DNA from: Deltaproteobacteria bacterium
Lineage (GTDB): Bacteria > Desulfobacterota > Binatia > DP-6
Direction of reading: 5' to 3'
Assembly (NCBI GenBank): GCA_005888095.1
Contig: VBKF01000105.1
Coordinates: 1 to 64,000, forward strand
Length of the DNA stretch: 64,000 nt
Positions 1 to 64,000 of the stretch are shown here, in pieces. The translations under genes and the position numbers were made by a program. A model generated the notes under the pieces. The model ran no database searches. It was given only the letters and a program-made list of their open reading frames with translations, and was not told the DNA's origin. Position 1 is the first letter of the stretch. Every line of letters starts with the position of its first letter.

Positions 1-1
1 G

Positions 2-826
2 ACGCTCCGCGACATCACCGAGCGCAAGCGGACGGAAGAGGCAGGACGACAGCATCAGGCCGAGCTGGCACACGTGCTCCGGGTCGCGACCATCGAGCAT
101 ATGGCGAGCGGGCTCGCGCACGAGCTGAATCAGCCCCTCACGGCGATCGCCAACGAGGTCGAGGCATGTGCGACCTACGTGCGCGAGGGCAAGCTGGAGC
201 CGCCCCGCCTCCTCGCGTTGCTCGAGCACGCCGGAGCCGAAGCGCTACGGGCCGGCGAGATCGTGCACCACCTGCGCGAGTTCGTGCAGCGGAGCCCTGC
301 GCGCATCGAGACGACGGACCTCTCCAAGGTTGTCCACAACGCGATCCAGTGGTTCGTCCGGGAAATGGAGCAGGCGCAGATCACGGTGCGGCTCGAGCTC
401 GCGTCGCAGGAGCTGCGGGTCTTCGCCGATCGTATCCAGATCGAGCAGGTCATCGTGAACATCCTGCAGAACGCGATCGACGCCATCCGCGAGGCGACCC
501 ACGATACCGGGGAGATTCGCATTCACACGTCGCGGACCGATGACGGGATGGGCGAGGTGACCATATCCGATACCGGCACCGGGTTTCGGGCCGGGGCGGC
601 CGAACGATTGTACGAGCCCTTCTTCACCACCAAACCACAGGGTATGGGGATGGGGCTGGCCATCAGCCGCAGCATCGTCGAGCTGCACCAGGGCCGACTC
701 TCGGTGGCCCCCAGCGCAGCGGGGGCGGGCACCGCGGTGCGATTGGCTCTGCCGCTCGAGGAGAGGGTGTTGCGCCTCACGTCCGCACATTCCCCCCCTC
801 ATAAGGGAGGTCGACATGACGGCTGA
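2..826 (+). CDS. Sensor histidine kinase, FixL-like (5' end outside window)
   Basis: The frame is open from the window edge, so the N-terminus is missing. The first residues read like the end of a PAS domain (TLRDITERKR), followed by a short coiled linker and a HisKA H-box with AHELNQPL; the phosphorylated His codon is at 119-121. An HATPase domain follows, with an N-box (NILQNAIDAIR), a G1 box (DTGTGF) and a G2 box (GMGMGLAIS). PAS-linked kinases with HELNQPL H-boxes are FixL/DctB-like and autophosphorylate before passing phosphate to a partner regulator. The stop codon overlaps the start of the response regulator at 816, so the two are translationally coupled and almost certainly cognate. 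The input signal is unknown because the sensor part lies outside the window. Confidence 0.93.
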   Translation, partial: TLRDITERKRTEEAGRQHQAELAHVLRVATIEHMASGLAHELNQPLTAIANEVEACATYVREGKLEPPRLLALLEHAGAEALRAGEIVHHLREFVQRSPARIETTDLSKVVHNAIQWFVREMEQAQITVRLELASQELRVFADRIQIEQVIVNILQNAIDAIREATHDTGEIRIHTSRTDDGMGEVTISDTGTGFRAGAAERLYEPFFTTKPQGMGMGLAISRSIVELHQGRLSVAPSAAGAGTAVRLALPLEERVLRLTSAHSPPHKGGRHDG

Positions 827-1424
827 GCCGACGGTGTTCGTGGTCGACGACAATCCGGCAGTCCGCAAGTCGCTGCAGGCACTCATGAACGCGGCGAGCC
901 TGGCGAGCGAAACGTATGCGTCGTCCGAGGAGTTCCTCGAGACCTACGACGCGCGGCGCCCCGGCTGCCTGGTCCTGGACGTCCGCCTCCGGGGGCGCAA
1001 TGGTCTCGATCTGCAGGACGAGCTCCGCAGACGGAACGCGAGCGTACCCATCATCGTCATGACCGGCTACGGCGACGTCCCCACCTCCGTCCGCGCGTTC
1101 AAAGGCGGCGCGATCGACTTCCTCCGGAAGCCCGTCCCTCCGAAGGCGCTGCTCGAGCGCATCCGTGAGGCCCTCAGGCTCGATGCGCAGGCCCGCGACG
1201 CGACCGCGCAGCACGCCGAGCTGGCCGACCGCATCGCGCGACTCACTCCGCGCGAGCGCCAGGTCATGGACCTGCTGGCCGTGGGGAAGAGCTCCAAGGG
1301 CATCGCGACGGCACTGGACATCAGCGTGCGCACGGTGGAGAGCCATCGCCGCACCGTCTTGAGGAAGATTAACGTCTCCTCGGCGGCGGAGCTGGCCCGT
1401 GCGGTCGCCCGGCTGCAGCCGTAG
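816..1424 (+). CDS. FixJ/NarL-type response regulator with LuxR HTH
   Basis: A 202-residue protein. The receiver domain (about 5-120) has acidic residues D11 and D12, the predicted phospho-acceptor D55 (LVLDV), a TGYGD stretch after strand beta-4 and K in FLRKPV. The C-terminal LuxR-type HTH (about 136-198) has the usual LTPRERQVMDLL start and VRTVESHRR recognition helix. The order, length and overlap with the kinase gene match FixL-FixJ/TodS-like pairs. Known members bind promoters as phosphorylated dimers. Targets cannot be read from the window. The next gene is convergent, so this pair forms its own operon end. Confidence 0.95.
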   Translation: MTAEPTVFVVDDNPAVRKSLQALMNAASLASETYASSEEFLETYDARRPGCLVLDVRLRGRNGLDLQDELRRRNASVPIIVMTGYGDVPTSVRAFKGGAIDFLRKPVPPKALLERIREALRLDAQARDATAQHAELADRIARLTPRERQVMDLLAVGKSSKGIATALDISVRTVESHRRTVLRKINVSSAAELARAVARLQP

Positions 1425-1562
1425 CACCCCCGCAGTTCTACGTACGCATCAGTATGTCGGTACCTCATCGCCGCACTCGAGCTGGCTCTGCGTTGCGCGC
1501 ACCGCGGACTCCGGGGGAGGCGAGGAGGTTCGCCTCTTCCAATCGGCGGACACGTCGCGTCG

Positions 1563-1970
1563 TCAGCGGGCTGCGGCTTCCGGGTCGCCCGTCGGCCCCG
1601 CGTCCTGGGCGGCGGCCTGCTTGCGGAGCGTCATCACGAGTGCGCCGTCGGCGTCGTAGCCGGCGCTCGATCCTTCCTCGACCACGAGCTCAGGGAGGCG
1701 AAGGGGTTGCGAGCGGATCCGTCGGCCATCCGCGTCGCGCGCCAGCACGACCGTCTCGCGGCCCGCGAACCGAATCTCGACCGACCCGGGCTCGACATCT
1801 CCGGACGCCTGGATGCGCAGGAGAATCGCATCCGGCGTCTCGCTGACGGAGACCGCGAGCGCGGCGGACGCGGCGCCGGGGCGGTCGTCGGGGGAGGTGC
1901 CGGGATCGCTGGCGCTCACCCTCGACGTTAGGAGGACGAGCAGAAGGAACGCGCCGGCCACGCGAGACAT
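1563..1970 (-). CDS. Secreted protein with an Hsp20/CS-like fold (tentative)
   Basis: Begins MSRVAGAFLLLVLLTS, a clear signal peptide, followed by a region alternating hydrophobic and charged residues (SETPDAILLRIQASG ... VEIRFAGRETVVLAR ... LVMTLRK). This resembles the beta-sandwich of small heat-shock proteins but lacks a firm family signature. The frame stays open upstream, and an alternative start at 2138 would add 56 polar residues before the hydrophobic segment. I chose 1970 because the signal peptide then sits at the N-terminus. A periplasmic chaperone-like role is inference only. It converges with the two-component operon. Confidence 0.5.
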   Translation of the reverse strand: MSRVAGAFLLLVLLTSRVSASDPGTSPDDRPGAASAALAVSVSETPDAILLRIQASGDVEPGSVEIRFAGRETVVLARDADGRRIRSQPLRLPELVVEEGSSAGYDADGALVMTLRKQAAAQDAGPTGDPEAAAR

Positions 1971-2136
1971 GCGCTTCTCGTCGCCTTTGGCAACGCGCGC
2001 GAACCTGCGCTGGTACTCCTCCAGCTCCGTCTCTCGGTGCATGGCCTGCGCCACCATGTGGGCCGCGTGAGCGAGCACACCGTGAGCGCGCTGCGCGCTT
2101 TCCGCCGGATTGTTCCTCTTCGGCCCAGGCTGCATC

Positions 2137-2440
2137 ATTCGTCCCTCACCGGGTTCCACTCACAGCCATGCTGGCCCGGCGAATCGACCTCGCGCCGGTA
2201 GGTGGCCTCGATCGCTTCGGCTTCCTTGCGCCCCGCCTCTTCGGCCTCACGCGAGCCCCTGCGTGAGCTGACCGAGCTCTTTTTAGCAGGTGGCCAGGGA
2301 CCCGCGAATCCGGGACACTACGCGCGGTTATCTGCGTGCGTAGTTCTCCGCGCCCTACGTCCGGTTCCAGGCGGCCGCCGCCCGGGAGAGGCCCGATGCG
2401 ACCGGTGAGATCGACGTCCAGACCTCCACCCGCGCCCTCA
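2137..2440 (-). other. Non-coding or degenerate stretch with a short open tail
   Basis: No intact gene is seen. One minus-strand frame stays open for about 55 codons (SREAEEAGRKEAEAIEATYR) and ends in a TGA that overlaps an ATGATG at about 2135-2138. This could be the tail of a deleted gene. Its composition is Glu/Ala/Arg-rich and it has no recognisable start. The rest looks like remnant sequence next to the recombinase scrap. Confidence 0.35.
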
Positions 2441-2507
2441 GGAGCGTCATCGCGAGCGCCTTGTGGCCCATCAGCTCCTGCACGGTGCCGAGGTCGACGC
2501 CCGCCAT
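2441..2507 (-). pseudogene. Tyrosine recombinase (phage integrase) C-terminal scrap
   Basis: The minus strand reads AGVDLGTVQELMGHKALAMTL, the conserved G-H-K segment before the catalytic Tyr in tyrosine recombinases. The RYAHL-type catalytic Tyr that should follow is gone; the frame continues as LRARVEVW and stops at 2355. Only about 22 codons survive. They are fused directly behind the end of a TPR fragment in another frame. This is a scar of a lost mobile element. Confidence 0.7.
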
Positions 2508-2777
2508 CCTCCGCCTGCTCGAGGTCGCCCCGGTGGAGCGCGATGGCGCCGAGCGCCACGAGCACGCGGTGCTGCCGCGGCTGGTACCGCAGGGACCCCT
2601 CGTACTGCCGCTCCCCCTCCGCGAAGTCACCGCGCCAGACCGCCGCGAGCGCGAGCACGTTGCGCGCCGCGACGTTCTCGGGCGCTGCCGCGATCAGCTT
2701 CACGAGCACACCTTCTCGGCGGAGTCCCACCGCCCGTCCCGCGCCAGCTGTCGAGCCTTCTGGAGCTCGGCATAGGC
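2508..2777 (-). pseudogene. TPR-protein fragment with frameshift
   Basis: The minus strand encodes AYAELQKARQLARDGRWDSAEK in one frame and VLVKLIAAAPENVAARNVLAL... in the next. The two are separated by an apparent 2-base insertion near 2711. The continuation (WRGDFAEGERQYEGSLRYQP ... LGAIALHRGDLEQAE) is a typical tetratricopeptide series. There is no start, and the 3' end breaks into the recombinase scrap. It may derive from a TPR lipoprotein or from the tail of a cytochrome-TPR protein like that at 48.5-50.9 kb; the similarity is too general to decide. Confidence 0.6.
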
Positions 2778-2963
2778 GGAGCGAACCGCGGGTCGGAGCG
2801 GAGGAGCGGTAGCCGCAACAACCCTGACGCACACCAGGGTGCGGAGAAATGCCCAAGAATTGTGGATCGCAGTGTCGGCATCTGCTGCCCGGGGAGCGGT
2901 AGCGACCGTCGCGACGATTGCGACGGTCGTGCAGGAGCATTCCTTGGACCGGGTGGGGGGGAC

Positions 2964-3788
2964 TCACTTCTTCGGGAACAAGAAGATGAACGCGAACCGG
3001 ATACCCCAGTCGGGCGCGGCGGTCGGGCCCTCTGCGTACCACTTCGGAGCGAGCTGGAGGCTGATCGGCTGCCCAGCGATCTTGAGCACCTGGCTGACGG
3101 GGGCGATCAGGGGGACCGTCCACTTGGTTTGCGTCCAGTCGTACGCCGACTCCGTCTGGAAGCCGAAGCTGGTGTAGGTCTTCGTGGTGTACGACACGAA
3201 CGGCTGGAGGAACGTCTGGCTCACGTGCGCGTGGTCCTCGTCGCCGGCGACGGACCAGACGTGGTTCACCAGCGCGCCGTACGTCCAACCGCTCGCCTGG
3301 CGGAGGGCGACCGCCGTGGGACCGACACCGAACTTGCCCGCCCCGAGGAAGTCGTTGGTCGCCGATGGGAACTGGAGGACGGGGCCGGCGCCGCAGATGA
3401 TCCCGCCCGGGCCCGGGGCCTTCGGCGAGAAGAACAGGCTCTGCACGATGTCGCCGAGACCGTCCTGCGTCGTCGGGCCGATCGTGTCGGTCTGATGGAT
3501 GATCGGGACGATCGTTCGCGAGATGACGTTCCAGTTCTCCGAGATCGAGATCGGAATGACCGGCTGCACGTTGACCAGGTAGCGAAACCCCTTGCTCCCC
3601 TGACCGGCGCCCCATTCGAAGTTGCTCTGGAATGGAACGCTGATGAGCGCCGCGATCGGGTTCTGCAGCTTCTTGGCGAGTTCGGCGGTATCCTCACTCG
3701 CTGCAGGCGGCTCATCTTCGGCGAAGGCCGCGCCCGCGAGGAAGATGCCGACGAGGATCGCGAAGGCGAGCGCCGACAGCCGCCGCAT
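2964..3788 (-). CDS. Outer-membrane beta-barrel protein (transporter/MetA-like family)
   Basis: A 274-residue protein with a cleavable signal peptide (MRRLSALAFAILVGIFLAGAAFA). Amphipathic beta strands rich in Trp, Gly and aromatic residues follow, and it ends in ...IRFAFIFLFPKK. Segments such as NPIAALISVPFQSNF, GLGDIVQSLFFSP and GPVLQFPSAT match the 'neuromodulation/transporter' barrel family that is common next to AraC activators and sulfatases. The window holds a decayed relative at 20824-21636. Start 3788 was chosen because it begins the signal peptide and lies 59 bases after a copy of the 19-base element. The AraC gene is just upstream on the same strand, so control by that activator is likely. 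Confidence 0.85.
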   Translation of the reverse strand: MRRLSALAFAILVGIFLAGAAFAEDEPPAASEDTAELAKKLQNPIAALISVPFQSNFEWGAGQGSKGFRYLVNVQPVIPISISENWNVISRTIVPIIHQTDTIGPTTQDGLGDIVQSLFFSPKAPGPGGIICGAGPVLQFPSATNDFLGAGKFGVGPTAVALRQASGWTYGALVNHVWSVAGDEDHAHVSQTFLQPFVSYTTKTYTSFGFQTESAYDWTQTKWTVPLIAPVSQVLKIAGQPISLQLAPKWYAEGPTAAPDWGIRFAFIFLFPKK

Positions 3789-3847
3789 GGGCCGTGAGTC
3801 GAGCTTCAGCACCGTGATGCCATCAATTACCAGTGCCCGGTGAAGCG

Positions 3848-3866
3848 GTCTTGCCATTCCGGCGGG
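3848..3866 (-). promoter_or_regulatory. 19-base element, site A (upstream of the OMP gene)
   Basis: On the minus strand the second half-site and flank AATGGCAAGAC are perfect; the first half-site has drifted (CCCG for TGGC). A TA step (TAATTG) begins exactly 19 bases after the element, and the OMP start is 59 bases away. It lies between the AraC stop and the OMP start. Confidence 0.7.
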
Positions 3867-3883
3867 CACGCGGGTCACCAGTT

Positions 3884-5017
3884 TCAGCCGCGCCAGGCGA
3901 GACGCAACGAGCTGCCCGACCTCAGGTTCGGCGCTACGGTTCGGCTGGTGGGGGATGGGGAGGTAAGGGGGGACGTGCGAGTTTCCCTGCGGCTCGCGCG
4001 GCGAAATTCGCGCGGAGCGACGCCGGTCCATCGCCGAAAGGCACGGGTGAAGTGGGCATGGTCCGAGTAGCCAAGATCGAGCGCGATATCGAGAACGGTG
4101 GCATCCGTGCCCTGGAGCAGATGGACCGCGGTGTCGAAGCGCGCCTGCGCAACCAGACGCCCGTAGCTCAACCCCCCCTCGGCCAACCGCCGTTGCAGCG
4201 CACGGATGCTCGTGCCGATCGCGCTCGCGGTGACGCCGATGCGGGGGCAGTCGGACGAGGACAGCGTCGCGATCACCTGCAGCACCGATAGCGGGAAGTC
4301 GCCCGCTGGACCCGATGCCCGCCATGCTTCGATGTCCCTGTCCCCGATCTGGCGAGCCGCCGCCGTCCGCACGAGCGGCCGAGTCAACAGGGACTGCGGG
4401 AACGTGAGGGCGGGTTCCCTTTGTCGGAAGACGATCCTCGCGTCGCGCACGACATCGGGGTCACGCAAGCCGTCCGTCCTGGTCGTCTCGAGCACCACGT
4501 CATCCCGCCGCCAGCGTGGTCCGGCGGCGAGACGCAGAACGTTGAGCGCCAGCATCAGGCTGTAGTCATCCGCTTGCCAGTGTGTGTCCGCGAGGCCGTC
4601 GACGAACCGATGACCCAGCCGCACTCGATCGCCGTCGTGCACGAGCCAAGCGTGCCCACCGGAGCTGAAGACTGCCAACGTGTTCATCGCGGTCTGGATC
4701 GCGTCATGGACTGTGCGCGAGCGGTGAATCAGGTGGCCGAAAACCCCGAGCGCGTCGATGGATGCGTGGTGTCCGGCGAGGAGCCCGAGATTTCCGACGC
4801 CGCTCATCCGCGCCGATTCCTCCATGAAGCCTAACGCTTGGGAAACGGAGAGCAGGTCTTCGGGATCGTCGAACATGGAACCCGAGAGGTGCGCGCGCGC
4901 AAGGAGCTGCTCGACGGGCGCGCCGATGCTCCGGAGAAAGGAGACGACGGGTATCAACCAAGCTACGCGGATGAGCGCGACGGGCTGCGACCGGGGACCT
5001 GCCCCGAGCTTGTGCAT
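3884..5017 (-). CDS. AraC-family activator, OruR/Arabinose_bd type
   Basis: A 377-residue protein. The N-terminal half (about 10-200) is the all-helical ligand-binding domain of OruR/VirS-like AraC proteins (LIRVAWLIPVVSFLRSIGAP ... LGLLAG). The C-terminal double HTH (about 255-345) shows SIRALQRRLAEGGLSYGRLV, then the diagnostic IALDLGYSDHAHFTRAFRRWTG and P-REFR. The frame extends to 5128, but MHKLGAGPRSQPV at 5017 fits the family length. It is divergent from the AAA regulator at 5127. It is the only intact AraC in the window and the best candidate to bind the 19-base element: such proteins use two HTHs on direct repeats about 10 bp apart. The ligand is unknown. Confidence 0.92.
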   Translation of the reverse strand: MHKLGAGPRSQPVALIRVAWLIPVVSFLRSIGAPVEQLLARAHLSGSMFDDPEDLLSVSQALGFMEESARMSGVGNLGLLAGHHASIDALGVFGHLIHRSRTVHDAIQTAMNTLAVFSSGGHAWLVHDGDRVRLGHRFVDGLADTHWQADDYSLMLALNVLRLAAGPRWRRDDVVLETTRTDGLRDPDVVRDARIVFRQREPALTFPQSLLTRPLVRTAAARQIGDRDIEAWRASGPAGDFPLSVLQVIATLSSSDCPRIGVTASAIGTSIRALQRRLAEGGLSYGRLVAQARFDTAVHLLQGTDATVLDIALDLGYSDHAHFTRAFRRWTGVAPREFRRASRRETRTSPLTSPSPTSRTVAPNLRSGSSLRLAWRG

Positions 5018-5126
5018 GGCCCGCGACGGTATGCGGGTCCCGTATGAAAGTCCTGAAAGGACCAGGAAATATCTCGGAAACTCCCCCTTGCTTGTATTGG
5101 CGCAGGTCGTGTGCCACTGCTCGCCC

Positions 5127-8069
5127 ATGGCCGATCCGGGGGGCGTCGCGCCTCCCCCGAGGGTTCGGGGCGAAATTCGCTTCGCGCCCTACCGCCTCGA
5201 CTTGGACGCCGGATTGTTACGGTCCGGTGACAGAGCGATCTCGCTACGGCCGAAGACCTGGGCCGTGCTCCGCTACCTCGCCGAACGCCCCGGCGTGCTC
5301 GTGACCAAGGAGGAGATACTCGACGCCGTCTGGGGGAGAATCACCGTCACCGAAGCCACGCTCACCAAGTCGATCGGGGAGATCCGTGACGCATTGCACG
5401 ACGAGGTCCGGCATCCACGATTCGTGGAGACGGTGCATCGGCGGGGCTTCCGGTTCGTATCCACCGGCGAGGCGGCAGGGGAGCCTCGCGATTCCGGCTC
5501 CGCGGCGCATCCGCCGGCCCACCTCGTCGGGCGCGAGACGGAGCTGATCCGTCTGCATCAACTCCTCGAGGTTGCCGCCGGGGGCACCCGACAGACGGTG
5601 TTCATCACCGGAGAAGCCGGGATCGGCAAGACGACGCTCGTCGAAGCGTTCCTCGCCGCCGTTGCCAGCCGATCCGGTGCGGGCGAGACCATAGTTGCGG
5701 CGGGACAGTGCGTGCGCCGGAACAGCGGCCAAGAGCCTCTGATGCCGGTCCTCGAAGCCGTCGGGCGTCTGGCGCGTGGGCCGCGCGCGGCGCGGGTCGT
5801 GCAGCTGCTGCGCGAGCACGCACCGGCCTGGCTCATCCAGCTTCCCTGGCTCGTCGAGCTGGGAGAACTCCAGGATCTGCGAGCCGGTCTTTCCGGCACC
5901 ACGCCCGAGCGCATGCTGCGGGTCTTCGCTCAGCTCGTCGAGGAGCTGACCAACGACGTCACGCTCGTGCTCGTGCTCGAGGATCTGCACTGGGCAGACG
6001 ACAGCACTGTCGACCTAGTCTCGATCCTCGCCCAGCGCCCCGAGCGTGCGCGGCTTCTCCTGCTCGGCAGCTACCGCGCTGCCGAGGCGATCGCCAACGC
6101 CGGGCCGTTCGACGGGATGCGGCGCCTCCTCGGCTTGAAGCACCGCTGCGTGGAGCTGCCGCTCGACCTCCTCCCGTTGTCGGGCGTCGAGGCCTACCTG
6201 GCCGCCCGATTCGGTGGTCCCGGAACGCCGGCTCCGCTCGCTCGGCTCCTGCACGCACAGAGCGAGGGGAATCCGCTGTTCCTGGCGACGGCGGTCGACC
6301 ACCTCGTGGCTCGCGGCTGGCTCGAGCAAGGCGACCAGGGAGCCATCGTCGCAACCGACTTCGAGACGCTCGAGCGGTACATCCCGGGAAGCCTCCGTGA
6401 CCTCGTCGAGTTGGAGGTCCGCGGCCTGGAGGAGTTCCAGGTCGCGGTACTGGAGGCCGGGAGCGTCACGGGCCCCGAGTTCGGCGCCCAGGTGGTGGCG
6501 GCGGCGCTCGAAGCGCCCGTCGAGCAGGTAGAGGATGCGTGCGAGCACCTCGTGCGCGCGCAACGGTTCCTGCGCTCCAGCGATACCGAGGCATGGCCCG
6601 ACGGCGCCGTCGCCGCTCGCTACGCCTTCGCGCACGCTCTCTACCAGCGCGTGCTCTACCAGCGCATCCCTGCCCGGCGACGCCAACTCCTCCATCAACG
6701 GATCGGCGAGCGGCTCGAGACGGGCTTCGGGGACAGGGGCGCGGAGGTCGCCGGCGAGCTCGCGGCGCACTTCGAGCGAGGCCGCGTCCCCGGACGGGCG
6801 ATTCCATGGCTCGAAAGTGCTGCGGAGTCCTCGGCGCGACGCTTCGCTCCACGCGAGGCCGCCAACTACATGCGACGGGCGCTCGGACTGCTGGCGCACG
6901 AGCCGGAGGGACCAGAACGCTGGCGGTGCGAGATTCGGCTATGCTCTTCACTGGGCGCTGCCGTGATCGCCACGAACGGGTTCGCGGCCGAGGAGGCATG
7001 GACGAGCCTCGCACGAGCACATGACCTCGCTGCCAACATGGGAGGCGCGGTCGAGTTCTTTCATGTCGCCTACATGCTGCTAAACGCCAGCCTCGCGCGC
7101 GCCGACGTCGCTCAGACGCCGCGCCTCACGGAGGAGTTCGCGCGGGCGGCGGAGCAGGTCGGCACACAGGAGGCTCGTCTCGTCGCCGCTATGCTGACGG
7201 CGAACGCCGCATTCTGGGAGGGCCGATACGCCGACGCAGCCGCCCTGGCGGATCTGACAAGAGCCGACCCGACGATCCTCGGGGGTTCCGTCCCGGGCGA
7301 GAACCCCGTCGTCTGGGCGCACGCCGTGGAGGGCTGGCGCCTGTGGCTCCTCGGCCACCCCGACCGGGCTTCAGCGTCCGCCCGGGCCGCGATCACGTGC
7401 GCCCGCTCGCAACCGAACCCGGTAAACCTCGCCATGGCGCTGGCCCTCGCGGCGCCCGTCCACCTGTGGCGTGGCGATCTGCACGACGCGAATATAGTCG
7501 TCGAGGAGGGGCTCCGCCTGGCGGGCGAGCACGGATTCGGGCTCTGGCTCGCCATGCTCCGCAGCGTAGCCGGAGGGATCCATCTTCGCCGCGGGGACGC
7601 CGACGCCGCCGTCCGCGACCTCCGTGAGGCGCTGGTGGATCTCCGTCGCATCAGTGTCTGGGTCCACGTCCCCTCACTGCTGACCGGTCTCGCCGAGGCC
7701 TGGTTGCAGCTCGGGCAGCTCGCCGAGGGGCTCGCGGCGGTCGACGAGGGACTCGAGATGGTGCGTACGACGCTCTGCCGGTGGCACGCCCCAGAGCTTT
7801 GGAGGATACGCGGTGAGCTGCTCGCGGCCCAGCGCGAGCCGCGGGACGCCGTCGATTCGTCCTTGGAGCGCGCGCTCGAGACGGCGCGCGCACAAGGGGC
7901 GCGCGCCTTCGAGCTCCGGGCGGCTACCGCCCTCGCACGCCGGCTCGCGGCTCGGGGCCGGAAGGCTGAAGCTCGCGCGACGCTCACCCTGCCATACGAG
8001 GCCTTCACCGAAGGCCGCGACACCGCCGACCTCGGCGCAGCGCGCGCGTTGCTCCGTGAGCTGGGCTGA
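5127..8069 (+). CDS. OmpR-type DNA-binding / AAA ATPase / TPR regulator
   Basis: About 980 residues. An N-terminal winged helix of the Trans_reg_C type (about 18-112; LRPKTWAVLRYLAERPGVLV, VHRRGFRF) comes first. An AAA/STAND-like ATPase follows, with Walker A GEAGIGKTT near residue 163 and Walker B LVLVLEDLHWAD near 280. Helical repeats of the LuxR/MalT-type TPR class run to the end. COG3899/CadC-like fusions of this plan are signal-dependent regulators. The frame is open further upstream (to 4758), but the start at 5127 removes the low-complexity overlap with AraC and begins just before the DNA-binding domain. The divergent spacing of 109 bases from the AraC start suggests a shared control region. 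Confidence 0.88.
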   Translation: MADPGGVAPPPRVRGEIRFAPYRLDLDAGLLRSGDRAISLRPKTWAVLRYLAERPGVLVTKEEILDAVWGRITVTEATLTKSIGEIRDALHDEVRHPRFVETVHRRGFRFVSTGEAAGEPRDSGSAAHPPAHLVGRETELIRLHQLLEVAAGGTRQTVFITGEAGIGKTTLVEAFLAAVASRSGAGETIVAAGQCVRRNSGQEPLMPVLEAVGRLARGPRAARVVQLLREHAPAWLIQLPWLVELGELQDLRAGLSGTTPERMLRVFAQLVEELTNDVTLVLVLEDLHWADDSTVDLVSILAQRPERARLLLLGSYRAAEAIANAGPFDGMRRLLGLKHRCVELPLDLLPLSGVEAYLAARFGGPGTPAPLARLLHAQSEGNPLFLATAVDHLVARGWLEQGDQGAIVATDFETLERYIPGSLRDLVELEVRGLEEFQVAVLEAGSVTGPEFGAQVVAAALEAPVEQVEDACEHLVRAQRFLRSSDTEAWPDGAVAARYAFAHALYQRVLYQRIPARRRQLLHQRIGERLETGFGDRGAEVAGELAAHFERGRVPGRAIPWLESAAESSARRFAPREAANYMRRALGLLAHEPEGPERWRCEIRLCSSLGAAVIATNGFAAEEAWTSLARAHDLAANMGGAVEFFHVAYMLLNASLARADVAQTPRLTEEFARAAEQVGTQEARLVAAMLTANAAFWEGRYADAAALADLTRADPTILGGSVPGENPVVWAHAVEGWRLWLLGHPDRASASARAAITCARSQPNPVNLAMALALAAPVHLWRGDLHDANIVVEEGLRLAGEHGFGLWLAMLRSVAGGIHLRRGDADAAVRDLREALVDLRRISVWVHVPSLLTGLAEAWLQLGQLAEGLAAVDEGLEMVRTTLCRWHAPELWRIRGELLAAQREPRDAVDSSLERALETARAQGARAFELRAATALARRLAARGRKAEARATLTLPYEAFTEGRDTADLGAARALLRELG

Positions 8070-8165
8070 CGCCGACCTGACGCACGGCGCTCCTGGCAGA
8101 GTAATTTCCGGGATCTTTCCGTCGGTTGTGGGGACTGGCAGGCGCCGGGCGCCTAGGCTCGCGCC

Positions 8166-8402
8166 GTGGGAGGTGACGACGAGCGTGCCGGAGTCGGTGG
8201 GGGACCGGGCGGTTCCTCCCTGCCCGTGTCGAGATCTTTCGTCGTCCAGCTCACCGTCGACACGGTGCCGGCTTCCCGGGGGTTCCGGGGCCGCGTCGAG
8301 CACATCGAGTCCGGACGGTCTCGACGGTTCGCCTCGCTAGAAGACCTCGGGGCATTCATCGGGGAGGTGCTCGAGGCGAATCAGAGCCGCGAGGACGTCT
8401 GA
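8166..8402 (+). CDS. Small conserved hypothetical protein
   Basis: A 78-residue protein starting with GTG. The core SRSFVVQLTVDTV ... FRGRVEHIESGRSRRFASLEDLGAFIGEVL matches a small bacterial family that usually follows or precedes regulators and has no assigned function. It has no signal peptide or transmembrane segment. It lies 96 bases after the AAA regulator on the same strand and may be cotranscribed. The N-terminal Gly-rich part may be untranslated if a later GTG near 8226 is used. Confidence 0.65.
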   Translation: MGGDDERAGVGGGPGGSSLPVSRSFVVQLTVDTVPASRGFRGRVEHIESGRSRRFASLEDLGAFIGEVLEANQSREDV

Positions 8403-8418
8403 GGAGGACGAGCCGCGC

Positions 8419-8520
8419 TCACGGGGTCTCGAGCACTGCGTTCAGATGCGCCGCGACCGCCGCGTTGTTCCGTATCCCCATGTGCGTCTCGTCGTAGCCG
8501 AAGATCTTGAGGCGGTCGTG
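8419..8520 (-). pseudogene. C-terminal fragment of an unidentified (possibly alpha/beta-hydrolase) protein
   Basis: The minus strand reads RLKIFGYDETHMGIRNN and then AAVAAHLNAVLETP before a stop. This looks like a genuine conserved C-terminus with a His placed like the catalytic His of alpha/beta hydrolases. Upstream of it the frame turns into the antisense of the AsmA-like gene, so only about 34 codons survive. The family assignment is weak. Confidence 0.4.
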
Positions 8521-11341
8521 GTGGCAGCGCGCGCTGCGGGTGCTCGCGGCGACCGTCGCGACCGCAGCCCTGTGCGCGGCGCTCGCCGGCTGGCGACTGT
8601 CCCGGGGCCCGGTCGAAATCGGCCTGCTTACACCGATCCTGGAGCGCGCCCTCAGCCGCTCCGATGGCTCGCTCGCCGTCCGCATCGGGAGAACAGAGCT
8701 CGCGTGGGCCCCCCGTGATCACACGGTCGAGCTCCGCGCTCGCGACGTACGGCTCCTGTCGGGGACGGTTACGGTCGTTTCGGTCCCGACCCTCGAGGTC
8801 GAGCTGAGCCTCCGGGCGCTCGTCCATGGAAGGGTGGCGCCGCGGGAGGTCGAGCTTCGCGGGCTCGAGCTCACGCTGGTGCGCGAGAAGAACGGCAGGA
8901 TCGGTCTGGTTCCGGGGAAGAGTCTGTCGGAACCGGACGAGAGCGTGATGCTGGAGACGCTCCTCGGCTCGGGTCCCTCCGGCGGTCCCCTAGCCCAGCT
9001 CGAGAGGATCGCCCTACGGGAGGGACAGCTGGCGTTCCTCGACCGCGAGCGCGACGACACGTGGCATCTGCGCGCGGTCGACCTCGCGGTGCAGCGATCC
9101 GAGGCGGGCATCGCCCTCCGGCTGGCCGGCGCTCTCGAGGTGGGAGCGGCCCTCGTACCCCTGCGCCTGGACGGGCTCTACCACCCGGATCCGGCGCGTG
9201 CGACGGGCACGCTGTCCTTCGAGCACATCGAACCCGCCGCCCTCGCCCCGCGCGTGAGCTGGCCCGCGCTCACCGAGCTGCTCGCGCGGCTCCGGCTCCC
9301 CGTGAAGGGGTCGGTCGCACTCGAGCTCGACGGCTCGCTCCGACCCCGACGGGTACGCCTCAGCGCGGAAGGCGGGCATGGCTCCATCGTGGCTACCGAG
9401 CTCCGGGCACGCGTGGTGCCGATCGAGCGGCTTCGGGGCCACGTCACGCTGGAGCTGGAGGAGAACGCGCTGGCGGTCGAGGACGTGGTCCTCGACCTCG
9501 GCGGGCCGACCGTTGGCTTGGTGGGGCGGGTCGGGCTGGACAAGGCGCGCACGCTGGACGCGCAGGTGACGGTGTCGAAGGCGACCACCGCCGACCTCCT
9601 CCGCTACTGGCCCGCGGAGACTCTGCCCGACGTCAGAGCCTGGATAACCTCGAGCCTCACCGCCGGACGGGTGCGCGACGGACGCCTACAGGTGAGCGGC
9701 CGACTCTCGGACTCGGGCGGCCCCGACATCGATGCCGTGAGCGGCGTGCTCGGCTTCGAGGGCGTCGGCGTCCGGCTTCCGGCGAAGATGCCACCCGCCA
9801 GGCGCCTCTCCGGAACTGTGACCTTCGATCGTGCTGCGTGGGACGTCGTGGTCACCGGCGGGTCGATCGCAGGGCTCGACGTGGTTCGTGCCTCCGTGAA
9901 GCCGCCGCGGCGGAGCGCACGAGAAGCGCGGGTCGCCGTCCGCGGAACGATCTCCGGTCCACTGTCGCGTGCCCTCACGCTCGTCGACGCGAGCCGTCCC
10001 GACTTCGCGGCCGGCCTCGGACTCGATCCCGGCGAGATCTCGGGGTCGATGTCGGCGGACGTCGAAACGAGCTTCGCGCCAGGCGGTGCTCTCGACCCCG
10101 CACAGCTCCCGCTCGTCGTCTCGGCCCGGCTGCATGACGTCTCCGTACCGCGCGCGTACCGGAGCGCACCGCTCACCGCCGGCGACCTCGCGGTCGAGCT
10201 GCGCGGACGCGCCCTCGAGGTGAAGGGCCAGGCTTCGCTCGCGGGGGCCCCGCTGTCGATCGCCTGGCGCCAGAATCTCGGCGACGGCACGCAACGGATC
10301 GACGTGTCCTGGCGGGCGGACGCGACCGCCCGGACCGCGCTCGGCTTCGACCTCCGTCCATGGATGGATGGACCCGCCGACGTGCGCGCGTCCGCCGAGC
10401 TCGCACGCGGCGCGGGGACGGTCGACGTCTTCGCCGACCTCGCTCGGTCGGCCCTCGCCTTCCCTGTCCTCCCGGTGTCCAAAGCCGCTGGCACGCTGGG
10501 GAGTGCCGAAGCTCACCTCGCCGTGAGCGCCGGATCTGTCACTCGTATCGACCGCGCGCTCCTCCGGACCGAAGGTCTGGAGCTGCGAGGCCACGCGACG
10601 CTGGCCGCGGGCGAGGCGAGCGTGCGGACGCTCGACGCGGAGGCCACCCTCGGACCCGTTCCTCCCGCTCGGACGTCCGCGCATCTCGCGCTCTCCGTCC
10701 GCCCCGGGACGAAGGGGCGCGCACTCGTGGTGACCTCGGACGATGCAGGCACGCTCTTCCATGCCCTCGGACCGGAGTCCTACGCGCGGGGCGGCCGGTT
10801 GCGCTTTGAGGGCTTGCTGCCTCGCCATGCCGCCGCTCTGCCTTTCGAAGGACACCTCGACGTGCGTGACATCACGATCACGCGGGCACCGCTCCTCGCA
10901 CGCGTCGCGACGCTCGTTTCGCTGACCGGGGTGATGAAGTCCCTTGCCGACGGCGGCATCGCGCTCCAGGCGGTGACGGCGGACATCCGCCATCGCGACA
11001 CGACGCTCACCATCACGGACGGCACGGCACAGGGATCCGAGCTTGCCCTTCTCGTCGCCGGAACCGTCGACCACGCGGCGGAAACGATGGACATGCGCGG
11101 CACGCTCGTTCCATCGTACTACGGCCTCAACGCCGCCGGCGCACGAGTTCCCGTGATCGGCGAGCTTCTGAGCGGCTCCCAGCACGCGGGGATTCAGGCC
11201 TTCGACTTCACGGTCCAGGGTCCGCTGGCGTCGCCGCAGGTCCGGGTGGATCCGATCACGGGGCTCGCGCCCGGGCTGCTCAGGGATATCGGGCGACGCC
11301 TGCGCACCGACATGCGTTTGCCCGGCGGAAGCAGGCCGTGA
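8507..11341 (+). CDS. AsmA/YhdP-like large inner-membrane protein (DUF3971)
   Basis: About 944 residues with one N-terminal membrane anchor (LRVLAATVATAALCAALAGW), then a long periplasmic region of repeated beta segments. These include GPVEIGLLTPILERAL near the start, LRYWPAETLPDVRAWITSSL in the middle and FDFTVQGPLASPQVRVDPI near the end. These are hallmarks of the YhdP/DUF3971 branch of AsmA proteins. That group forms bridge-like lipid-transfer proteins between inner and outer membranes. The start is uncertain: TTG at 8507 gives a plausible anchor, but this region overlaps the antisense fragment at 8419-8520. Downstream gene is convergent. Confidence 0.85.
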   Translation: MRRSWWQRALRVLAATVATAALCAALAGWRLSRGPVEIGLLTPILERALSRSDGSLAVRIGRTELAWAPRDHTVELRARDVRLLSGTVTVVSVPTLEVELSLRALVHGRVAPREVELRGLELTLVREKNGRIGLVPGKSLSEPDESVMLETLLGSGPSGGPLAQLERIALREGQLAFLDRERDDTWHLRAVDLAVQRSEAGIALRLAGALEVGAALVPLRLDGLYHPDPARATGTLSFEHIEPAALAPRVSWPALTELLARLRLPVKGSVALELDGSLRPRRVRLSAEGGHGSIVATELRARVVPIERLRGHVTLELEENALAVEDVVLDLGGPTVGLVGRVGLDKARTLDAQVTVSKATTADLLRYWPAETLPDVRAWITSSLTAGRVRDGRLQVSGRLSDSGGPDIDAVSGVLGFEGVGVRLPAKMPPARRLSGTVTFDRAAWDVVVTGGSIAGLDVVRASVKPPRRSAREARVAVRGTISGPLSRALTLVDASRPDFAAGLGLDPGEISGSMSADVETSFAPGGALDPAQLPLVVSARLHDVSVPRAYRSAPLTAGDLAVELRGRALEVKGQASLAGAPLSIAWRQNLGDGTQRIDVSWRADATARTALGFDLRPWMDGPADVRASAELARGAGTVDVFADLARSALAFPVLPVSKAAGTLGSAEAHLAVSAGSVTRIDRALLRTEGLELRGHATLAAGEASVRTLDAEATLGPVPPARTSAHLALSVRPGTKGRALVVTSDDAGTLFHALGPESYARGGRLRFEGLLPRHAAALPFEGHLDVRDITITRAPLLARVATLVSLTGVMKSLADGGIALQAVTADIRHRDTTLTITDGTAQGSELALLVAGTVDHAAETMDMRGTLVPSYYGLNAAGARVPVIGELLSGSQHAGIQAFDFTVQGPLASPQVRVDPITGLAPGLLRDIGRRLRTDMRLPGGSRP

Positions 11342-11359
11342 CGGCGCGGGGCGTGGTCG

Positions 11360-11881
11360 TCAGCTCGCCACCGCCTCCAGCGCGCCCTCACTCTCCTCGA
11401 TCTCTTCCGCACCGTCCGGGGTACAGATCGCGATCACGGACGCGTAGCTCAGGTCGAAGCGCTCGGCGATGTCCCGAGGCTTCCAGCCCGTTGCCCGAAA
11501 CTCCCGGATGCGCGCATTCCGATCCTCCCTGAGCCGGGCCGAGAGGGCCCCCGGGTGACGTGAGGCCCCCTGGCGGGCGACGACGGGTGCCGACGGACGG
11601 AGCAACTCCACCCGCTCGAGCACGAAGCGACGGAGGCGGTGTGCGGGTAGCCCCAGCCAGGCGCACACGTTCTCGAACGCGAACGGCTCGCCGACGTTGG
11701 CCCTGGTGATCCACCTGCGCGCCTCGGCCGCGAGCTGCGCGCGTTTCGCCTGCCGCCCTCCAGCCTCTCCGAGCGCGCACCGCACGGCCTCCATGAGGAG
11801 CGCGCGCAGAAGGCCGCGCTCGCCGTCTGCCCGCCGGAGCGACATCGGCACCCAACGCTCCGCTTCGACATCGGCTGTCAT
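11360..11881 (-). CDS. Conserved hypothetical protein with HTH-like C-terminus
   Basis: A 173-residue soluble protein. The N-terminal part (LLMEAVRCALGEAGG ... ARRWITRANVGEPFAFENVCAWLGLPAHRLRR) recalls a family in soil proteobacteria in which FSFENVC followed by LGL-hydrophobic-R is conserved. The C-terminal third (NARIREFRATGWKPRDIAERFDLSYASVIAIC) looks like a helix-turn-helix. A DNA-binding role is inference. It has no signal peptide. The stop lies 18 bases from the end of the AsmA-like gene, which is convergent. Confidence 0.7.
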   Translation of the reverse strand: MTADVEAERWVPMSLRRADGERGLLRALLMEAVRCALGEAGGRQAKRAQLAAEARRWITRANVGEPFAFENVCAWLGLPAHRLRRFVLERVELLRPSAPVVARQGASRHPGALSARLREDRNARIREFRATGWKPRDIAERFDLSYASVIAICTPDGAEEIEESEGALEAVAS

Positions 11882-11884
11882 CGC

Positions 11885-12363
11885 TCACCCTCCTTCGGGC
11901 TCGCCCCCGGGAAGTCCGGGCAGCAGAACCGCCTGAAGGGTCAGGGGAGCAAGGCGCGTTCCCCGCCCCTCCGACGGTCGAGACGGGGCGGGCAGCCCGC
12001 ATCGCGGGTCAAAAGGACCCGAGGGTCCAAACGGCCCACGCTTGGCGGGGCACGTTTTCCACGCGCTCGTCACTTCCACCGGCACATCATCTGCAATCCC
12101 GGTCTTCGGGCGCGGCGAGGACGCCAGGAGAACAACAAGCAGATGGTCAGAACCGGACGTGCCGGTGGTGCGGGCCTCGCTGCGCCCCCTCCCAACCCCC
12201 GGCTCGGAAACGTTCCCGGGCCGTCTTCGGCGCCGGGGACGGCCAGCGAGCCGTCCCCGGGCCCCGCCGCTCGCCAGCCGTGGCGAACGCGCGACGATCC
12301 CTACTGGGTCGAGTGGCGGTCTCAGATCGGGCGCGGGTGAAAGAGTTGCGCGAGCTGACCGGT
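11885..12363 (+). other. Intergenic region, no gene recognised
   Basis: About 480 bases. Short frames exist on both strands, but all are Arg/Pro/Ala-rich in the way of high-GC shadow frames and none shows a domain, signal peptide or ribosome-binding site. Clustered GC-rich inverted stretches near 12210-12245 could be a terminator, but I could not define one. Confidence 0.5.
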
Positions 12364-12512
12364 CTATCCCAGGAGCGAGGTTCGACAGCCCTTGATGCCG
12401 GTCGCGGCGACGTTCGCCGCGGCCATGCCCCCGGTGACGGCCCCCTGGGCGGCCGCACCGGCGCCCATGGTGATGGCCGCGCCAGGCATCTCGCCGCTGT
12501 CGGCATGCGTGT
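12364..12512 (-). pseudogene. DUF4410-like lipoprotein, C-terminal remnant
   Basis: The minus strand reads MGAGAAAQGAVTGGMAAAN, then VAATGIKGCRTSLLG and a stop. This resembles the Gly/Ala-rich tail of DUF4410 lipoproteins, in which KGYRTSIEAD-type sequence follows; here it stops early. It begins directly after the stop codon of the OmpA gene with no start of its own. A second DUF4410-type tail is at 37764-37925. Confidence 0.5.
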
Positions 12513-12516
12513 CGAA

Positions 12517-13005
12517 CTAACGGACCGTCACCTCGACGCGGCGGTTACGGGTCCGGCCCTGGGCGGTCACGTTCGCGGCGGCCGGCGATTCCGTGCCGTA
12601 CCCCTGCGTGACGATCCGCGACGCGTTGATTCCCTGCCTACCGAGGAAGCCTGCCACCGCCCGGGCGCGGTCCTCGGAAAGGGAACGGTTCTCCGGCTCG
12701 TTGCCCGTCGAGTCGGTGAAGCCCTGAACCAGGATGACCGCCTCGGGGTACGGCTGCATCTTCTCGACGAACCAGCGCAGGTCCCGCTGTCCATCGTCGC
12801 CGATCACGGCGCTGCCGACGGCGAAGTAGACCACGGAGGCGTAGCGCCTGGCCTCGGAGTGCGCGGCCGCCGCCCGCGCCTGGGCGGCGCGTTGCTCGGC
12901 TTCGAGGCGCTGCGTCTCCTTGTTGTAGGCGCCTTGATAGGCCGATGGGCAGCCCTGCAGGATGAGCACGCCCACGCCGAGGACGACGCCCGTGATCGCC
13001 CTCAT
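12517..13005 (-). CDS. OmpA/Pal-family peptidoglycan-binding lipoprotein
   Basis: A 162-residue protein. The lipobox ILQGC at about residue 18 marks a lipoprotein. An Ala-rich helical linker (AEQRAAQARAAAAHSEARR) leads to the OmpA C-terminal domain with VYFAVGSA, LVQGFTDSTGNEPENRSLSEDRA and GRTRNRRVEVTV. That domain binds diaminopimelate-containing peptidoglycan. It overlaps the start of neither neighbour but its ATG (13005) overlaps the stop of the EF-hand gene (13002), so the EF-hand, OmpA and perhaps glycine-zipper genes form one operon. Confidence 0.9.
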   Translation of the reverse strand: MRAITGVVLGVGVLILQGCPSAYQGAYNKETQRLEAEQRAAQARAAAAHSEARRYASVVYFAVGSAVIGDDGQRDLRWFVEKMQPYPEAVILVQGFTDSTGNEPENRSLSEDRARAVAGFLGRQGINASRIVTQGYGTESPAAANVTAQGRTRNRRVEVTVR

Positions 13006-13406
13006 CGGCGCTTCCTGCCCTCGAACGCGGCGACCACCTCGTCGAGCGAGAGCACGCCGTCTTGGTCGACGTCCGCCACTTCGTAGTCGTGGAAGCGGAC
13101 GCGCAGGAACTCCCGCATGGACACCCGGCCGTCGCGATCCTTGTCGTCGGCCGTGAAGTCGTCCGGGAAGGCGAGCTGCTTCAGCTCCTGGGGATCGAGG
13201 AAGCCGTCCTTGTTCCGGTCGGCGCTGAAGAAGACCTCCGTGATCCGCGCCTGGAACTCCGCATGATCGACGACGCCGTCCTGGTTGATGTCGGTCTCCG
13301 CGAACGCCACCCGCGGGTCGTGCTTCGGCGCCGCGTCGTCGGCCCGGGCCGGGAGGACGGCGACGGTCAGCCCGCCGACGACGATCAACATCGCTGTCAC
13401 GCGCAT
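13002..13406 (-). CDS. Secreted EF-hand calcium-binding protein
   Basis: A 134-residue protein with a signal peptide (MRVTAMLIVVGGLTVAVLPARA). Four EF-hand loops follow with well-spaced ligands: DINQDGVVDHAEF, DRNKDGFLDPQEL, DKDRDGRVSMREF and DVDQDGVLSLDEV. It is likely a periplasmic Ca2+-binding protein. The stop overlaps the ATG of the OmpA lipoprotein by four bases and the glycine-zipper gene ends 11 bases upstream, which argues for one cell-envelope operon read leftward. Confidence 0.9.
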   Translation of the reverse strand: MRVTAMLIVVGGLTVAVLPARADDAAPKHDPRVAFAETDINQDGVVDHAEFQARITEVFFSADRNKDGFLDPQELKQLAFPDDFTADDKDRDGRVSMREFLRVRFHDYEVADVDQDGVLSLDEVVAAFEGRKRR

Positions 13407-13417
13407 GATGGATTCCT

Positions 13418-13906
13418 TCAGCTCTGGATCTGCCACGAGCCGTCCGACTGGCGACACGCGGTCCCGTAGGCCTTTTCCTGCTGGCCACCCACCACGATCG
13501 TCTGCCGGTACTCCCGGCAGTACTGGCCGTTGGCGAGCTGGTAGGTGCGCGTCGGCGTGATGGAACCCGAGTTGCCCGAGTCGGGGTTCTGCCACACCGT
13601 CGGCTGGCCGGCCTGGTTCTGCTCGAACGCCCGCTGCGCCGCCTGGGCCGCCATCCGCTTATCGCGGACGTCGAGCCGGTTGCCGACGAAGCCACCGATC
13701 AGCGCGCCGCCGAGGCCCGCCCCGACGATCGCTCCGGGACCCCCGCCCGCCGCCGCGGCGATCCCGGCGCCCGCCGCCGCCCCGAGGACGGTTCCGAGGA
13801 CGGCTTTCGGGTTGTTCTCGTAGGTCTGCGTCATGGTGGCGCAGGACGACACCATAGACGCGAGAGCCAGTAAGGGGGCAAGCGACATGGCGGCTCGAAG
13901 CTGCAT
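13418..13906 (-). CDS. Glycine-zipper lipoprotein (17-kDa surface antigen-like)
   Basis: A 162-residue protein. A signal peptide ends with a lipobox near VSSC. A glycine zipper (about 38-72) with repeated GxxxG (VLGTVLGAAAGAGIAAAAGG, GALIGGFVGNRLD) is followed by a C-terminal domain with a conserved YQLANGQYCREYRQTIVVGG core, as in RT0821/SlyB-like proteins. Such proteins sit in the outer membrane and affect envelope integrity. It heads the operon with the EF-hand and OmpA genes. The truncated AraC gene lies 26 bases upstream on the same strand. Confidence 0.88.
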   Translation of the reverse strand: MQLRAAMSLAPLLALASMVSSCATMTQTYENNPKAVLGTVLGAAAGAGIAAAAGGGPGAIVGAGLGGALIGGFVGNRLDVRDKRMAAQAAQRAFEQNQAGQPTVWQNPDSGNSGSITPTRTYQLANGQYCREYRQTIVVGGQQEKAYGTACRQSDGSWQIQS

Positions 13907-13932
13907 CCATCTCCTCCAGTACCGTTTGGCCG

Positions 13933-14337
13933 TCACCGTGGACCCGGTTTCCGTCGCGGTGCCAGGACGCCCTCGGCCGGATTCCGTCCGAGACGCCGGA
14001 AGTCCCGGGGCGTGCGACCCGTCCAGCGCAGGAAGGCACGCGTGAAGTGGCCGGCGTTCGAGTAGCCGATCGTGCGGCCGATCTCGCTGATCTTCCAGGC
14101 GGAATCCCGCAACATCTGCCGCGCCATCTCTGCGCGCGCCCGCGCCACCACCTGCGCGTACGTCACACCGTCCTCGCCGAGGCGGCGCTGCAGCGTCCGG
14201 GTGCTCATCCCGATCGCGCCGGCGACGAGCTGGATGTTCGGATAGCGCCCGGCGAACGAGCTCGAGACGACCTGGTGCACTTCGCCGACGAAGTCGCGCC
14301 GAGCGCTGGTGATTCGTGACGATCTTCCACCCGACAT
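13933..14337 (-). pseudogene. AraC-family regulator cut down to its DNA-binding domain
   Basis: 134 codons. They encode the linker and double HTH (VHQVVSSSFAGRYPNIQLVA; STRTLQRRLGEDGVTYAQVV; ISEIGRTIGYSNAGHFTRAF; GRTPRDFRRLGR). The N-terminal ligand-binding domain of about 200 residues seen in the intact homologue is absent. The frame has a start (14337) 48 bases after a perfectly placed 19-base element (site B), so it may still make an HTH-only protein. A constitutive or dominant-negative DNA-binding product is possible. I call it a pseudogene because all other members I know of this subfamily are full length. Confidence 0.7.
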
Positions 14338-14385
14338 GCCGCGCCATCAGCTCGATGGCTGGACGTAGCGCGCGTCGCGGGCGGC

Positions 14386-14404
14386 GTCTTGCCATTCGGT
14401 GCCA
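14386..14404 (-). promoter_or_regulatory. 19-base element, site B (truncated AraC gene)
   Basis: Reads TGGCACCGAATGGCAAGAC on the minus strand. Both TGGC half-sites are intact, 10 bp apart. A TA step (TACGTC) starts exactly 19 bases downstream, and the AraC-fragment ATG is 48 bases away. It stands back-to-back with site N. Confidence 0.75.
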
Positions 14405-14467
14405 GCACGGCGACCTCGATCGCGAGACGGCGCGCGCCGCCGCCAACGGTCACGAGCGTTCGAGCCG

Positions 14468-14486
14468 TGGCACGAGATGGCAAGAG
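14468..14486 (+). promoter_or_regulatory. 19-base element, site N (K+ channel pseudogene)
   Basis: Reads TGGCACGAGATGGCAAGAG on the plus strand. Both half-sites are intact. A TA step (TACGAC) starts 19 bases downstream, and the channel ATG is 57 bases away. With site B it makes a divergent promoter pair 63 bases apart. Confidence 0.75.
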
Positions 14487-14543
14487 GCGCGCGTCACGCG
14501 CTGATACGACGCCGAGGACCGGCGACCGGACTGGCCGCACGCC

Positions 14544-15202
14544 ATGCCCATATCCCGAAGGACGGGCCGTCGGATGCCCGGCTTCAGCCTGCTGCTGGCC
14601 GGCATGTTCGGCGAGCTCATGATCGCCCCGCTGTTCGGCAGGAGCGGCGGCGGGCTCGGCCCGGCCCGCGTGATCACCGCGGTCATGCTGCTCGCGGCGC
14701 TTTCGGTGGTCGGGGGGCCGTGCGGCGCTCGTGCTCTTCATCGGCGCGATGATCGCGCACGGGCTGGCGAGCTTCTCGAGCGCCTCATTCGTCGGTGGTC
14801 GCCGCCGCGACGTCGCGTTTCGTGTTCCTCTGCTACGCCCTCGGCGTCGTTGTCTGGCACGTTTCGAGGGATCCGGAAGTCACGCTCGACATAATCGCGG
14901 GCGCCGCGTGCGCATACATGTTGCTCGGCGCGGTCTGGGCGGGTCTGTATCAGCTGGTCGAGCACGCGCGACCGGGCTCCTTCGATATCCCCAGCAGCTG
15001 GATACCTCCCGACCGGAATCCGCAAGCCGCGCTCGTGTACTTCAGCTTCGTCACCCTGGCCACCGTGGGCTACGGCGACGTCAAGCCGACGAACCCGGGA
15101 GTAGGTGGCCTCTGCGTCGCCGAAGCGCTCGTGGGTCAGCTGTACCTCGCCATCATGATCGGCCGCATGGTGGCGCTCCAGATCACACGGCGGGGCGTCT
15201 GA
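14544..15202 (+). pseudogene. K+ channel (Ion_trans_2 type), two frameshifts
   Basis: The channel is spread over three frames. The first membrane segments (MPGFSLLLAGMFGELMIAPL ... VITAVMLLAALSVVGG) start at 14544. The reading shifts near the run of six G at about 14712-14717 into LFIGAMIAHGLASFSSASF, and shifts again near 14785 into VAAATSRFVFLCYALGVVVW. The last frame carries the pore helix and selectivity filter TLATVGYGD, the final helix (GQLYLAIMIGRMVALQ) and a stop. It is the same family as the intact channel at 36989. A sequencing error at the G run could explain one shift, but two make decay more likely. Confidence 0.75.
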
Positions 15203-15222
15203 CCCGCGGCCCGCACGGCTCT

Positions 15223-15241
15223 TGGCGCGGAATGGCAAGAC
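15223..15241 (+). promoter_or_regulatory. 19-base element, site C (small lipoprotein gene)
   Basis: Reads TGGCGCGGAATGGCAAGAC, a full match. The start codon at 15293 is 51 bases away with a strong ribosome-binding site (GAGAGGAGG). The TA step is not at the usual place; the nearest (TTAATC) is 10 bases after the element. Confidence 0.75.
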
Positions 15242-15292
15242 TTGGACGAGTTAATCGGGAATCACTCGGACCAACGGAGAGGAGGTCGATTC

Positions 15293-15634
15293 ATGACGGA
15301 ACGATGGACGGCCCCGGCGCTCATCGGCCTCGTGGCAGCCCTGCTGGGCTGCGCCACCCAGAAGCAGACGCTCGCGCAGAAGCAGGACGGGGCGGTTCAG
15401 GCCGCGCTGCAACGCGCGCGCTTCGACCTCAACTGTCCGTCGGCGACCGCGACCGTTTTGTCGAGTGACTTCATCCAGCCCGCCGTGCAGGGCCCGTGGG
15501 TGGGAGGTCTGGAACGGGCCGAGTACACGGTCGGCGTCGTCGGCTGCAACCAGCGCACGACGTACGTCGTCATGTGCCAGGTGGGTACGGATACCTGCTT
15601 CGCCGCCAATCCCGACGAGCGGTTCCGGCGGTAG
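15293..15634 (+). CDS. Small lipoprotein, paralogue of the remnant at 27.6 kb
   Basis: A 113-residue protein. The signal peptide ends with the lipobox LLGCAT. It continues with QKQTLAQKQDGAVQAALQR, a region repeated almost word for word in the remnant at 27600-27810. Four Cys follow in the C-terminal part (LNCPSAT, VVGCNQR, VMCQVG, DTCFAANP), suggesting disulfide bonds in the periplasm. I do not recognise the family. The start is set by GAGAGGAGG and by the 19-base element. Confidence 0.8.
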   Translation: MTERWTAPALIGLVAALLGCATQKQTLAQKQDGAVQAALQRARFDLNCPSATATVLSSDFIQPAVQGPWVGGLERAEYTVGVVGCNQRTTYVVMCQVGTDTCFAANPDERFRR

Positions 15635-15636
15635 CC

Positions 15637-15907
15637 GCCGATCGACTGATCGGTGTTCGGTGGTCGGTGCCGGTGCTCGATCGGCTGTCGCTCGACTTCG
15701 TCGGCGGCGTGCGCTACTGGCTGCCCTGGAGCCCGCTCCCGTCGATCCAGCCGTACCTGGGGCTGGGCTACCGGCTGGCCGCCTTCGAGCGCGATTTCGG
15801 CACGGACAACAGCATCGACCTGCAGTTCCGCGGTCCGACCAGCAGCGCGGGCTTCGTGTTCTGAGCCGCTGATCGGCGTCCGCTGCGGGATGGGGCTCCG
15901 GTTCTGA
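15637..15907 (+). pseudogene. Two stacked C-terminal ends of an outer-membrane protein family
   Basis: The first segment reads ADRLIGVRWSVPVLDRLSLDF and runs to LQFRGPTSSAGFVF-stop (15864). It matches the end of the intact barrel at 29297-30118 (PLIGVRWSLPLLDFLSLNF ... LQFRGPLAGGGFVF), but about 25 residues are missing inside. Immediately after the stop a second, shorter end follows (EPLIGVRCGMGLRF, stop at 15905-15907). There is no start or signal peptide. Two barrel genes thus collapsed into adjacent tails. Confidence 0.8.
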
Positions 15908-16662
15908 ACGAATACCTCGTCGGCGCGATCGTCTTCGCCTGCATGTTCGGCGGCGCGCTCGGCGGCATGCTCGTCCGCCGGCTGCTGCCCGATCACCACC
16001 TGACGAAGGAGACCGAGGACGTCGTCAGGCTCGCCATCGGCATGATCGCGACCATGAGCGCGCTGGTCGTGGGGCTCCTTCTCGCCTCCTCCAAGAGCTC
16101 GTTCGACACCAAGGACAGCGAGCTGAAGCAATTCGCCACCGATCTGATCCTGCTCGACCGCCAGATGGCGCACTACGGCCCGGAGGCGAAGGAGGCGCGC
16201 GATCTATTGCGGCGCTACACCGCCATCAAGATCGACGCGATCTGGCCGAGCGAAGGATCGCATCGTGTCGTGGCCGACCCGAACAGCTGGAGACTCCTCG
16301 AGGACGTGCAGGACAAGCTCCGGGCGCTCACGCCGGCCAACGACTCCCAACGCTGGCTCAAGGAACGAGCGCTGCAGCTGAGCGGCGACCTGACGCGGAC
16401 GCGTTGGCTGCTGCACGAGCAGCTCCAGACGTCGATCCCGAAGCCCTTCATGGTGGTCCTGATTTTCTGGCTCGCGGTCATCTTCGGCAGCTTCGGCCTG
16501 TTCGCGCCGGGCAACGGCACCGTGTCCATGGCGCTCTTCGTCTGCGCGCTGTCGATCGCCGGGGCCATGTTCCTGATCCTCGAGATGGACGAGCCCTTCG
16601 GGGGCGCCATTCGCATATCGAGCGCGCCCGTGCGCGACGCCCTCGCGCTGATGGGCCAGTAG
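15904..16662 (+). CDS. DUF4239 (bestrophin-like) membrane protein
   Basis: About 252 residues. NEYLVGAIVFACMFGGALGGML forms the first helix, and a second helix follows DVVRLAIGMIATMSALVVGLL. A cytoplasmic or periplasmic middle (about 75-175; LLDRQMAHYGPEAKEARDLL) leads to two C-terminal helices (FMVVLIFWLAVIFGSFGLFAPGN; VSMALFVCALSIAGAMFLILEMD) and the family's end, ISSAPVRDALALMGQ. The expected MNEYLVG start is here LNEYLVG, with a CTG codon at 15904 overlapping the stop of the OMP tail. Either translation starts at CTG or later at ATG 15943, or the start was lost. A paralogue with an internal deletion is at 39363-39719. Confidence 0.8.
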   Translation: MNEYLVGAIVFACMFGGALGGMLVRRLLPDHHLTKETEDVVRLAIGMIATMSALVVGLLLASSKSSFDTKDSELKQFATDLILLDRQMAHYGPEAKEARDLLRRYTAIKIDAIWPSEGSHRVVADPNSWRLLEDVQDKLRALTPANDSQRWLKERALQLSGDLTRTRWLLHEQLQTSIPKPFMVVLIFWLAVIFGSFGLFAPGNGTVSMALFVCALSIAGAMFLILEMDEPFGGAIRISSAPVRDALALMGQ

Positions 16663-17013
16663 GATGACCACGAGTTCAGCCTCACGGCGTTCCCCTTCAA
16701 GCGCGAGTCGAGCGAGATCGGTTTCCGCTGCCGGTCCCTGCTCGGCGTGCTCTACTTCCTCTCGGCGTCCGTGGAGCCGCCGGCTGCGGACGTCGCGGCG
16801 GGCCTGGTGACGGTCACGTTCATCCACTCGAGCAAGGAGCGGCCGCCGCGCGCCTACGTCGCGGCCCCGCATCGCGGCTGGTGGTTCTACATCGCCGCCG
16901 CCGACCAGAGCTCCAAGGCCACCTTCAGCCTGCTGAACATCCTGTTCTGGCTGCAGTCGGCGAGCGGCAAGGGCAAGTCTCCCCTCCTGACCCTGCCGGT
17001 CGGGGGCCCATGA
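16663..17013 (+). pseudogene. C-terminal fragment of a conserved hypothetical protein
   Basis: After the DUF4239 stop the same frame reads on without a start. It begins DDHEFSLTAFPFKRESSEIG, continues FRCRSLLGVLYFLSASVEPP and AYVAAPHRGWWFYIAAADQ and ends SKATFSLLNILFWLQSASGK with a Pro-rich tail. The pattern resembles a family of hypothetical proteins in which RSLLGVMYFLSQ and YRGYWFYI are conserved, but about two thirds of the gene is missing. Confidence 0.6.
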
Positions 17014-17913
17014 GCTGGGTCCGACGCCACCGCATCCGGCGCTATCTGGCGTCGTCGCTGTGGATCATGCCGCTCGCGGGGATCTTGCTGGCGCTGGTGG
17101 CCGCGCCGCTCGTCCGCGGCCTCGACGCGGCGACGCGCTGGACTCTCCTCGGATTCACGCCCGAAGGGGCACGGACGGCGCTCGGCGCGCTGGTCGCGTC
17201 GACGCTCGGGTTCATCGTGTTCGCCTTCTCGATGATCCTCCTCGCCGCGGACCGTGCGTCACAGCGGGCCTCCGGGTGTACTCGTGGCCTTCGACGCCGG
17301 GGGTCTGGCCGCCGTGGCTCGTCGAGCAGACGCCGTCATCGCGCTGGTGCCGAGAGCGGGCGACTTCGTGGCGACCGAAGCGCCGCTGTTTCACCTGCTG
17401 TCGGGCGGCGACGGCCTCCGCGATGACGACCTCCGCGACCGGGTTGCGCTCGCCGCCGAGTGGGAGATCCACCAGGATCCCGCCTTCGCGTTCCGCATCA
17501 TCGTCGACATCGCCTCGAAGGCGCTCTCGCCCGCGATCAACGACCCGACGACCGCCGTCATCGCGATCGACCATCTCCAGCATCTCTTGACGGAGGTCGC
17601 GCATCGCGAGCTCGCCGACGACGGCGTCGGCGATGCCACAGGGCAGCGGCGGCTCGTCGTCCGCACGCCGGACTGGGACGATTACGTGAGCCTCGCCGTG
17701 ACCGAGATCCGCCTCTACGGGGGCAGCAGCATCCAGGTCGTTCGCCGGCTCCGCGCCATGCTCGAGAGCCTGGTCGAGACCTTGCCCCCGGGCCGTGCCG
17801 CGACGCTCGGCGAGGAGCTCGACGTCCTGCATCGCATGGTCGCTCGCCTCTACCTCGAGCCGGCGGACCTGGCGCGCGCCGACGCGGCGGATACGCAGGG
17901 GATGGGGGTCTGA
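17010..17913 (+). pseudogene. DUF2254 membrane protein, internal deletion and frameshift
   Basis: The N-terminal part (MSWVRRHRIRRYLASSLWIM, then two membrane helices up to FIVFAFSMILLAADRASQ) is in one frame. Near 17268 it jumps into another frame that carries the soluble C-terminal domain (VLVAFDAGGLAAVARRADAV ... DIASKALSPAINDPTTAV ... ELDVLHRMVARLYLEP). In intact DUF2254 proteins about 120-150 further residues, including two membrane helices, lie between these parts. Its ATG overlaps the stop of the upstream fragment (GGGCCCATGA). Confidence 0.75.
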
Positions 17914-17916
17914 GGC

Positions 17917-18258
17917 TCAGCGCCCGGGATCGGGAGCGATCAGCGAGCGGATGTCGACGTCGAGGGGCGTTCCCACGTGCTCTGCGCCGCGATCGACGCC
18001 CGGCTGTTCCCGATCGCGATCCGGGGTGCGGCCCTTTCTCGCCACATGGGCCAGGAGATCGCCGAGCCGGAACCACATTCCCCGCGTCCCCTCCTCCGCC
18101 CGGTCGGCTTCGGCGACCTGCGGACCGGACCGCGAGACCCCATGCAATGGGGCGTCGCGCGGACCCGCGACCAACGAGACTGCCAGGGCGATCGCGACGC
18201 AGGCACCCGCGTCACCCGCGTGAGCCGTGACTCTCCGCTGGATCCGGGCGCTAGTCAT
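17917..18258 (-). CDS. Small hypothetical membrane or secreted protein
   Basis: A 113-residue frame with one hydrophobic segment (GACVAIALAVSLVAG) near the N-terminus and a charged C-terminal part (LGDLLAHVARKGRTPDRDRE). I do not recognise a family. Support comes from context: its ATG lies 47 bases after site D, and a TA step lies exactly 19 bases after the site, as in the other promoter copies. It could still be a remnant. Confidence 0.5.
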   Translation of the reverse strand: MTSARIQRRVTAHAGDAGACVAIALAVSLVAGPRDAPLHGVSRSGPQVAEADRAEEGTRGMWFRLGDLLAHVARKGRTPDRDREQPGVDRGAEHVGTPLDVDIRSLIAPDPGR

Positions 18259-18305
18259 GATGACACCCTCCGTGCAGAACAGCGATAGCACCACCAGAGG
18301 CGGCC

Positions 18306-18324
18306 GTCTTGCCACAATGCGTCA
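18306..18324 (-). promoter_or_regulatory. 19-base element, site D (weaker)
   Basis: Reads TGACGCATTGTGGCAAGAC on the minus strand. The second half and flank are perfect and the first half is TGAC. A TA step (TATCGC) starts 19 bases downstream, and the small gene at 18258 starts 47 bases away. Confidence 0.6.
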
Positions 18325-18394
18325 GCGGGATCCAAAAGCATTCAATGGCAAGGCGCCGATGGTGGCTGCCGCCATCGGCGGGGCCGTCGCGTGG

Positions 18395-18413
18395 TGGCGC
18401 AGAATGGCAAGAC
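18395..18413 (+). promoter_or_regulatory. 19-base element, site E (glycine-zipper gene)
   Basis: Reads TGGCGCAGAATGGCAAGAC. A TA step (TACTGA) starts 21 bases downstream and the ATG at 18457 is 43 bases away. Confidence 0.75.
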
Positions 18414-18456
18414 AGCGCTGCGGGGAAGCCCCATACTGAAAGGCTCGAGAAAGCAC

Positions 18457-18894
18457 ATGAGAAGCGTCGTGCAGGGTGTTGTTGCGCTGGGCGTCGGCCT
18501 GGCCCTGGTGGGGCAAGCCATAGCGGCCGATCTGTTCGTGTATCCCCAGAAGGGACAGTCGCCGGAGCAGCAGAACAAGGACTCCTACGAGTGCTACAAC
18601 TGGGCGAGGGCGCAGAGCGGGGTGGACCCCGGGGCGCCGCCGCCACCCGCCCAGGCAGGCCAGCACGCGCGCGGGGCGGTGGGTGGCGCCGCGCGCGGCG
18701 CGGCGGTCGGGGCGGCGGTCGGGGCGATCGCCGGGAACGCCGGCAAGGGTGCTGCCGCGGGCGCCGTGGTCGGGGGCGTCGGCGGCCGCCGACGCTCGGT
18801 GGCGGCCCAGCAGCAACAACAGCAGACGACCCGCAGCGCGTACGACCGCGCCTTCGCCGCCTGCATGGAAGGCCGCGGCTACACCGTCCGCTGA
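18457..18894 (+). CDS. Glycine-zipper (YMGG-like) secreted protein
   Basis: A 145-residue protein with a signal peptide (VVQGVVALGVGLALVGQAIAA). A conserved FVYPQKGQSPEQQNKD and YECYNWA segment precedes a glycine zipper (ARGAAVGAAVGAIAGNAGKG, AAAGAVVGGVGG). A Gln-rich stretch and a C-terminal YDRAFAACMEGRGYTV follow. Two Cys may pair. Proteins of this plan are common in envelope-stress clusters but have no assigned reaction. Its start is fixed by site E and by the signal peptide. Confidence 0.85.
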   Translation: MRSVVQGVVALGVGLALVGQAIAADLFVYPQKGQSPEQQNKDSYECYNWARAQSGVDPGAPPPPAQAGQHARGAVGGAARGAAVGAAVGAIAGNAGKGAAAGAVVGGVGGRRRSVAAQQQQQQTTRSAYDRAFAACMEGRGYTVR

Positions 18895-18927
18895 GGCAGG
18901 CCGGATCCGCCAGCGGGCGCCGCCGGA

Positions 18928-20814
18928 ATGAATACGCGCCGTAGACCGACGACCCTCATTTGCGTCGGCGTTCTGATCGGCTTCACCGCCTGCTCGGCGC
19001 CGATCGGCGTCAAGCGCGTCGGGATGCGCCCCGTCTATCGGTCGCTCAGGGCGAACGCGCTCTCGACGGATCGGCCGAGCGAGTGGACACGCAACACGGT
19101 CAACTCCTGGGGCCTCCTCAGGCGGTTCGACGACGACCCCGAAGGCGCGCTTGGCGCGCTCCGCGAGATCGTCACCAGCGGACGCGGCGCCAGCACCGAG
19201 CTCTTCGCTCTCGGCGAGCTCTCGTTCCTGCACGCCGAGGACACCGGAAAGAAGCCCTACTACTTCGCCGCGACGGTCTACATGTACGCCTTCCTCTTCC
19301 CCGGCGAGCGGCACGATCGGCCCGACGAGCTGGATCCGCGCACGCGCCTCGCCGTCGACTTCTACAATCACGCGATCGCGAGGGCGTTCGAATCACGCGA
19401 CGGCCGCACGGTCGACCTCGCACCCGGTACCTACCCGCTGCCGTTCGGGGAGCTCGAGGTCTGGATGAACCCCGGCTGCCTCTACTGGGCGGATCGCCGC
19501 CTGGTCGACTTCGTCCCCATGGCCGAGCTGGCGGTCCGCGGCATGCGGAATCGCTATCGGTCCCCGGGAGTGGGCGCGCCGCTCGCCGCGCGCGCCGTCC
19601 CGCGCGAGGACGTCGACGTCGAGCGCAGCCTGGTCGGGCGGCGGGTCCGGGTCCCGGCGACGGCGCTGCTCCGGCTCTACGATGTCCACGACGGAATCGT
19701 CTCGGGGCGGCTCCGCAGCACGCTCGAGGTCTATACCGCGAGCGACGCCGAGACGGTCGCGGTGGAGGGCCGGACCGTTCCCCTGGAGTTCGAGGAGACC
19801 GCCACGATCGCCTCCCAGCTCGCGGAATCCCCGATCTGGAAGCGAGAGCTCTGGGGCTTCCTCGGCCGTGCCGAGACAGGCGATCGGCTCCCCGTCCTGG
19901 CGAGCCTGACGCCCTATCAGCGCGGGCGGATCCCGGTCGTCTTCGTGCACGGCACGGCGTCGAGCCCGGGACGCTGGGCGGACATGGTGAACGACCTGCT
20001 CGCCGATCCGTGGATCCGCCATCGGTGCCATTTCTGGTTCTTCATGTACGACACGGGCAATCCGGTCGCCTACTCCGCCATGCTGCTGCGCGACAAGCTG
20101 ACCGACACGGTGTCGCGGCTGGACCCCGACAACCTGGATCCGTGCCTCCGCCAGATGGTTGTGGTCGGCCACAGCCAGGGAGGACTCCTCACGAAGCTGA
20201 CCGTCGTCGACACGGGACCCCGGCTCTGGAACTCGGTGAGCCGTGTGCCGCTGGCCGGGGTCCCGGCATCGGACGAGTTCCGCACCCTCCTCTCCCGGGC
20301 GCTCTTCGTGCAGCCGCTCCCGTTCGTGCGGCGGGTGGTGTTCGTGGCGACGCCCCACCGGGGAAGCTTCCGCACCGGCGCCTGGGTGAACGGCATCCTC
20401 CGCCGCCTGGTGCGCCTCCCCGGCAACCTCGTCCTGATGTCCCGCGACACGTTGACGCAGGGAAAAGGGCTCTTCTACGCCGCGCGCACCACGGCGAGGC
20501 TCCCGACGGCGGCGGAGAACATGACGCCGGGGAACCCGTTCCTCGAGGGACTCGCCGCCATTCCCGTCGCCGACGGCGTGGCCTATCACTCGATCATCGC
20601 CGTGAAGGGCGACGGCCGCGCCGAGGACGGCAACGACGGCGTCGTGGCGTATCGGAGCGCCCATCTCGAGGGCGCTGCGTCGGAACTGGTTGTGCGCTCT
20701 TCGCACTCGACCCAATCCGAGCCGGCGACGATCCAGGAGATGCGACGCATCCTGCACGTCCACGGCGACGCGCTGGCGGCCGCGGGTCTGCACTGCGTGC
20801 CAGCGGCGCGATGA
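18928..20814 (+). CDS. Alpha/beta-hydrolase lipoprotein (copy 1)
   Basis: A 628-residue lipoprotein; the signal peptide ends FTACSAP. The first 300 residues are helical and then beta-rich (GLLRRFDDDPEGALGALREI, YPLPFGELEVWMNPG). The catalytic half begins at RIPVVFVHGTASSPGRWADM, has the nucleophile elbow GHSQGG with S416 and ends with NDGVVAYRSAHLEG and a late His (RSSHST). This is the shape of a lipase/esterase anchored in the envelope; the substrate is unknown. An intact paralogue is at 34482 and a shattered one at 54880. It is followed by an OMP pseudogene, DUF3313 and DUF4105 in the same direction; copy 2 is instead preceded by DUF4105. Confidence 0.9.
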   Translation: MNTRRRPTTLICVGVLIGFTACSAPIGVKRVGMRPVYRSLRANALSTDRPSEWTRNTVNSWGLLRRFDDDPEGALGALREIVTSGRGASTELFALGELSFLHAEDTGKKPYYFAATVYMYAFLFPGERHDRPDELDPRTRLAVDFYNHAIARAFESRDGRTVDLAPGTYPLPFGELEVWMNPGCLYWADRRLVDFVPMAELAVRGMRNRYRSPGVGAPLAARAVPREDVDVERSLVGRRVRVPATALLRLYDVHDGIVSGRLRSTLEVYTASDAETVAVEGRTVPLEFEETATIASQLAESPIWKRELWGFLGRAETGDRLPVLASLTPYQRGRIPVVFVHGTASSPGRWADMVNDLLADPWIRHRCHFWFFMYDTGNPVAYSAMLLRDKLTDTVSRLDPDNLDPCLRQMVVVGHSQGGLLTKLTVVDTGPRLWNSVSRVPLAGVPASDEFRTLLSRALFVQPLPFVRRVVFVATPHRGSFRTGAWVNGILRRLVRLPGNLVLMSRDTLTQGKGLFYAARTTARLPTAAENMTPGNPFLEGLAAIPVADGVAYHSIIAVKGDGRAEDGNDGVVAYRSAHLEGAASELVVRSSHSTQSEPATIQEMRRILHVHGDALAAAGLHCVPAAR

Positions 20815-20823
20815 GACCGGTGC

Positions 20824-21636
20824 GTGCGAACCTCGATCTCGGCCGCCGTGCTCGTCGCCGCATTCGCGGCGAACGGCGCGTGGGCCGACGACGGCAACCC
20901 GCCACGACCCGCGCAATCGAATCTCGTGAAGTAGGCCAACGCGCCCATATCGAGCATTCTGCAGATCAGGATCCAGGATTCCTACGCCCCCGAATTCACC
21001 GATATCCATGGGCAGGGAAATACGGTGACGATGGCCGTGACCATGCCGCTCCCCGCTTACCGCCTGCTCCCTCTTCCCCAGCTTTCGCTGCTGACGATTC
21101 CGACCGCCATCACGCCGCCGGGCGGCTCGACGGGGTTCGGCGACCTCCGCTTGCTCGACATCGCGGTGCTCGACGCCGGCCACAAGATCATCTGGGGCGT
21201 CGGGCCGACCCTCGTCTTCCCGACGGCGAGCGAGCGCACGACGGGTCAGGGCAAATGGCAGGCCGGTCCGGCCGCAGCGATCGCATTCGCGCCCGCCGGG
21301 TGGCTGGTAGGCATCCTCGCCCAGAATCCCATTTCCTTCGCGGGAGATACCGACCGGAAGGATGCGAATGCTCTGTTCCTGCAGCCCTTCGCGACCTATC
21401 AACTCGGGAGGGGGTGGTTCGTCAGATCGCAGCCGCAGATGGTGTTCGATTGGCAAACCGGGAAGCAGGTGTTGCCCCTCGATTTCGGCTCGGGACGCGT
21501 GTTCAAGATTGGTCGGCAGCACGTGAGCTGCTTCGTCGAGCCGTTCTGGAACGTCTCGACGAACGGGTCGACGCCGCGATATGGGGTGAACTTTGGCGTC
21601 TCGCTGCTGTATCCCGACTTTTGGCAAGGGCGTTGA
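20824..21636 (+). pseudogene. Outer-membrane barrel protein with in-frame amber codon
   Basis: Starts with GTG and a signal peptide (ISAAVLVAAFAANGAWA). It is interrupted after QSNLVK by TAG at 20932-20934, then continues in the same frame as ANAPISSILQIRIQDSYAPE to VGVSLLYPDF-like sequence. The remaining 233 codons are well preserved (GFGDLRLLDIAVLDAGHKII; KWQAGPAAAIAFAPAGWLVG; SQPQMVFDWQTGKQVLPLDF; QHVSCFVEPFWNVS). Relatives commonly have Gln at the stop position, so a single C-to-T change is enough. It is related to the barrel at 2964-3788. Confidence 0.75.
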
Positions 21637-21723
21637 GCTAGAAATGAACCCGCGAGGTGGCGGCACGGCCGTCACGAGAAGCCGTCGCCGCGCCGTACCC
21701 GCAATTTCCCAGAGAGGGACAGC

Positions 21724-22067
21724 ATGATCCGATCGGTGCACATGAGGAGCGGACTTGCGGTCGTGGTCGCCGCGGGCATCGTCGCGCTCAGCGGCTGCCC
21801 GACGACGCGGCAGACGAGGTCGGTCGAGAAGAGCGGCTTTCTCGGCGACTACTCGCAGCTCCGGGAGGGCGGGATGGGCGAGGCCCAGCTCGTCTACATC
21901 AAGTCCGGGGTCCCCTGGGCACGCTACAGCAAGATGGAGATCGACCCGGTGACGATCTGGACGTCGGGCGATTCAGACGTCGCCAGTGGTCCGACGTGCA
22001 GAACGCCTTGGACTACTGGTCCGACAAGCTGCGGACGCGGCTCACCGAGCTTCGCCAGGGGACCTGA
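21724..22067 (+). pseudogene. DUF3313-type lipoprotein with internal deletion
   Basis: The N-terminal part has a lipobox (VALSGCPT) and the family motif SGFLGDYSQLREGG ... LVYIKSGVPWARYSKMEIDP, as in the intact copy at 60438-61097. After VTIWTSGDSD the frame changes and reads QWSDVQNALDYWSDKLRTRL and a stop, which is the C-terminal end of the family. About 130 residues between these ends are missing. Both ends are well preserved, so the deletion is recent relative to point decay. Confidence 0.75.
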
Positions 22068-22091
22068 GTCCATCCAGGGGTCTCGCCTTAC

Positions 22092-23096
22092 ATGAGATGG
22101 CTCCGGGGGGCACTCCTGGTGCCCCCCGCGATCGCCCTCGCCGGCGCTCTCGGCTGGGCGGGTCTCGCGCTCTGGTTCGACGGACCGGCCGCACGGCCGC
22201 TCGCGGGAGCGCTCGCCGCGGGCGTCGTCGTCGGGGCGCTCGCGCTGCTGATCCTCGTGCGACCGATGCGGCGCGCGCTCGGAGCGGTCCTCGTCCTCTG
22301 GCTCGCCGTGCTCGGCTGGTGGCTCCGGATCCCGCCGCGTGCGGATCGCGACTGGCAGCCCGACGTGGCCCGGGTCGCCACCGCCGACATGCACGGCGAC
22401 GTCGTCACCATCCACAACGTGCGGGATTTCGACTACCGGTCCGAAACAGACTTCACGGAGCGCTGGGAGGACCGCACGTACGACCTGTCGCGCCTCCGGG
22501 GCGCCGATCTGTTTCTCTCCTTCTGGGGGCCGACGCTGATCGCGCATACGATCCTCAGCTGGGAGTTCGACGAGGGGAAGCCCCTCGCCATCTCGATCGA
22601 GACGCGCAAGGAGCGCGGCGAGGAGTACTCAGCGCTGCGCGGGTTCTTCCGCCAGTACGAGCTCTACTACGTGGTCGCCGACGAGCGCGACGTCGTGCGG
22701 CTGCGAACGAACTACCGCGGCGAGCGGGTGTTCCTGTATCGCCTCAGGGGCTCACCGGAGCTCGCCCGGCGGTTGTTGGTGTCGTATCTCGAGCAGATCA
22801 ATCGGCTGGCGCAGACGCCGCGCTGGTACAACGCGCTCACGCATAACTGCACGACCACCATCCGCTTCCACGCGCAGCAGGCCGCGGTGCGGAACCCGCT
22901 CGACTGGCGCCTCTTCGCCAACGGCCGAGCCGACGAGCTGCTTTACGAGCGGGGCGACATCGACAGGAGCGTGCCGCTCGCCGCGCTTCGCGCGCGGAGC
23001 GACATCACGGCGAAGGCCCGGGCCGCCGATCAGGACGCCCGGTTCGCCGATCTGATTCGCGAGGGGATTCCATCGCGGCCGGACCCCAGGCGCTAG
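22092..23096 (+). CDS. DUF4105 (Lnb N-terminal-like) envelope protein, copy 1
   Basis: A 334-residue protein. Two or three N-terminal membrane helices (about 5-80) precede the DUF4105 domain. Its conserved pieces are WQPDVARV, THHNVRDFDYRSETDF-like IHNVRDFDYRSETDF, LSWEFDEGKPLAISIETRKE, GFFRQYELYYVVADERDVVR and NALTHNCTTTIR with the likely catalytic Cys. The family is related to papain-like or NlpC-like hydrolases; a periplasmic amidase or protease role is inference. It is preceded by the DUF3313 remnant and ends 240 bases before the sulfatase. Confidence 0.85.
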   Translation: MRWLRGALLVPPAIALAGALGWAGLALWFDGPAARPLAGALAAGVVVGALALLILVRPMRRALGAVLVLWLAVLGWWLRIPPRADRDWQPDVARVATADMHGDVVTIHNVRDFDYRSETDFTERWEDRTYDLSRLRGADLFLSFWGPTLIAHTILSWEFDEGKPLAISIETRKERGEEYSALRGFFRQYELYYVVADERDVVRLRTNYRGERVFLYRLRGSPELARRLLVSYLEQINRLAQTPRWYNALTHNCTTTIRFHAQQAAVRNPLDWRLFANGRADELLYERGDIDRSVPLAALRARSDITAKARAADQDARFADLIREGIPSRPDPRR

Positions 23097-23185
23097 GCGT
23101 GAAGGGCTCCTCTCGCGGACGGCGGCGAGCGAGGCGGACCGAGCGCACGCGAACGGCGACATCGCGCACGCATGCTCCCGCCTTC

Positions 23186-23204
23186 TGGCGCGAAATGGCA
23201 AGCC
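23186..23204 (+). promoter_or_regulatory. 19-base element, site F (arylsulfatase)
   Basis: Reads TGGCGCGAAATGGCAAGCC. A TA step (TATCCT) starts 20 bases downstream. The sulfatase ATG is 131 bases away, but a 28-codon frame begins 40 bases after the site, at the spacing seen in other copies. Confidence 0.7.
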
Positions 23205-23244
23205 GCGGGTGTGCAAGACCGCCTATCCTCCTCCTGTCCTCACG

Positions 23245-23331
23245 ATGCGCGGTAGCGGTCATGCTCTGGACCCCCAGCCGCCGGATAGGAGACGCGGATC
23301 ATGCAGGCCCCCTACGAGGTTGAGCAGGTGA
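23245..23331 (+). CDS. Possible 28-codon leader frame before the sulfatase
   Basis: ATG at 23245 opens a short frame (MRGSGHALDPQPPDRRRG...) whose TGA at 23329-23331 ends four bases before the sulfatase ATG. It starts 40 bases after site F, close to the usual 43-59. It may be a leader peptide coupled to sulfatase translation, or the stump of a deleted first gene. No ribosome-binding site is obvious, so confidence is low. Confidence 0.3.
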   Translation: MRGSGHALDPQPPDRRRGSCRPPTRLSR

Positions 23332-23335
23332 ACCC

Positions 23336-25789
23336 ATGAAGCAAGAGCACACGATTCGCGCCGTCGGACTCGTGCTGGTGGCGCTGTTCTCTCCGGTTGC
23401 AGTCGTCCCCGCCGCTGCCGAGGATGCCGCCGCTGCACGGGTAGTGTATCCGACGGATCGTACCGTACTGCCGATCCCGGAGCCCGTGAATCCGCCCATC
23501 ACTGTGCTCGACGTTCGAAACGCCACGCCTCCGCCACGGTTCGAGGTGAAGGCGCCGCAGAACGCGCCCAACGTTCTGATCGTCCTGATCGACGACATGG
23601 GGTTTGGACAGTCTGGCGCCTTCGGTGGGCCCATCCACATGCCGACGGTGGAGCGCCTCGCGGGCGAGGGGCTGCGCTACAACGAGTTCCACACTACAGC
23701 GCTCTGCTCGCCGACCCGCTCGGCCCTGCTGAGCGGCCGCAACCATCACGTGAACAACTTCGGTTCGATCGCCGAGACCGCGACGGCATTCCCAGGCCAA
23801 ACCGGGCAGCGCCCGAACAGCGTCGCACCACTGGCAGAGATGCTGCGGCTGAACGGCTACAGCACGGCTGCCTTCGGAAAGTCGCACGAGACCGCTGCGT
23901 GGGAGGTGAGTCCATCGGGCCCGACCGATCGCTGGCCCACGCGTTCGGGTTTCGACAAGTTCTACGGCTTCATCGGCGGCGAGACCAACCAGTGGGCGCC
24001 GCTGCTCTACGACGGAATGATTCAGGTCGAGCCCTCGCACGACCCTCACTATCATCTCATGACTGACATGACCGACCAGGCGATCGCGTGGATGCGATAC
24101 GAGAAGTCCCTCACGCCGGACAAGCCGTTCTTCATCTACTTCGCGCCCGGTGCCACCCACGCGCCGCACCACGTGCCGAAGGAGTGGATCGCCAAGTACA
24201 AGGGCAAGTTCGACCAGGGCTGGGACGCGGTGCGCGAAGCGACGCTCGCACGGCAGAAGCAGCTCGGCGTCGTTCCGCCGGAGACCAAGCTCGCGCCGAA
24301 GCCGGAGGCCATCAAGGACTGGGCGACGCTGACCCCGGACGAGAAGAAGCTCTTCGCTCGCGAGATGGAGGTCTTCGCCGGGTTCGGCGAGTACACCGAC
24401 ACGGAGATCGGCCGGCTGATCGACGCTATCGGAGACGTCGGTCAGCTCGACAACACGCTGGTCTTCTACATCGTCGGCGACAACGGGGCGAGCGCCGAAG
24501 GTGGCATGGTCGGGCTCTTCAACGAGATGACGTACTTCAACGGCGTGCACGAGAGCGTCGGGGACATCCTGAAGCACTACGACGACCTCGGCGGCCCGAA
24601 GACGTACGGCCACTACGCCGCCGGGTGGGCCGTCGCGGGTGACTCGCCGTTCGAGTGGACGAAGCAGGTCGCGTCGAGCTACGGCGGCACGCGCAACGGG
24701 ATGGTGATCCGCTGGCCCAAAGGCATCCCGGCGAAGGGCGAGGTGCGATCCCAGTGGCATCACGTCATCGACATCGCCCCGACGATCCTCGAGGTGGCGG
24801 GCCTGCCCGAGCCGAAGAGCGTCGACGGAACGGTCCAGATCCCCATCGAAGGCGTGAGCCTGGCATACACCTTCAAGGACGCCAAGGCGCCGAGCCGGCA
24901 CACCACCCAGTACTTCGAGATCTTCGGCAATCGATCGATCTACAACGACGGCTGGCTCGCGGGCACCGTCCACCGCGCGGCGTGGGAGTTCAAGCCGCGG
25001 ACGACGCTCGAGAAGGACACCTGGGAGCTGTACGAGACTCGGACGGACTTCAGCCTGGCCAACGATCTCGCCGCGAAGAACCCGGAGAAGCTGAAGGAGC
25101 TGCAGGACCTCTTCCTCAAGGAGGCGGCGAAGTACCACGTGCTGCCCCTCGATGACCGGACCCTGGAACGCTTGAATCCCGCACTCGTCGGGCGGCCCGA
25201 TCTCATGGCGGGCCGGACCTCACTGACGGTCTACGACGGTATGACCGGGATGTCCGAGAATGCCTTCATCAACGTGAAGAACCGGTCGCACGCGATCACC
25301 GCACACGTGGAGATTCCCAAAGGCGGGGCAAACGGCGTGGTCCTGGCTCAGGCGGGTCGGTTCGGCGGCTGGAGCCTTTACCTGAAAAACGGCAAGCCGA
25401 CGTACATCTACAACTTCCTGGGGCTGCAGCGGTACACGGTGGCGGCCGAGCGGGCGCTGCCGCCCGGGAAGGCGACCATCCGTTTCGAGTTCGCCTATGA
25501 CGGCGGCGGTGTCGGGAAGGGCGGCACGGGTAAGTTGTTGGTCGACGGCAAGGCGGTTGCGTCGGGACGGATCGAACGAACCCAGTGCTGCGCGTTCTCG
25601 GCAGACGAGGGCGCCGACGTGGGCGCCGACGAGGGCACGCCGGTGACCGAGGACTACACCGTGCCGGCGAAGTTCACCGGCACGATAGACGAGGTGACAA
25701 TCGACCTGCAGGAGGTGAAGGCCGCCGACAGGGGCGAGGTCGAGGTCTCACGCAAGACTGCCGCGCTGAAGAAGGGGCTGTCCGACTAG
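23336..25789 (+). CDS. Arylsulfatase, large form (FGly type)
   Basis: An 817-residue secreted protein with a signal peptide ending PAAAED. The sulfatase fold begins at NAPNVLIVLIDDMGFG (metal ligands D86, D87). The active-site motif is C124-S-P-T-R, where Cys is oxidised to formylglycine. Further ligands are in AFGKSHET and VGDNGASAEGG. The last 180 residues are a beta-sandwich-like C-terminal domain (KGGANGVVLAQAGRFGGWSL; GKGGTGKLLVDGKAVASG). It resembles the AtsA-like sulfatases that hydrolyse aryl or alkyl sulfate esters in the periplasm. A stump of a second such C-terminal domain is at 38038. Confidence 0.95.
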   Translation: MKQEHTIRAVGLVLVALFSPVAVVPAAAEDAAAARVVYPTDRTVLPIPEPVNPPITVLDVRNATPPPRFEVKAPQNAPNVLIVLIDDMGFGQSGAFGGPIHMPTVERLAGEGLRYNEFHTTALCSPTRSALLSGRNHHVNNFGSIAETATAFPGQTGQRPNSVAPLAEMLRLNGYSTAAFGKSHETAAWEVSPSGPTDRWPTRSGFDKFYGFIGGETNQWAPLLYDGMIQVEPSHDPHYHLMTDMTDQAIAWMRYEKSLTPDKPFFIYFAPGATHAPHHVPKEWIAKYKGKFDQGWDAVREATLARQKQLGVVPPETKLAPKPEAIKDWATLTPDEKKLFAREMEVFAGFGEYTDTEIGRLIDAIGDVGQLDNTLVFYIVGDNGASAEGGMVGLFNEMTYFNGVHESVGDILKHYDDLGGPKTYGHYAAGWAVAGDSPFEWTKQVASSYGGTRNGMVIRWPKGIPAKGEVRSQWHHVIDIAPTILEVAGLPEPKSVDGTVQIPIEGVSLAYTFKDAKAPSRHTTQYFEIFGNRSIYNDGWLAGTVHRAAWEFKPRTTLEKDTWELYETRTDFSLANDLAAKNPEKLKELQDLFLKEAAKYHVLPLDDRTLERLNPALVGRPDLMAGRTSLTVYDGMTGMSENAFINVKNRSHAITAHVEIPKGGANGVVLAQAGRFGGWSLYLKNGKPTYIYNFLGLQRYTVAAERALPPGKATIRFEFAYDGGGVGKGGTGKLLVDGKAVASGRIERTQCCAFSADEGADVGADEGTPVTEDYTVPAKFTGTIDEVTIDLQEVKAADRGEVEVSRKTAALKKGLSD

Positions 25790-25825
25790 GGAACGAACGG
25801 TCCATACCCACCGCCGGTTGCGCGG

Positions 25826-25844
25826 GTCTTGCCATTCCGCGCCT
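25826..25844 (-). promoter_or_regulatory. 19-base element, site G (orphan)
   Basis: Reads AGGCGCGGAATGGCAAGAC on the minus strand, with a TA step (TATGGA) 20 bases downstream. It points left, into the 3' end of the sulfatase gene, where no minus-strand start exists at the usual distance. The gene it served appears to be gone. It lies 43 bases before the solute-binding-protein start but in the wrong orientation. Confidence 0.65.
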
Positions 25845-25887
25845 CCTAGTGGACACGGCCACGGTCGATGTGTGAAGAAGCATCGCC

Positions 25888-26676
25888 ATGAGACTCGCGC
25901 ATCTGGTCGTATGCCTCGGCGTGATCGGCCTCGCCGCCTGCTCGCCGCAGCGGCCGACGGTGCCGGCTGCGCCGGCGCTTCGCGTCGTCGTCCCCCTCAA
26001 CACTCCGCCCTACGCCTTCCGGCAGGAGAACCGCCTCGTCGGCCTCGAGGTCGACTTCGCCCGCGAGCTCGCGGCGGCGCTCCGCCGGCCGCTCGACCTC
26101 GTCGAGACGGATTTCGGCGACATCATCCCCGCCGTCCAGCAGCAACGCGCGGACCTCGCCATGGCGGGGCTGACGATCACCCGGGCGCGCCAGGTCCTGA
26201 TCGGGTTCAGCGACCCGTATCTTCGCTCCGGCCTGCTCGCCGCCATGCGTCGCGAGGACGTCCCGCGTTTCAAGAGTGCGAGCAGCGTCCTACGGACCAG
26301 CGAGCCGATCGGCGTGGTCGCAGGGACGACCGGGGACCGCTTCGTGCGCGAGCACGCCCCAAACGCGTCGGTGCTGACTTATCCAACTGCGAGGGCGGCG
26401 ATCGACGAGCTGCGACAACGGCGCGTGACGCTCGTGGTGCACGACGCTCCGGTCGCCATCTGGTTCGCTGCCGGAGACGAGGCGAACATCGGCGTGCTCC
26501 TCGAGCTCCTCGACGAGGAGCACCTCGGCTGGGGAATGCGACGCGAGGACGACGGGCTCCGCGCCGCCGTGAACGGGGTGCTCGCACGCTGGCGCACGGA
26601 CGGCACGCGGGAGCGCATCCTCGGCCGCTGGGTGCCGTACTGGCAGCGGCTCGAGGCGGGCACCCCGGGTCGGTAG
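25888..26676 (+). CDS. Periplasmic solute-binding lipoprotein (SBP_bac_3 family)
   Basis: A 262-residue lipoprotein (lipobox GLAACSP). The SBP_bac_3 fold shows LRVVVPLNTPPYAFRQENRL, GLEVDFARELAAAL, VETDFGDIIPAVQQQRADLA and MAGLTITRARQVLIGFSDPY. It ends with the usual ERILGRWVPY. Family members bind polar amino acids or act as stand-alone enzymes or sensors. No permease or ATPase gene is adjacent, so it may be an orphan receptor. Confidence 0.9.
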   Translation: MRLAHLVVCLGVIGLAACSPQRPTVPAAPALRVVVPLNTPPYAFRQENRLVGLEVDFARELAAALRRPLDLVETDFGDIIPAVQQQRADLAMAGLTITRARQVLIGFSDPYLRSGLLAAMRREDVPRFKSASSVLRTSEPIGVVAGTTGDRFVREHAPNASVLTYPTARAAIDELRQRRVTLVVHDAPVAIWFAAGDEANIGVLLELLDEEHLGWGMRREDDGLRAAVNGVLARWRTDGTRERILGRWVPYWQRLEAGTPGR

Positions 26677-26747
26677 GAACCGCTTTCCCGGTCGCGCCGG
26701 CGGGATCTACCGGATCGGCGCGTCGTTATCGCTTCGCGCTGCCGGGA

Positions 26748-27000
26748 CTACCTGGGAAGCTGACGCTCGCTCCGCGCGAATCTACGCAACGCCGCGCGAT
26801 AGCGGCGCAGCTGGGCATGCGCCTTCCTCGTCTCCTCGTTCTGCGAGGCACAGCGATCGAGCGCCCAGTAGGACCACAGCGGCTGCACGACCTCGTCGAG
26901 GTAGTCGGACAGACGGAAGACACCGCACGCCGCCAGGTAGGCCCGCCGCTCCTCGAAATCGCGCAGGACGGATGCCGACCGTGATCGTCGCGACCACAGC
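26748..27000 (-). pseudogene. C-terminal fragment of an unidentified protein
   Basis: The minus strand reads RDFEERRAYLAACGVFRLSD, YLDEVVQPLWSYWALDRCAS and then a basic tail ending QLPR-stop. It is natural-looking, helix-rich sequence with no start: upstream it runs into the antisense of a cytochrome fragment. The family is not recognised. Confidence 0.4.
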
Positions 27001-27360
27001 TTCCGGGTGCCGCGGCCCGAGCTCGTGACGAAGCTCGGCACCCCCGACGTCTGCACCGGTTGCCACGGCGATCGCACGTCTGCCTGGGCAGCGGACGTGA
27101 TCGCTCACCGGCCCGGTGTGCACCGCCTCGGTACGCCGCACTACGGCGAGGCGATCTGGCGCGGGCGGCACGGCGCCGCCGATGCGACCCGCGCACTCGT
27201 GGATCTTGCCGAAGACGCCGACGCGCCGGGGCTGGCGCGCGCGACCGCCGTCGAGCTGCTCCGCGGCGAGCCGGCCCCGTTCGCACTCGAAGCGATCCGG
27301 CGCGCGGCCGACGCTACCGACCCACTCGTGCGCCTCGGCGCCATGCCGCCATCGAGGACG
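26983..27360 (+). pseudogene. Internal fragment of a multiheme cytochrome-TPR protein
   Basis: Reads DHSFRVPRPELVTKLGTPDV, CTGCHGDRTSAWAADVIA and, after an unrelated-length gap, a HEAT-like stretch (GLARATAVELLRGEPAPFAL, IRRAADATDPLVRLGA). It aligns with the middle of the octaheme protein at 48472-50886 (DHSIRIPRPDLTVRHGVPNA, CGSCHADRDAGWAAAAIE, GIARATAVAALEGFPG). One CxxCH heme site survives. It lacks both ends, so it is a relic of a second copy. Confidence 0.75.
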
Positions 27361-27479
27361 GCGATCCGCGCGAAGTCATCGAGATTGGGACCCCGCGCCT
27401 GGCAGACCCGCTGCGCGCCGTCCACCCAGACCTCGACCATGTAGGCGTCTCCGCTGACGTCACGGGAGACGACGCGCAC
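27320..27479 (-). pseudogene. Short fragment of unknown origin
   Basis: The minus strand reads MRVVSRDVSGDAYMVEVWVD, GAQRVCQARGPNLDDFARIA and then degenerates where it meets the cytochrome fragment. It has a natural composition but is only about 45 codons. I cannot name a family. Confidence 0.3.
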
Positions 27480-27533
27480 ATGCCGGCGGCGGTCCTGCGA
27501 AGCGCAGATCGGCCGGGGGCCAGGCAGACGGGC

Positions 27534-27552
27534 TGGCGCGAAATGGCAAGAA
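27534..27552 (+). promoter_or_regulatory. 19-base element, site H (lipoprotein remnant)
   Basis: Reads TGGCGCGAAATGGCAAGAA. The remnant's ATG at 27600 is 47 bases away. No TA step at 19-22, consistent with a decaying unit. Confidence 0.65.
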
Positions 27553-27599
27553 GCGTAGGGCGCCGATCGGGAAGACTGCCGCTCGGGCGGAGGCGACCG

Positions 27600-27810
27600 A
27601 TGGACGAAGCCATTGACGGCCCCGGCACTGCTTGCCGCGGTGCTGAGCGCGAGCGGCTGCGCGACCCAGCAGCAGCAGCTCCAGGCGCCACAGGACGGAA
27701 CGGTACAGACGGCCCTGCAGCGGCGCCGATTCGATCTCAGAAGCTGGGTGGCGGCCCTGCCCGGCTACGCGGTCCAACGGACGGCCATCCTCCTCGGGCT
27801 GGTGCGATGA
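27600..27810 (+). pseudogene. Truncated paralogue of the lipoprotein at 15293
   Basis: After an ATG at 27600 the frame must shift once to reach LTAPALLAAVLSASGCATQQ and QQLQAPQDGTVQTALQRRRF. These match TAPALIGLVAALLGCATQKQ and DGAVQAALQRARF of the intact gene. The four-Cys C-terminal half is replaced by about 22 unrelated codons and a stop. Site H in front is preserved, so regulatory and 5' coding sequence outlasted the rest. Confidence 0.75.
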
Positions 27811-27855
27811 AGAGATCGGGTCAGACCAAATCCTCACTCGAGGAAGGAGAAGAGC

Positions 27856-28137
27856 ATGATCAGAAGACCGTTCGCCCTGGTGCCCGCGCTGTTTTTCGCG
27901 GGCGTCGCCGCCGCCCAGCAGTACCCGCTCATGGACATGATCGCCGACCGCGTCATCCAGAGGTACCGGCAGGCGTCCTGTGAGCAGCTGTGGGAGCGGA
28001 GAGGCAAGCCGAAACCGGAGGAGGAAAGGAACCTCATACAGATGATGCACGACGAGCCGCAGATGCGCACCGCGTTCATCAACAAAATAGCGGCTCCCGT
28101 CGCCAACAAGATGTTCGAGTGCGGCATGATCCCATGA
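27856..28137 (+). CDS. Small secreted helical protein (paralogue 1)
   Basis: A 93-residue protein with a signal peptide (FALVPALFFAGVAAAQ). A compact conserved core follows: MDMIADRVIQRYRQASCEQLW, then MRTAFINKIAAPVANKMFEC and GMIP at the very end. Two Cys (in ASCEQLW and MFECGMIP) probably form a disulfide. It is about 70 percent identical by eye to the protein at 30807. This small family occurs in sulfatase/DUF3604 neighbourhoods, but its function is unknown. A good ribosome-binding site (AGGAAGGAG) precedes it. Confidence 0.85.
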   Translation: MIRRPFALVPALFFAGVAAAQQYPLMDMIADRVIQRYRQASCEQLWERRGKPKPEEERNLIQMMHDEPQMRTAFINKIAAPVANKMFECGMIP

Positions 28138-28159
28138 TCGCCGTACGCGGGCCGCAGCT

Positions 28160-28306
28160 TCCCGCCGCGCCCGTTCTTCGGCGACACGCACCTGCACACG
28201 TCATTCTCGATGGATGCGGGGGCGTTCGGCTGCCGCCTCGGCGCGCGGGACGCGTACCGGTTCGCCACGGAAGATCGCTTGAAATTTGCGAGAATTTGCA
28301 CATAAG
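28160..28306 (+). pseudogene. DUF3604 remnant 1
   Basis: Reads PRPFFGDTHLHTSFSMDAGA and FGCRLGARDAYRFATE, the conserved N-terminal part of DUF3604 proteins, where HLHT is a metal-binding segment of a PHP-like fold. It breaks off into DRLKFARICT and a stop. Signal peptide and about 550 C-terminal residues are missing. Confidence 0.8.
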
Positions 28307-28397
28307 GGTCTGGCTCACTTCGGACGGGCGCGGGTGACGAGAGGGCGAGGCGGCGATGCATGACGATGATATGACGCAGCGAGCCCATGAGGGGCGT

Positions 28398-29270
28398 ATG
28401 CACGCAGAGTGGCCGGTCCTCGCGCTCTTCGTCGCCGTTCTGGGCGCGTCGGCAGCCATCGCTGCGCCAACCCCTCCTGCCCACCAGTGCAGCGACCCAT
28501 GCTTGCAGGCGGCGAGGGACGCACGATCGGAGTGCTTGTCGAGTGCGTCCGGCGCGTTCACGGACGCGTTCGATGCGTGTCTCGAACGCGATCAAGAATG
28601 CATCGACGCGTGCCGGTTCCAACTGGGGGAGTGCCGCGACAGCACCGGGGCGGGCGCCGATCTCTTCGCGTGCCAGCTCGAGCTGAAGGCGGCGAAGGAC
28701 CGGTGTCGGAACAAGTTTCCGCTCGGGTCGAGGAGGCGGGAGATCTGCATCGACCGAGCGCAGATCGCGGGCTTCCGGTGTCGCCGGGCCGTCCTCCGGC
28801 ATCTCCGGCGGGCGCTGCGCGACTGCCGTTCGGCGTTCGGTCAGTGCGCGAATGCATGCGTCCCGGGCGGGCCGCCGGGCGGCGTCGACACGTGCAAGGC
28901 GGATGCGAAGGCCGCGCTCCAGGCAGACCTGGCGAGCTGCAAGGCCACCTACCAGGTGACGGCGAGTGGATGCATCAACAAGGACGGCACGTGCGTCCAG
29001 GGATGCGGCGATGCCCGCGATGCGTGCAGCGCCCCGACACAGTCGATGCTCGCGGCGGCCATGATGGTGTGCACGGCGCAGGAGAAGGCGGCCGCGGCGG
29101 CCTGCGTGCAGGCGAACCCGGGCGGCGGCTCGCCCCTCGATCAGTGCCTCACCACCGCGCAGGCGAACGCGTTCGCCTGCCGCGAAGCCGCGCTCCAGGC
29201 CGCAGGGCCTGGCATTACCGCCTGTACGCAACAGTATGTCGGCTGCGTCAAGGCCTGTCCGGCCGCGTAG
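28398..29270 (+). CDS. Secreted Cys-rich protein
   Basis: About 290 residues; start at 28398 gives a signal peptide (VLALFVAVLGASAAIA). The mature part has more than twenty Cys in repeated pairs (CSDPCLQAARDARSEC; CLERDQECIDACRFQLGEC; GCINKDGTCVQGCGDARDAC) between Ala-rich helices. It ends CTQQYVGCVKACPAA. Similar Cys/Ala-rich repeats recur in proteins from Binatota-like genomes. The role is unknown. A longer frame begins at 28356, but that start would place 14 polar residues before the signal peptide. Confidence 0.8.
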   Translation: MHAEWPVLALFVAVLGASAAIAAPTPPAHQCSDPCLQAARDARSECLSSASGAFTDAFDACLERDQECIDACRFQLGECRDSTGAGADLFACQLELKAAKDRCRNKFPLGSRRREICIDRAQIAGFRCRRAVLRHLRRALRDCRSAFGQCANACVPGGPPGGVDTCKADAKAALQADLASCKATYQVTASGCINKDGTCVQGCGDARDACSAPTQSMLAAAMMVCTAQEKAAAAACVQANPGGGSPLDQCLTTAQANAFACREAALQAAGPGITACTQQYVGCVKACPAA

Positions 29271-29296
29271 AGGCCGCGGGGAAAGGAAGGAGCTGC

Positions 29297-30118
29297 ATGA
29301 CGCGCTTGGTGCGGATGACCCTCGTCCTGCTGGCGATCGGGGCATCGGGTGTCGGCGCGGCGGACGAGAAGTCGAAGTGGGAGTTCGAGGTCGAGCCCTA
29401 CGCATGGGTCACCGGGAACTACGGGTCGGTGACGGTGAAGGGGCGCACCGCACACATCACGGTCACGCCGATCGACCTGTACCAGCTGATGGAGGACGGC
29501 AACGCGTTCGGAGCCGCCGGTTACTTTTCGGTGAGCTACGATCGCTTCAGCGTTTTCGCCGATTCGATCGGCGGCTATGCCGAGGAATCCGTCACGGAGA
29601 CGATCCCGACAAAGTTCTGCACCCTGTCGTTCAGGGCCAAGGACAAGGTCACGTTCGCGATGGCGGACTTCGCGCTCGGCTATCGGCTCGGAGAGTGGTC
29701 CCTTCCGTACCGGCGCCGGCCCTTCACCCTCGGCGTGTATGCCGGGACGCGCTACATGTACTTCGGGAACCAGCTCAACGCGACCGGGGGGGTGGTCCAA
29801 GGGAAGCAGGGCAGCGCCAACGTCTTCGAGAGCTTCGCGTGGGCCGATCCGTTGATCGGGGTCCGTTGGTCGCTGCCGCTGCTCGACTTTCTCTCGCTCA
29901 ACTTCCGCGGCGACATCGGCGGCTTCGGGGCGAGCTCGGACCTCATCTGGGGCCTCCTCGGCACCGTGCGGCTCTGGGTTCCCTGGACGCCGGTAAAGTC
30001 GCTCCACCCCTTCGCCGATCTGGGCTACCGCGCGACCGCCTTCGACCGCTCGAACAGCCTGGGCAACATCGACCTGCAGTTTCGCGGCCCGCTCGCCGGC
30101 GGAGGCTTCGTATTTTGA
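29297..30118 (+). CDS. Outer-membrane beta-barrel protein
   Basis: A 273-residue protein with a signal peptide ending GVGAAD and a strong ribosome-binding site (GAAAGGAAGGAG). It has strand-turn repeats with many aromatics (WEFEVEPYAWVTGNYG; FTLGVYAGTRYMYFGNQLNA; PLIGVRWSLPLLDFLSLNFR) and a terminal Phe (GGGFVF), the usual signal for BAM-mediated barrel insertion. Two collapsed relatives lie at 15637-15907. The solute or function is unknown. Confidence 0.85.
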   Translation: MTRLVRMTLVLLAIGASGVGAADEKSKWEFEVEPYAWVTGNYGSVTVKGRTAHITVTPIDLYQLMEDGNAFGAAGYFSVSYDRFSVFADSIGGYAEESVTETIPTKFCTLSFRAKDKVTFAMADFALGYRLGEWSLPYRRRPFTLGVYAGTRYMYFGNQLNATGGVVQGKQGSANVFESFAWADPLIGVRWSLPLLDFLSLNFRGDIGGFGASSDLIWGLLGTVRLWVPWTPVKSLHPFADLGYRATAFDRSNSLGNIDLQFRGPLAGGGFVF

Positions 30119-30134
30119 GACGACGCCCGCGCTC

Positions 30135-30192
30135 GCCGAGGAGAACCCCGAGCGCAACGTCTACCTCGGGTCGGCGGCCTGCCGGTCGTGAC
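30135..30192 (+). pseudogene. DUF3604 remnant 2 (a few codons)
   Basis: Reads LAEENPERNVYLGS before an immediate stop. The NPERNVYLG segment is the same as NPERNVYFG at the start of the better preserved remnant at 36461. It is only about 15 codons but matches a highly conserved start of mature DUF3604 proteins. Confidence 0.55.
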
Positions 30193-30275
30193 CCGGCGTC
30201 GACGGCCAACCGCTCCGAGCATGCGGCCGTGATCGACGCGCAACCCACGCCCACCGCCGTCGCGGGCCGGGCACA

Positions 30276-30437
30276 GTCGCCGCGCTGCTGGCTGTGGTAG
30301 AGCTCCATCGCCACGAGCCGGGCGAGCGTGAGCGCCGGGAAGAGCTGTCCGGTGAATCCCTCGAGAGCCGCCAGCGAGCGGGCGATCGGATTGACGGGCG
30401 TGATGTCGCCGTAGCCGATGGTCGAGAGCGTGATCTG
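30276..30437 (-). pseudogene. K+ channel C-terminal remnant
   Basis: The minus strand reads QITLSTIGYGDITPVNPIAR and SLAALEGFTGQLFPALTLAR to LVAMELYHSQQRGD. This is the selectivity filter (TIGYGD) and last helix of an Ion_trans_2 channel, as in the copies at 14544 and 36989. Everything upstream of the filter is gone. The fragment is joined directly to the Fis end of a sigma54 regulator. Confidence 0.8.
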
Positions 30438-30439
30438 AG

Positions 30440-30605
30440 CGTCTCGAGCGTCGTCGGCAGAAGCGCGAGGAGGGTCGCAGCGCCCTGCACCCCCGCGCAC
30501 ACGCCGGCTTGCGTTGCCGCTCCCGACGATCGGGTGGATCGCCTTTTGCGTCCGCGACACCCGACGGCGGCGCGACCATGTCTCGGCCCAAGTTGATGTA
30601 GGCTA
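30440..30605 (-). pseudogene. Sigma54 activator collapsed to its two ends
   Basis: The minus strand first reads MVAPPSGVADAKGDPP-like sequence (30532-30597), matching residues 4-22 of the intact activator at 58666-60279 (LGGDIAAVPSGLADATG). After about 25 codons it continues as AGVQGAATLLALLPTTLET (30440-30508), matching the Fis HTH end (GLQGAATLLGLPPTTLET). About 480 residues (GAF, AAA) are missing. The start ATG has become ATC. The promoter side, including site I, is closely similar to the intact gene. Confidence 0.8.
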
Positions 30606-30628
30606 TCGGAGACTCTTTCGGGCCGTCC

Positions 30629-30647
30629 GTCTTGCCATTCCGCGCCA
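30629..30647 (-). promoter_or_regulatory. 19-base element, site I (collapsed activator)
   Basis: Reads TGGCGCGGAATGGCAAGAC on the minus strand. The flanks match those of site L: both are followed by CGGAYGGCCCGAAAGAG. It points at the collapsed sigma54 activator. Confidence 0.75.
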
Positions 30648-30743
30648 TGGGGGCCCACCCCACCGGGAGGCGAACGCCAGGGGCCCCGACGCTGTTTCGC
30701 GCCAGCGCCAGCCCCGGGCGCCCGACTTCGATGTGCCGGCGCC

Positions 30744-30762
30744 TGGCGTCAAATGGCAAGAC
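30744..30762 (+). promoter_or_regulatory. 19-base element, site J (small secreted protein)
   Basis: Reads TGGCGTCAAATGGCAAGAC. A TA step (TATCCG) starts 19 bases downstream, and the ATG at 30807 is 44 bases away. It stands back-to-back with site I, 96 bases apart. Confidence 0.8.
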
Positions 30763-30806
30763 GGACGCCGCGGATGCGAGTATCCGGGATGCGGATGACA
30801 ACGACC

Positions 30807-31079
30807 ATGATCAAACGACTGGTACCCGCGCTGCTTTTCGCCGGCGTCGCCGGCGCTCAACAAGACCCGATGCTGGACATGATCGCCGACAAGGTCATCC
30901 AGAAATACCAGCAAGCGAGCTGCGAGCAGCTCTGGCAGAGGAAGGGCCAGAAGAAACCACCGATGGAACAGGAAGCCATACAGAAGCTTCGCGATAATCC
31001 GGGTCTGCGCACTGCCTTCATCAACCGAGTAGCGGCTCCCATCGTCAACAAGATGTTCGAATGCGGGATGATCCCATGA
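30807..31079 (+). CDS. Small secreted helical protein (paralogue 2)
   Basis: A 90-residue protein with signal peptide MIKRLVPALLFAGVAGAQ and the same core as paralogue 1: MDMIADKVIQKYQQASCEQL-type sequence and a C-terminal MFECGMIP. Both Cys are kept. An alternative in-frame ATG at 30795 exists. Its stop overlaps the ATG of the DUF2092 gene (ATGA at 31076), so the two are coupled, and site J drives the unit. Confidence 0.87.
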   Translation: MIKRLVPALLFAGVAGAQQDPMLDMIADKVIQKYQQASCEQLWQRKGQKKPPMEQEAIQKLRDNPGLRTAFINRVAAPIVNKMFECGMIP

Positions 31080-31996
31080 GTGTCGCTGGGCGAGGACTCA
31101 ATTCGGATGCTCGTCGGAAGGGCGCCACGATGATGCGAGGCCAGTCGCTCGGTGCGCTGCTGCTCGCGTTGGGTGTGCTCCTGGCGGCGCCCGGGAAGGC
31201 CCAGCCGCAACCAGCGCCGCGGGCTTCGAAGCCAGCCAAGCCGTCGAGCAAGGCAGCCGCACATCCGGTCGAGCCGGCGCTCGAACCCAAGGCGATCGAC
31301 CTCCTGAAGGCCTCGTCCAGCCGCCTGGCCGCTGCTCACTCGATGACGTTCACGACGGTGATCAGCTACGAGAGCCCGAGCCGCCTCGGGCCTCCCCTCA
31401 TCTACACGACGAGGAGTGAGGTCACCCTGCAGCGACCCGACAAGCTCCGGGTGATCACGCCGGGCGACGGTCCCGCCAGCGAGTTCTACTACAACGGCAA
31501 GACGATGGTGGCCTTCGCACCGGCCGAGAACCTCGTCTCCACCGCCGAGGCCCCACCCACGATCGACGCCGCCTTGAAGGTGGCCTACGACTCCGCCGCG
31601 GTCTACTTCCCCTTCACCGACGTGATCGTCGCCGACCCCTACGAGGGGATCGCCGACGGGTTGAAGCATGCCTTCTACATCGGCCAATCCCACGTGGTCG
31701 GCGGAACGACGACGGACATGGTGGCAATCGCCAACAACTGGGTGTTCGAACAGATCTGGATCGGGGCCGACGACAAGCTGCCCCGAATGGCCCGGGCAGT
31801 GTTCCACGCAGATCCGCAGCATCTGCGCCACCAGATAGAGTTCTCCAACTGGCAACTCGACCCTACGGTCGCGGCGGACGCCTTCGCCTCGCCAAGCGCA
31901 GCAGCAAGGCCCATCCCGTTCGCCCGCCCGGACCTCCCGGCGCTCCCGCCGGGCGTCAAGCCTCGAACGAAAGCCAAGGCGTCCAAACCCAATTGA
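31076..31996 (+). CDS. DUF2092 secreted protein
   Basis: About 306 residues with a hydrophobic signal segment (SLGALLLALGVLLAAPGKAQ) after 23 leading residues; an ATG at 31130 may be the true start. The DUF2092 domain shows LLKASSSRLAAAHSMTFTTV, LQRPDKLRVITPGDGP, EFYYNGKTMVAFAPAENLVS, ADPYEGIADGLKHAFYIGQS and FSNWQLDP. The domain resembles LolA/outer-membrane lipoprotein-sorting folds, so binding of acyl chains is plausible but unproven. It is coupled to the small secreted protein and followed by the YGGS-repeat gene. Confidence 0.88.
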   Translation: MSVAGRGLNSDARRKGATMMRGQSLGALLLALGVLLAAPGKAQPQPAPRASKPAKPSSKAAAHPVEPALEPKAIDLLKASSSRLAAAHSMTFTTVISYESPSRLGPPLIYTTRSEVTLQRPDKLRVITPGDGPASEFYYNGKTMVAFAPAENLVSTAEAPPTIDAALKVAYDSAAVYFPFTDVIVADPYEGIADGLKHAFYIGQSHVVGGTTTDMVAIANNWVFEQIWIGADDKLPRMARAVFHADPQHLRHQIEFSNWQLDPTVAADAFASPSAAARPIPFARPDLPALPPGVKPRTKAKASKPN

Positions 31997-32013
31997 GGAG
32001 GCATAGCCGCATC

Positions 32014-32766
32014 ATGAAAAGAACTGTCATTGGCCTCATGGGTCTCCTGATCGCGGCGCTCGCGCCCGGGCCGGCCGGGGCCTTTTCGCATTCGGGCAGT
32101 TGGGGCGGCAGCACGTCGCACAGCCGAGGGTCCACGAGCCACAGCAACGCCTATGGTGGCAGCTCGTCGCACAGCTACGGGGAAGGCAGCAGCCACACCA
32201 ACGCCTACGGGGGCAGCTCGTCGCACAGCTACGGGGGAGGGAGCAGCCACACCAACGCCTACGGGGGCAGCACGTCGGGTACCTACGGGCAGGGCGCCAC
32301 CCACACCAACGTCTACGGTGGCACCACATCGGGCGCCTACGGGCAGGGCGCCACCCACACTAATACCTACGGCGGCACTACGACGGTGTCCGGCGCCTAC
32401 TACGGCGGCTCCTACCCAGCGTACCATCCGCCCACCACCGTCAACTACTACGGATCCGGGTGCTCCAACTGTGGGGGCTGGTCCACCGCCGGCGCTGCTG
32501 CTGCAGGCGCCGCGGTCGGCGTTGTCGCCGGGTCGGCCGTCGCCTCAGCCAATAACAGCGCCGCCAATTCGAATGCCTACTCCGCGGGTTACGCCGCTGG
32601 CAGCACCAACACCGCGTATGCGATGGGCGCGATCTATGCGAATCCGCCTGCCGGCTGCGCAACACCCAACGTCGGCGGCACGACCTATTACCTGTGCGGC
32701 AACACCTGGTTCCAGCCGTTCTATGGTGCGAACGGCGTCTCCTACCGTGTGGTGCCCACTCCCTGA
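32014..32766 (+). CDS. Secreted YGGS/HS-repeat protein
   Basis: A 250-residue protein with a signal peptide (LMGLLIAALAPGPAGA). Residues 22-130 are Ser/Gly/Tyr/His-rich with four 18-residue repeats of the type NAYGGSSSHSYGEGSSHT. An Ala-rich, membrane-like stretch (AAGAAVGVVAGSAVASANNS) and a C-terminal domain with paired Cys (PAGCATPNVG, TYYLCGNTWFQPFY) follow. Repeat His could bind metal. The gene regularly accompanies DUF2092 in other genomes as far as I recall, and here it is 17 bases downstream. The function is unknown. Confidence 0.85.
   Translation: MKRTVIGLMGLLIAALAPGPAGAFSHSGSWGGSTSHSRGSTSHSNAYGGSSSHSYGEGSSHTNAYGGSSSHSYGGGSSHTNAYGGSTSGTYGQGATHTNVYGGTTSGAYGQGATHTNTYGGTTTVSGAYYGGSYPAYHPPTTVNYYGSGCSNCGGWSTAGAAAAGAAVGVVAGSAVASANNSAANSNAYSAGYAAGSTNTAYAMGAIYANPPAGCATPNVGGTTYYLCGNTWFQPFYGANGVSYRVVPTP
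32146..32361 (+). repeat. Four in-frame 54-bp tandem repeats
   Basis: Each unit encodes 18 residues: first two NAYGGSSSHSYG(E/G)GSSHT, then NAYGGSTSGTYGQGATHT and NVYGGTTSGAYGQGATHT. A partial fifth unit follows. The units drift from His-rich to Thr-rich along the array. Confidence 0.85.
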
Positions 32767-32871
32767 GGCGGGTTCGCGCGGAGCGGCAGGCACAAGAACT
32801 CCGGCTCGGGCGCCGATGGGCCGAGAGCGGCGAGGATGCGTTCGCCGGACGCAGCGTCGGGATCACGAACG

Positions 32872-33250
32872 TCATACACTACCGCCGCGGGAAAACCCTT
32901 GCCCCACAAGGGCCCAGAAGGGTTCCCAATCTGAACGTCGCCGGATCTCGCATGACGCTCGTTCGTTGCCCCAGGCGGCGGCCAGCAGAACTAGCGACAG
33001 AGCCTCCAGCCGCGCCCGATCGCCGGCGGCGACATGCGCGGCCGCCTGAAGCAGACTCGAAGCCAAAGAGGTGTAGTCGCCCCGATCGCTGTCTATTAGC
33101 CCGCGGCCCGTCCATAAGCCCGCCCCGGCGCCGCCGACCGCGCGCTCGTAGCGCAAACCGCGCGCGACCTTGCGCGAGCCCGTACGACGCCAGCATGAGC
33201 ATGGCGGCCGGAACCTTCATGACCCCCAACGCGCAGCAGGCGCGACGACC
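32872..33250 (-). pseudogene. Possible frameshifted gene
   Basis: The minus strand reads MKVPAAMLMLASYGLAQGRA, RFAL in one frame and RYERAVGGAGAGLWTGRGLI then SLASSLLQAAAHVAAGDRAR in the next. Together these would make a helical protein of about 115 residues. The stop at 32872 follows FWALVGQGFSRGGSV. No family is recognised. The rest of the 640-base gap (32767-33410) holds nothing I can support. Confidence 0.35.
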
Positions 33251-33410
33251 TTGCGAGGAGGACGGGTTCTGGGACGGCGGCGAGCCCGCGTTCGATCGCG
33301 CCCGCACGCCATCCCGCTCGACTCCGCATCCCATGGCGAAGCGGGGCCACAGTCGGCCAGAGCTGTGAGCTGAGGAGGCGCTGACGACAAGACTCCATCA
33401 TCAGGGGACG

Positions 33411-34463
33411 TTGGCTGCGTCCGCACGTGCCTCGGGGCCGACGACCGCGACGGGGTGGGTCCTGCGAGCGCTCTTCGCGCTGGTCGCCTTCCCCATCGCC
33501 CTGTGGGGCGCGCTCGCGCTCCACTTTGCCGGACCCCGGAGCGCCGCGACCGTCCTGCCCGTCGTATGGGCGGTCGGGGCGTTCGCGATCCTGCTCTTCG
33601 TCGGGCCGTTCGCACGGCGCGCGGTCGTTTTCGCGCTGGCGGCCGCGGCGCTCTTCGCCTGGTGGAGCACGATCCGGCCGAGCAACGACCGCCAGTGGCA
33701 ACCCGACGTCGCGCAGCCGCCCCATGCGCAGCTCCATGGCGACGAGCTCACGATCCACAACGTCCGGAACTTCGACTATCGCACCGAGACCGACTTCAGC
33801 GAGCGCTGGGAGACGCGCACTTACGACCTCGCGAAGCTCGACCGGTTGGACTTCTTCATGTCGTACTGGGGCTCGCCGGCGATCGCGCACACGATCATGA
33901 GCTGGGCCTTCACCGACGGCCAGCATCTCGCGATCTCGATCGAGACGCGCAAGGAGGTCGGCGAGACGTATTCCACCGTCGCCGGATTCTTCCGACAATA
34001 CGAGCTCTACTACGTCGCGGCCGACGAGCGCGACGTCATCCGGGTGCGTACCAACTATCGCGGCGAGGACGTCTACCTGTATCCGCTCCGCACGCCGCGC
34101 GACCGCGTGCGACGCGCGCTGCTGGAGTACGCCGAGTCGATGAACCGCCTCGCGGTCGTTCCGGAGTTCTACAATGAGGGCACCGGCAACTGCACGACGA
34201 CGATCCGCACGAACCTGGAACACATGGGCATCTCGATGCCGCTCGACTGGCGTTTGCTCGTGAACGGCTACCTGAACGAGCTCCTCTACGAGAAGAACGT
34301 CATCGACACGAGCCGTCCGCTCGACGTGGTGAAGGCGTCGAGCCTGATCGACGCGCGCGCGAAGGCGGCCGATCAGGCCCCCGACTTCTCGAGCCGCATC
34401 CGCGAGGGCATTGTCGTACCGTTGCGCTTCGACCAGCCCGGCGCGCCACCGCAGCCGCGCTGA
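33411..34463 (+). CDS. DUF4105 (Lnb N-terminal-like) envelope protein, copy 2
   Basis: A 350-residue protein starting TTG, or a nearby alternative. N-terminal helices (LFALVAFPIALWGALAL; VLPVVWAVGAFAILLFV) are followed by the same DUF4105 blocks as copy 1: WQPDVAQPP, IHNVRNFDYRTETDFSERWE, GFFRQYELYYVAADERDVIR and GNCTTTIR with the likely active Cys. It is 18 bases before the hydrolase lipoprotein, so the pair forms an operon. The first copy lies near the first hydrolase too, so the two genes seem to travel together. Confidence 0.87.
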   Translation: MAASARASGPTTATGWVLRALFALVAFPIALWGALALHFAGPRSAATVLPVVWAVGAFAILLFVGPFARRAVVFALAAAALFAWWSTIRPSNDRQWQPDVAQPPHAQLHGDELTIHNVRNFDYRTETDFSERWETRTYDLAKLDRLDFFMSYWGSPAIAHTIMSWAFTDGQHLAISIETRKEVGETYSTVAGFFRQYELYYVAADERDVIRVRTNYRGEDVYLYPLRTPRDRVRRALLEYAESMNRLAVVPEFYNEGTGNCTTTIRTNLEHMGISMPLDWRLLVNGYLNELLYEKNVIDTSRPLDVVKASSLIDARAKAADQAPDFSSRIREGIVVPLRFDQPGAPPQPR

Positions 34464-34481
34464 CCCGGGGGGAGCCACCCT

Positions 34482-36464
34482 TTGAGCAACCACATGAACC
34501 ACGTCGCGCGCGGCATGCGTGCCCGACGACGACGGGATGCTCCCGGTCGGCTCCTGTTGCTGGGCGCCCTGTGCGTCACCCTCGCAGCCTGCACCGGTCC
34601 CGTGCGCGCGGTCCGCGTGGATCGGACGGTCGCACACCGCGATTTGACTCGCAGTGTGGTCACGACGGGCCAGCTCAGCTGGGCCACGCGCGACGTGCTC
34701 CTGGAGCGCGGCCTCTACGACACCTTCGACGACCGCCCCGAGGTCGCGATTGCCGAGCTCCACCGGGCCATGGTGGACGCGCAGGGCGACGAGGACCTCC
34801 TGTATGCACTCGCCGAGGCGTCCTTCCTGCACGGGCAGGCAGCGAGGACGCGCGAGTACCAGATGGCGGCGGCGATCTACGCCTACGCGTTTCTCTTTCC
34901 GGAAGATGGTCCTCGCCTCGGTCCGTTCGATCCTCGCTTCCGGAGCGCGGCAGACCTGTACAACTGGTCGCTCACCGCGGCGTTCGCCTCGCAGGACGGC
35001 TCTGAGGTCGTACCGCGTGGCGGCACGTTCGCGCTGCCCTTCGGACGGATCACGGTCGCCTTCGATGCCGCCGAGCTGCGTGCCGGTAGCCGCGAGCTCC
35101 AGCACTTCGTCCCCGTCGCCCAGCTGAAGGTCGAAGGTCTGGCCATGCACTATCGCTGGCCCGGCATCGGCGCACCGCTCGCGGCGGCGACTACGCCGAT
35201 CGCCGGCGCGAACGACGGTGGCGACATGGTTGCCCCGCGGCTCAGGGTGCCGCTCACCGCGTTGCTCCGCATCCCGCACGCCCGGCACGCCCTCGTGGAG
35301 GGGCGAGCGATCACGGCCACGCTGGAGCTGCACCTGGCCTGGGACGAGGACGCCGTCTCCATCGCCGGCGAGCGCGTGCCGCTCGAGAGCGAGCCGACGG
35401 CGGCGCTGGCGCTCACGTTCACCGGCGTGCCGATCACGGAGCTCGAGCTATTCGGCTACCTCGGCCGACTCTCGGGTCTCATGGCCGAGCGCCCTCCGCT
35501 CGTCTCCACCACGCCCTACCGGCCGGGGCTCATCCCCGTCGTCTTCGTCCACGGCACGGCGTCGAGCGCGGTGCGCTGGGCGGAGATGCTCAACCGCCTG
35601 CAGGCCGACCGGGACATCCGCAGCCGGTTCCAGTTCTGGTTCTTCCAGTACGACTCCGACAACCCGATCGCGCTGTCCGCGCTTCACCTGCGCGATGCGC
35701 TGGAGGGCGCGGTGGCGCGGCTCGATCCCGAAGGCAGGGATCCCGCGCTTCGCCGCATGGTGCTGATCGGGCACAGCCAGGGGGGCCTGCTGGTCAAGAT
35801 GCAGAGCATCAGCTCCGGCGATCGCATCTGGAACGCCGTCAGCCGGAAGCCGCTCGATCAGCTCCGATTGTCGGACAAGACCCGCAATCTCTTCCGACGC
35901 GGCTTGTTCGTCGAGCCGCTGCCGGAGGTCGCTCGCGTGGTGTTCATCTCCACACCGCATCGTGGCAGCTTCGTGGCGGGGTACCGGATCATCGCCAACC
36001 TGGCCCGGCGGCTCACGACCCTGCCCTTCCAACTCACCGGCGTGTCCGCAGACCTCGCCCGGAATCCCGATGCCGCGAGAAGCCCCTTCGTGCCGACGGC
36101 GACCGACAACATGTCGCCGCGAAGCCCCTTCATCCGGGGCCTGCAGGAGATCCCGGTCGCGCCGTCCATCCGGGTGCACTCGATCATCTCGGTTGAGGCG
36201 AAGTACTGGTCTGATGGATATTTTGACTCCGAGCGGGGCAACGACGGCGTCGTGGCGTACTCCAGCGCCCACATCGAACCGGTCGAGTCCGAGATGGTGG
36301 TGCGGTCCCCGCACTCGTGCCAGGGGAACCCGCACACCATCGAGGAAGTGCGTCGCATCCTCCGGCTGCACGTCGGGCTCGGCACGAGCGACGGGTCCCT
36401 CGAGATCCCGACCAGCGACCACGAGCCGTCGCGTCCGATGCCTACGCAAGGAGGGAAACTATGA
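34482..36464 (+). CDS. Alpha/beta-hydrolase lipoprotein (copy 2)
   Basis: A 660-residue lipoprotein (lipobox VTLAACTG). It starts with TTG behind GGGGGGAG, or with ATG at 34494. Family blocks parallel copy 1: YAYAFLFPEDG, GTFALPFGRITVAFDAAELR, LIPVVFVHGTASSAVRWAEM, FQFWFFQYDSDNPIALSALH and GHSQGG with S432. A late NDGVVAYSSAHIEPVESEMV and SPHS provide the acid/His region. An envelope-anchored lipase or esterase is likely; substrate unknown. Its TGA overlaps the ATG of the following DUF3604 stump, which preserves an ancestral operon. Confidence 0.9.
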   Translation: MSNHMNHVARGMRARRRRDAPGRLLLLGALCVTLAACTGPVRAVRVDRTVAHRDLTRSVVTTGQLSWATRDVLLERGLYDTFDDRPEVAIAELHRAMVDAQGDEDLLYALAEASFLHGQAARTREYQMAAAIYAYAFLFPEDGPRLGPFDPRFRSAADLYNWSLTAAFASQDGSEVVPRGGTFALPFGRITVAFDAAELRAGSRELQHFVPVAQLKVEGLAMHYRWPGIGAPLAAATTPIAGANDGGDMVAPRLRVPLTALLRIPHARHALVEGRAITATLELHLAWDEDAVSIAGERVPLESEPTAALALTFTGVPITELELFGYLGRLSGLMAERPPLVSTTPYRPGLIPVVFVHGTASSAVRWAEMLNRLQADRDIRSRFQFWFFQYDSDNPIALSALHLRDALEGAVARLDPEGRDPALRRMVLIGHSQGGLLVKMQSISSGDRIWNAVSRKPLDQLRLSDKTRNLFRRGLFVEPLPEVARVVFISTPHRGSFVAGYRIIANLARRLTTLPFQLTGVSADLARNPDAARSPFVPTATDNMSPRSPFIRGLQEIPVAPSIRVHSIISVEAKYWSDGYFDSERGNDGVVAYSSAHIEPVESEMVVRSPHSCQGNPHTIEEVRRILRLHVGLGTSDGSLEIPTSDHEPSRPMPTQGGKL

Positions 36465-36625
36465 AGACGAGCCGACACCATGCCAAGGCGGCATTGCTGG
36501 GAGCTGTGCTCTCGGGCTTGATGATGGCGCCAGCGGTCGCCCGGAGAAGAACCCCGAGCGCAACGTCTACTTCGGGGAACAGCATGTTCACACGAGCTGG
36601 TCGTTCGATGCCTTCGCGTTTGGTG
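36461..36625 (+). pseudogene. DUF3604 remnant 3 (signal peptide plus N-terminus)
   Basis: ATG at 36461 with a strong ribosome-binding site (AAGGAGGGAAA) opens a signal peptide (ALLGAVLSGLMMAPAVA). A one-base shift near 36540 is needed to continue as PEKNPERNVYFGEQHVHTSW and SFDAFAFGD. After that the gene breaks into unrelated membrane sequence. The remaining 570 or so residues are gone. It overlaps the hydrolase stop by four bases. Confidence 0.8.
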
Positions 36626-36632
36626 ACTCGAC

Positions 36633-36956
36633 TTGCTCTATGCGTTCTCGCAGCTGACGGCTCGAACCGGTGTGAGCTTTTTCTTGCTCATCTACTACAT
36701 CGCTGCCGTGCGACCTGATGTGGTGTCCACCAGCCTGGCGCTCGAGGTCCTGCTCGTCGCCATGGTCCCGACCGCAGTCGCGGGCTTCGTGCTGCCGCTT
36801 CGCGTGATCCCCCGCGAGGGTGCGACACCCATCAACGTCTCCGTGAGCGGAGCGCGGATGGCCTATCGCCATAACGCGCCGGTTGCCCCCCAGACCACCG
36901 TGCGATTCGCAATGACGATTGCGTTCCCTGAGTGGACACGATGGCAGGGATTCTGA
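36633..36956 (+). CDS. Hypothetical membrane fragment
   Basis: 107 codons from a TTG. Two hydrophobic segments (VSFFLLIYYIAAV; LALEVLLVAMVPTAVAGFVL) are followed by a soluble tail (AYRHNAPVAPQTTVRFAMTI). It begins right at the break of the DUF3604 remnant and has no ribosome-binding site, so it may be a chimera rather than a gene. I do not recognise the family. Confidence 0.35.
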   Translation: MLYAFSQLTARTGVSFFLLIYYIAAVRPDVVSTSLALEVLLVAMVPTAVAGFVLPLRVIPREGATPINVSVSGARMAYRHNAPVAPQTTVRFAMTIAFPEWTRWQGF

Positions 36957-36988
36957 TGGGATCGCGTCGGTCTGGTGACGGAGTCGTG

Positions 36989-37762
36989 ATGCGACTGAAG
37001 GAAGCGATCGGCCGTGAACTCCGCACGCGGCGACACACCGCTCTCCTGTTGGCGATCGTCGCCCTGCTCGCCGTGAGGCCGTTCCTCGGCGATGCCGGCG
37101 CCGCTACCGTCGTCTTCAACCTCGCGGCCTTCCTCACGTTGCTCGTCGCCCTGCTCACCATCCAGGTCGACGAGCTGGTGGGCGAACGAGAAGCTCTCCT
37201 GGTTCAGCAGCGGAAGAGAGCGTTCGTCGGCTGGGCGCTCGGCGTGCCGGCACTCGCCGTGCGACTGTGGCTATTCATCGCCCCGGACCCGCGGCTCGTC
37301 CTGGTGGGAGCGGTCTCCTGGCTGATGTTCTTCTCCTACGTCACCTGGAGCCAGTTGCGCGGCGTGCTGAAGCAGCGAGAGGTCACGGGCGAGACCATCA
37401 GCATGTCGATCTCGATCTACCTGCTGCTCGGATTGAGCTGGGCGCTGGTGTACGTCATCATCTTCACCCGCCACCCGGAGGCGTTCCAATTCGCGACTCC
37501 TATTCCTGGCGGGGTCAGTGAGGCGTACCGGTTCCCCATCTTTATCTATTTCAGCCTGACGACCCTATCGACCATCGGTTTCGGCGACATCACACCCCTC
37601 AGCTTGCAGGCGCGCTACGCGGCCGTCGCCGAAGGGATCACCGGGCAGTTTTATCTGGCGATTCTCGTCGCGCGCCTGGTGGGGATGCAGATGAGCCGAG
37701 CCGCCACTTCGTCGACGAGCACGCCGGCGCACGATCGGCGGACCGAGAACCCGGACCGATGA
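36989..37762 (+). CDS. K+ channel protein, Ion_trans_2 type
   Basis: A 257-residue protein with four N-terminal helices and a C-terminal pore module. The pore reads FIYFSLTTLSTIGFGDITPL, with the selectivity filter TIGFGD at about 195-200. The final helix is GQFYLAILVARLVGMQ. GFGD rather than GYGD is accepted in K+-selective pores. There is no RCK or cNMP domain, so gating is not evident. I set the start at 36989 because GGAG precedes it; ATGs at 36941 and 36956 are alternatives. Two broken relatives are at 14544 and 30276. Confidence 0.88.
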   Translation: MRLKEAIGRELRTRRHTALLLAIVALLAVRPFLGDAGAATVVFNLAAFLTLLVALLTIQVDELVGEREALLVQQRKRAFVGWALGVPALAVRLWLFIAPDPRLVLVGAVSWLMFFSYVTWSQLRGVLKQREVTGETISMSISIYLLLGLSWALVYVIIFTRHPEAFQFATPIPGGVSEAYRFPIFIYFSLTTLSTIGFGDITPLSLQARYAAVAEGITGQFYLAILVARLVGMQMSRAATSSTSTPAHDRRTENPDR

Positions 37763-37763
37763 C

Positions 37764-37925
37764 TCAATTGATCCACCCCTGTTCTTCGAATCGCTTCTTG
37801 AGCACATCGGCGATTTCCTTGGCGGTCTGCTTGGCTCTGCCTTTCATCCCGGTGCTGACGATGAGTCCCGCCGGGTTGCCGGTGGCAACAAGGCCAACAA
37901 CCCCCAAGGCCGCTCCCGGGGTTTT
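37764..37925 (-). pseudogene. DUF4410-like C-terminal remnant
   Basis: The minus strand reads GLVATGNPAGLIVSTGMKGR and AKQTAKEIADVLKKRFEEQG then WIN and a stop. This is the characteristic end of DUF4410-type lipoproteins. There is no start or lipobox; upstream is degenerate. It converges with the K+ channel gene. Confidence 0.65.
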
Positions 37926-38037
37926 ACTTCCGCCCGAATCGGCCAGGGCGCCGCTCAGACATCGGCGCTACTAGACAGGGCCCGTTGGGTGCTAAACCGC
38001 GGGGGACCGCTTCGGCGGCGGCCCGGAGACAACAGCA

Positions 38038-38190
38038 ATGAGCGGTATCGGTCAGGGCGGCACGGGTGTGCTCAGGGTCGACGGCAAGGACGTGGCCACC
38101 CAGAAAATGGAGCAGAGTCACTTGATCGCGGTTGCGGCGACAGCGGGCGCGTACCGGACCGTGGAAGCAAGCAGCGTTGGGGGCCGATGA
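38038..38190 (+). pseudogene. Arylsulfatase C-terminal remnant
   Basis: Reads SGIGQGGTGVLRVDGKDVAT and QKMEQS. It matches GGGVGKGGTGKLLVDGKAVA in the C-terminal domain of the sulfatase at 23336. The downstream sequence diverges and stops at 38190, overlapping the ATG of the AI-2E gene. Only about 25 codons are clearly sulfatase. Confidence 0.65.
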
Positions 38191-39257
38191 CGGCGCAGCG
38201 GCAGGCGGTGTTCTGGACGTGTATGCTGGGCGTCCTCGCCCTCTCCTTGTGGGTCCTCGGCTCCATGCTGTTGCCGTTCGTGCTGGGGATGGCGGTCGGC
38301 TACCTCCTCGACCCGGTCGTCGACCGGATCACGCGGTGGGGCGTGTCGCGAGGCGCGGCGGCGGGCCTGCTCATCCTGGGCTCCTACGCGCTCGCCATAG
38401 CGATTTTACTGCTGCTCACGCCGCTCGTCGTCGAGCAGGCGTTCCGCTTCGCCGCCAAGCTGCCTGCCTACGTGATGTCCCTCTACAACCTTGCGGCACC
38501 GTTCCTGATGCGCGCCGCCGCCGCAGCCGGCATCGATGACACCGCATCGCTGGCACAGACGTTCGCCGCCGCAGTGGAGCGCGTCGTCGGGCCGATGACG
38601 ACCCTTGCGAGCGGGTTGCTCGGCCACGGGCTCGCCTTCATCAACGTGGCGCTGCTGCTCGCGATCACGCCACTCGTCGCCTTTTACCTGCTGCGCGATT
38701 GGCCACGCCTTCTCGCGGAGATCGACGGCTGGCTGCCGCTTGACCACGCCGAGACCATTCGCGCCCAGGCGCGTGCGGTCGATCACGTACTCGCGGGCTT
38801 CGCCCGCGGCACCGCCATCGTCTGCCTCGTGCTCGGGCTCTTCTATGCCACCGCGCTGTCGGTGGTCGGGCTCGACTTCGGACTCTTCATCGGCCTCGCG
38901 GCAGGCACCGTGTCGTTCATCCCGTACGTCGGCACCGTCTTCGGACTCGTCACGTCGGTGGGCGTCGCGCTCTACCAGTTCTGGCCCAGGTGGGCGATGG
39001 TGACGGTGGTGCTCGGCATCTTCCTCGCGGGGCAGCTCCTCTCCGACTACGTGCTCACGCCGCGCCTGGTAGGCAACCGCATCGGGCTCCATCCCCTGTG
39101 GGTCGTCTTCGGCGTCCTGGCGGGAGGCGAGCTCTTCGGCTTCGTTGGCATGCTGCTCGCCGTTCCGGCCTGCGCGGTGATCGGGGTGCTCGCACGCTTC
39201 GGCATCGAGCAGTACAGGGCGTCCGCGCTCTATCGGGGCGCGGACGGCCCGCGCTAG
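38187..39257 (+). CDS. AI-2E family (PF01594) permease
   Basis: A 356-residue protein with about eight membrane helices. Typical family pieces are VLALSLWVLGSMLLPFVLGM, AVGYLLDPVVDRI, AFINVALLLAITPLVAFYLL, RDWPRLLAEIDGWLP and SFIPYVGTVFGLV. A C-terminal VLTPRLVGNRIGLHPLWVVF completes it. Members export autoinducer-2, indole-3-acetate or ions; the substrate cannot be read from sequence. The frame is open further upstream, but the start at 38187 begins just before the first helix. The preceding sulfatase scrap is unrelated. Confidence 0.9.
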   Translation: MTAQRQAVFWTCMLGVLALSLWVLGSMLLPFVLGMAVGYLLDPVVDRITRWGVSRGAAAGLLILGSYALAIAILLLLTPLVVEQAFRFAAKLPAYVMSLYNLAAPFLMRAAAAAGIDDTASLAQTFAAAVERVVGPMTTLASGLLGHGLAFINVALLLAITPLVAFYLLRDWPRLLAEIDGWLPLDHAETIRAQARAVDHVLAGFARGTAIVCLVLGLFYATALSVVGLDFGLFIGLAAGTVSFIPYVGTVFGLVTSVGVALYQFWPRWAMVTVVLGIFLAGQLLSDYVLTPRLVGNRIGLHPLWVVFGVLAGGELFGFVGMLLAVPACAVIGVLARFGIEQYRASALYRGADGPR

Positions 39258-39291
39258 GACTCGCGGGTCGGACCCTCGCGACGGCGCCGTC

Positions 39292-39310
39292 TGGCGTGAA
39301 ATGGCAAGAT
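39292..39310 (+). promoter_or_regulatory. 19-base element, site K (DUF4239 stump)
   Basis: Reads TGGCGTGAAATGGCAAGAT. The DUF4239 remnant becomes readable 52 bases later, where a start would be expected. An AT step, not TA, lies 20 bases downstream. Confidence 0.7.
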
Positions 39311-39362
39311 ATCGACCGGGAGAACGACCATCCTGAAGCGTGCCGCGAGGTCATTGCCCTAG

Positions 39363-39719
39363 CCCGAGAACCATCTGACCCAAGACTCCAAGGACGTCGT
39401 GAAGCTCGGCAGGGGCCTCATCGCGACGATGGCGGCTCTCGTCCTTGGCCTGCTGATCGCCTCCGCGAAGAGCGCGTTCGATGCCGACTCGATCCCGATG
39501 CCGTTCCTGGTGGTGCTGGTCTTCTGGATCACCGTGATCTTCGGGAGCTTCGGTCTCTTCGCGCCGCCCAATGGAACCGTCGTCGCCGTCCTGCTCGTCT
39601 GTGCGCTATCGATTGCGGCGTCGATCGTTCTGGTCGTGGAGATGGGCCGGCCGTTCGAAGGAATCCTGAAGATATCCAGCGCGCCGTTGCGCTACACCCT
39701 CTCGCATCTCGGACAGTAG
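39363..39719 (+). pseudogene. DUF4239 protein with internal deletion
   Basis: Reads PENHLTQDSKDVVKLGRGLI, ATMAALVLGLLIASAKSAFD and then directly DSIPMPFLVVLVFWITVIFG to KISSAPLRYTLSHLG. Compared with the copy at 15904 it lacks the first helix and about 115 residues between the second helix and the third, and the junction is in frame. A GTG at 39399 could still start a three-helix mini-protein, so residual function is possible. Confidence 0.75.
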
Positions 39720-39725
39720 CCTCTC

Positions 39726-40403
39726 GTGACGTACAATCACCCCCTCTCCGACGCATCGCTCATCGCCTGCCCCCACTGCGACCTGCTGCAGCGCCTCCCG
39801 GACCTCGCCCCGGGCGCGTCGGCGCGCTGCCCGCGCTGCGACCGGGAGCTCTGGCGCCGCCGCGAGGATTCGCTCGACCGGGCGCTCGCCCTGGCGCTCG
39901 CGGCCGCCGTGCTGCTGGTGATCGCTAACGTCGTTCCGATGCTCGGCCTGACCGTGGTCGGTCGCCAGTCGTACACCACCGTGTTCGGGGGCGTGGTGCA
40001 GCTCTGGAACGACGGCCGGGAGCTGGTCGCGGCGCTCGTGCTCTTCACCGCCGTCGTCGCGCCCGCGCTCCAGGTCGCGTTCATGCTGGCGATCGTGCTC
40101 GGCGCGCAACGGGAACGGCCGCCGAGCTGGGTCGGGACGCTCCTTCGCCACCATCCGACCACCTGCACCTGGAGCATGATCGAGGTCATGATGCTCGGCG
40201 TGCTGGTGGCGCTCATCAAGATCGCGGACTACGCGAAGGTGATCCCCGGCCTCGCTCTGTTCGTGCTCGGGGCGCTCATCTTCCTGCTCGCCGCGATGCA
40301 GGCGGGCTTCGACCCCCGCGAGGTGTGGAGCCGGGTCGAGTGGGCGGAGGCGCGCGCCCGTCGCAAGCTCGTCGGCGAACCGATGCCCGCGGCGACGTCA
40401 TGA
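39726..40403 (+). CDS. pqiA: PqiA-like membrane protein, first half
   Basis: A 225-residue protein starting GTG. An N-terminal zinc-ribbon-like pair (CPHCDLLQRLPDL; CPRCDREL) precedes four helices of the paraquat-inducible A domain (LLVIANVVPMLGLTVVGRQS; VVQLWNDGRELVAALVLFTA; WSMIEVMMLGVLVALIKIAD; LAAMQAGFDPREVW). E. coli PqiA carries two such domains in one chain; here they are two genes. The stop overlaps the ATG of the second. Together with PqiB and PqiC it should make an inter-membrane lipid transport system. Confidence 0.9.
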   Translation: MTYNHPLSDASLIACPHCDLLQRLPDLAPGASARCPRCDRELWRRREDSLDRALALALAAAVLLVIANVVPMLGLTVVGRQSYTTVFGGVVQLWNDGRELVAALVLFTAVVAPALQVAFMLAIVLGAQRERPPSWVGTLLRHHPTTCTWSMIEVMMLGVLVALIKIADYAKVIPGLALFVLGALIFLLAAMQAGFDPREVWSRVEWAEARARRKLVGEPMPAATS

Positions 40404-41041
40404 GCGCGGTCGCCGTCACCGCCATGCCGCACGGCCTGCAGAGCTGCCCCTCGTGTAGCCTGCTCTCCCGTCCCGCGCCCGGCGAGGAAGAAGGGCGCTG
40501 CCCGCGCTGTGACCGGACGCTCTCCTTCCGCGAGGCAGGGAGCATCCAGCGGAGCTGGGCGTTCCTGATCGCGGCGGCCATCTGCTACATCCCGGCCAAC
40601 CTCCTCCCCGTCCTTACGACGGTCACGGCCTCGGGCCGCGACTCCGACACCATCATGCAAGGCGTCGTGCTCCTCTGGTCGCCAACCGGATGGCCACTCT
40701 CCCTGATCGTCCTCATCGCCAGCATCCTGATCCCGAGTGGGAAGATCGCGGCGCTCGCCTACCTGCTCTTCACGGCTCAGCGGGGCTCGATCGAGCGCAA
40801 CGAGGAGCGCATCCGGCTCTACCGGATCGTCGAGCTGATCGGCCGCTGGTCGATGGTCGACGTGTTCGTCGACACCTTTACCGCCGCGCTCGTGCAGCTC
40901 CAGCCGCTCATGTCCGTCGAGCCGGCGATCGGCCTGGTGTTCTTCGCGGCGGTCGTGGTGCTGACCATGCTCGCGGTCGAGTCGTTCGATCCCCGGCTGA
41001 TCTGGGATCCGCTGAGCGCGAGAGAGGTGCAGCATGCCTGA
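40400..41041 (+). CDS. pqiA: PqiA-like membrane protein, second half
   Basis: A 213-residue protein. The Cys pairs SCPSCSLLSR and CPRCDRTLS are followed by AAAICYIPANLLPVLTTVTA, GVVLLWSPTGWPLSLIVLIA, a middle RIVELIGRWSMVDVFVDTFT and the end FFAAVVVLTMLAVESFDPRL. It corresponds to the second domain of fused PqiA proteins. ATGA overlaps couple it to the gene before, and its stop overlaps the ATG of pqiB by eight bases. Confidence 0.9.
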   Translation: MSAVAVTAMPHGLQSCPSCSLLSRPAPGEEEGRCPRCDRTLSFREAGSIQRSWAFLIAAAICYIPANLLPVLTTVTASGRDSDTIMQGVVLLWSPTGWPLSLIVLIASILIPSGKIAALAYLLFTAQRGSIERNEERIRLYRIVELIGRWSMVDVFVDTFTAALVQLQPLMSVEPAIGLVFFAAVVVLTMLAVESFDPRLIWDPLSAREVQHA

Positions 41042-42596
41042 GCGGGACCAACCGCTGTCCCACGTCGCCGAGTCGCGGGCCGTCGCCAGGAAGCGCGCGC
41101 GGCTCTCCGTCGTCTGGCTCGTCCCGATCGTCGCCGCCCTCGCCGGCGTCTGGGTCGCGGTGACGAAGATTCGCAGCGAGGGCCCGAAGATGACGATCGT
41201 CGTCCCTTCGGCCGAGGGACTCGAGGCCGGCAAGACGAAGATCCGCTACAACGGCGTCGACATCGGCGGCCTCACGGCGATCCGGCTGTCGGACGATCAC
41301 GAACGCGTGATCGCGACGGCGCAGATGGAACCGAAGACCGAGGACTTCCTGGTCGAGGGCACGAAGTTCTGGGTCGTGCGACCACGCATCTCCGGTGCGA
41401 CCGTCTCGGGGCTCGGCACCCTCATCTCCGGGGCCTACATCGGCATGGAGATCGGGCAATCCAAGGAGAAGAAGCGCGAGTTCGTGGCACTCGCCGCGCC
41501 GCCGGTGGTGGCCGGCGACGTCCCCGGCCGCTTCTTCGTCCTCGAGACCTCGAACCTCGGCTCGCTCGACTACGGCACGCCGCTCTACTTCCGGCGGCTG
41601 GAGGTCGGCCAGGTCGTGTCGTACGAGCTCGACAAGGCAGGCAAGGCCATGACCGTTCGGGTGTTCGTGCACGCGCCCTACGATCAGTACGTCACCCCCA
41701 ACACGCGCTTCTGGCACGCGAGCGGGATCGACTTCTCGGTCTCCGCGACCGGCGTGAGCGTCCAGACCCAGTCGCTCCTCTCCATCCTGGTTGGCGGCAT
41801 CGCCTTCGAGACGCCGGCGATGGGCCCGGCCCTTTCTCCGGCCGAGGCGGAGACCGTGTTCACCCTGTTCGAGAAACGGAGCGATGCGTACAAGCCGGCC
41901 GCCCGCGATCCGCAGACCTACAGGCTCGTCTTCCGGCAATCGGTCCGCGGGCTCGCGCCGGGCGCCCCCGTGGAATTCCAGGGTATCCCGATCGGCGAGG
42001 TCGAAGAGATCAGCCCGCAGTTCGACCCGGCAACCGCCGAGTTCACGGTGCCGGTCACGATTCGCGTCGATCCGAGGATCGGGGTGAAGTTCGTCGACGA
42101 GAATCCCGGGGAGAAGCCCACGAACCGGCACAGGCTGGTCGAGGTGTTGACGTCGCGCGGGCTTCGCGCGCAGCTCCGCTCGGGGAGCCTGCTGACCGGT
42201 GCGCTGTACGTCGCCTTGGACTTCTTCCCCGACGCGCCCCCGGTGACCATCGATTGGTCGCAGCAGCCGGTGGAGATGCCGACCGTTCCCGGCAACCTCG
42301 AGGGGCTCGAGGCGAGCATCGCACGGATATTGAAGAAGGTCGACAAGGTCCCGATCCAGGGGATCGGCGACGGGCTCAATAAAGCGATCGCCGAGCTCGA
42401 CCTGACGCTAGTCAGCGCGCGCGGCACGCTCAACAGCGCCGACAAGGTCGTCCAGCCGGACTCGGCGCTCAGCGAGCAGCTCGGCAGCACGCTCCAGGAG
42501 CTCAGCCGTGCGGCCCGCGGCTTGCGCGGGCTTGCCGACTACCTCGAGCAGCATCCCGAGGCGCTCGTGCGCGGCAAGACCGGGGAGGCAAAGTGA
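41034..42596 (+). CDS. pqiB: PqiB-like MCE protein
   Basis: A 520-residue protein with one N-terminal helix (LSVVWLVPIVAALAGVWVAV), then three MCE/MlaD domains at about 45-140, 160-235 and 290-400. Key segments are EGLEAGKTKIRYNGVDIG, LETSNLGSLDYGTPLYFRRL, and VRGLAPGAPVEFQGIPIGEV. A C-terminal coiled region (IPGQ-like LNKAIAELDLTLVSARGTLN) would form the needle-like tube of PqiB. It would span the periplasm and carry lipids between membranes. Confidence 0.93.
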   Translation: MPERDQPLSHVAESRAVARKRARLSVVWLVPIVAALAGVWVAVTKIRSEGPKMTIVVPSAEGLEAGKTKIRYNGVDIGGLTAIRLSDDHERVIATAQMEPKTEDFLVEGTKFWVVRPRISGATVSGLGTLISGAYIGMEIGQSKEKKREFVALAAPPVVAGDVPGRFFVLETSNLGSLDYGTPLYFRRLEVGQVVSYELDKAGKAMTVRVFVHAPYDQYVTPNTRFWHASGIDFSVSATGVSVQTQSLLSILVGGIAFETPAMGPALSPAEAETVFTLFEKRSDAYKPAARDPQTYRLVFRQSVRGLAPGAPVEFQGIPIGEVEEISPQFDPATAEFTVPVTIRVDPRIGVKFVDENPGEKPTNRHRLVEVLTSRGLRAQLRSGSLLTGALYVALDFFPDAPPVTIDWSQQPVEMPTVPGNLEGLEASIARILKKVDKVPIQGIGDGLNKAIAELDLTLVSARGTLNSADKVVQPDSALSEQLGSTLQELSRAARGLRGLADYLEQHPEALVRGKTGEAK

Positions 42597-43192
42597 TGAC
42601 GCGCCGGATCGCTCCCGGTCTGCTCGTGCTCGTCGCCGCGGCGGCCGCCGGCTGCCGCGCCTCGGCGCCCGCGCGATTCTATACCCTCGACTCCCTCGCG
42701 ACCGCGGACGGCGCACCGCCCGCGAGCTACGCCGTCGTGGTCGGGCCGGTGTCGGTTCCCGCCTCCGTCGATCGACCGCAGTTCGTGGTGCAGGTCGCAC
42801 CGAACCGCGTCGAGGTCGACGAGTTCAATCGCTGGGCGGCACCGCTCGACGACGGCGTCGCCCGCGCCGTCGCCGGCAACCTCGCGACGCTCCTCGGGAC
42901 GCCGAAGGTGGCGACCGGGTCGCTCGCGAACTTCACGCCCGCGTATCGGGTGACGATCGCCGTCCAGCGCTTCGATTCGATCCCGGGCGACGCGGTCGTC
43001 GTCGAGACGGTGTGGACGGTCCGTGACTCGGCGGACGGCGGGACGCGCTCGGGGCGCACGGTCGCGCGCGAAGCGGTGCAGGGCAGCAGCTACGACGCGC
43101 TCGCGGCGGCGCACAGCCGCGCGCTCGCCAGGCTGAGCAGCGACATCGCGGCCGCCATCCGGGCCGAGGCCGGACGCCACGCCGTTCGGTAG
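42596..43192 (+). CDS. pqiC: PqiC-like outer-membrane lipoprotein
   Basis: A 198-residue lipoprotein (lipobox AAGCRAS). It has the ABC-type transport auxiliary (DUF330/PqiC) pattern: ARFYTLDSLA, VVVGPVSVPASVDRPQFVVQ, VEVDEFNRWAAPLDDGVARA and a last helix of Ala/Arg repeats. In E. coli the homologue sits in the outer membrane and docks the PqiB tube. Start at 42596 (ATG) behind GGGGAGG; a GTG three bases earlier is in frame. It ends the four-gene operon. Confidence 0.9.
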   Translation: MTRRIAPGLLVLVAAAAAGCRASAPARFYTLDSLATADGAPPASYAVVVGPVSVPASVDRPQFVVQVAPNRVEVDEFNRWAAPLDDGVARAVAGNLATLLGTPKVATGSLANFTPAYRVTIAVQRFDSIPGDAVVVETVWTVRDSADGGTRSGRTVAREAVQGSSYDALAAAHSRALARLSSDIAAAIRAEAGRHAVR

Positions 43193-43352
43193 CGACGCGG
43201 ACCGCGAGCCGTGCGCACACCCGCCCAGACGGCCGGCACCTGGCGGCGTCGCATTCTGACGCTGGGTCGCAATGACCCGGCGTCGGCGCGTGCCGAGGGT
43301 CCCCTCGGGCGCGCCTTTCGCGCGGCATGGCCAATGCACGAGAGCGGTGCTC

Positions 43353-43703
43353 ATGAACGGCACGACACTGCTTCTCTCGTTGCGCGGCCAGGACCCGGGA
43401 CATCCACCTCGACCCTCGCGGGGCGCTCGGCGACCGGCCGCGGAAGCGCGGCCGTCCCGGGACCAGGTCGCCGCAACGAAGATCGCGGATCAGGTTCCGT
43501 GCGTGAGCGAGAACCCGCTCAGCGAGCGAGAGCGGGAGGTTGTGCGCGCGCTCGTCTTCGGCGCGCGAGCCGCCGAGGCCGCCCGGCTCCTCGGGATCAC
43601 CAAGAAGACGGTCGAGACGCATCGCAACAACATCTACCGGAAGCTCGATATCCACAGCTATCGCGAGCTCATGGGCCAGGCGCTCCGGCTAGGGATCGTC
43701 TGA
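43353..43703 (+). CDS. Small LuxR-type HTH regulator
   Basis: About 116 residues. A poorly conserved N-terminal part (MNGTTLLLSLRGQDPG...) precedes a LuxR/GerE HTH at about 50-112: LSEREREVVRALVFGARAAE, AARLLGITKKTVETHRNNIY and RKLDIHSYRELMGQALRLGI. There is no receiver or ligand-binding domain, so it is an HTH-only regulator. The frame is open to 43272, but that start would overlap low-complexity Arg-rich sequence. It lies between the pqi operon and the convergent NtrC gene. Confidence 0.75.
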   Translation: MNGTTLLLSLRGQDPGHPPRPSRGARRPAAEARPSRDQVAATKIADQVPCVSENPLSEREREVVRALVFGARAAEAARLLGITKKTVETHRNNIYRKLDIHSYRELMGQALRLGIV

Positions 43704-43850
43704 GTGAGTCTTAGCGATCACCGGTGGCCGTCTCGGGGCCATGGACCGAAGAGGACGGCAGTGAGCGCGGAATGCACTTCGCCGCCGGCGCGGGGCGCGA
43801 CTACATGGTCTCGCGGCCCCGTCGTCTCCCCGCCGTCGGTTCGTCGGGGG

Positions 43851-45227
43851 CTACGACCCCCGCGAGCTGCGACCCACCTTGTACTCCTCGAGCTTCCGGT
43901 AGAGCGTCTTCCGGCCCAGACCCAGCACGCGGGCGGCGATCGTCTTGCTCCCGCCGACGGCTTCGACCACCCGCAGGATGTAGCGGCGCTCCACCTCCTC
44001 GAGCGACGGTAGCTCCGAGGGATCGTCGCTCGCGACGAGGACGTGCGAGCGCCGGAAGTCCCGGATCTTCTCGGGCAGGTCGTCCACGCCGATCGTCTCG
44101 TGTCGGGTCAGCGCGATCACCCGCTCGATGCAGTTCTCGAGCTCGCGCACGTTGCCGGGCCAGCCGTAGGCGAGCAGCCGTTCGGCGCATTCCGGAGCGA
44201 TTCCCGCGACGCTCTTGCCCGCCTGTGCGGCGTAGCGCTCGATGAAGTGCTGGGCGAGCAGCAGCACGTCGCCGCCACGCGCCCGCAGCGGCGGGACCTC
44301 CACCGGGATCACATTGACGCGGAAGTAGAGGTCTTCGCGGAAGCGATGCTCCTCCACGGCCGCTTCCAGATCGCGATTCGTGGCGACGATCAGGCGCACG
44401 TCGAAGGGGACTTCCTCGTTTCCGCCGACGGGCCGTACGGCGCGCGTCTGGAGCGCGCGCAGGAGCTTCGGCTGGAGCGCCAGGGGGAGCTCGCCGATCT
44501 CGTCGAGGAACAACGTGCCGCCCGATGCCTGGAGGAGGAGCCCCTTGCGCGTCGCGTGAGCGTCCGTGAAGGCGCCGCGCACGTGACCGAAGAGCTCGCT
44601 CTCCAGCAGCGGCTCGGGGAGCGCGGCGCAGTTCACGACGACGAACGGACCGGCCTTCCGCCGCCCGCGGTCGTGGAGGGCTCGGGCGACGAGCTCCTTG
44701 CCGGTACCCGTCTCGCCCGTGACCAACACGGAGGCGTTGGAGTCCACGATCCGATCGAGCAGATCGTAGAGCCGTCGCATCGCCGGGCTGGTGCCGAGCA
44801 GCGCCCCGAAACGCCGGGCCTCTTCGACCGCACGGCGGAGCCGCTGTACCTCGTCGCGGAGCGAGCGGTGCTGGATCGCGCGGCCGAGCGCGAGCGCGAG
44901 GGCGTCCACCTCGAGCGGCTTGGTCACGAAGTCGTACGCGCCGCCCCGGATCGCCGCCACGGCGGTCTCGATGCTCCCGAACGCGGTGATGACGATCACC
45001 GGCACCTCGGGCTGCGCGGCGACGATCCGCCCGCACAGCTCGAGCCCGTCCATGCCCGGCATGTTCAGGTCGGTCACCACGGCGTCGAACTCTCCCGGGG
45101 CGAGCGCCTCGAGGGCCGCGGCCGCCGACGTCCGCGCGCTCACCGCGAAGCCGAGCTCGCCGAGGTCCGAGACGAGCATGTCACACATGCTCGCATCGTC
45201 GTCGACGACCAGCACGCGTCCCGTCAC
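43851..45227 (-). CDS. NtrC-family sigma54 response regulator
   Basis: A 458-residue protein starting GTG. The receiver domain (1-120) has acidic DDD at 9-11, phospho-acceptor D53 and TKPLEV. The AAA+ domain has Walker A GETGTGKE, the sigma54 loop as GAFTDA (the common variant of GAFTGA) and FLDEIGELPL. The Fis-type HTH at the C-terminus has AVGGSKTIAARVLGLGRKTL, YRKLEEY. It activates sigma54 promoters after phosphorylation by the kinase encoded next to it; the start overlaps the kinase stop (45224-45227). Confidence 0.95.
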   Translation of the reverse strand: MTGRVLVVDDDASMCDMLVSDLGELGFAVSARTSAAAALEALAPGEFDAVVTDLNMPGMDGLELCGRIVAAQPEVPVIVITAFGSIETAVAAIRGGAYDFVTKPLEVDALALALGRAIQHRSLRDEVQRLRRAVEEARRFGALLGTSPAMRRLYDLLDRIVDSNASVLVTGETGTGKELVARALHDRGRRKAGPFVVVNCAALPEPLLESELFGHVRGAFTDAHATRKGLLLQASGGTLFLDEIGELPLALQPKLLRALQTRAVRPVGGNEEVPFDVRLIVATNRDLEAAVEEHRFREDLYFRVNVIPVEVPPLRARGGDVLLLAQHFIERYAAQAGKSVAGIAPECAERLLAYGWPGNVRELENCIERVIALTRHETIGVDDLPEKIRDFRRSHVLVASDDPSELPSLEEVERRYILRVVEAVGGSKTIAARVLGLGRKTLYRKLEEYKVGRSSRGS

Positions 45228-46705
45228 GAGGCGGCCTCCACCGTCCCCGGCTCGGCGGCGGCGAGGTAGATCGAGACACCCGTCCCCTTTCCCACTTCGC
45301 TCTGGACGTCGATCCAGCCGCCGTGATCGGACACGATCCCGTGTGCGACGGACAGCCCGAGCCCGGTCCCTTCTCCGACTCCCTTGGTCGTGAAGAACGG
45401 TTCGAAGATGTGCGGCAGGTCTGCTGCGGCGATGCCCTCGCCCTGATCGTCGATGCGGATGCGGAGGTACGGACGCGTCGAGCCGCGGGGTCCGTCCACC
45501 GGACTGAGGGCCTCGCAGGCCTCGATCGAGACCAGCAGGCGGCCGCCGTGGGGCATCGCCTGGATGCCGTTCATGATGACGTTGGCGAGCGCCTGCTGCA
45601 CCTGATTCTGATCGACGCGTGCGAACCACTCCCCGTCCGGCGCCGTGAGCTCGACCGTCACGCGATGCTTCTGGGCGAGCGGCGCGAGCAGATCGATCGT
45701 CCGGGCCGTGAGCGTGCGCAGGTTGGCGAGGCCGAGCTTGGGTCCATGTCGCCGGGAGAAATCCAGGAGCTGGCGGATGACGACGACCATGCGGGCGGCC
45801 TGCTCCTGGATGAGACGCGCGTACTCGATCGCCGGCCCCCCGGCACCCTCCGTCGCGACGATCTTGCCGGCCCGGTTGGAGATCAGGTTGAGCGGCGTCC
45901 CGAGCTCGTGCGCAACGCCCGCCGCGAGCCGGCCGACGGTCGTCAGGCGATCCGTGTGACGAAGCTGGTCCAGGGTCGCGATGCGCGCCTCGGTCTCGGC
46001 GGCCAGCCGCTCCCGGGTCGCGGCGAGGCGGTCGCTCATGACGTCGAGCTCCGCGGCGAGATCCCCGATCTCGTCGTGTTGTCGCACCCGCACCCGGCCC
46101 GTGAGGTCCCCGGCACCGATGGCTCGCGCCCGGTCCCGCAGCTGCGCCATCGGCCGGCCGACGAGCCAGTAGCCGAGCCCCATCGCGATGAAGCCGCACA
46201 TGGCGGCGACGAGGGCGGTGGCGAGCGCGATGTGCCGCCGGTTCATGTCGATGTAGCGGTGCTCGGCCTGCAGGGACTCGACCACTTCGATGACGGCCGG
46301 CCGGGCTCCGGGAATCGACATCGGCACGTAGATGCGGCGAACCCACTCGCCACCCGTCGTCTGACGCAGGGTGATCACGTTGCGGTGCTTGAGCGCCTGA
46401 ATATCGGTCGCGGAGACCGTGGCTGGCGGATGCGCCTTCAGGTCCTCGAGCGAGTGCCAGTGCAGACGGACCACGTCCGGCCCGTGACGGTCGATGAGCC
46501 CCAGGATCTCCCTCGCCCGCGCCTCGCCGTCCGTCGCCCAGATCGCCTCGAGCGCGGCGGCGGCCCCGCGGCCGAACTTCACATCCTTGGCGAGGTCGGC
46601 GTCCAGGATGACGATCTCGCGGCTGATCTGCACGTACGCGTACCCGGCCATGACGGCCACCACGCCCACGAGGAGCGCGAGGGTCAGCTTGCGCGCGAGC
46701 TTCAT
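45224..46705 (-). CDS. Membrane histidine kinase with HAMP (NtrB-like)
   Basis: A 493-residue protein. Two membrane helices (7-25 and about 158-183) bracket a periplasmic sensor (ILDADLAKDVKFGRGAAAAL ... TTGGEWVRRIYVPMSIPGAR). HAMP (about 184-235), HisKA with the phospho-His H266 in GVAHELGTPLN, and HATPase with NVIMNGIQAMP, DDQGEGIAAADLP and GTGLGLSVAHGIV follow. It pairs with the NtrC regulator. The plan resembles ZraS/HydH kinases that sense envelope metals, which is inference. Confidence 0.93.
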   Translation of the reverse strand: MKLARKLTLALLVGVVAVMAGYAYVQISREIVILDADLAKDVKFGRGAAAALEAIWATDGEARAREILGLIDRHGPDVVRLHWHSLEDLKAHPPATVSATDIQALKHRNVITLRQTTGGEWVRRIYVPMSIPGARPAVIEVVESLQAEHRYIDMNRRHIALATALVAAMCGFIAMGLGYWLVGRPMAQLRDRARAIGAGDLTGRVRVRQHDEIGDLAAELDVMSDRLAATRERLAAETEARIATLDQLRHTDRLTTVGRLAAGVAHELGTPLNLISNRAGKIVATEGAGGPAIEYARLIQEQAARMVVVIRQLLDFSRRHGPKLGLANLRTLTARTIDLLAPLAQKHRVTVELTAPDGEWFARVDQNQVQQALANVIMNGIQAMPHGGRLLVSIEACEALSPVDGPRGSTRPYLRIRIDDQGEGIAAADLPHIFEPFFTTKGVGEGTGLGLSVAHGIVSDHGGWIDVQSEVGKGTGVSIYLAAAEPGTVEAAS

Positions 46706-46962
46706 CGTCCGTCTCCCGGGCGCGGCCGCCCGGGTGAGACCACCCGCGTCGCTTCTATCGCCCCGTCCGCCGGAGAATCAACGACCGACGTCCGATCCCC
46801 GGGCGAGAGAGGCTCGCCCGGTGGCGAGCAGGCTCAGACGCCGCCGGGCCAGAGGGCGGAGCGGTCGGCTCCCGGCGGCTTCGGCCGCCAGGCAACGCAT
46901 CGGACATTTGTCTCCTCTTCTTTCACGAACGACTCGGCACCCTCCCACCCCGCTGCGTCCCT

Positions 46963-47137
46963 CGTGAGCCGCGGTGCAACCCCCGTGCCTCCGCCACGCC
47001 CGTGGCACGCGCCCGTCGAGCCCCGGAACGCGGCAGCGATCGAGCCGGGCTGACGGCCGGCTTCGGGTCGTCGTGCGCCAACGGGTCACTCTGACATCGG
47101 CCGCAAACCGCCGTGCGGGTCGGTTCCTCGTGACGCC
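46963..47137 (+). repeat. 175-bp dispersed repeat, copy 1
   Basis: Matches 61565-61739 over 175 bases without a gap and with four differences that I could see, in the same orientation. It contains the hairpin GCCACG-CC-CGTGGC at 46993-47006. No terminal inverted repeats or target duplications are evident. It lies in the 518-base gap between the kinase start and the cupredoxin fragment. Confidence 0.9.
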
Positions 47138-47223
47138 CGGTCGAACTGCGCCTCGGCCCCTACCTCGCATGCCTCCTCGTCGAACGGCCTGTGCTTGAAG
47201 GCACGGCGGGCGGCCTTGGCGTG

Positions 47224-47490
47224 TCACTTGACGATCGGCACGCCGAGCCTGGCGAGTTTCCTCATCGCCGCATCCTCGCACTTGAGCGCCGGCGGCAGCG
47301 GTGTCGTGCTGGTGGTGCTGGAGGTGGTGGTCGGTGTCAGGGTCGAGGAGGTGGTGCTCGCACCGGCCGGCAACACGACCACCGAGCCGGTCATGCCGAA
47401 GGAGACGTGCACGGTGCAGATGTACGGGAACGTCCCCGGGACAATTGCCGGGAGAACGAGAACGGCGTCGAGTGAACGGCAGAGTCCCAC
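47224..47490 (-). pseudogene. Cupredoxin C-terminal fragment with Thr/Ser linker
   Basis: The minus strand reads LPAIVPGTFPYICTVHVSFG and MTGSVVVLPAGAS, the copper-site loop (Cys, His and Met ligands) of a plastocyanin-like domain. A Thr/Ser-rich linker (TTSSTLTPTTTSSTTSTT) follows, then CEDAAMRKLARLGVPIVK and a stop. The first two thirds of the cupredoxin, including the first copper His, are missing. Such Thr/Ser linkers are familiar from Binatota-like genomes. Confidence 0.65.
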
Positions 47491-47578
47491 GTCTCAGGGG
47501 CGTCAAAGCGCGTCGTCGAGTGCGTGCCCGAGCGCTCACCGGCAGGTCAGGCCGACGTCGGGCGAATGCCCGAATGCT

Positions 47579-48391
47579 CTACTCCGGGTACCCCGCGAGG
47601 CTCGCCGCCGTGTCCAGCATCGGCTGCTGGTTGACGGTGATGAACCCGTGGCTCGAGCGGTCCAGATCCTGGATCAGCAGGATGACGGCTCCGAGCAGCA
47701 CCGCCATGACGACGACCGGCAGCCGCGAGCGGCTCGCCTGCAGGCCGCGGTCATAACCGATGAAGGCGGCGGCGATCAGCGCGATGCCGTACAGCGCCAG
47801 GAACACGATGTTCGGCACCCGGTTGCGCGCCGCCGTCAGGCGCTTTTCCTGGTTGTCGATCATCTCGTTCAGGGTGTTGATGAACAGCCCCGTCGGCACC
47901 ATGCTCGGATCGCGCGCCGCCGCCTTGGCCACCTGCCACAGCTGCGCCTGGATCGCGCTGGATCGCGCCAGGGCCGCATCCAGCTCCTGGCGCGAGGCGA
48001 GGCGCTGGCCCAGATCGATCCGGATCTGGATGTATTCGCGCAGCAGCTTCAACCCCTCGCCGGCCAGCGGCGCCGGCAGCAGCCGCGCGCGCAGCGCGGT
48101 GGTGCCGATCGCGTTCGCCTCGTTCAGCAGGGCGTCGCGCCGCGCATCGAAGCGCGACAACGCCATGGAGAAGGTGAAGCTGATCATCAGCGCCAGCAGA
48201 CCCAGCACCGCGGCTTCCAAGGTTGCGACGGAATCGCCGCCGCGCCCGGCGGCGCGGATGCCGTAGCGGTAGGCCGCCTCGCACGCGCCCAGCAGCGCGA
48301 GCAGGCTGACCACGAAGATCGCCCACAGCGGATAGTCTGAGATCGTCAAGATATCGGCATCCGCATCGGCCTCTCCTCGAAGCCCCCTCAT
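47579..48391 (-). CDS. Bestrophin-like/DUF4239-related membrane protein
   Basis: A 270-residue protein. Two helices (LWAIFVVSLLALLGACEAAY; AAVLGLLALMISFTFSMALS) open it. A soluble helical middle with LSRFDARRDALLNEANAIGT and LLREYIQIRIDLGQRLASRQ comes next. Two further helices (NIVFLALYGIALIAAAFIGY; LPVVVMAVLLGAVILLIQDL) lead to a short tail with DRSSHGFITVNQQPMLD. It differs from the two DUF4239 genes elsewhere in the window but shares the 2+2 helix plan. The function is not established. Confidence 0.85.
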   Translation of the reverse strand: MRGLRGEADADADILTISDYPLWAIFVVSLLALLGACEAAYRYGIRAAGRGGDSVATLEAAVLGLLALMISFTFSMALSRFDARRDALLNEANAIGTTALRARLLPAPLAGEGLKLLREYIQIRIDLGQRLASRQELDAALARSSAIQAQLWQVAKAAARDPSMVPTGLFINTLNEMIDNQEKRLTAARNRVPNIVFLALYGIALIAAAFIGYDRGLQASRSRLPVVVMAVLLGAVILLIQDLDRSSHGFITVNQQPMLDTAASLAGYPE

Positions 48392-48471
48392 AGCCGAACG
48401 GAATAGATCGCGATAGCGCGCGATCGCACGCCGCCGATTGCTCTCTCGCGATCACCTCCGTTCGGGTCGCG

Positions 48472-50886
48472 CTAGTTGCCATCCAGTTCGCGAAGGAGGG
48501 CCAGTACGCGCTCATCGTCTGGAGCGACCGTGCCGAGCCGCCGTGCATAGTCTCGCGCCTCGGGCAGGTGGCCGGCCTCGCGGTTGAACGTGGACAATCC
48601 GAAGAGCAGATCGGGATCGTACGGCGATCGCTCGAGGGCCCGGGTCAGCGCGGCGATCGCCTCGTCACGCCTTCCGAGGGATTCGAGCGCGACGGCATGG
48701 ACATAAGCGAAGCGGGCATTCTCCGGCCGCGCCAGGGCCGCGCGCTCGAGCAGCGGAAGCGCGTCGGCGACCCGCTTCTCGCGCACCCGCTTCAGACCGA
48801 GCGCATGCACGAGGCTCGGATCGTCCGGCACGGCCTTCAGTCCGTCCGCCAGCGCGCTTGCCGCGTCGGCCTCGCGACCGAGGGCCCGGTAGAGGTCCGC
48901 GAGGTTCGCGTACGCCGGGACGAAGTCGGGCTGGAGACGGATCGCCGCCCGGTATTCCGCCTCCGCCCGGGTCGCATCGCCCCGGTCGGCGTAGACGATG
49001 CCGAGGTCGAGATGCGCCTCGGGACGCTCGGCGAGCGCCTCCTGGGACGCTACGTACTCGGTCACGGCGCGCTCGCATCTCGCTCGACGCTCGGGAGAAA
49101 GCGCGTCCATCGGAACGCCCGCGAGTACCCGGCCCGCCTTGACGCGCACGGCTTTCACGGGGTCGTCGGCAAGCGGCTCGGCGAGCCGGCCTCGCACGGG
49201 GGGAGAGGCTGAGAGGAGCGCCCCGAGCGCCGCTTCCCGAACCAGGGTGTCACGGTCCCCGAGTGCGAGCTGGATGGCGTCGAGCGCCGTCCGGCCAGGG
49301 AATCCCTCCAGCGCCGCGACCGCCGTCGCACGAGCGATGCCCGGGGCCGCCGCGTCGCGGACGAGAGCCGAAAGCTTCTCCCGCGCTCCTGGCTCTCCGA
49401 TGCGACCCGCGTGCAAGGCGTCGACGAAGGTCTGGAAGCCCTTCCGTCCCGGTCCGTACGCCTTCTCGATCGCCGCCGCGGCCCAGCCTGCGTCCCGATC
49501 GGCGTGACACGAGCCGCAGGCATTCGGCACGCCGTGGCGCACGGTGAGGTCGGGTCGCGGGATGCGGATCGAGTGATCGCGGCGTGGATCGATCACCATG
49601 TACGACCGGGTCGGCATGTGACACTCGGCGCACTGCGCGCCCGGACTGCCAGCCGGGTGGAGCAGATGCGCCGGGGTTTCGTACATCGCCGGCGAATGAC
49701 ATTGCGCGCACACGGCGTTGCCGGGCGCCCGGAGCCGCTGCGTGTGCGGGTCGTGACAGTCGCTGCAGGTGACGCCCTTCGCGTACATCCTGCTCTGCAG
49801 GAACGACCCGTAGGTGTACACCTCGTCGAGCTGCTGGCCGTCGGGATGGTAGAGGCGCGCTTCGAGCAGGGCGAGGTCGTGCGTGTCGAGGAGGCGCCCC
49901 GTCGGATTCGGATCGACGCCGAGCGGCGAGCGCCGGGCGTGGCAGACGCCGCACGTCTCGACCTCGCGATGCGTCTCGAGCGGCCGGCTGCGCGTGGCGT
50001 TGCCGGTCGACATGATCGTCCAGCGCACGCCGCGTCGCTCGTCGAGCGGGATCGTCAGCCCCTCGCTGCCTGTCAGCTTCTCCCAGCCCGGGCGCTTCTC
50101 GGCCCAGGCGACGTGGTTAGAGCCCGGGCCGTGGCAAGCTTCACACCCGACGGCGAGATCGGACCAGGTCGTCGCGTAGCGGTCATGGACCGGGTCGTAG
50201 TTCCGCCGCAGGTTCGTCGAGTGGCAGTCCGCGCACATGTAGTTCCAGTTCTGCTCGAGGCGCGTCCAGTGCAGCGGATCGCGATGGTCGATGTGCTCGT
50301 CGGGATACAGATGAAACCAGCGCCCGCCGCCCGCTTGCTGCGGTCTCGCGTCCCAGGCGATCGAGAGCGCTTGCATCCGGCCGTCCGGGAACGGGACGAG
50401 GTACTGCTGCAGCGGGTAGACGCCGAAGGTGTACTTGACCTCGAAGTCGGCGAGGGCGCCGTCCGGGCCGTCGGTGCGTACGAAGAAGCGGTCGTCCCTG
50501 CGGAAGAAGGTCGATGTCACGCCGTCGTACGTGACGGTCGCGTCGTCGAAGTTGCCGAGCACGGTCGCCGGGGTGGCCGGCTGCATCGCGTGCGCGTGCT
50601 GGGAGTCCTTCCAGGCCTCGGCCTCCGTGCGATGGCAGGGGACGCAGGCGTCGTGGCCGACGAACTCGGGCGGTGGGGGCGCGGTCGCGGCCTCGTCTGG
50701 CGGGCGCCGTGCCGCCGGCCAGAGGAGCGCCGTGACGACGGCCAGCGTGACGACTCCCAGCCCCAGGACGCCGAGGGCGATTCGCCTCTGCGGCAGCCCA
50801 CGCGGGACCGTCGGCTCGGTGGTCCTCCCGGAGCCATGCTGGCGGCTGGACGCTGCGCGCACGCGGGGCGGTCGTCGCTTCCGCAC
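48472..50886 (-). CDS. Octaheme cytochrome c with HEAT and TPR repeats
   Basis: An 804-residue protein. One membrane helix (about 36-56) anchors it. Eight CxxCH heme sites follow: CVPCH, CADCH, CEACH, CGVCH, CSDCH, CAQCH, CAECH and CGSCH. A HEAT-like stretch (APGIARATAVAALEGFPG) and then TPRs (AEYRAAIRLQPDFVPAYANL; LERAALARPENARFAYVHAV) run to the end. Similar proteins are annotated as cytochrome c554-like or doubled-CxxCH TPR proteins in soil bacteria and are thought to move electrons in the periplasm. No partner redox gene is adjacent. A relic of a second copy lies at 26983-27360. Confidence 0.92.
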   Translation of the reverse strand: MRKRRPPRVRAASSRQHGSGRTTEPTVPRGLPQRRIALGVLGLGVVTLAVVTALLWPAARRPPDEAATAPPPPEFVGHDACVPCHRTEAEAWKDSQHAHAMQPATPATVLGNFDDATVTYDGVTSTFFRRDDRFFVRTDGPDGALADFEVKYTFGVYPLQQYLVPFPDGRMQALSIAWDARPQQAGGGRWFHLYPDEHIDHRDPLHWTRLEQNWNYMCADCHSTNLRRNYDPVHDRYATTWSDLAVGCEACHGPGSNHVAWAEKRPGWEKLTGSEGLTIPLDERRGVRWTIMSTGNATRSRPLETHREVETCGVCHARRSPLGVDPNPTGRLLDTHDLALLEARLYHPDGQQLDEVYTYGSFLQSRMYAKGVTCSDCHDPHTQRLRAPGNAVCAQCHSPAMYETPAHLLHPAGSPGAQCAECHMPTRSYMVIDPRRDHSIRIPRPDLTVRHGVPNACGSCHADRDAGWAAAAIEKAYGPGRKGFQTFVDALHAGRIGEPGAREKLSALVRDAAAPGIARATAVAALEGFPGRTALDAIQLALGDRDTLVREAALGALLSASPPVRGRLAEPLADDPVKAVRVKAGRVLAGVPMDALSPERRARCERAVTEYVASQEALAERPEAHLDLGIVYADRGDATRAEAEYRAAIRLQPDFVPAYANLADLYRALGREADAASALADGLKAVPDDPSLVHALGLKRVREKRVADALPLLERAALARPENARFAYVHAVALESLGRRDEAIAALTRALERSPYDPDLLFGLSTFNREAGHLPEARDYARRLGTVAPDDERVLALLRELDGN

Positions 50887-50995
50887 GGGTGCTCAGGTTG
50901 GAGTGCGAAGCGTCACGTTCGCCATGTGTCACGTAGAGCCCCGCGCGCGACGCGGCGCAAGACTCACAGCGACACCCGCTGAAGAGCCGCGCGCG

Positions 50996-51556
50996 TCAGG
51001 GCGCGGGATGGATCCGGGTGATCTTGGAACCCTGGATCCCGATGCCCGCCATGAGCCCCTTCTGCCCGAAGACGAACGCGTAGACGTCGTCCTTGAGCGT
51101 GGTCGTGGTGAGCGACTTCGCCGCGCCCACGTCGACGACCACGAGGCTCGGCCCGGTCCCGAGCTCCCAGCCGCCGCTGTGGTCGAGGTACTCGACCGCC
51201 GAGTCCGTCATCAGGAAGAGCGCATAGGAGAACGCCTGGACACCCGCCTGGAATCCGTAGGAGGCGGCCACGGTGTTGTAGTAGGCGACCGTCTTGCCGC
51301 CTTTGCGGAGCGCGCCGTTCCCGCCCTGCGCCCCGACCATGAACCCCGCCTTCAGGATCCTCGGGAAGACGAGGATCGCCTTCGCCTGAGAGCCCAGCAC
51401 CTTCGCGGCCGGCGTGGTCGCGTAGAGTTGTTGGAGAGCCGCGCTCGCGTCGCCAGCGATTTTCTTCGCGCTCGCGGCGGACGCGGGCTCCGGCCGCAAA
51501 GCGAGGAGCAGTACGACGACGAGCAGGCGGCGGAGCATCCGATAAACCTTGGGCAT
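50996..51556 (-). CDS. SYLF-domain (Ysc84-like) lipid-binding protein
   Basis: A 186-residue protein with a signal peptide (MLRRLLVVVLLLALRPEPASA). The SYLF domain is complete: ALQQLYATTPAAKVLGSQAK, AILVFPRILKAGFMVGAQGG, AYYNTVAASYGFQAGVQAFS and a final IGIQGSKITRI. SYLF domains bind phosphoinositides in eukaryotes and are secreted in bacteria with unknown ligands. The ATG at 51538 is an alternative start. The next gene upstream is the HAD scrap, four bases away. Confidence 0.9.
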   Translation of the reverse strand: MPKVYRMLRRLLVVVLLLALRPEPASAASAKKIAGDASAALQQLYATTPAAKVLGSQAKAILVFPRILKAGFMVGAQGGNGALRKGGKTVAYYNTVAASYGFQAGVQAFSYALFLMTDSAVEYLDHSGGWELGTGPSLVVVDVGAAKSLTTTTLKDDVYAFVFGQKGLMAGIGIQGSKITRIHPAP

Positions 51557-51560
51557 GTCG

Positions 51561-51812
51561 TCACTCCTCGAACGCGAAGATACGCTTCCAGTCGTTCTTC
51601 ACGCTGATCACGGACCAGCCGTTCCTCTTCGCCCCGTCGAGCAGGGACTGCGGGAACGTCCCGACCTTGGTGTCCGGCAGGCCGGCGGCCGGGCCGTACG
51701 CGTACTCGCGCTGCGCGTCGTCGTGCAGCACGAGCATCATGGAACTCCTGTCCCCGCCGGTGACGATGTACGTCTTGAATCCGTTCGCCCGCGATGAATT
51801 GACGGGTCGCAC
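51561..51812 (-). pseudogene. HAD-family phosphatase with internal deletion
   Basis: The minus strand reads NGFKTYIVTGGD, the second HAD motif (Thr/Ser followed by GG), and immediately RSSMMLVLHDDAQREYAYGP and NGWSVISVKNDWKRIFAFEE, the family's C-terminal end. Motif I (DxD) and the cap are missing upstream, and the motif III region between the two pieces is also lost. An in-frame ATG at 51812 may allow expression. HAD phosphatases of this type are usual neighbours of secreted sulfatases. Confidence 0.7.
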
Positions 51813-51864
51813 CCGGTTTGGACGGATGCGACCCGGTTAACGGTTCTGGATTCAGGAGCTCTTC

Positions 51865-53487
51865 TTACTTGGCCATTGCCGCCCTGGCTGCCTCGATCTT
51901 CGCCTTCACGGCATCGAGGTTGAAGCTCGCGCCCTTCTGCATCGGCGGGAACTCGACAGCCGTCATGGCCAGCTTCGCCACCTCCTGCTGGACGAAGACG
52001 AAGCGCCAGAACTCATACTTGAACCACCCGAAGTAGTCCTGCGCCCCATCTTTAGTTCCATTTTCCGGCCAGCCCGTGCGCTCGAAAGGATCGAGGCGAA
52101 GGTTGGTCAGGTAGGGCACGTCGGGGTGGGTCTTGTCACCCAACCAGCCGCCGGGCTGGTCAATGAAACGATACTTGAAGTCGTCGATGCGCACAGCGCC
52201 GAGCGCGCTTTCCCCGAAGTAGAAGATCTCGTGGCGGGCCGAGGGGCCTTTGCCGGTGATCATGGCCATCTGGTTGTAGCCGTCGAGATGCACCTTGTAG
52301 GTGGTATCGCCGAGCTTCTTGCCCTTCTTGAGATCCTCGACAATGTTCGGGTCGTCCGCGGCGGCCAGGAAGGTCGGGAACCAGTCGAGCCCGGAGATGA
52401 TGCCGTTCTCCACCTTGCCGGCGGGGACCTTACCGGGCCAGCGAATCATGGCCGGCACACGGAAGCCGCCCTCCATGATAGTCCCTTTGCATTGCGCGAA
52501 CGGCGTCTGTCCGCCATCGGGCCAGGTGAAGACTTCGGTGCCGTTGTCGGTGGTGAACACGACGATGGTGTTGTCGTCCACACCCATGTCTTTGAGCTTC
52601 TTCATCACATCGCCCACGATGTCGTCGATCTGGGCCATGCCGGCTTCGTGAATCGTCCAGCCATTCTTCGAATTGCGCAGGGCCTCATACTTGGGAGAGA
52701 GATGGGTGACGATGTGCATGCGCGTCGGGTTCAGCCAGAGGAAGAACGGCTTGCCGTCCGCCTTGGCCTTGTCCACGAACTTGAGCGACAGCTCGAGAAT
52801 CTCGTCGTCCACGGTCTCCATCCGCTTGGGATAGAGCGTGCCGGCATCCTCGATCTTCTGCTTGCCGATCTTGCCCCAACGTGGTTGCACCGTCGGGTCA
52901 TCCTTATCCGTCGCCCAACTGTGGACCATGTTGCGCGGGCCAACTCTGTCCAACAACTCCTGCGGGTAGGCGGGGTGCGCGGGGTCCTCCATCGCGTCGA
53001 GGTGATAGAGGTAACCGAAGAACTCGTCGAAGCCGTGGACGGTGGGCAGGAACTCATTGAGATCGCCGAGGTGGTTCTTGCCGAACTGCCCCGTGGCATA
53101 GCCGTGGGACTTGAGAGCCGTGGCAATGGTCACCGCCTGTGCGGGGATGCCGACGGGCGAGCCCGCCTGGCCGACCGTGGTCATGCCCGTCCGAATCGGA
53201 AGCTCGCCAGTGATGAAGTTCGCCCGGCCAGCCGTGCAGCTAGCCTCGGCGTAGTAGTCGGTGAAGAGCATGCCTTCGTTGGCCAGTTTGTCGAGATTCG
53301 GCGTCCGCCCGGCCATCATGCCCCGGCTGTAAGCGCCGATATTCCAAATGCCGATGTCGTCTCCCATGATGACGACGATGTTCGGCTTCTTGTCCGCAGC
53401 CGTAGCCGGAGCGGCGGCGCCGATGAGCGCGGCCAGCACCGCTGCTGAGATGCTGGCGATCACATTCGACTGGAATCGTACCTTCAT
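51865..53487 (-). CDS. Arylsulfatase, CxAxR-type active site
   Basis: A 540-residue secreted protein; the signal peptide ends PATAAD. The fold starts KPNIVVIMGDDIGIWNIGAY with the metal-binding DD. The modification motif is C84-T-A-G-R, with Ala where most sulfatases have Pro; C/S-x-A/P-x-R is accepted by some maturation enzymes. TGQFGKNHLGDLNEF and VVFTTDNGTEVFTWPDGG supply further ligands. The last 170 residues match the large C-terminal part of the family. Base composition is clearly more AT-rich than its neighbours (31 of 60 G+C at 52561-52620), so recent transfer is likely. AGCAGGAGG precedes the ATG. Confidence 0.93.
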   Translation of the reverse strand: MKVRFQSNVIASISAAVLAALIGAAAPATAADKKPNIVVIMGDDIGIWNIGAYSRGMMAGRTPNLDKLANEGMLFTDYYAEASCTAGRANFITGELPIRTGMTTVGQAGSPVGIPAQAVTIATALKSHGYATGQFGKNHLGDLNEFLPTVHGFDEFFGYLYHLDAMEDPAHPAYPQELLDRVGPRNMVHSWATDKDDPTVQPRWGKIGKQKIEDAGTLYPKRMETVDDEILELSLKFVDKAKADGKPFFLWLNPTRMHIVTHLSPKYEALRNSKNGWTIHEAGMAQIDDIVGDVMKKLKDMGVDDNTIVVFTTDNGTEVFTWPDGGQTPFAQCKGTIMEGGFRVPAMIRWPGKVPAGKVENGIISGLDWFPTFLAAADDPNIVEDLKKGKKLGDTTYKVHLDGYNQMAMITGKGPSARHEIFYFGESALGAVRIDDFKYRFIDQPGGWLGDKTHPDVPYLTNLRLDPFERTGWPENGTKDGAQDYFGWFKYEFWRFVFVQQEVAKLAMTAVEFPPMQKGASFNLDAVKAKIEAARAAMAK

Positions 53488-53542
53488 GGACAGTTCCTCC
53501 TGCTCACTTTTTTCCCGCGCGGCCGGAAGTCGTCGCTGCCCG

Positions 53543-54313
53543 TCACGACGGCGCCGTCCCCGACGTCCAGGACGACAGCCGATCGGCGAGCTGCCCGGAC
53601 CACGCCTTCATGGCGTTCTCGGCATCGCCCAGCTGCCATTGCGCCGCCGTCGCGATGCTGCCGCCCCCGACGCGCTTGTCTACGCCGGCCGCGAGGACCT
53701 GGCCGGTCACCGAGTCGACCACCTTCCCCTCGGCCTGCGCCGAGCCGACGAAGGCATAGGTGCCCGTGGCGGCGTACTTCAACGTGGCGAGTGCCCGCGC
53801 CTGGGGAATGAGCATCGACACCGTCCGGAGGACGGGGATGGCCTTGCCGATGTCGTCGATGGCGACCTGGACCTCCATGACGCCGGGTCCGGGCTGGTCG
53901 ACGACCTGGAACTTCTGCGACAGCGCATCGTTGAGCGCCTTGGTGAAGTAGTTCGTCAGCGCCAGCTGATCGGCCTTGGACACCTTCGTGTCGTCACCAC
54001 CCCAGAAGCTGACCGGAGCGATGATGACCTTCTTGTACTCGGTCCACCGGGCGTTGGGGTTGAGGTAGCGGAGGCCCATCACCGCGTCCCCTCCGCCGCC
54101 GACGGCTGCGGCCGAGAAGCGACCGGGGGTGGCGCTCGGTGTCAGCTTCGCGCAGACGTCACTCCCGAGAAATGGACAGTACACCTGGGGTTTGTCGGCG
54201 ACCTTCACCTGCTGCGTCGTCGTACAGCCCCCGAGGACTGCGATCGCCCACAGGCCGGCGACGCCGATGGCAAGACGATAGCCCCCCTGCTCCTTGACTA
54301 CGTTGATCCGCAT
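53543..54313 (-). CDS. DUF3313 lipoprotein (intact, copy 1)
   Basis: A 256-residue lipoprotein (lipobox AVLGGCTT). The family blocks are GLRYLNPNARWTEYKKVIIA, PVSFWGGDD, LTNYFTKALNDALSQKFQVV and DQPGPGVMEVQVAIDDIGKA. A C-terminal WQLGDAENAMKAWSGQLADR completes it. The DQPGPGV motif is shared with the copy at 60438. The function is unknown; the family occurs in envelope-stress islands. Start at 54313 gives the signal peptide; the frame is open to 54415. The ABM-like gene is 20 bases upstream. Confidence 0.88.
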   Translation of the reverse strand: MRINVVKEQGGYRLAIGVAGLWAIAVLGGCTTTQQVKVADKPQVYCPFLGSDVCAKLTPSATPGRFSAAAVGGGGDAVMGLRYLNPNARWTEYKKVIIAPVSFWGGDDTKVSKADQLALTNYFTKALNDALSQKFQVVDQPGPGVMEVQVAIDDIGKAIPVLRTVSMLIPQARALATLKYAATGTYAFVGSAQAEGKVVDSVTGQVLAAGVDKRVGGGSIATAAQWQLGDAENAMKAWSGQLADRLSSWTSGTAPS

Positions 54314-54332
54314 TCTCGACTCCCTTCGTGAG

Positions 54333-54704
54333 TTAGTGGCTCGCTGACGTGGGCGGAGTGGCGTCGGTGAGACGGAGCTTCTCGACCCACTCGAGACCGC
54401 GCGTTTCGGCGACAAACTGGAAGCTCAGGGCAGGCGGTCCCGGCGCGGTCTCCATCACGGCGATCAGCAGCTCATACCCCGCCGACCGGATGTGGGCCTC
54501 GAGATCGTGAGCTTGGTTCCAGATCTCGAGATACAACGCGGCCCGGTCGAGTCCGACCTCCTCGTAGACGCCCCCGCCGAGACACCCCGGCAGCGCGCGC
54601 GTGGAGTTCCAGAACGCACACAGCGTGCGGATGGTGTCTGCTTCCTGTCTGGGTGGCAGCCTCATGCTGAGGGTGGCGATGACCATCGACTCTGAGAGCA
54701 ACAT
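54333..54704 (-). CDS. ABM-like small protein (dimeric alpha/beta barrel)
   Basis: About 123 residues. Alternating strands and helices (SMVIATLSMRLPPRQEADTI; STRALPGCLGGGVYEEVGLD; ALYLEIWNQAHDLEAHIRSA; YELLIAVMETAPGPPALSFQ) match the antibiotic-biosynthesis-monooxygenase-like fold in shape. The start is either 54704 or 54686. The sequence around its ATG (54696-54720) is nearly identical to 58628-58652, where only the first codons of a relative survive. No reaction can be assigned. Confidence 0.7.
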   Translation of the reverse strand: MLLSESMVIATLSMRLPPRQEADTIRTLCAFWNSTRALPGCLGGGVYEEVGLDRAALYLEIWNQAHDLEAHIRSAGYELLIAVMETAPGPPALSFQFVAETRGLEWVEKLRLTDATPPTSASH

Positions 54705-54879
54705 GTCTGCCACTAGCTGCGGTCGTGCTCGGGACCACCTTGCGGTGCGCAAGCGCCTGTTGTCACGGGCGTATTTTCCGCCGCCGGGTAGAGGACCGGC
54801 GGGTCGCTGCCTCGGCATCCCTCCGGAATGCCGGAGGGGGCCACGGCATCCCGTGCGCTCAGGCGGGCCGCCGGATACC

Positions 54880-55370
54880 GGCGTGCAGCCGCCTCTTCAT
54901 GACGCCCCCAGACCGCCATGCGACGCAGCGCCGGGTCGTGCCCCTGCGGATCGAGCCGCGTGACGGCATGCTGGAGCGCCTCGCGCAGCAGCATCGCGGA
55001 GTAGAGGATCGGGTTGCCGGTCTCGTACGAGAAGAACCAGAACTGGTAGTGGTCGTGGATGCGCGGGTCGTTGTCGAGATCGTTGTAGAGCGCCGCAGGC
55101 ACGACGCGGGCGGCGAGCGGCGCGCCGAGCCCGGGCCAGCGGTAGTACGTCGGGAAGCCCTTCAGCTCCAGATCGGCGACCGGGTAGAAGTCGATCAGCT
55201 GGTGCCCGCTCCAGCCGAGCGTCGCGCGATCCACCGCCAGGACGAGCGTGCCGAAGGGGAGCGGATACGTCCCACCGCCACGTCCACGTTCTCGCCCTCC
55301 TTCAGGCCCTGGGTGAGCCCCCGATTGTATAGCGCAGGCGAGGCGCACGCGCGGATCGTACCGCGCGTGC
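54880..55370 (-). pseudogene. Alpha/beta-hydrolase lipoprotein (copy 3), shattered
   Basis: The minus strand reads ALYNRGLTQGLKEGENVDVA in one frame and GTYPLPFGTLVLAVDRATLG in another, with a shift near 55268. It continues LIDFYPVADLELKGFPTYYR, WPGLGAPLAARVVPAA and jumps directly to DPRIHDHYQFWFFSYETGNP, LREALQHAVTRLDPQGHDPA. These match the two intact copies, but the HGTASS region, the GHSQGG elbow and the C-terminal third are missing. At least three deletions or shifts are needed. Confidence 0.8.
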
Positions 55371-55434
55371 ACGACGCGCGGCCGGGTCGGGGCGGCACCC
55401 CGACCCGGCCGCGCGGGCGTCTCGTGGGAGGAGC

Positions 55435-56112
55435 CTATTCCTCGGTGATCTCGACGCGCCGGTTTCTGGCCCGGCCCTCCTTCGTCTTGTTGCTGACGAT
55501 AGGCTTCGACTTGCCCCAACCCTTCGTCGTGATGCGCTGGGTGCCGATGCCGCGCGAAACCATGTAGTCCCGCACCGCGTCGGCGCGCCGCTCCGAAAGC
55601 CGCTGGTTGTAAGCGTCCGACCCGATCGAGTCGGTGTGCCCCTCGACCAGCGCTCGGAGGTTCGGGTGTTCCTTCATCGGCGCCACGACCTCCGCCTCGA
55701 TCTTCTCCTTGCCCTCGGGCTTGAGCGTCGCCTTGTCGAAGTCGAAGTACGTGTCGGCCGAGAGCTCGATCTTCTTGGGGGCCGGCGGTGGTGGCGGTGG
55801 TGGTGGTGGTGGTGGTGGTGGCGGCGGCGCCTGCTCCTTCGGATCGCAGATGAGGTGCCCGAGCAGGGTCCCGAGGGCGGCGCCGCCGACGGCGCCCGCG
55901 CCCGCGGCCGCGCCCGTCTCCTCGTGGCTGCCACCGTGACCGCCCTCGTACGCGTTGACGAGGCCGCCGGCGGTGCCGGCACCGACCGCGGCACCCACGA
56001 GCCCACCGGCCACGGCGCAGTAGCTCCATCGCCGCTCCCGCATGGCGCTGCAGCCCATCAGGATCATGAGCCCGACGAGCCCGATCGCCGTCACGCTCCG
56101 GTCACGCATCAT
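55435..56112 (-). CDS. OmpA-family protein with polyproline linker
   Basis: A 225-residue lipoprotein (lipobox ILMGCSA). A glycine-zipper-like part (GLVGAAVGAGTAGGLVNAYE; GAVGGAALGTLLGHLI) is followed by a run of 15 prolines and an OmpA C-terminal domain (TYFDFDKATLKPEGKEKIEA; VEGHTDSIGSDAYNQRLSER; GRARNRRVEITE). The rigid polyproline spacer would span from the outer membrane to peptidoglycan. The next gene upstream on the minus strand is DUF2950, 122 bases away. Confidence 0.92.
   Translation of the reverse strand: MMRDRSVTAIGLVGLMILMGCSAMRERRWSYCAVAGGLVGAAVGAGTAGGLVNAYEGGHGGSHEETGAAAGAGAVGGAALGTLLGHLICDPKEQAPPPPPPPPPPPPPPPAPKKIELSADTYFDFDKATLKPEGKEKIEAEVVAPMKEHPNLRALVEGHTDSIGSDAYNQRLSERRADAVRDYMVSRGIGTQRITTKGWGKSKPIVSNKTKEGRARNRRVEITEE
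55783..55830 (+). repeat. GGT/GGC triplet repeat coding polyproline
   Basis: About sixteen triplets, mostly GGT on the plus strand, encode the Pro run of the OmpA-like protein on the minus strand. Triplet arrays like this can change length by slippage and so vary linker length without loss of frame. Confidence 0.8.
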
Positions 56113-56234
56113 GGTTCTCCTTCCGTCCATAGCCCACACTCGGGCGCGCTTCCTACCGCGATTCGACCTAGCCAGTCAAACTTCCGTCAGTCTCACAAGC
56201 CAGCATGCACGAAGGACACCCCGGCGAATAAAAC

Positions 56235-57179
56235 CTAGTCGCGGACGGGAGTCCAGGAATCGTCGGGATCATAGTCGGCCATCGCCTTCGCAGTCTCCCC
56301 GGTCTTCTCGCCGAGGTTCTTCTGGTAGACGATGCCTTCGGGGCCCACGACGAACGTCATGATCCCGCTCGATCCGTACTGCGCCGGATAGGCGACGAGC
56401 GCGAAGCCGCCGATCATCTTGCCGTCCCTTAGATAGTTGCGCGCGCCGCCCGGCGCATGCGCGCCCTGCGCGGTGAGGATGCGGTAGACGTAGCCGTGGT
56501 ACGGCTGTGGCTCGCCGGACTCGTGCGGCCCGTACCCTTCGGCGTCGGCCTCGGCAACGAGCGGGCCTAACGGGCTCGCGTGGCTGCCCGTCGAATCCTC
56601 CCAGTAGAGGCCGTCGCGCTTGCCGGCGTCGCTGCGCACCTTCTGCGCGTAGACGCCCACGCCCGCGCCGGTACGGTCCCGGCTCGCGTACTCGCGCTGG
56701 GCCTGAACGTAGGCACGACACGTGGCGAGCGTCCGGAGCTCGTTTCGCCCGATACGACGGTTCAGTACCTCCTGGTGACCGGCCGCGGTGTCAAACCGCC
56801 ACTCTGCGCCGTCCTTCACCAGCGGGATGGGGAACGGCCAGTCGTCCTTGCCGAGATGGGCCGTGACGGCGCCCGACGCGAGCGTCTCGAGCCGCGTGTG
56901 CTCCATCGCCGCGTTCGCGACGCGTTTCCGTTCCCCCGCGTCCTGGACCGGATCGCCGGAGGACACGAGGTCGTCCGAGCCCGGCCCGAGGATCACGATC
57001 AGCGCCGGCTGGTCGTCCTTGCGGAGAGCCGCCACGAGCGCACGCATCGCCTCGGCCGGGCTGGCAAACGTCTTCGGTGCCGTGATGTCGGCGGCCGCTA
57101 TCGCGTGGAGCGGAGCGAGGGCCATCAGGGCGACGCTCAGGGATACGCAGCGCATGGTTCGCACGATGTGCCTCTGCAT
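56235..57179 (-). CDS. DUF2950 secreted protein
   Basis: A 314-residue protein with a signal peptide (VSLSVALMALAPLHAIAAA). Family blocks: FASPAEAMRALVAALRKDD, DWPFPIPLVKDGAEWRFDTA, GRNELRTLATCRAYVQAQRE, LVAEADAEGYGPHESGEPQP and SGIMTFVVGPEGIVYQKNLG. The function is unknown. It lies 14 bases downstream of DUF3300 on the same strand; the DUF3300-DUF2950 pair is widespread in proteobacteria, which supports a shared role. Confidence 0.92.
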   Translation of the reverse strand: MQRHIVRTMRCVSLSVALMALAPLHAIAAADITAPKTFASPAEAMRALVAALRKDDQPALIVILGPGSDDLVSSGDPVQDAGERKRVANAAMEHTRLETLASGAVTAHLGKDDWPFPIPLVKDGAEWRFDTAAGHQEVLNRRIGRNELRTLATCRAYVQAQREYASRDRTGAGVGVYAQKVRSDAGKRDGLYWEDSTGSHASPLGPLVAEADAEGYGPHESGEPQPYHGYVYRILTAQGAHAPGGARNYLRDGKMIGGFALVAYPAQYGSSGIMTFVVGPEGIVYQKNLGEKTGETAKAMADYDPDDSWTPVRD

Positions 57180-57193
57180 CGAGCCGTCCCTCC

Positions 57194-58594
57194 CTATCGC
57201 TTGCGTCCGCCGCCACCGCCCCCGCGGGCACCACCGCGGCCACCTCCTCGCCCACCACCACCGCCTCTGCCGCCGGAGCCACCGCCCGAGCCGGCGGCGC
57301 GCTGTCCGCCGGGCGATGCGCCCGCCCAGCTCTTGCCCCCGCTGCTCGCCGCGCCGCGCTGGCTCGCCTGCTGCGTGGCGCGCCCGTTCCCATAACCGCT
57401 GAAGGCGTCCTGCCGTCCGCCGCCCTTCGGCCCCGCTTGCGGCGTGCCCCTGCGATCCCCGGACGGGCGTCCCGATCCGCCAGCCCCGCCCGCGCCGCCG
57501 GGCCGCTGCGCTGCGTTCGCGGGGAGCGTCGTCGGGCGACCCCCCGGCCGCTGGGCGCCGGAGCCGGGTCGGCTCCCCGCCCCGTCGCGATCGTAGCCAC
57601 GCGCCAGGTCGCCGCTCGTGCGACCGGCCCCGGCCGTCCCTCCCTGCCCGCCGTAGCGTTTCGCGGTGCCCGGGTCCCGGTAGCCGACGTTCCGGCGGTG
57701 CTCGGGGTTGTGCTGCCACGTCTTCTGGCTTCGGTCGCTCTTGTTGATGGTGACGTTCTTGCTGTTGTCGATGTTGACGTTGTTGTTGCTCTTGTTCGTG
57801 CCTCCGCCCCCACCACCGCTCCCACCGTAGTAGTTGTTGTTGACGTGGACGTCGTTACTACCCCAGTTACAGCCGTTGCTGATCAGCGCCCCGACGCCGA
57901 CCCCGACGCCGAACGAGAGCAGGCTGGCGGTGGCCATCTGTCCGCCCGTGTATCCGTACACCGCGGGGTAGTAAGGCTGCGGCGGGGCATAGCTCCCGTA
58001 CACCGTCGGCGGATAGGTCGGCACGTAGACCACTTGCGGCTGGGCCGGCTGGATGATGATCGTCTCCTTCTCCTTGAAGACCTCCTTGGTGACCGTCTGC
58101 TCCTTCGTCGTCTGGAGGGTGCCGGCCTCCTCTGCCCGACGCCGCATGCGCTGAACCGCGTCGAGGACGTCGTCCTTCTGGCCGAGGAACGCGTCCCCCA
58201 TGTCCTTCGTCCAGTCGAGATTGTCCGACATCCGCTTGAGCAGGTCCGGGAAGTGGGTGAGGCCCTCGACGCTCGGGTCCCAGTCCTTCGCCTCGAGCGC
58301 CTCGTCGAGCGCGTCGTCCTTCAGACTCGCGTTCTGGGCGCGCCAGCGTTCGGCCTCGACGATCTCGAGCGGATAGGTCGAGGCCATCAGGACCTGCATG
58401 AGCAGCGGGTCCGGATAGAGCGCGACCGGTGCCACCATCTGATCGATCTTGTCGGTCGAGAATCTCGGGGATTGCGCGGCAGGCGCCGCTGCGGGGGGCG
58501 GCGCGTTCTCTTCCACGGCGGCGCGAGCGCCCGGCGGACCGCCGAGCAGCAGGAGACCACCGAAGAGGCCTGCCATCACGAGTAGCCGGTTCAT
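57194..58594 (-). CDS. DUF3300 secreted protein with disordered C-terminus
   Basis: A 466-residue protein with a signal peptide (LVMAGLFGGLLLLGGPPGARA). The DUF3300 domain (about 45-225) has IDQMVAPVALYPDPLLMQVL, MASTYPLEIVEAERW, LTHFPDLLKRMSDNLDWTKD and PQVVYVPTYPPTVYGSY. A Gly/Asn-rich segment (NNNYYGGSGGGGGG) and a long Gly/Arg/Ser tail with no fold follow. GGAGGAGG precedes the ATG. It is the first gene of the DUF3300-DUF2950 pair. The tail composition suggests a surface or matrix role, as inference. Confidence 0.92.
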   Translation of the reverse strand: MNRLLVMAGLFGGLLLLGGPPGARAAVEENAPPPAAAPAAQSPRFSTDKIDQMVAPVALYPDPLLMQVLMASTYPLEIVEAERWRAQNASLKDDALDEALEAKDWDPSVEGLTHFPDLLKRMSDNLDWTKDMGDAFLGQKDDVLDAVQRMRRRAEEAGTLQTTKEQTVTKEVFKEKETIIIQPAQPQVVYVPTYPPTVYGSYAPPQPYYPAVYGYTGGQMATASLLSFGVGVGVGALISNGCNWGSNDVHVNNNYYGGSGGGGGGTNKSNNNVNIDNSKNVTINKSDRSQKTWQHNPEHRRNVGYRDPGTAKRYGGQGGTAGAGRTSGDLARGYDRDGAGSRPGSGAQRPGGRPTTLPANAAQRPGGAGGAGGSGRPSGDRRGTPQAGPKGGGRQDAFSGYGNGRATQQASQRGAASSGGKSWAGASPGGQRAAGSGGGSGGRGGGGGRGGGRGGARGGGGGGRKR

Positions 58595-58665
58595 GCGTCC
58601 TCCTCCGACGAGCGTCCGGATTGAAATGAGCAACATGTCTGCCATCAGCTGCGCATCCCGTGTGG

Positions 58666-60279
58666 TCAGGCTGGCCGCCGGATACCGAGCTTTGCCATGC
58701 GCGTCTCGAGGGTCGTCGGCGGAAGCCCGAGGAGGGTCGCCGCGCCCTGCAGCCCGCGCACACGCCAACTGGCTTGTTCGAGCACCCGCACGATGTGCAG
58801 ACGCTCCACGTCTTCCAGCGCCAGACTCTCCGCGGTTGCTGTTCCCCGACGCTCGGGCGGGTCGATCCGGAGCACCGGCTCGCCGCTCAGGATGATCGCC
58901 CGTTCGACGACGTTCCGCAGCTCGCGGACGTTGCCGGGCCACGTGTATCGCTGCAGGTCACGGAGGCTGCTCACGTCGATGGCCTCGAATCGCTTCCCCA
59001 TCTTTCCCCCGATCTCGGTCACGATCGTGTGCACGAGTACCGGGATGTCCTCGGGACGCTCGCGCAACGGCGGAACCACGATGGGGAACACGGCCAGGCG
59101 GAAATAGAGATCGTTCCGGAAGCGGCCATCGGCGACGGCCTGCTCGAGATCGCGGTTCGTTGCCGCGATGACGCGGACGTCGACGCGGATCGTGCGCGGG
59201 CTCCCGAGTCGCTCGAACTCGCCTTCCTGCAAAACGCGCAGCAGCTTCGCCTGCAGCTCGAGCGGTAGCTCGCAGACTTCGTCGAGGAAGAGGGTGGAGC
59301 CGTGGGCGAGCTCGAAGCGTCCGACCTGGCGGGACAGGGCGCCGGTGTAGGCGCCCTTCTCTCGTCCGAACAGCTCCGCCTCGACCAGCGTCGCCGGCAG
59401 CGCAGCGCAATTGAGCTTGATTATCGGACGGTCCGCGCGGGTGCTCCTGGCGTGGATCGCTTCGGCGACGAGCTCCTTGCCCACGCCGGTCTCTCCCATG
59501 ATGAGTGCCACCGCGTCGGTCGGCGCCACTCGTTCGACCAGGGAAAGCGTCCGCTGGATCGCGCGGCTCTGACCGACGATCCGGGGCATGCCGATGGCGC
59601 TCCGCGTCTGCTGGCGAAGGAACCTGTTCTCCCGTTCCAGACGCTCCCGCAGCTCCTGCACCTCGGCGAGGGCAGCGCGGAGCTGTTGATCCATGTGTCT
59701 GCGGGCGAGCACGGCGCAGACCATGTGCGCCACCGTGCAGAGCCGATCGAGCACCGCGGGGGACCAGGTCCGTTCCGTCCTCATCGAGCCGAAGGCGAGC
59801 GCGCCGAGAACCTCGCCACCGGCCACGAGCGGCATCGTGGCGTTCGACCTCGGCCCCAATCGCTGGATGAGGGCCTTGTCGACGGCGGCTTCCTCGGGGA
59901 GGTCGTCGAGCCGGGAGAAGACGATTTTCTCGCCGCTCATCACCTGCATGTAGCTCCACGGCAGATCGGCTCGTCCCCACACCTTCGGGAACGGGTCCTG
60001 CCCCGGCACGGCCCACGAGTGGGTCACGACCAGGTCCTCCCCCGATCGCTGGAACAGGGTGCTCCGGTCGAGACCCAGCGCCTCGACGATGCGCCGCAGG
60101 CTATCCTCGATCGCTTGATCGACGCGCTCGGGATCGATGCTGATGAACCCCGCCGCGAGATCGATGATCAATGACTCGAATCGGAGGCGTTCCCCGACCT
60201 CGACCCGGGGACGCCTACCTGTCGCGTCCGCGAGACCCGACGGCACCGCGGCAATGTCTCCGCCCAAGGTCAGCATCAT
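58666..60279 (-). CDS. Sigma54-dependent activator with GAF domain
   Basis: A 537-residue protein. A GAF domain (about 45-195; LGLDRSTLFQRSGEDLVVTH; NATMPLVAGGEVLGALAFGS) leads through a coiled linker to an AAA+ domain with Walker A GETGVGKE at 262-269, the sigma54 contact loop GAYTGA at 309-314 and FLDE at 331-334. A Fis-type HTH with GLQGAATLLGLPPTTLETRM ends it. GAF-type activators sense small molecules or redox state. Site L is 23 bases upstream, so it may itself be AraC-controlled. A copy collapsed to its ends is at 30440-30605. Confidence 0.94.
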   Translation of the reverse strand: MMLTLGGDIAAVPSGLADATGRRPRVEVGERLRFESLIIDLAAGFISIDPERVDQAIEDSLRRIVEALGLDRSTLFQRSGEDLVVTHSWAVPGQDPFPKVWGRADLPWSYMQVMSGEKIVFSRLDDLPEEAAVDKALIQRLGPRSNATMPLVAGGEVLGALAFGSMRTERTWSPAVLDRLCTVAHMVCAVLARRHMDQQLRAALAEVQELRERLERENRFLRQQTRSAIGMPRIVGQSRAIQRTLSLVERVAPTDAVALIMGETGVGKELVAEAIHARSTRADRPIIKLNCAALPATLVEAELFGREKGAYTGALSRQVGRFELAHGSTLFLDEVCELPLELQAKLLRVLQEGEFERLGSPRTIRVDVRVIAATNRDLEQAVADGRFRNDLYFRLAVFPIVVPPLRERPEDIPVLVHTIVTEIGGKMGKRFEAIDVSSLRDLQRYTWPGNVRELRNVVERAIILSGEPVLRIDPPERRGTATAESLALEDVERLHIVRVLEQASWRVRGLQGAATLLGLPPTTLETRMAKLGIRRPA

Positions 60280-60302
60280 TCAGATCCTCTTTCGGGCCAT
60301 CC

Positions 60303-60321
60303 GTCTTGCCATTTGACGCCA
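60303..60321 (-). promoter_or_regulatory. 19-base element, site L (sigma54 activator)
   Basis: Reads TGGCGTCAAATGGCAAGAC on the minus strand. The start codons of the activator (60279 and 60276) are 23-26 bases away, closer than in the other copies, so the leader is very short or a later ATG is used. The flank matches site I. Confidence 0.75.
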
Positions 60322-60437
60322 TGGCTCATCCCGGCTTCTTGCCCGATCGCGCCAGAGCCGACAGGGCCGCCGTCGCCGAATCCGAGACGGACGGATCAGC
60401 TCAGTCGCGTCGACCTCCACGACGCGACGGGATCGGG

Positions 60438-61097
60438 TCACCGCGCCTCGGTGCGCGCCTCGAGTCGCCTGCACACTCGCCCGGCCCAGAAGGCAAAGGC
60501 GTGATCCACGTCCACCCAGGTTTCCCAGGCCGGCGCCCCCTCCTTGCGGCGGTCGACGCCTTCGGCGAGGAGGGCGTTGGTCTTCGCGTCGCGGATCTCG
60601 CCTTCGATCACCGCGGCTTTGAGGAAGCGTTGCGTCTCGGGGTCGAGCGGACCGTCGCCCGCCGGGTGGGGGCGATCGCTGCCGCGCGACGTCCGGAGGA
60701 TGTCCAGCACGGGGTCGGCGGCACGGGCCTCGGTGATCGCGAGGCGGATGCGCATCACACCGGGGCCCGGCTGGTCGACCAGCTGGAAGCCCTGCCCCAG
60801 CTGCGCCCGCACCGCGCCCTGCAGGTCGGTCACGAGCCGCAGCAGGTCCTCCCGCGGCACCGGCTCGAGCGACTTGCGCCCGCTGCGCCACAGCGTCACC
60901 GGCTCGAGCAGTACCTTGTGGTATGCGGGCCAGTCCGCCTTCGGATTGCGATACACCAGCCGCACCTCGTCAGGGCCGCCCTCGCGCAGAAGCGAGTAGT
61001 CGTCCAGGAAGCCGGACATCTCCGCCGGCGAAACGACCTGGCGGTGGGCACACCCTGCGGCGAGCAGCACCACCAGAAGACCGATCGAGGCCTTCAT
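60438..61097 (-). CDS. DUF3313 lipoprotein (intact, copy 2)
   Basis: A 219-residue lipoprotein (lipobox LLAAGCAH). Blocks: MSGFLDDYSLLREGGPDEVR, LVYRNPKADWPAYHKVLLEP, VTLWRSG, LGQGFQLVDQPGPGVMRIRL and WETWVDVDHAFAFWAGRVCR. It gives the reference for the deleted copy at 21724. Downstream lies the sigma54 activator on the same strand; site L is between them and points to the activator, not to this gene. Confidence 0.9.
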   Translation of the reverse strand: MKASIGLLVVLLAAGCAHRQVVSPAEMSGFLDDYSLLREGGPDEVRLVYRNPKADWPAYHKVLLEPVTLWRSGRKSLEPVPREDLLRLVTDLQGAVRAQLGQGFQLVDQPGPGVMRIRLAITEARAADPVLDILRTSRGSDRPHPAGDGPLDPETQRFLKAAVIEGEIRDAKTNALLAEGVDRRKEGAPAWETWVDVDHAFAFWAGRVCRRLEARTEAR

Positions 61098-61207
61098 CGT
61101 AGGGCCGTCCCTACACGGATCGGGGCCGGAGAGGCAACGGGCGACGCCGTGTGATCCTGGTCAAGGACGAGATCTTCCTGCTAGATCCCGCGAATGGGGG
61201 ATCGAGC

Positions 61208-61519
61208 ATGAGACTCCCGGCGTACACGGCGATCCTTGCACTCTTCCTCGTCGTCGCGTCCGCGGGCCGCGCCCGCGCGAGCGAGTACCCCGGCTGGGGC
61301 GACACCGGATGGGTCTACGAGAGCAAGCGCGATTGCTGCAGTGACGCGATCGCGATCGCGTCGCAGTACAGCGAGCAGGCGTGCGCCACCTCGGGCGGCA
61401 AGCCGAGTCCCTTCGTGGGCGGCGGGCAGCGCGGCTCCTGCAGCGCGCAGTGGACCCAGGACGGGTACGGAAACATGCTGTACCGCTGCTACGGTGAAGC
61501 GTCCGTGTGGTGCGATTGA
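61208..61519 (+). CDS. Small secreted Cys-rich protein
   Basis: A 103-residue protein with a signal peptide (YTAILALFLVVASAGRARA). The mature part has seven Cys, including a CC pair: SKRDCCSDAIAIASQYSEQA, CATSGGKPSPF, GSCSAQWTQDGYGNMLYRCY and a final VWCD. I do not recognise the family; it is probably periplasmic with disulfides. The start was chosen at 61208 because the signal peptide begins there. Confidence 0.75.
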   Translation: MRLPAYTAILALFLVVASAGRARASEYPGWGDTGWVYESKRDCCSDAIAIASQYSEQACATSGGKPSPFVGGGQRGSCSAQWTQDGYGNMLYRCYGEASVWCD

Positions 61520-61564
61520 ATCGACTCCCCGCTTCAAGCGGTCATTGATCCGTGGTTGCTCGCC

Positions 61565-61739
61565 CGTGAGCAGCGGCGCAACCCCCGTGCCTCCGCCACG
61601 CCCGTGGCACGCGCCCGTCGAGCCCCGGAACGCGGCAGCGATCGAACCGGACTGACGGCCGGCTTCGGGTCGTCGTGCGCCAACGGGTCACTCTGACATC
61701 GGCCGCAAACCGCCGTGCGGGTCGGTTCCTCGTGACGCC
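61565..61739 (+). repeat. 175-bp dispersed repeat, copy 2
   Basis: Same orientation and length as copy 1 at 46963-47137, with four differences seen. It fills most of the gap between the small Cys-rich gene and the Fis-type gene. The rest of that gap (61740-61866) holds nothing I can support. Confidence 0.9.
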
Positions 61740-61866
61740 GCAAGCGGACCGCGGCGTCGGCCGACGTGCACGGCGTCTCGCGGGGCTTTGCGGGGTCGGC
61801 ACGCCGGGTGCAACGCGCCCTCGGGGGCATGCAGCTCTGAAATAGGACTACCAGGGAGAGATCGAA

Positions 61867-62106
61867 ATGGACCTTCGCACCGACGTGATGACCGAGAACG
61901 CGTCCGACGACTTCCCGCATCCGCTACCTCCCCGGGAGGACATCGAGGAGGAGGGACGTCTCGTGACGCTCCGCGAGGCCGAGAGGCGCTACATCGAGCA
62001 CGTGCTGTGCGAGGTCCGGTGGAAGCAGCGACGCGCGGCAAGGATCCTCGGCATCAGCCGCTGGTCGCTCGCGCGCCGGCTGCGGAAGTACGGCCTGGCC
62101 GGGTGA
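61867..62106 (+). CDS. Stand-alone Fis-type HTH protein
   Basis: A 79-residue protein. An acidic start (DVMTENASDDFPHPLPPRED) precedes LREAERRYIEHVLCEVRWKQ, RRAARILGISRWSLARRLRK and YGL. This is the DNA-binding end of NtrC-type activators (compare the same position in the gene at 43851) but without receiver or AAA domains. It could be a true small Fis-like protein or the stump of an activator with its own start. GGGAGA precedes the ATG. Confidence 0.75.
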   Translation: MDLRTDVMTENASDDFPHPLPPREDIEEEGRLVTLREAERRYIEHVLCEVRWKQRRAARILGISRWSLARRLRKYGLAG

Positions 62107-62295
62107 GCGACGGAGCGTAATCACCGCACGCTGGCCGTTCGGTGGCTGTCCCGAACCCACTGGCTATGGCCGCTGGCCGTGCATGAACGACGCCCATCGG
62201 CGCGCGCCCGGGCACGGGAATCTGAGGTGGGTTTCCGGGGCCAAGGTTACCCGCGACCGTCGCCGCTTGGAGCGGCTGGCCGCGCCTTGCGTCAC

Positions 62296-62952
62296 ATGAA
62301 GCGGTTGTTGATTCCCATGATGTCCTCAGCTAGGGGCTCAGGCACGAACCGTTCAGCTGTGAGATCGACGCTCTGTATCGCCCTGCTCGTCGCACTCGCC
62401 GCCGCGCCTGCGGTCGCGGGAGCGCCGCAGCAATGTGTCCGCCAGACGCTCGACGCCGAGTCGGCGGTGCTGGACGATCCTCACCTCCAAGGACCGAGCA
62501 AGGAGCGCGACCGCCGCGAGCGGGTCGCGAAGATCATACACGAGTCGTTCGACTTCCGGGCAATGGCGCGGGAGTCCCTCGGATCGCACTGGGCGAGTCT
62601 CACGCCCGAGCAGCGGGACCGGTTCGTCGGCCTCTTCGCGCAGCTCTTCGAGCGCTCGTACGACCGCCTCGTGCTGCGCTTCCTGGGCGGCAGCACGACG
62701 ACCTACGGCACGGAGTCGGTCGATGCGGAGCGCGCGGTCGTGAAGACCGCGCTCCACCGCAAGGGCGGCGACGAGCTCCCGGTTGACTACCGCCTCACTG
62801 CGGATGGCGGCGTCTGGAAGATCTCCGACGTCGTCGTCGACGGCGTGAGCCTCGCCGGGAACTTTCGCGCACAGTTCGACAAGACGATCCGGGCGTCGTC
62901 GTATGACGCGCTCGTGCAGCGGATCGAGACGAAGCTGGCCGAAGCGAAGTAA
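62296..62952 (+). CDS. mlaC: MlaC/Ttg2D-type phospholipid-binding protein
   Basis: A 218-residue protein with a signal segment (LCIALLVALAAAPAVAGA) after about 20 residues; ATGs at 62317-62320 are alternatives. The MlaC domain is clear: HESFDFRAMARESLGSHWAS, LTPEQRDRFVGLFAQLFERS and YRLTADGGVWKISDVVVDGV, SLAGNFRAQFDKTI. MlaC shuttles phospholipids through the periplasm; in hopanoid producers the relative HpnM works with HpnN, which is convergent here. The acidic surface and hydrophobic pocket cannot be judged from sequence. Confidence 0.88.
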   Translation: MKRLLIPMMSSARGSGTNRSAVRSTLCIALLVALAAAPAVAGAPQQCVRQTLDAESAVLDDPHLQGPSKERDRRERVAKIIHESFDFRAMARESLGSHWASLTPEQRDRFVGLFAQLFERSYDRLVLRFLGGSTTTYGTESVDAERAVVKTALHRKGGDELPVDYRLTADGGVWKISDVVVDGVSLAGNFRAQFDKTIRASSYDALVQRIETKLAEAK

Positions 62953-62955
62953 ACG

Positions 62956-64000
62956 CTACGCGGCCGCCCGCTTCAGCGGCGGCGGCTCGATGACGAGGAC
63001 CTCCGCCGTGGCGCGGCGTTCGGTCCAGTGCAGTAGGACCGGAAGCACGATCAGCGAGGCGCCGAGCGTCGCGATCATGCCGAGCGTCAGCAAGAGCCCG
63101 AGCCCGAAGATGCCACGGTGGGCGGCGATCATGAGGCTTCCGAAACCGGCCACGGTCGTGAGGCCGTTGACGAGCACCGCGAAGAACGTGCTCCGCGGAA
63201 GCCGCGGACCGCCACCCTGCCGCGCCTCGCCGTAGCGGAGCACGACGTTCAGGCCGAACTCGGCGCCCGCCCCGACGATGAGCGGGAAGCCGAAGACGTT
63301 CCCCAGATTGAAGGGTAACCCGAAGACGAACATCAGCCCGACGGTCCAGAGCGTTCCGAGCACCAGCGAGACCATCGCGAGGACGCTCTCTCGCGTGCGC
63401 CGGACGATCACCGCGGTCAGGAGCCCGACCAGCAGGAACGCGTAGAGGGTTCCCTCCTTGTAGGCCCGCTCCATGTAGCGGATGGCCTCGAAGGTGATGA
63501 CCGGCGTGCCGGCCACCTCGGGGTCGACCGTCCGCAGCTCGCGGACGAACCGCTCGGCGCCGTCGCGATCCCAGATGTCGACCTTGGGCTGGATCTGGAG
63601 GAGGAAGCGGCCGCTCTGCCCGACGAACTTCCGCCGCATCTCGCCCGGCACGTCGGCGAGACGAATCGGGGTCGGATGGAGATTCCGCTTCAGGTGCCCG
63701 AGAGTGCGCGCGAAGTCGGCGCGGAGCTGGTCCTGGAGCGGCGCGAGCTCGGGCGCAGCGGCGGCGGCCACCTGGTCCAGCTTCCGCGCGAGCGCGGCCG
63801 TCTCGTCCCGCAGCGCGACGACCTCGTCACGATCGTGCCCGGACGGGGCCTCGTCGGCCGCGAGATCGAGGCGCTGCCGGAGCGCCCGCACCGCCGCACG
63901 CAGTCGGGGAAGGTCGACGGGCTCGCGCGCGCCCGCCACGACGGGCTCGACGATCGGCGCGATCTCGGCGAGGATCTTCGCCTTCGCCTCCTGGTGCGCG
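62956..64000 (-). CDS. hpnN: HpnN-like RND/MMPL exporter (5' end outside window)
   Basis: The last 348 codons are in the window and the frame stays open to the edge. A helical periplasmic part (LRQRLDLAADEAPSGHDRDE; LQDQLRADFARTLGHLKRNL) precedes the C-terminal membrane domain with six helices. Typical pieces are YKEGTLYAFLLVGLLTAVIV, LPFNLGNVFGFPLIVGAGAE, FGLNVVLRY and HRGIFGLGLLLTLGMIATLG. This matches hopanoid-transporting HpnN proteins and related MMPL lipid exporters. It ends four bases from mlaC, which is convergent. Confidence 0.85.
   Translation of the reverse strand, partial: AHQEAKAKILAEIAPIVEPVVAGAREPVDLPRLRAAVRALRQRLDLAADEAPSGHDRDEVVALRDETAALARKLDQVAAAAAPELAPLQDQLRADFARTLGHLKRNLHPTPIRLADVPGEMRRKFVGQSGRFLLQIQPKVDIWDRDGAERFVRELRTVDPEVAGTPVITFEAIRYMERAYKEGTLYAFLLVGLLTAVIVRRTRESVLAMVSLVLGTLWTVGLMFVFGLPFNLGNVFGFPLIVGAGAEFGLNVVLRYGEARQGGGPRLPRSTFFAVLVNGLTTVAGFGSLMIAAHRGIFGLGLLLTLGMIATLGASLIVLPVLLHWTERRATAEVLVIEPPPLKRAAA

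Follow-up and report, generated by a model that had tools for sequence, protein, structure and literature searches.

The question raised by this locus is whether a small, HTH-only AraC-family protein is a working regulator that reads the DNA elements found ahead of its own gene and of the divergently oriented K+ channel gene, or whether it is what remains of a longer protein. We addressed it in the window, by which we mean the whole 64,000-nucleotide stretch of DNA that was analysed. The organism is a soil bacterium. The same signal is found next to related regulators in many bacteria, and this suggests that cell-envelope genes are under a control circuit that is little known.

A divergent pair of elements ahead of a small AraC gene and a K+ channel gene

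The first-pass annotation described two sites, B and N, lying 63 bases apart and each followed by a TA exactly 19 bases downstream. Both statements hold: the gap is 63 bases, with B on the minus and N on the plus strand, and the two TA dinucleotides, which we read as parts of predicted -10 sequences, have the spacing described (Table 1). The start codons, placed there at 48 and 57 bases, were measured at 49 bases (B to ATG 14337) and 58 bases (N to ATG 14544), and the former values are obtained by extending the element by one base. By inference, the RNA starts implied by the TA dinucleotides would fall approximately 18 bases before ATG 14337 and approximately 27 bases before ATG 14544. B and N, each two mismatches away from the 18-mer TGGCGYGRAATGGCAAGA, look like a divergent AraC-type operator/promoter pair and most likely form two divergent class II promoters, and we regard this element and predicted-promoter reading as strong.

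Table 1 Features of the window discussed in the text.
Feature	Position	Strand	Remarks
AraC of full length (Arabinose_bd + HTH_18) that may read the elements in response to a ligand	3884-5128	-	
Half element AATGGCAAGA after the full-length AraC gene, ahead of 2964-3788	3849-3858	-	TA at 19; no upstream TGGC; 3.1 bits
Small AraC-family protein (134 aa), HTH-only, with two helix-turn-helix motifs	13933-14337	-	HTH_18 (8.1e-20) and HTH_AraC only
TA of predicted -10 downstream of B	14366-14367	-	19 bases from element
Element B, TGGCACCGAATGGCAAGA	14404-14387	-	PWM 28.4 bits; also exact match to element-plus-TA pattern
Element N, TGGCACGAGATGGCAAGA	14468-14485	+	PWM 25.1 bits
TA of predicted -10 downstream of N	14505-14506	+	19 bases from element
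K+ channel gene in three reading frames	14544-15202	+	14544-14714, 14716-14793, 14795-15202; GC3 0.93, 0.92, 0.84
Element, small lipoprotein-like gene 15293-15634 downstream	15223-15240	+	no TA at 19/20
Element, Gly-zipper gene 18457-18894 downstream	18395-18412	+	no TA at 19/20
Element, sulfatase gene 23336-25789 downstream	23186-23203	+	TA at 20
Element, no clear target called	25827-25844	-	TA at 20
Element, short ORF 27640-27810 downstream	27534-27551	+	no TA at 19/20
Element, left arm of second divergent pair, no clear target called	30630-30647	-	no TA at 19/20
Element, right arm of second divergent pair, ahead of 30807-31079	30744-30761	+	TA at 19
Element, truncated bestrophin-like gene 39399-39719 downstream	39292-39309	+	no TA at 19/20
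Element, gene 58666-60279 downstream	60304-60321	-	no TA at 19/20

The gene beyond N had been called a K+ channel. A channel gene is indeed present on the plus strand, but translation from ATG 14544 does not reach the pore (ATVGYGD, Ion_trans_2), which is found only in 14795-15202 and in a different frame. Since the GC3 values are coding-like in all three frames, the window channel has either been broken recently or carries a consensus error. G003, another genome of the family, has a whole K+ channel gene 46 bases after an element. Because the window gene is split over three frames, the channel as predicted output of N in the window genome is a weaker proposal than originally stated.

Recurrence and geometry of the element

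The element has the consensus form TGGCRYSRAATGGCAAG-N19/20-TA. With at most one mismatch allowed, the window contains 16 copies of its core AATGGCAAGA where 1.08 are expected, a count reached by none of 100 shuffles, and the exact sequence ATGGCAAGA is found 30 times in the genome, 12 of them on the window contig. With up to two mismatches, the 18-mer TGGCGYGRAATGGCAAGA has 16 matches in its own genome (11 on the window contig, five on contigs C122 and C175) and none on the remaining 268 of the 271 contigs, while up to three mismatches give 30 genome matches versus 8 for the reversed pattern. A matrix was trained on 46 elements from the window genome and four family members, and the conserved columns over these elements read TGGC-R-Y-S-R-AA-TGGCAAGA. 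Of the 46, 28 have a TA 19 or 20 bases downstream (24 of 42 once near-identical contexts were collapsed), compared with a mean of 2.6 and a maximum of 11 in 2000 shuffles of the downstream bases, and no TA occurs at offsets 12 to 18 among the 46. Six of the 11 strong window elements (15223, 18395, 27534, 30647, 39292 and 60321) have no TA at 19 or 20.

The elements at family loci are intergenic in 48 of 51 cases and most of them lie 16-180 bases ahead of a gene. Their targets include a sulfatase, DUF3300, bestrophin-like, K+ channel, AI-2E-type transporter, PqiA-like and lipoprotein-like proteins, several of these being named only because their translated start resembles a gene that was tested elsewhere. 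The second divergent strong pair in the window (30647- and 30744+, together 30630-30761) has its members 96 bases apart, and a weak second copy (15.3 bits) is located 33 bases upstream of 60321- on the same strand, perhaps as a tandem arrangement (60304-60354). Two genes of the window are fragments: the DUF2254 gene at 17284-17913 matches only profile positions 209-367 of 368, and the bestrophin-like gene at 39399-39719, which is preceded by a strong element, matches only 164-232 of 232. Elsewhere in the genome, another AraC gene (G000:C122:2444-2800; L077, L117) lies near the element C122:653+, and by eye its frame seems to hold only part of the ligand-binding domain.

If the TA is taken as -12/-11, the 18-mer spans approximately -49 to -32 in forward orientation, with its centre at about -40.5. 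In the accessible parts of the following sources, MarA is described as binding its marbox as a monomer, with the forward marbox overlapping -35 at class II promoters (PMC6900184), and the same class II rule is given in PMC12052159; the class II sites of MarA, SoxS and RamA in Salmonella are reported to cluster near -41 in forward orientation with no recognisable -35 (PMC10268841), and RamA, a protein of about 110 residues, to contact sigma region 4 and the alpha-CTD from the class II position (PMC8811837). Measured against those parts of PMC6900184 and PMC10268841, the element has the properties of a MarA-type class II site, being in forward orientation over -35, centred near -41 and accompanied by a predicted -10. 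The marbox GCAHWWWWTGYYAAA, as it appears in the accessible part of PMC6900184, fits the element at one offset with a mean of 10.6 of 15 positions, compared with 4.7 for random sequence and a 99th percentile of 9.

Pairing of the element with AraC genes across phyla

As an independent test set we used 80 named public loci picked by AraC similarity alone. The matrix found 69 elements in 52 of these loci, versus 2 for the reversed matrix, and the element adjoins the AraC gene (Arabinose_bd + HTH_18 family) in 49 of the 80; the 28 loci without an element were counted as misses. A TA is found at 19 in 33 of the 69 elements. When 20 column-shuffled matrices were applied to 20 of the loci they gave 0 or 1 match, compared with 16 for the real matrix. 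The element-bearing loci include Pseudomonadota, Cyanobacteriota and Acidobacteriota. Twelve named genomes were searched whole, with 0 to 3 copies in each; the element was present in 11 of them, and 14 of the 16 matches are inside the AraC locus by coordinates. Within the window's phylum the element-plus-TA pattern occurs four times in the window genome and in none of 246 other sampled genomes, a sample that includes the family member G003, whose elements deviate from the strict pattern; with the AraC profile, matches at 1e-26 were obtained in 4 of 247 genomes of the phylum.

Since AraC loci of several phyla carry the element, at 0 to 3 copies per genome, and it is rare in the window's phylum, the predicted operator-regulator pairing is scattered over phyla and amplified in the window organism's family. 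Given the MarA/SoxS-like geometry and register, together with the position beside its own AraC gene in 49 of 80 loci, we take the element to be a putative AraC-type class II operator which in this family is expanded into a candidate envelope-gene regulon. In the loci L183, L168, L208, L210, L180 and L162 (Brucella, Pseudomonas, Mesorhizobium and Halioglobus) the element is followed by what are presumably DUF1254-like proteins, and by eye the Brucella target (L183:5396) resembles 2964-3788 of the window. The literature, as far as its texts were accessible, yielded no description of the element or of the regulator-target pairing, and AAATGGCAAG combined with the AraC family led to a Vibrio ToxR paper.

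The 134-residue protein as a probable HTH-only regulator

The left AraC gene had been called HTH-only, and profile search agrees, reporting nothing besides HTH_18 and HTH_AraC. The HTH_18 score of 71.4 bits versus a curated cut-off of 33.6 places the protein in the AraC/XylS family. Its predicted structure has seven helices and two HTH motifs with pLDDT above 85 over the HTH core, and the nearest fold neighbours are CdpR, GadX and Rns (PDB entries including 3mkl). The statement that the gene has kept its promoter, start and HTH is likewise sound, as element, predicted -10 and ATG are in a workable order and HTH_18 is present; no Shine-Dalgarno-like sequence stands out by eye ahead of ATG 14337. 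A shuffled version of the 134-residue stretch stays open 6% of the time, and therefore the open frame alone proves little.

It had further been claimed that the gene lost its ligand-binding domain at this place, and this part was not supported. PF12625 (Arabinose_bd), present in 3884-5128, is absent from 13933-14337, and no remnant of it is detectable upstream; one weak collinear alignment there (20.8 bits) was dropped, since 51 of 300 shuffles and 37 of 300 pieces of the window scored as high. No full-length AraC orthologue was found at the same locus in relatives: the neighbouring EF-hand gene is present in 2 of 8 genomes (the window genome and G003:C11, at 120381), and because the AraC gene of G003:C11 (79558) lies elsewhere than this EF-hand gene, no orthologous locus was identified. 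HTH-only homologues do exist in two other genomes of the family. A total of 42 matches was obtained in 38 relatives; the ten best are all from the family and include three HTH-only ones, namely the 134-residue protein, a 142-residue frame on G002:C98 and a protein of 144 residues on G003:C8. G002 belongs to the same genus as the window genome, and one of the 80 public loci, L148, coincides with the stretch G002:C98 that was in the training set.

One further clear HTH-only case, L152, was found among the 80 public loci. Here a full-length AraC gene (3659-4672, minus strand) and the HTH-only gene point away from each other, and the region between them holds two elements, of 14.6 and 26.0 bits, each followed by a TA at 19. 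A K+ channel gene comes after the next element, so that the partnership seen in the window is repeated in another lineage. This trio is in our reading the strongest single argument for a functional HTH-only form. L191, which had been flagged as short, keeps by eye part of a ligand-domain-like stretch and was left out of the HTH-only count. An own element is strong in two of the four HTH-only genes, reaches 8.1 bits in G002 and is absent at 3 bits or more in G003. Branches leading to the HTH-only rows are long (1.0 to 1.8), and monophyly had to be given up, as the tree of 88 rows gave no single supported clade; relaxed selection would give the same picture.

A doubtful alternative is that the ORF is decaying and represents what is left of a full-length AraC gene or a paralogue, with the elements serving full-length AraC proteins only. 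The frameshifts in the adjoining channel gene, the other gene fragments in the window (DUF2254, 17284-17913; bestrophin-like, 39399-39719) and the long branch of the 134-residue row could be read in this way. However, as described above, a ligand-binding remnant was not found upstream, and the protein keeps every column that is invariant in the nine-sequence alignment, its GC3 is 0.84 in frame, and HTH-only homologues are found in three other genomes, the one in G003:C8 shortly downstream of an uninterrupted ORF. We therefore favour an established MarA-like mini-regulator and consider domain loss at this locus less likely. As HTH relatives adjoin the element in 49 of 80 loci and an HTH-only AraC of another lineage has its own element, it is plausible that the 134-residue protein regulates sites of the B and N type.

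A putative circuit for envelope genes

In our proposal AraC-type activators bind B and N, and each of these two operators is followed by a sigma-70-type -10 in class II geometry; the intergenic region would thus hold two back-to-back activator-dependent promoters. The left gene, in the same proposal, encodes an HTH-only protein of the MarA type, an established member of this regulator family. Because the promoter of the small AraC gene carries the element, a full-length, ligand-responsive relative, such as the one encoded by 3884-5128, is the most likely candidate for switching it on. The small protein would then bind the same elements as a ligand-free monomer, among them those ahead of its own gene and of the K+ channel gene, and the outcome would be a self-reinforcing feed-forward branch of the envelope-gene regulon. 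Binding by the 134-residue protein, activation, autoregulation and the feed-forward role are what we infer from the arrangement, and the circuit as a whole, with the HTH-only AraC as a working, MarA-like co-reader of the elements, we hold to be moderately probable.

The protein could also be made and act as a competitor or dampener, occupying the elements without activating and thereby limiting the ligand-driven response. It would see the same elements and has no ligand domain, and in L152 an HTH-only gene stands opposite a full-length AraC gene across an element pair; but the known HTH-only relatives MarA and RamA, in the accessible parts of PMC6900184 and PMC8811837, activate from this very geometry, and we find a dampener unlikely.

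Sigma-54 promoters have the consensus TGGCACG-N4-TTGC with fixed -24/-12 spacing, and TGGCRYG resembles the -24 box, but a promoter for an alternative sigma factor (sigma-54 or ECF) instead of an activator site is very improbable and was rejected, as the spacing to the second GC is short by one base (C at position 13 in 46 of 46 elements, G at position 12 in 44 of 46) and such a promoter would explain neither why TA is conserved at 19/20 nor why the element is paired with AraC genes.

Extending the proposed co-reader circuit, a conserved operator, TGGCRYSRAATGGCAAG-N19-TA, situated beside a regulator and one or two targets across several phyla, would have become a large envelope regulon in this bacterial family, read by both ligand-gated full-length and ligand-free mini-AraC proteins and with the K+ channel as a recurrent output; we give this broader picture even chances. 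An unnamed repeat is hereby linked to a regulator family by sequence alone, which provides an operator code that can be tested for many AraC proteins not yet studied and for their targets of unknown function (DUF1254-like, DUF2092, DUF3300, bestrophin-like). The locus also offers a natural case where ligand-gated and ligand-free AraC proteins appear to share one operator, and the origin of MarA-like mini-regulators from full-length AraC proteins would become directly testable.

Comparison with known systems

With 134 residues, and with three further HTH-only homologues, the protein has the size of a stand-alone two-HTH regulator (about 110-130 residues). Its relation to MarA, SoxS and RamA is one of fold and architecture at 21-26% identity, and they are not its closest relatives: the closest proteins by sequence are PF12625-type regulators and CdpR, and in the fold comparison the MarA entries come 30th and 35th. 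Shared with the MarA/SoxS/RamA systems are the two-HTH protein, an asymmetric monomer-type site with the register GCA-N5-TG-NN-AA, the need for a -10 but no -35, and envelope-type targets. The systems differ in that full-length paralogues with a ligand domain appear to use the same element here, that the element is GC-rich and highly conserved, and that the target genes are not the same.

A second likeness is to Pseudomonas ArgR, also of AraC/XylS type, for which the accessible part of PMC10963909 gives the ARG box TGTCGCN6GNAA. The ARG half-site is fitted by 39 of the 46 elements in 7 or 8 of its 10 fixed bases (random mean 2.35), but ARG boxes, according to the same part of that source, are tandem repeats 5 bp apart, whereas the element here is a single copy, and the full-length regulators here have an Arabinose_bd N-terminal domain. 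Among solved structures, CdpR of Pseudomonas aeruginosa (PDB 5chh) is closest to the HTH part both in sequence (2e-17) and in fold; unlike the 134-residue protein, it has an N-terminal domain.

Follow-up and report, generated by a model that had tools for sequence, protein, structure and literature searches.

The locus and its three genes

The window analysed here, a stretch of 64,000 nucleotides, holds at 30744–32766 a 19-base element with a TA downstream of it and three closely spaced genes for secreted proteins (Table 1), which confirms what the sequence-only reading had described. All three reading frames are present and open on the same strand, and each product begins with a Sec-type signal peptide, read by eye from the sequence. 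Judged from the family alignment, the likely start codon of gene 1 is ATG 30807 (in-frame alternatives at 30795 and 30753). The DUF2092 gene likely starts at ATG 31130, with GGAAGGG upstream (alternatives at 31061 and at 31076, the latter an in-frame ATG that overlaps the gene 1 stop codon as ATGA), and gene 3 likely starts at ATG 32014, behind GAGGAGGC and 17 bp after the DUF2092 stop codon. No second promoter-like site was seen at the operon; a consensus sigma-70 scan, a weak test, reported no promoter at all, and terminator-like sites occurred at chance level only.

Table 1. Positions of the features of the locus and of two related features nearby, numbered from the first base of the window.
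Feature	Position	Strand	Description
Promoter element	30744–30762	+	TGGCGTCAAATGGCAAGAC; two TGGC boxes 10 bp apart; start of the locus
Putative −10 region	30780–30785	+	GTATCC; TA at 30781–30782, offset 20 from the end of the 18-mer
Gene 1 (small)	30807–31079	+	90-aa secreted protein, two cysteines, C-terminal MFECGMIP
Gene 2 (DUF2092)	31130–31996	+	PF09865; predicted LolA/RseB fold, signal peptide, Ala/Pro/Lys-rich linker
Gene 3	32014–32766	+	Secreted repeat protein of 250 aa; a signal peptide is followed by the repeats, CxxC, a Gly/Ala segment and a C-terminal beta domain
Gene 3, repeats	32083–32406	+	54-nt (18-residue) repeats, predicted beta-hairpin sheet
Gene 3, CxxC motif	32461–32472	+	Reads CSNC in this protein; most relatives have CYNC or CYGC
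Gene 3, Gly/Ala-rich segment	32485–32586	+	Zipper-like; part predicted helical at low confidence
Gene 3, C-terminal beta domain	32614–32763	+	Commonly ends in YGANGVYYRVVPxP; distantly linked to DUF6515; pLDDT about 95
Second element copy	30629–30647	−	Divergent; TA off the usual offset; points at a K+-channel-like remnant
Small-gene paralogue	27856–28137	+	66% identical; element copy at 27534–27551; outside the operon

The gene pair is conserved across phyla

GTDB genomes were scanned with a DUF2092 alignment, which yielded 125 relatives. The best 80 of the 125 were used as loci; this set, found through DUF2092 itself, under-samples distant relatives. The 80 loci come from about eight phyla (Pseudomonadota, Cyanobacteriota, Acidobacteriota, Thermodesulfobacteriota, Myxococcota, Nitrospirota, Verrucomicrobiota and Binatota). 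A gene 3 partner, detected with a profile of its last 60 residues, lies directly downstream of DUF2092 on the same strand at 77 of them, and the other three are contig ends. The gap between the two genes is −4 bp at 18 loci and 4–30 bp at most others, lengths that reflect in part which start codons our script picked. At 43 of the 80 loci the small gene immediately precedes the pair in the same orientation; because it is missing there from almost half, it is not essential to the pair formed by DUF2092 and gene 3.

At more distant DUF2092 loci of related genomes (20–30% identity), the protein encoded downstream has a C-terminal domain of weak similarity wherever the contig extends far enough. 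A Gloeothece plasmid carries DUF2092 paired with a "DUF6515 family protein", and an arylsulfatase comes next. DUF2092 occurs in 21 of 98 related genomes. In the DUF2092 tree the window protein groups with 'Candidatus Binatus soli', in line with a source organism that most likely belongs to Binatia (Binatota). The phylum label changes 10 times in this tree against a minimum of 7, a count compatible with either vertical inheritance or transfer.

The locus had been put forward as a candidate operon. Since gene order, strand and tight spacing are kept across phyla and the weak test gave no second promoter-like site, a picture of separate promoters and no conserved linkage fails. We conclude that the three genes are, on comparative sequence grounds, well supported as one real, conserved operon.

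DUF2092 is predicted to have a LolA-like fold

Residues 78–287 of the gene 2 product match DUF2092 over profile positions 1–211 of 212 (E = 1.8e-55; 188 bits against a Pfam cut-off of 21.2). The Pfam LolA model did not match the window protein, DUF2092 being the only family reported at E up to 1. The AlphaFold2 model (pLDDT 93, pTM 0.87) retrieved LolA in a Foldseek search (E = 1.6e-11) and aligns with it at Z 16.3 and an rmsd of 2.8 over 178 residues; it also aligns with RseB (Z 14.7), MucB (Z 13.0) and LppX, LprF and LprG (Z about 11–12). Structure prediction and fold search thereby back the LolA-like look first noticed in the letters alone, and we predict with high confidence that DUF2092 adopts the LolA/RseB half-barrel fold. 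Maltose-binding fusions, returned by a PDB sequence search with the profile, were weak matches and are taken as chance.

Arg55 (R55) is invariant in 65 sequences. A LolA-type lid Arg has been reported for DUF2092 (PMC4520260), and R55 is a candidate counterpart of the LolA lid Arg. DUF2092 resembles LolA and LolB in its fold, in periplasmic export and probably in an invariant Arg within an RP motif, and differs from LolA in escaping the Pfam model and in having as operon partner a repeat protein that carries no lipobox. As membership of the LolA family is not borne out by the sequence model, we regard it as a LolA-fold protein whose dedicated partner belongs to an unnamed family; its patchy presence in related genomes argues that it is not the housekeeping LolA.

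The known roles of LolA-fold proteins are the carriage of lipoproteins or lipids and the sensing of stress. DUF2092 shares its fold with the mycobacterial lipid carriers LprG, LppX and LprF, and some of its relatives look like lipoproteins; unlike those carriers, it is found in other phyla and with other partners. At three loci (L015, L020 and L024) the DUF2092 protein starts with a lipobox-like LxAC motif, which suggests membrane-anchored versions.

The similarity to RseB and MucB, which DUF2092 resembles in its LolA-like domain, raises the possibility that it senses misfolded envelope proteins or lipids, with the gene 3 product or the small protein as its ligand. PqiA, EipA and HdeA, found behind copies of the promoter element (see below), would give such a sensor an envelope-stress-like regulon. 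However, the DUF2092 model ends after a single LolA-like domain, the remainder being a low-confidence tail, whereas RseB has a second domain, and no sigma/anti-sigma pair was noticed when the recurrent neighbour clusters were looked over. We consider a sensory role quite improbable.

Gene 3 encodes repeats predicted to form a single-layer sheet

Four 18-residue repeats had been counted in the gene 3 product: the unit length stands and the number does not, the region comprising about five to six units. In the structure model, residues 30–120 form paired strands every 18 residues (pLDDT 84–89) and the C-terminal 50 residues form a beta domain modelled with high local confidence (Table 1), with the middle at low confidence; overall confidence in the repeat model is medium (pTM 0.36). 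The repeat sheet aligns with the single-layer sheets of the CPAP G-box, OspA and MORN proteins at Z 8–11, which is modest for repeats and speaks of shape only; unlike the arrangement, the sequences show no relation and the functions are unrelated. The repeats are thus predicted to form a free-standing single-layer beta-sheet.

Across the family the repeats, about 18 residues long and rich in Gly, Ser, Thr and Tyr, are of two types, His/Tyr and Gly/Trp. Repeats of this length and composition, in a sheet with open edges whose shape is related to those of the CPAP G-box and OspA, could belong to a fibre or adhesin: the gene 3 product would polymerise extracellularly in the manner of curli-type functional amyloids, and the other two proteins would be its periplasmic helpers. 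We find this improbable, as a look over the recurrent neighbours within 6 kb brought up no conserved gene for an outer-membrane secretion channel.

Histidine makes up about 6–10% of the repeat region in many members, which would suit metal binding by the repeats during metal limitation, a role hinted at in the sequence-only reading. About a quarter of the family, however, has repeats of the Gly/Trp type, most with 1.5–5% His, in the same operon, and no metal transporter was noticed among the recurrent neighbours. This large His-poor group weakens the hint; we reject metal binding as a family-wide role and give it hardly any credence as an explanation of the operon.

The CxxC motif is present in 76 of 78 gene 3 sequences. 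The C-terminal cysteines come as a pair: 46 sequences have both, 28 have neither and in 2 they are unpaired, and such covariation is the pattern expected for a disulfide. The protein has no lipobox, no credible Pfam family and no convincing NCBIfam match; Pfam matches to SBSN_GxHH and Creb_binding were set aside as low-complexity or chance. DUF6515 (PF20125) matched none of 40 members (the window protein and 39 relatives) at E 0.1. It is matched by the C-terminal domain of the partner in two distant DUF2092 operons (L010 and L227), and the link of gene 3 to DUF6515 runs through these distant relatives; the repeats in front of the domain are different.

The small protein accompanies one repeat type

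Cys39 and Cys86 of the small protein are invariant in 46 sequences. No credible Pfam family was found for it, and an NCBIfam scan of its two window copies returned none. The small gene accompanies His/Tyr repeats in 39 of 54 cases versus 4 of 22 otherwise (Fisher p 2.4e-5, uncorrected for kinship). Within 27856–30118, downstream of the small-gene paralogue, come genes for a secreted, Cys-rich protein of 304 aa and for what is likely an outer-membrane barrel; genomes G002 and G005 have the element in front of proteins that resemble relatives of this Cys-rich protein.

A promoter-type element shared with other envelope genes

The 19-mer at the start of the locus is a member of a repeated element, TGGCNNNNAATGGCAAGA, which has 9 exact sites in the 5.46-Mb genome and 17 at up to one mismatch; the reversed element, used as a control at the same threshold, gave 0. 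The sites lie on three contigs only, 11 of the 17 on that of the window. Among six other genomes of the family, four carry 8–15 sites and two carry one. Over 56 sites in five related genomes, a TA follows the 18-mer at an offset of 20 (20 sites), 21 (12) or 22 (3), together 35 of the 56, and at other offsets mostly 0–3 times. By this recurrence and spacing, the element is a real promoter-type signal. A sigma-54 reading (TGGC...GC) was rejected: the GG-to-GC spacing is one base shorter than in the sigma-54 consensus, and a −10-like TA stands at a fixed distance.

The two TGGC half-boxes (TGGC-N6-TGGC) lie about one helical turn apart and before the −10, an arrangement of the AraC/XylS type. XylS sites in the Pm promoter have an A box and a B box with 6 bp between them (PMC5481539); the element likewise has two short boxes with 6 bp spacing, and differs in reading TGGC/TGGC rather than TGCA/GGTA, in the one copy seen per promoter and in having a regulator that is still a candidate. 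The element adjoins AraC genes in members of the family. In Synechocystis sp. B12 (L228:2645) it lies 35 bp from the AraC start with its TA at 20, and it also stands beside AraC genes in cyanobacterium RI_101, in a proteobacterium (L134, on both sides) and, more weakly, in Variovorax. Most AraC proteins beside elements share similar helix-turn-helix motifs. From this proximity we infer that this AraC type regulates via the element.

Genes behind element sites encode sulfatase, DUF3300, DUF3604, PqiA, EipA, HdeA, OmpA, bestrophin-like and DUF2092 proteins. The element precedes the DUF2092 operon in two more genomes, G003 (one mismatch) and G005 (two mismatches). Because it was undetected at most of the 80 DUF2092 loci, the operon is more widespread than this promoter control and elsewhere does not rely on it.

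Further copies in the window lie at 14404(−), 14468(+), 15223(+), 18395(+), 23186(+), 25844(−), 27534(+), 39292(+) and 60321(−), mostly upstream of envelope or regulator genes; the copy at 25844(−) faces a sulfatase gene from its 3′ side and fits no gene. The divergent second copy forms an inverted repeat with that of the operon (30619–30647/30744–30772). Behind element 30647, the K+-channel-like remnant (TIGYGDITPVNP; 30157–30600, − strand) has a poor coding frame and is probably decaying. AraC-type DNA-binding domains are encoded at 13933–14337 (−) and 3998–4228 (−), the former in a reading frame of 134 aa that immediately follows an element and may be a truncated regulator. A sigma-54 activator with a GAF domain (58666–60279, − strand) has an element 24–42 bases upstream of its reading frame, and through it the element regulon may feed into a second regulon.

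A compact form of the gene set is found on the Synechocystis sp. B12 plasmid CP101712 (L228:1618–7067), where an AraC gene, the element and DUF1254 stand together with DUF2092, whose annotation is split in two, and with a hypothetical gene further downstream. Recombinase and transposase genes lie nearby, and this package is possibly mobile.

Sulfatase and lipid-transport genes around DUF2092

Genes around the 80 DUF2092 loci encode sulfatases (34 loci, by phmmer), an OmpA lipoprotein (15), bestrophin-like proteins (13), DUF1254 (12), PqiA, PqiB and PqiC (12, 10 and 8) and FadL (9), frequencies that are counts at DUF2092 loci alone. Genes of these kinds also stand behind the element. The window itself holds two sulfatase genes (23336–25789 and 51865–53487) and PqiABC (39726–43192). 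A sulfatase-activating FGE is present in L131 and also near DUF2092 on a Rhizobium plasmid.

These neighbours bear on the nearest rival to the chaperone model set out below. DUF2092 would here ferry a lipid or other hydrophobic molecule, perhaps sulfated, between the sulfatase, PqiABC and the outer membrane, and gene 3 would be merely co-expressed as a surface or periplasmic scaffold rather than a client. The sulfatase, PqiA, PqiB, PqiC and FadL counts, the two FGE occurrences and the sulfatases and PqiABC of the window speak for it, as do the fold similarity to LppX, LprF and LprG and the relatives read as lipoproteins (L015, L020 and L024). It leaves the strict coupling of gene 3 unexplained, while sulfatase and PqiABC are optional neighbours. 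We regard lipid carriage with gene 3 as a bystander as possible and on the whole unlikely.

A candidate carrier for a repeat protein

Our tentative preference, which we rate somewhat below an even chance, is an operon under AraC control whose LolA-fold protein works in the periplasm as carrier or chaperone of the repeat partner, within a lipid- and sulfatase-related envelope programme. The TGGC-N6-TGGCAAGA element would be the binding site of an AraC/XylS-type activator and would overlap with the promoter's −35 region; the −10 would start at TA 30781. Sec-type signal peptides would take the three proteins out of the cytoplasm. In the periplasm, DUF2092 would act as the dedicated carrier or chaperone of the gene 3 product, shielding its Gly/Ala segment or C-terminal domain en route to the outer membrane or the surface. 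The bare beta-sheet repeats may serve as a rigid spacer or building block, the CxxC motif and the C-terminal cysteine pair would form disulfides, and the small protein would be an accessory for the His/Tyr repeat type, with which its gene co-occurs. The set would belong to an envelope programme that includes sulfatases and PqiABC-type lipid transporters.

We infer the client relation between DUF2092 and gene 3, and any physical complex of the proteins; co-inheritance does not prove contact. LolA handles lipoproteins, which it passes from LolCDE to LolB, and the missing lipobox of gene 3 is for that reason a point against the client model. What DUF2092 binds may instead be free lipid or a different client, and the system may work like a LolA-type carrier. 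A bolder version, which we hold to be doubtful, would have a LolA-fold chaperone for a non-lipoprotein beta-sheet client act with a small disulfide-bearing co-factor to give a surface structure, with the AraC regulator, element, sulfatase, PqiABC and DUF2092 operon spreading between phyla as one regulated package.

No paper on the three-gene operon was found in the open-access literature; this, together with the lack of a credible family model for the small protein and gene 3, agrees with the earlier suggestion of a system not yet described. Its interest lies in a LolA-fold protein tied by operon, across about eight phyla, to a specific repeat protein without a named family. The survey PMC8262859 describes the Binatota as yet-uncultured. 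For this group, the shared element offers a handle on an envelope regulon and on the families DUF3300, DUF3604 and DUF2092, and a new class of client or ligand for the LolA fold would be directly testable in cultivated relatives, among them Paraburkholderia, Methylomonas and Synechocystis.
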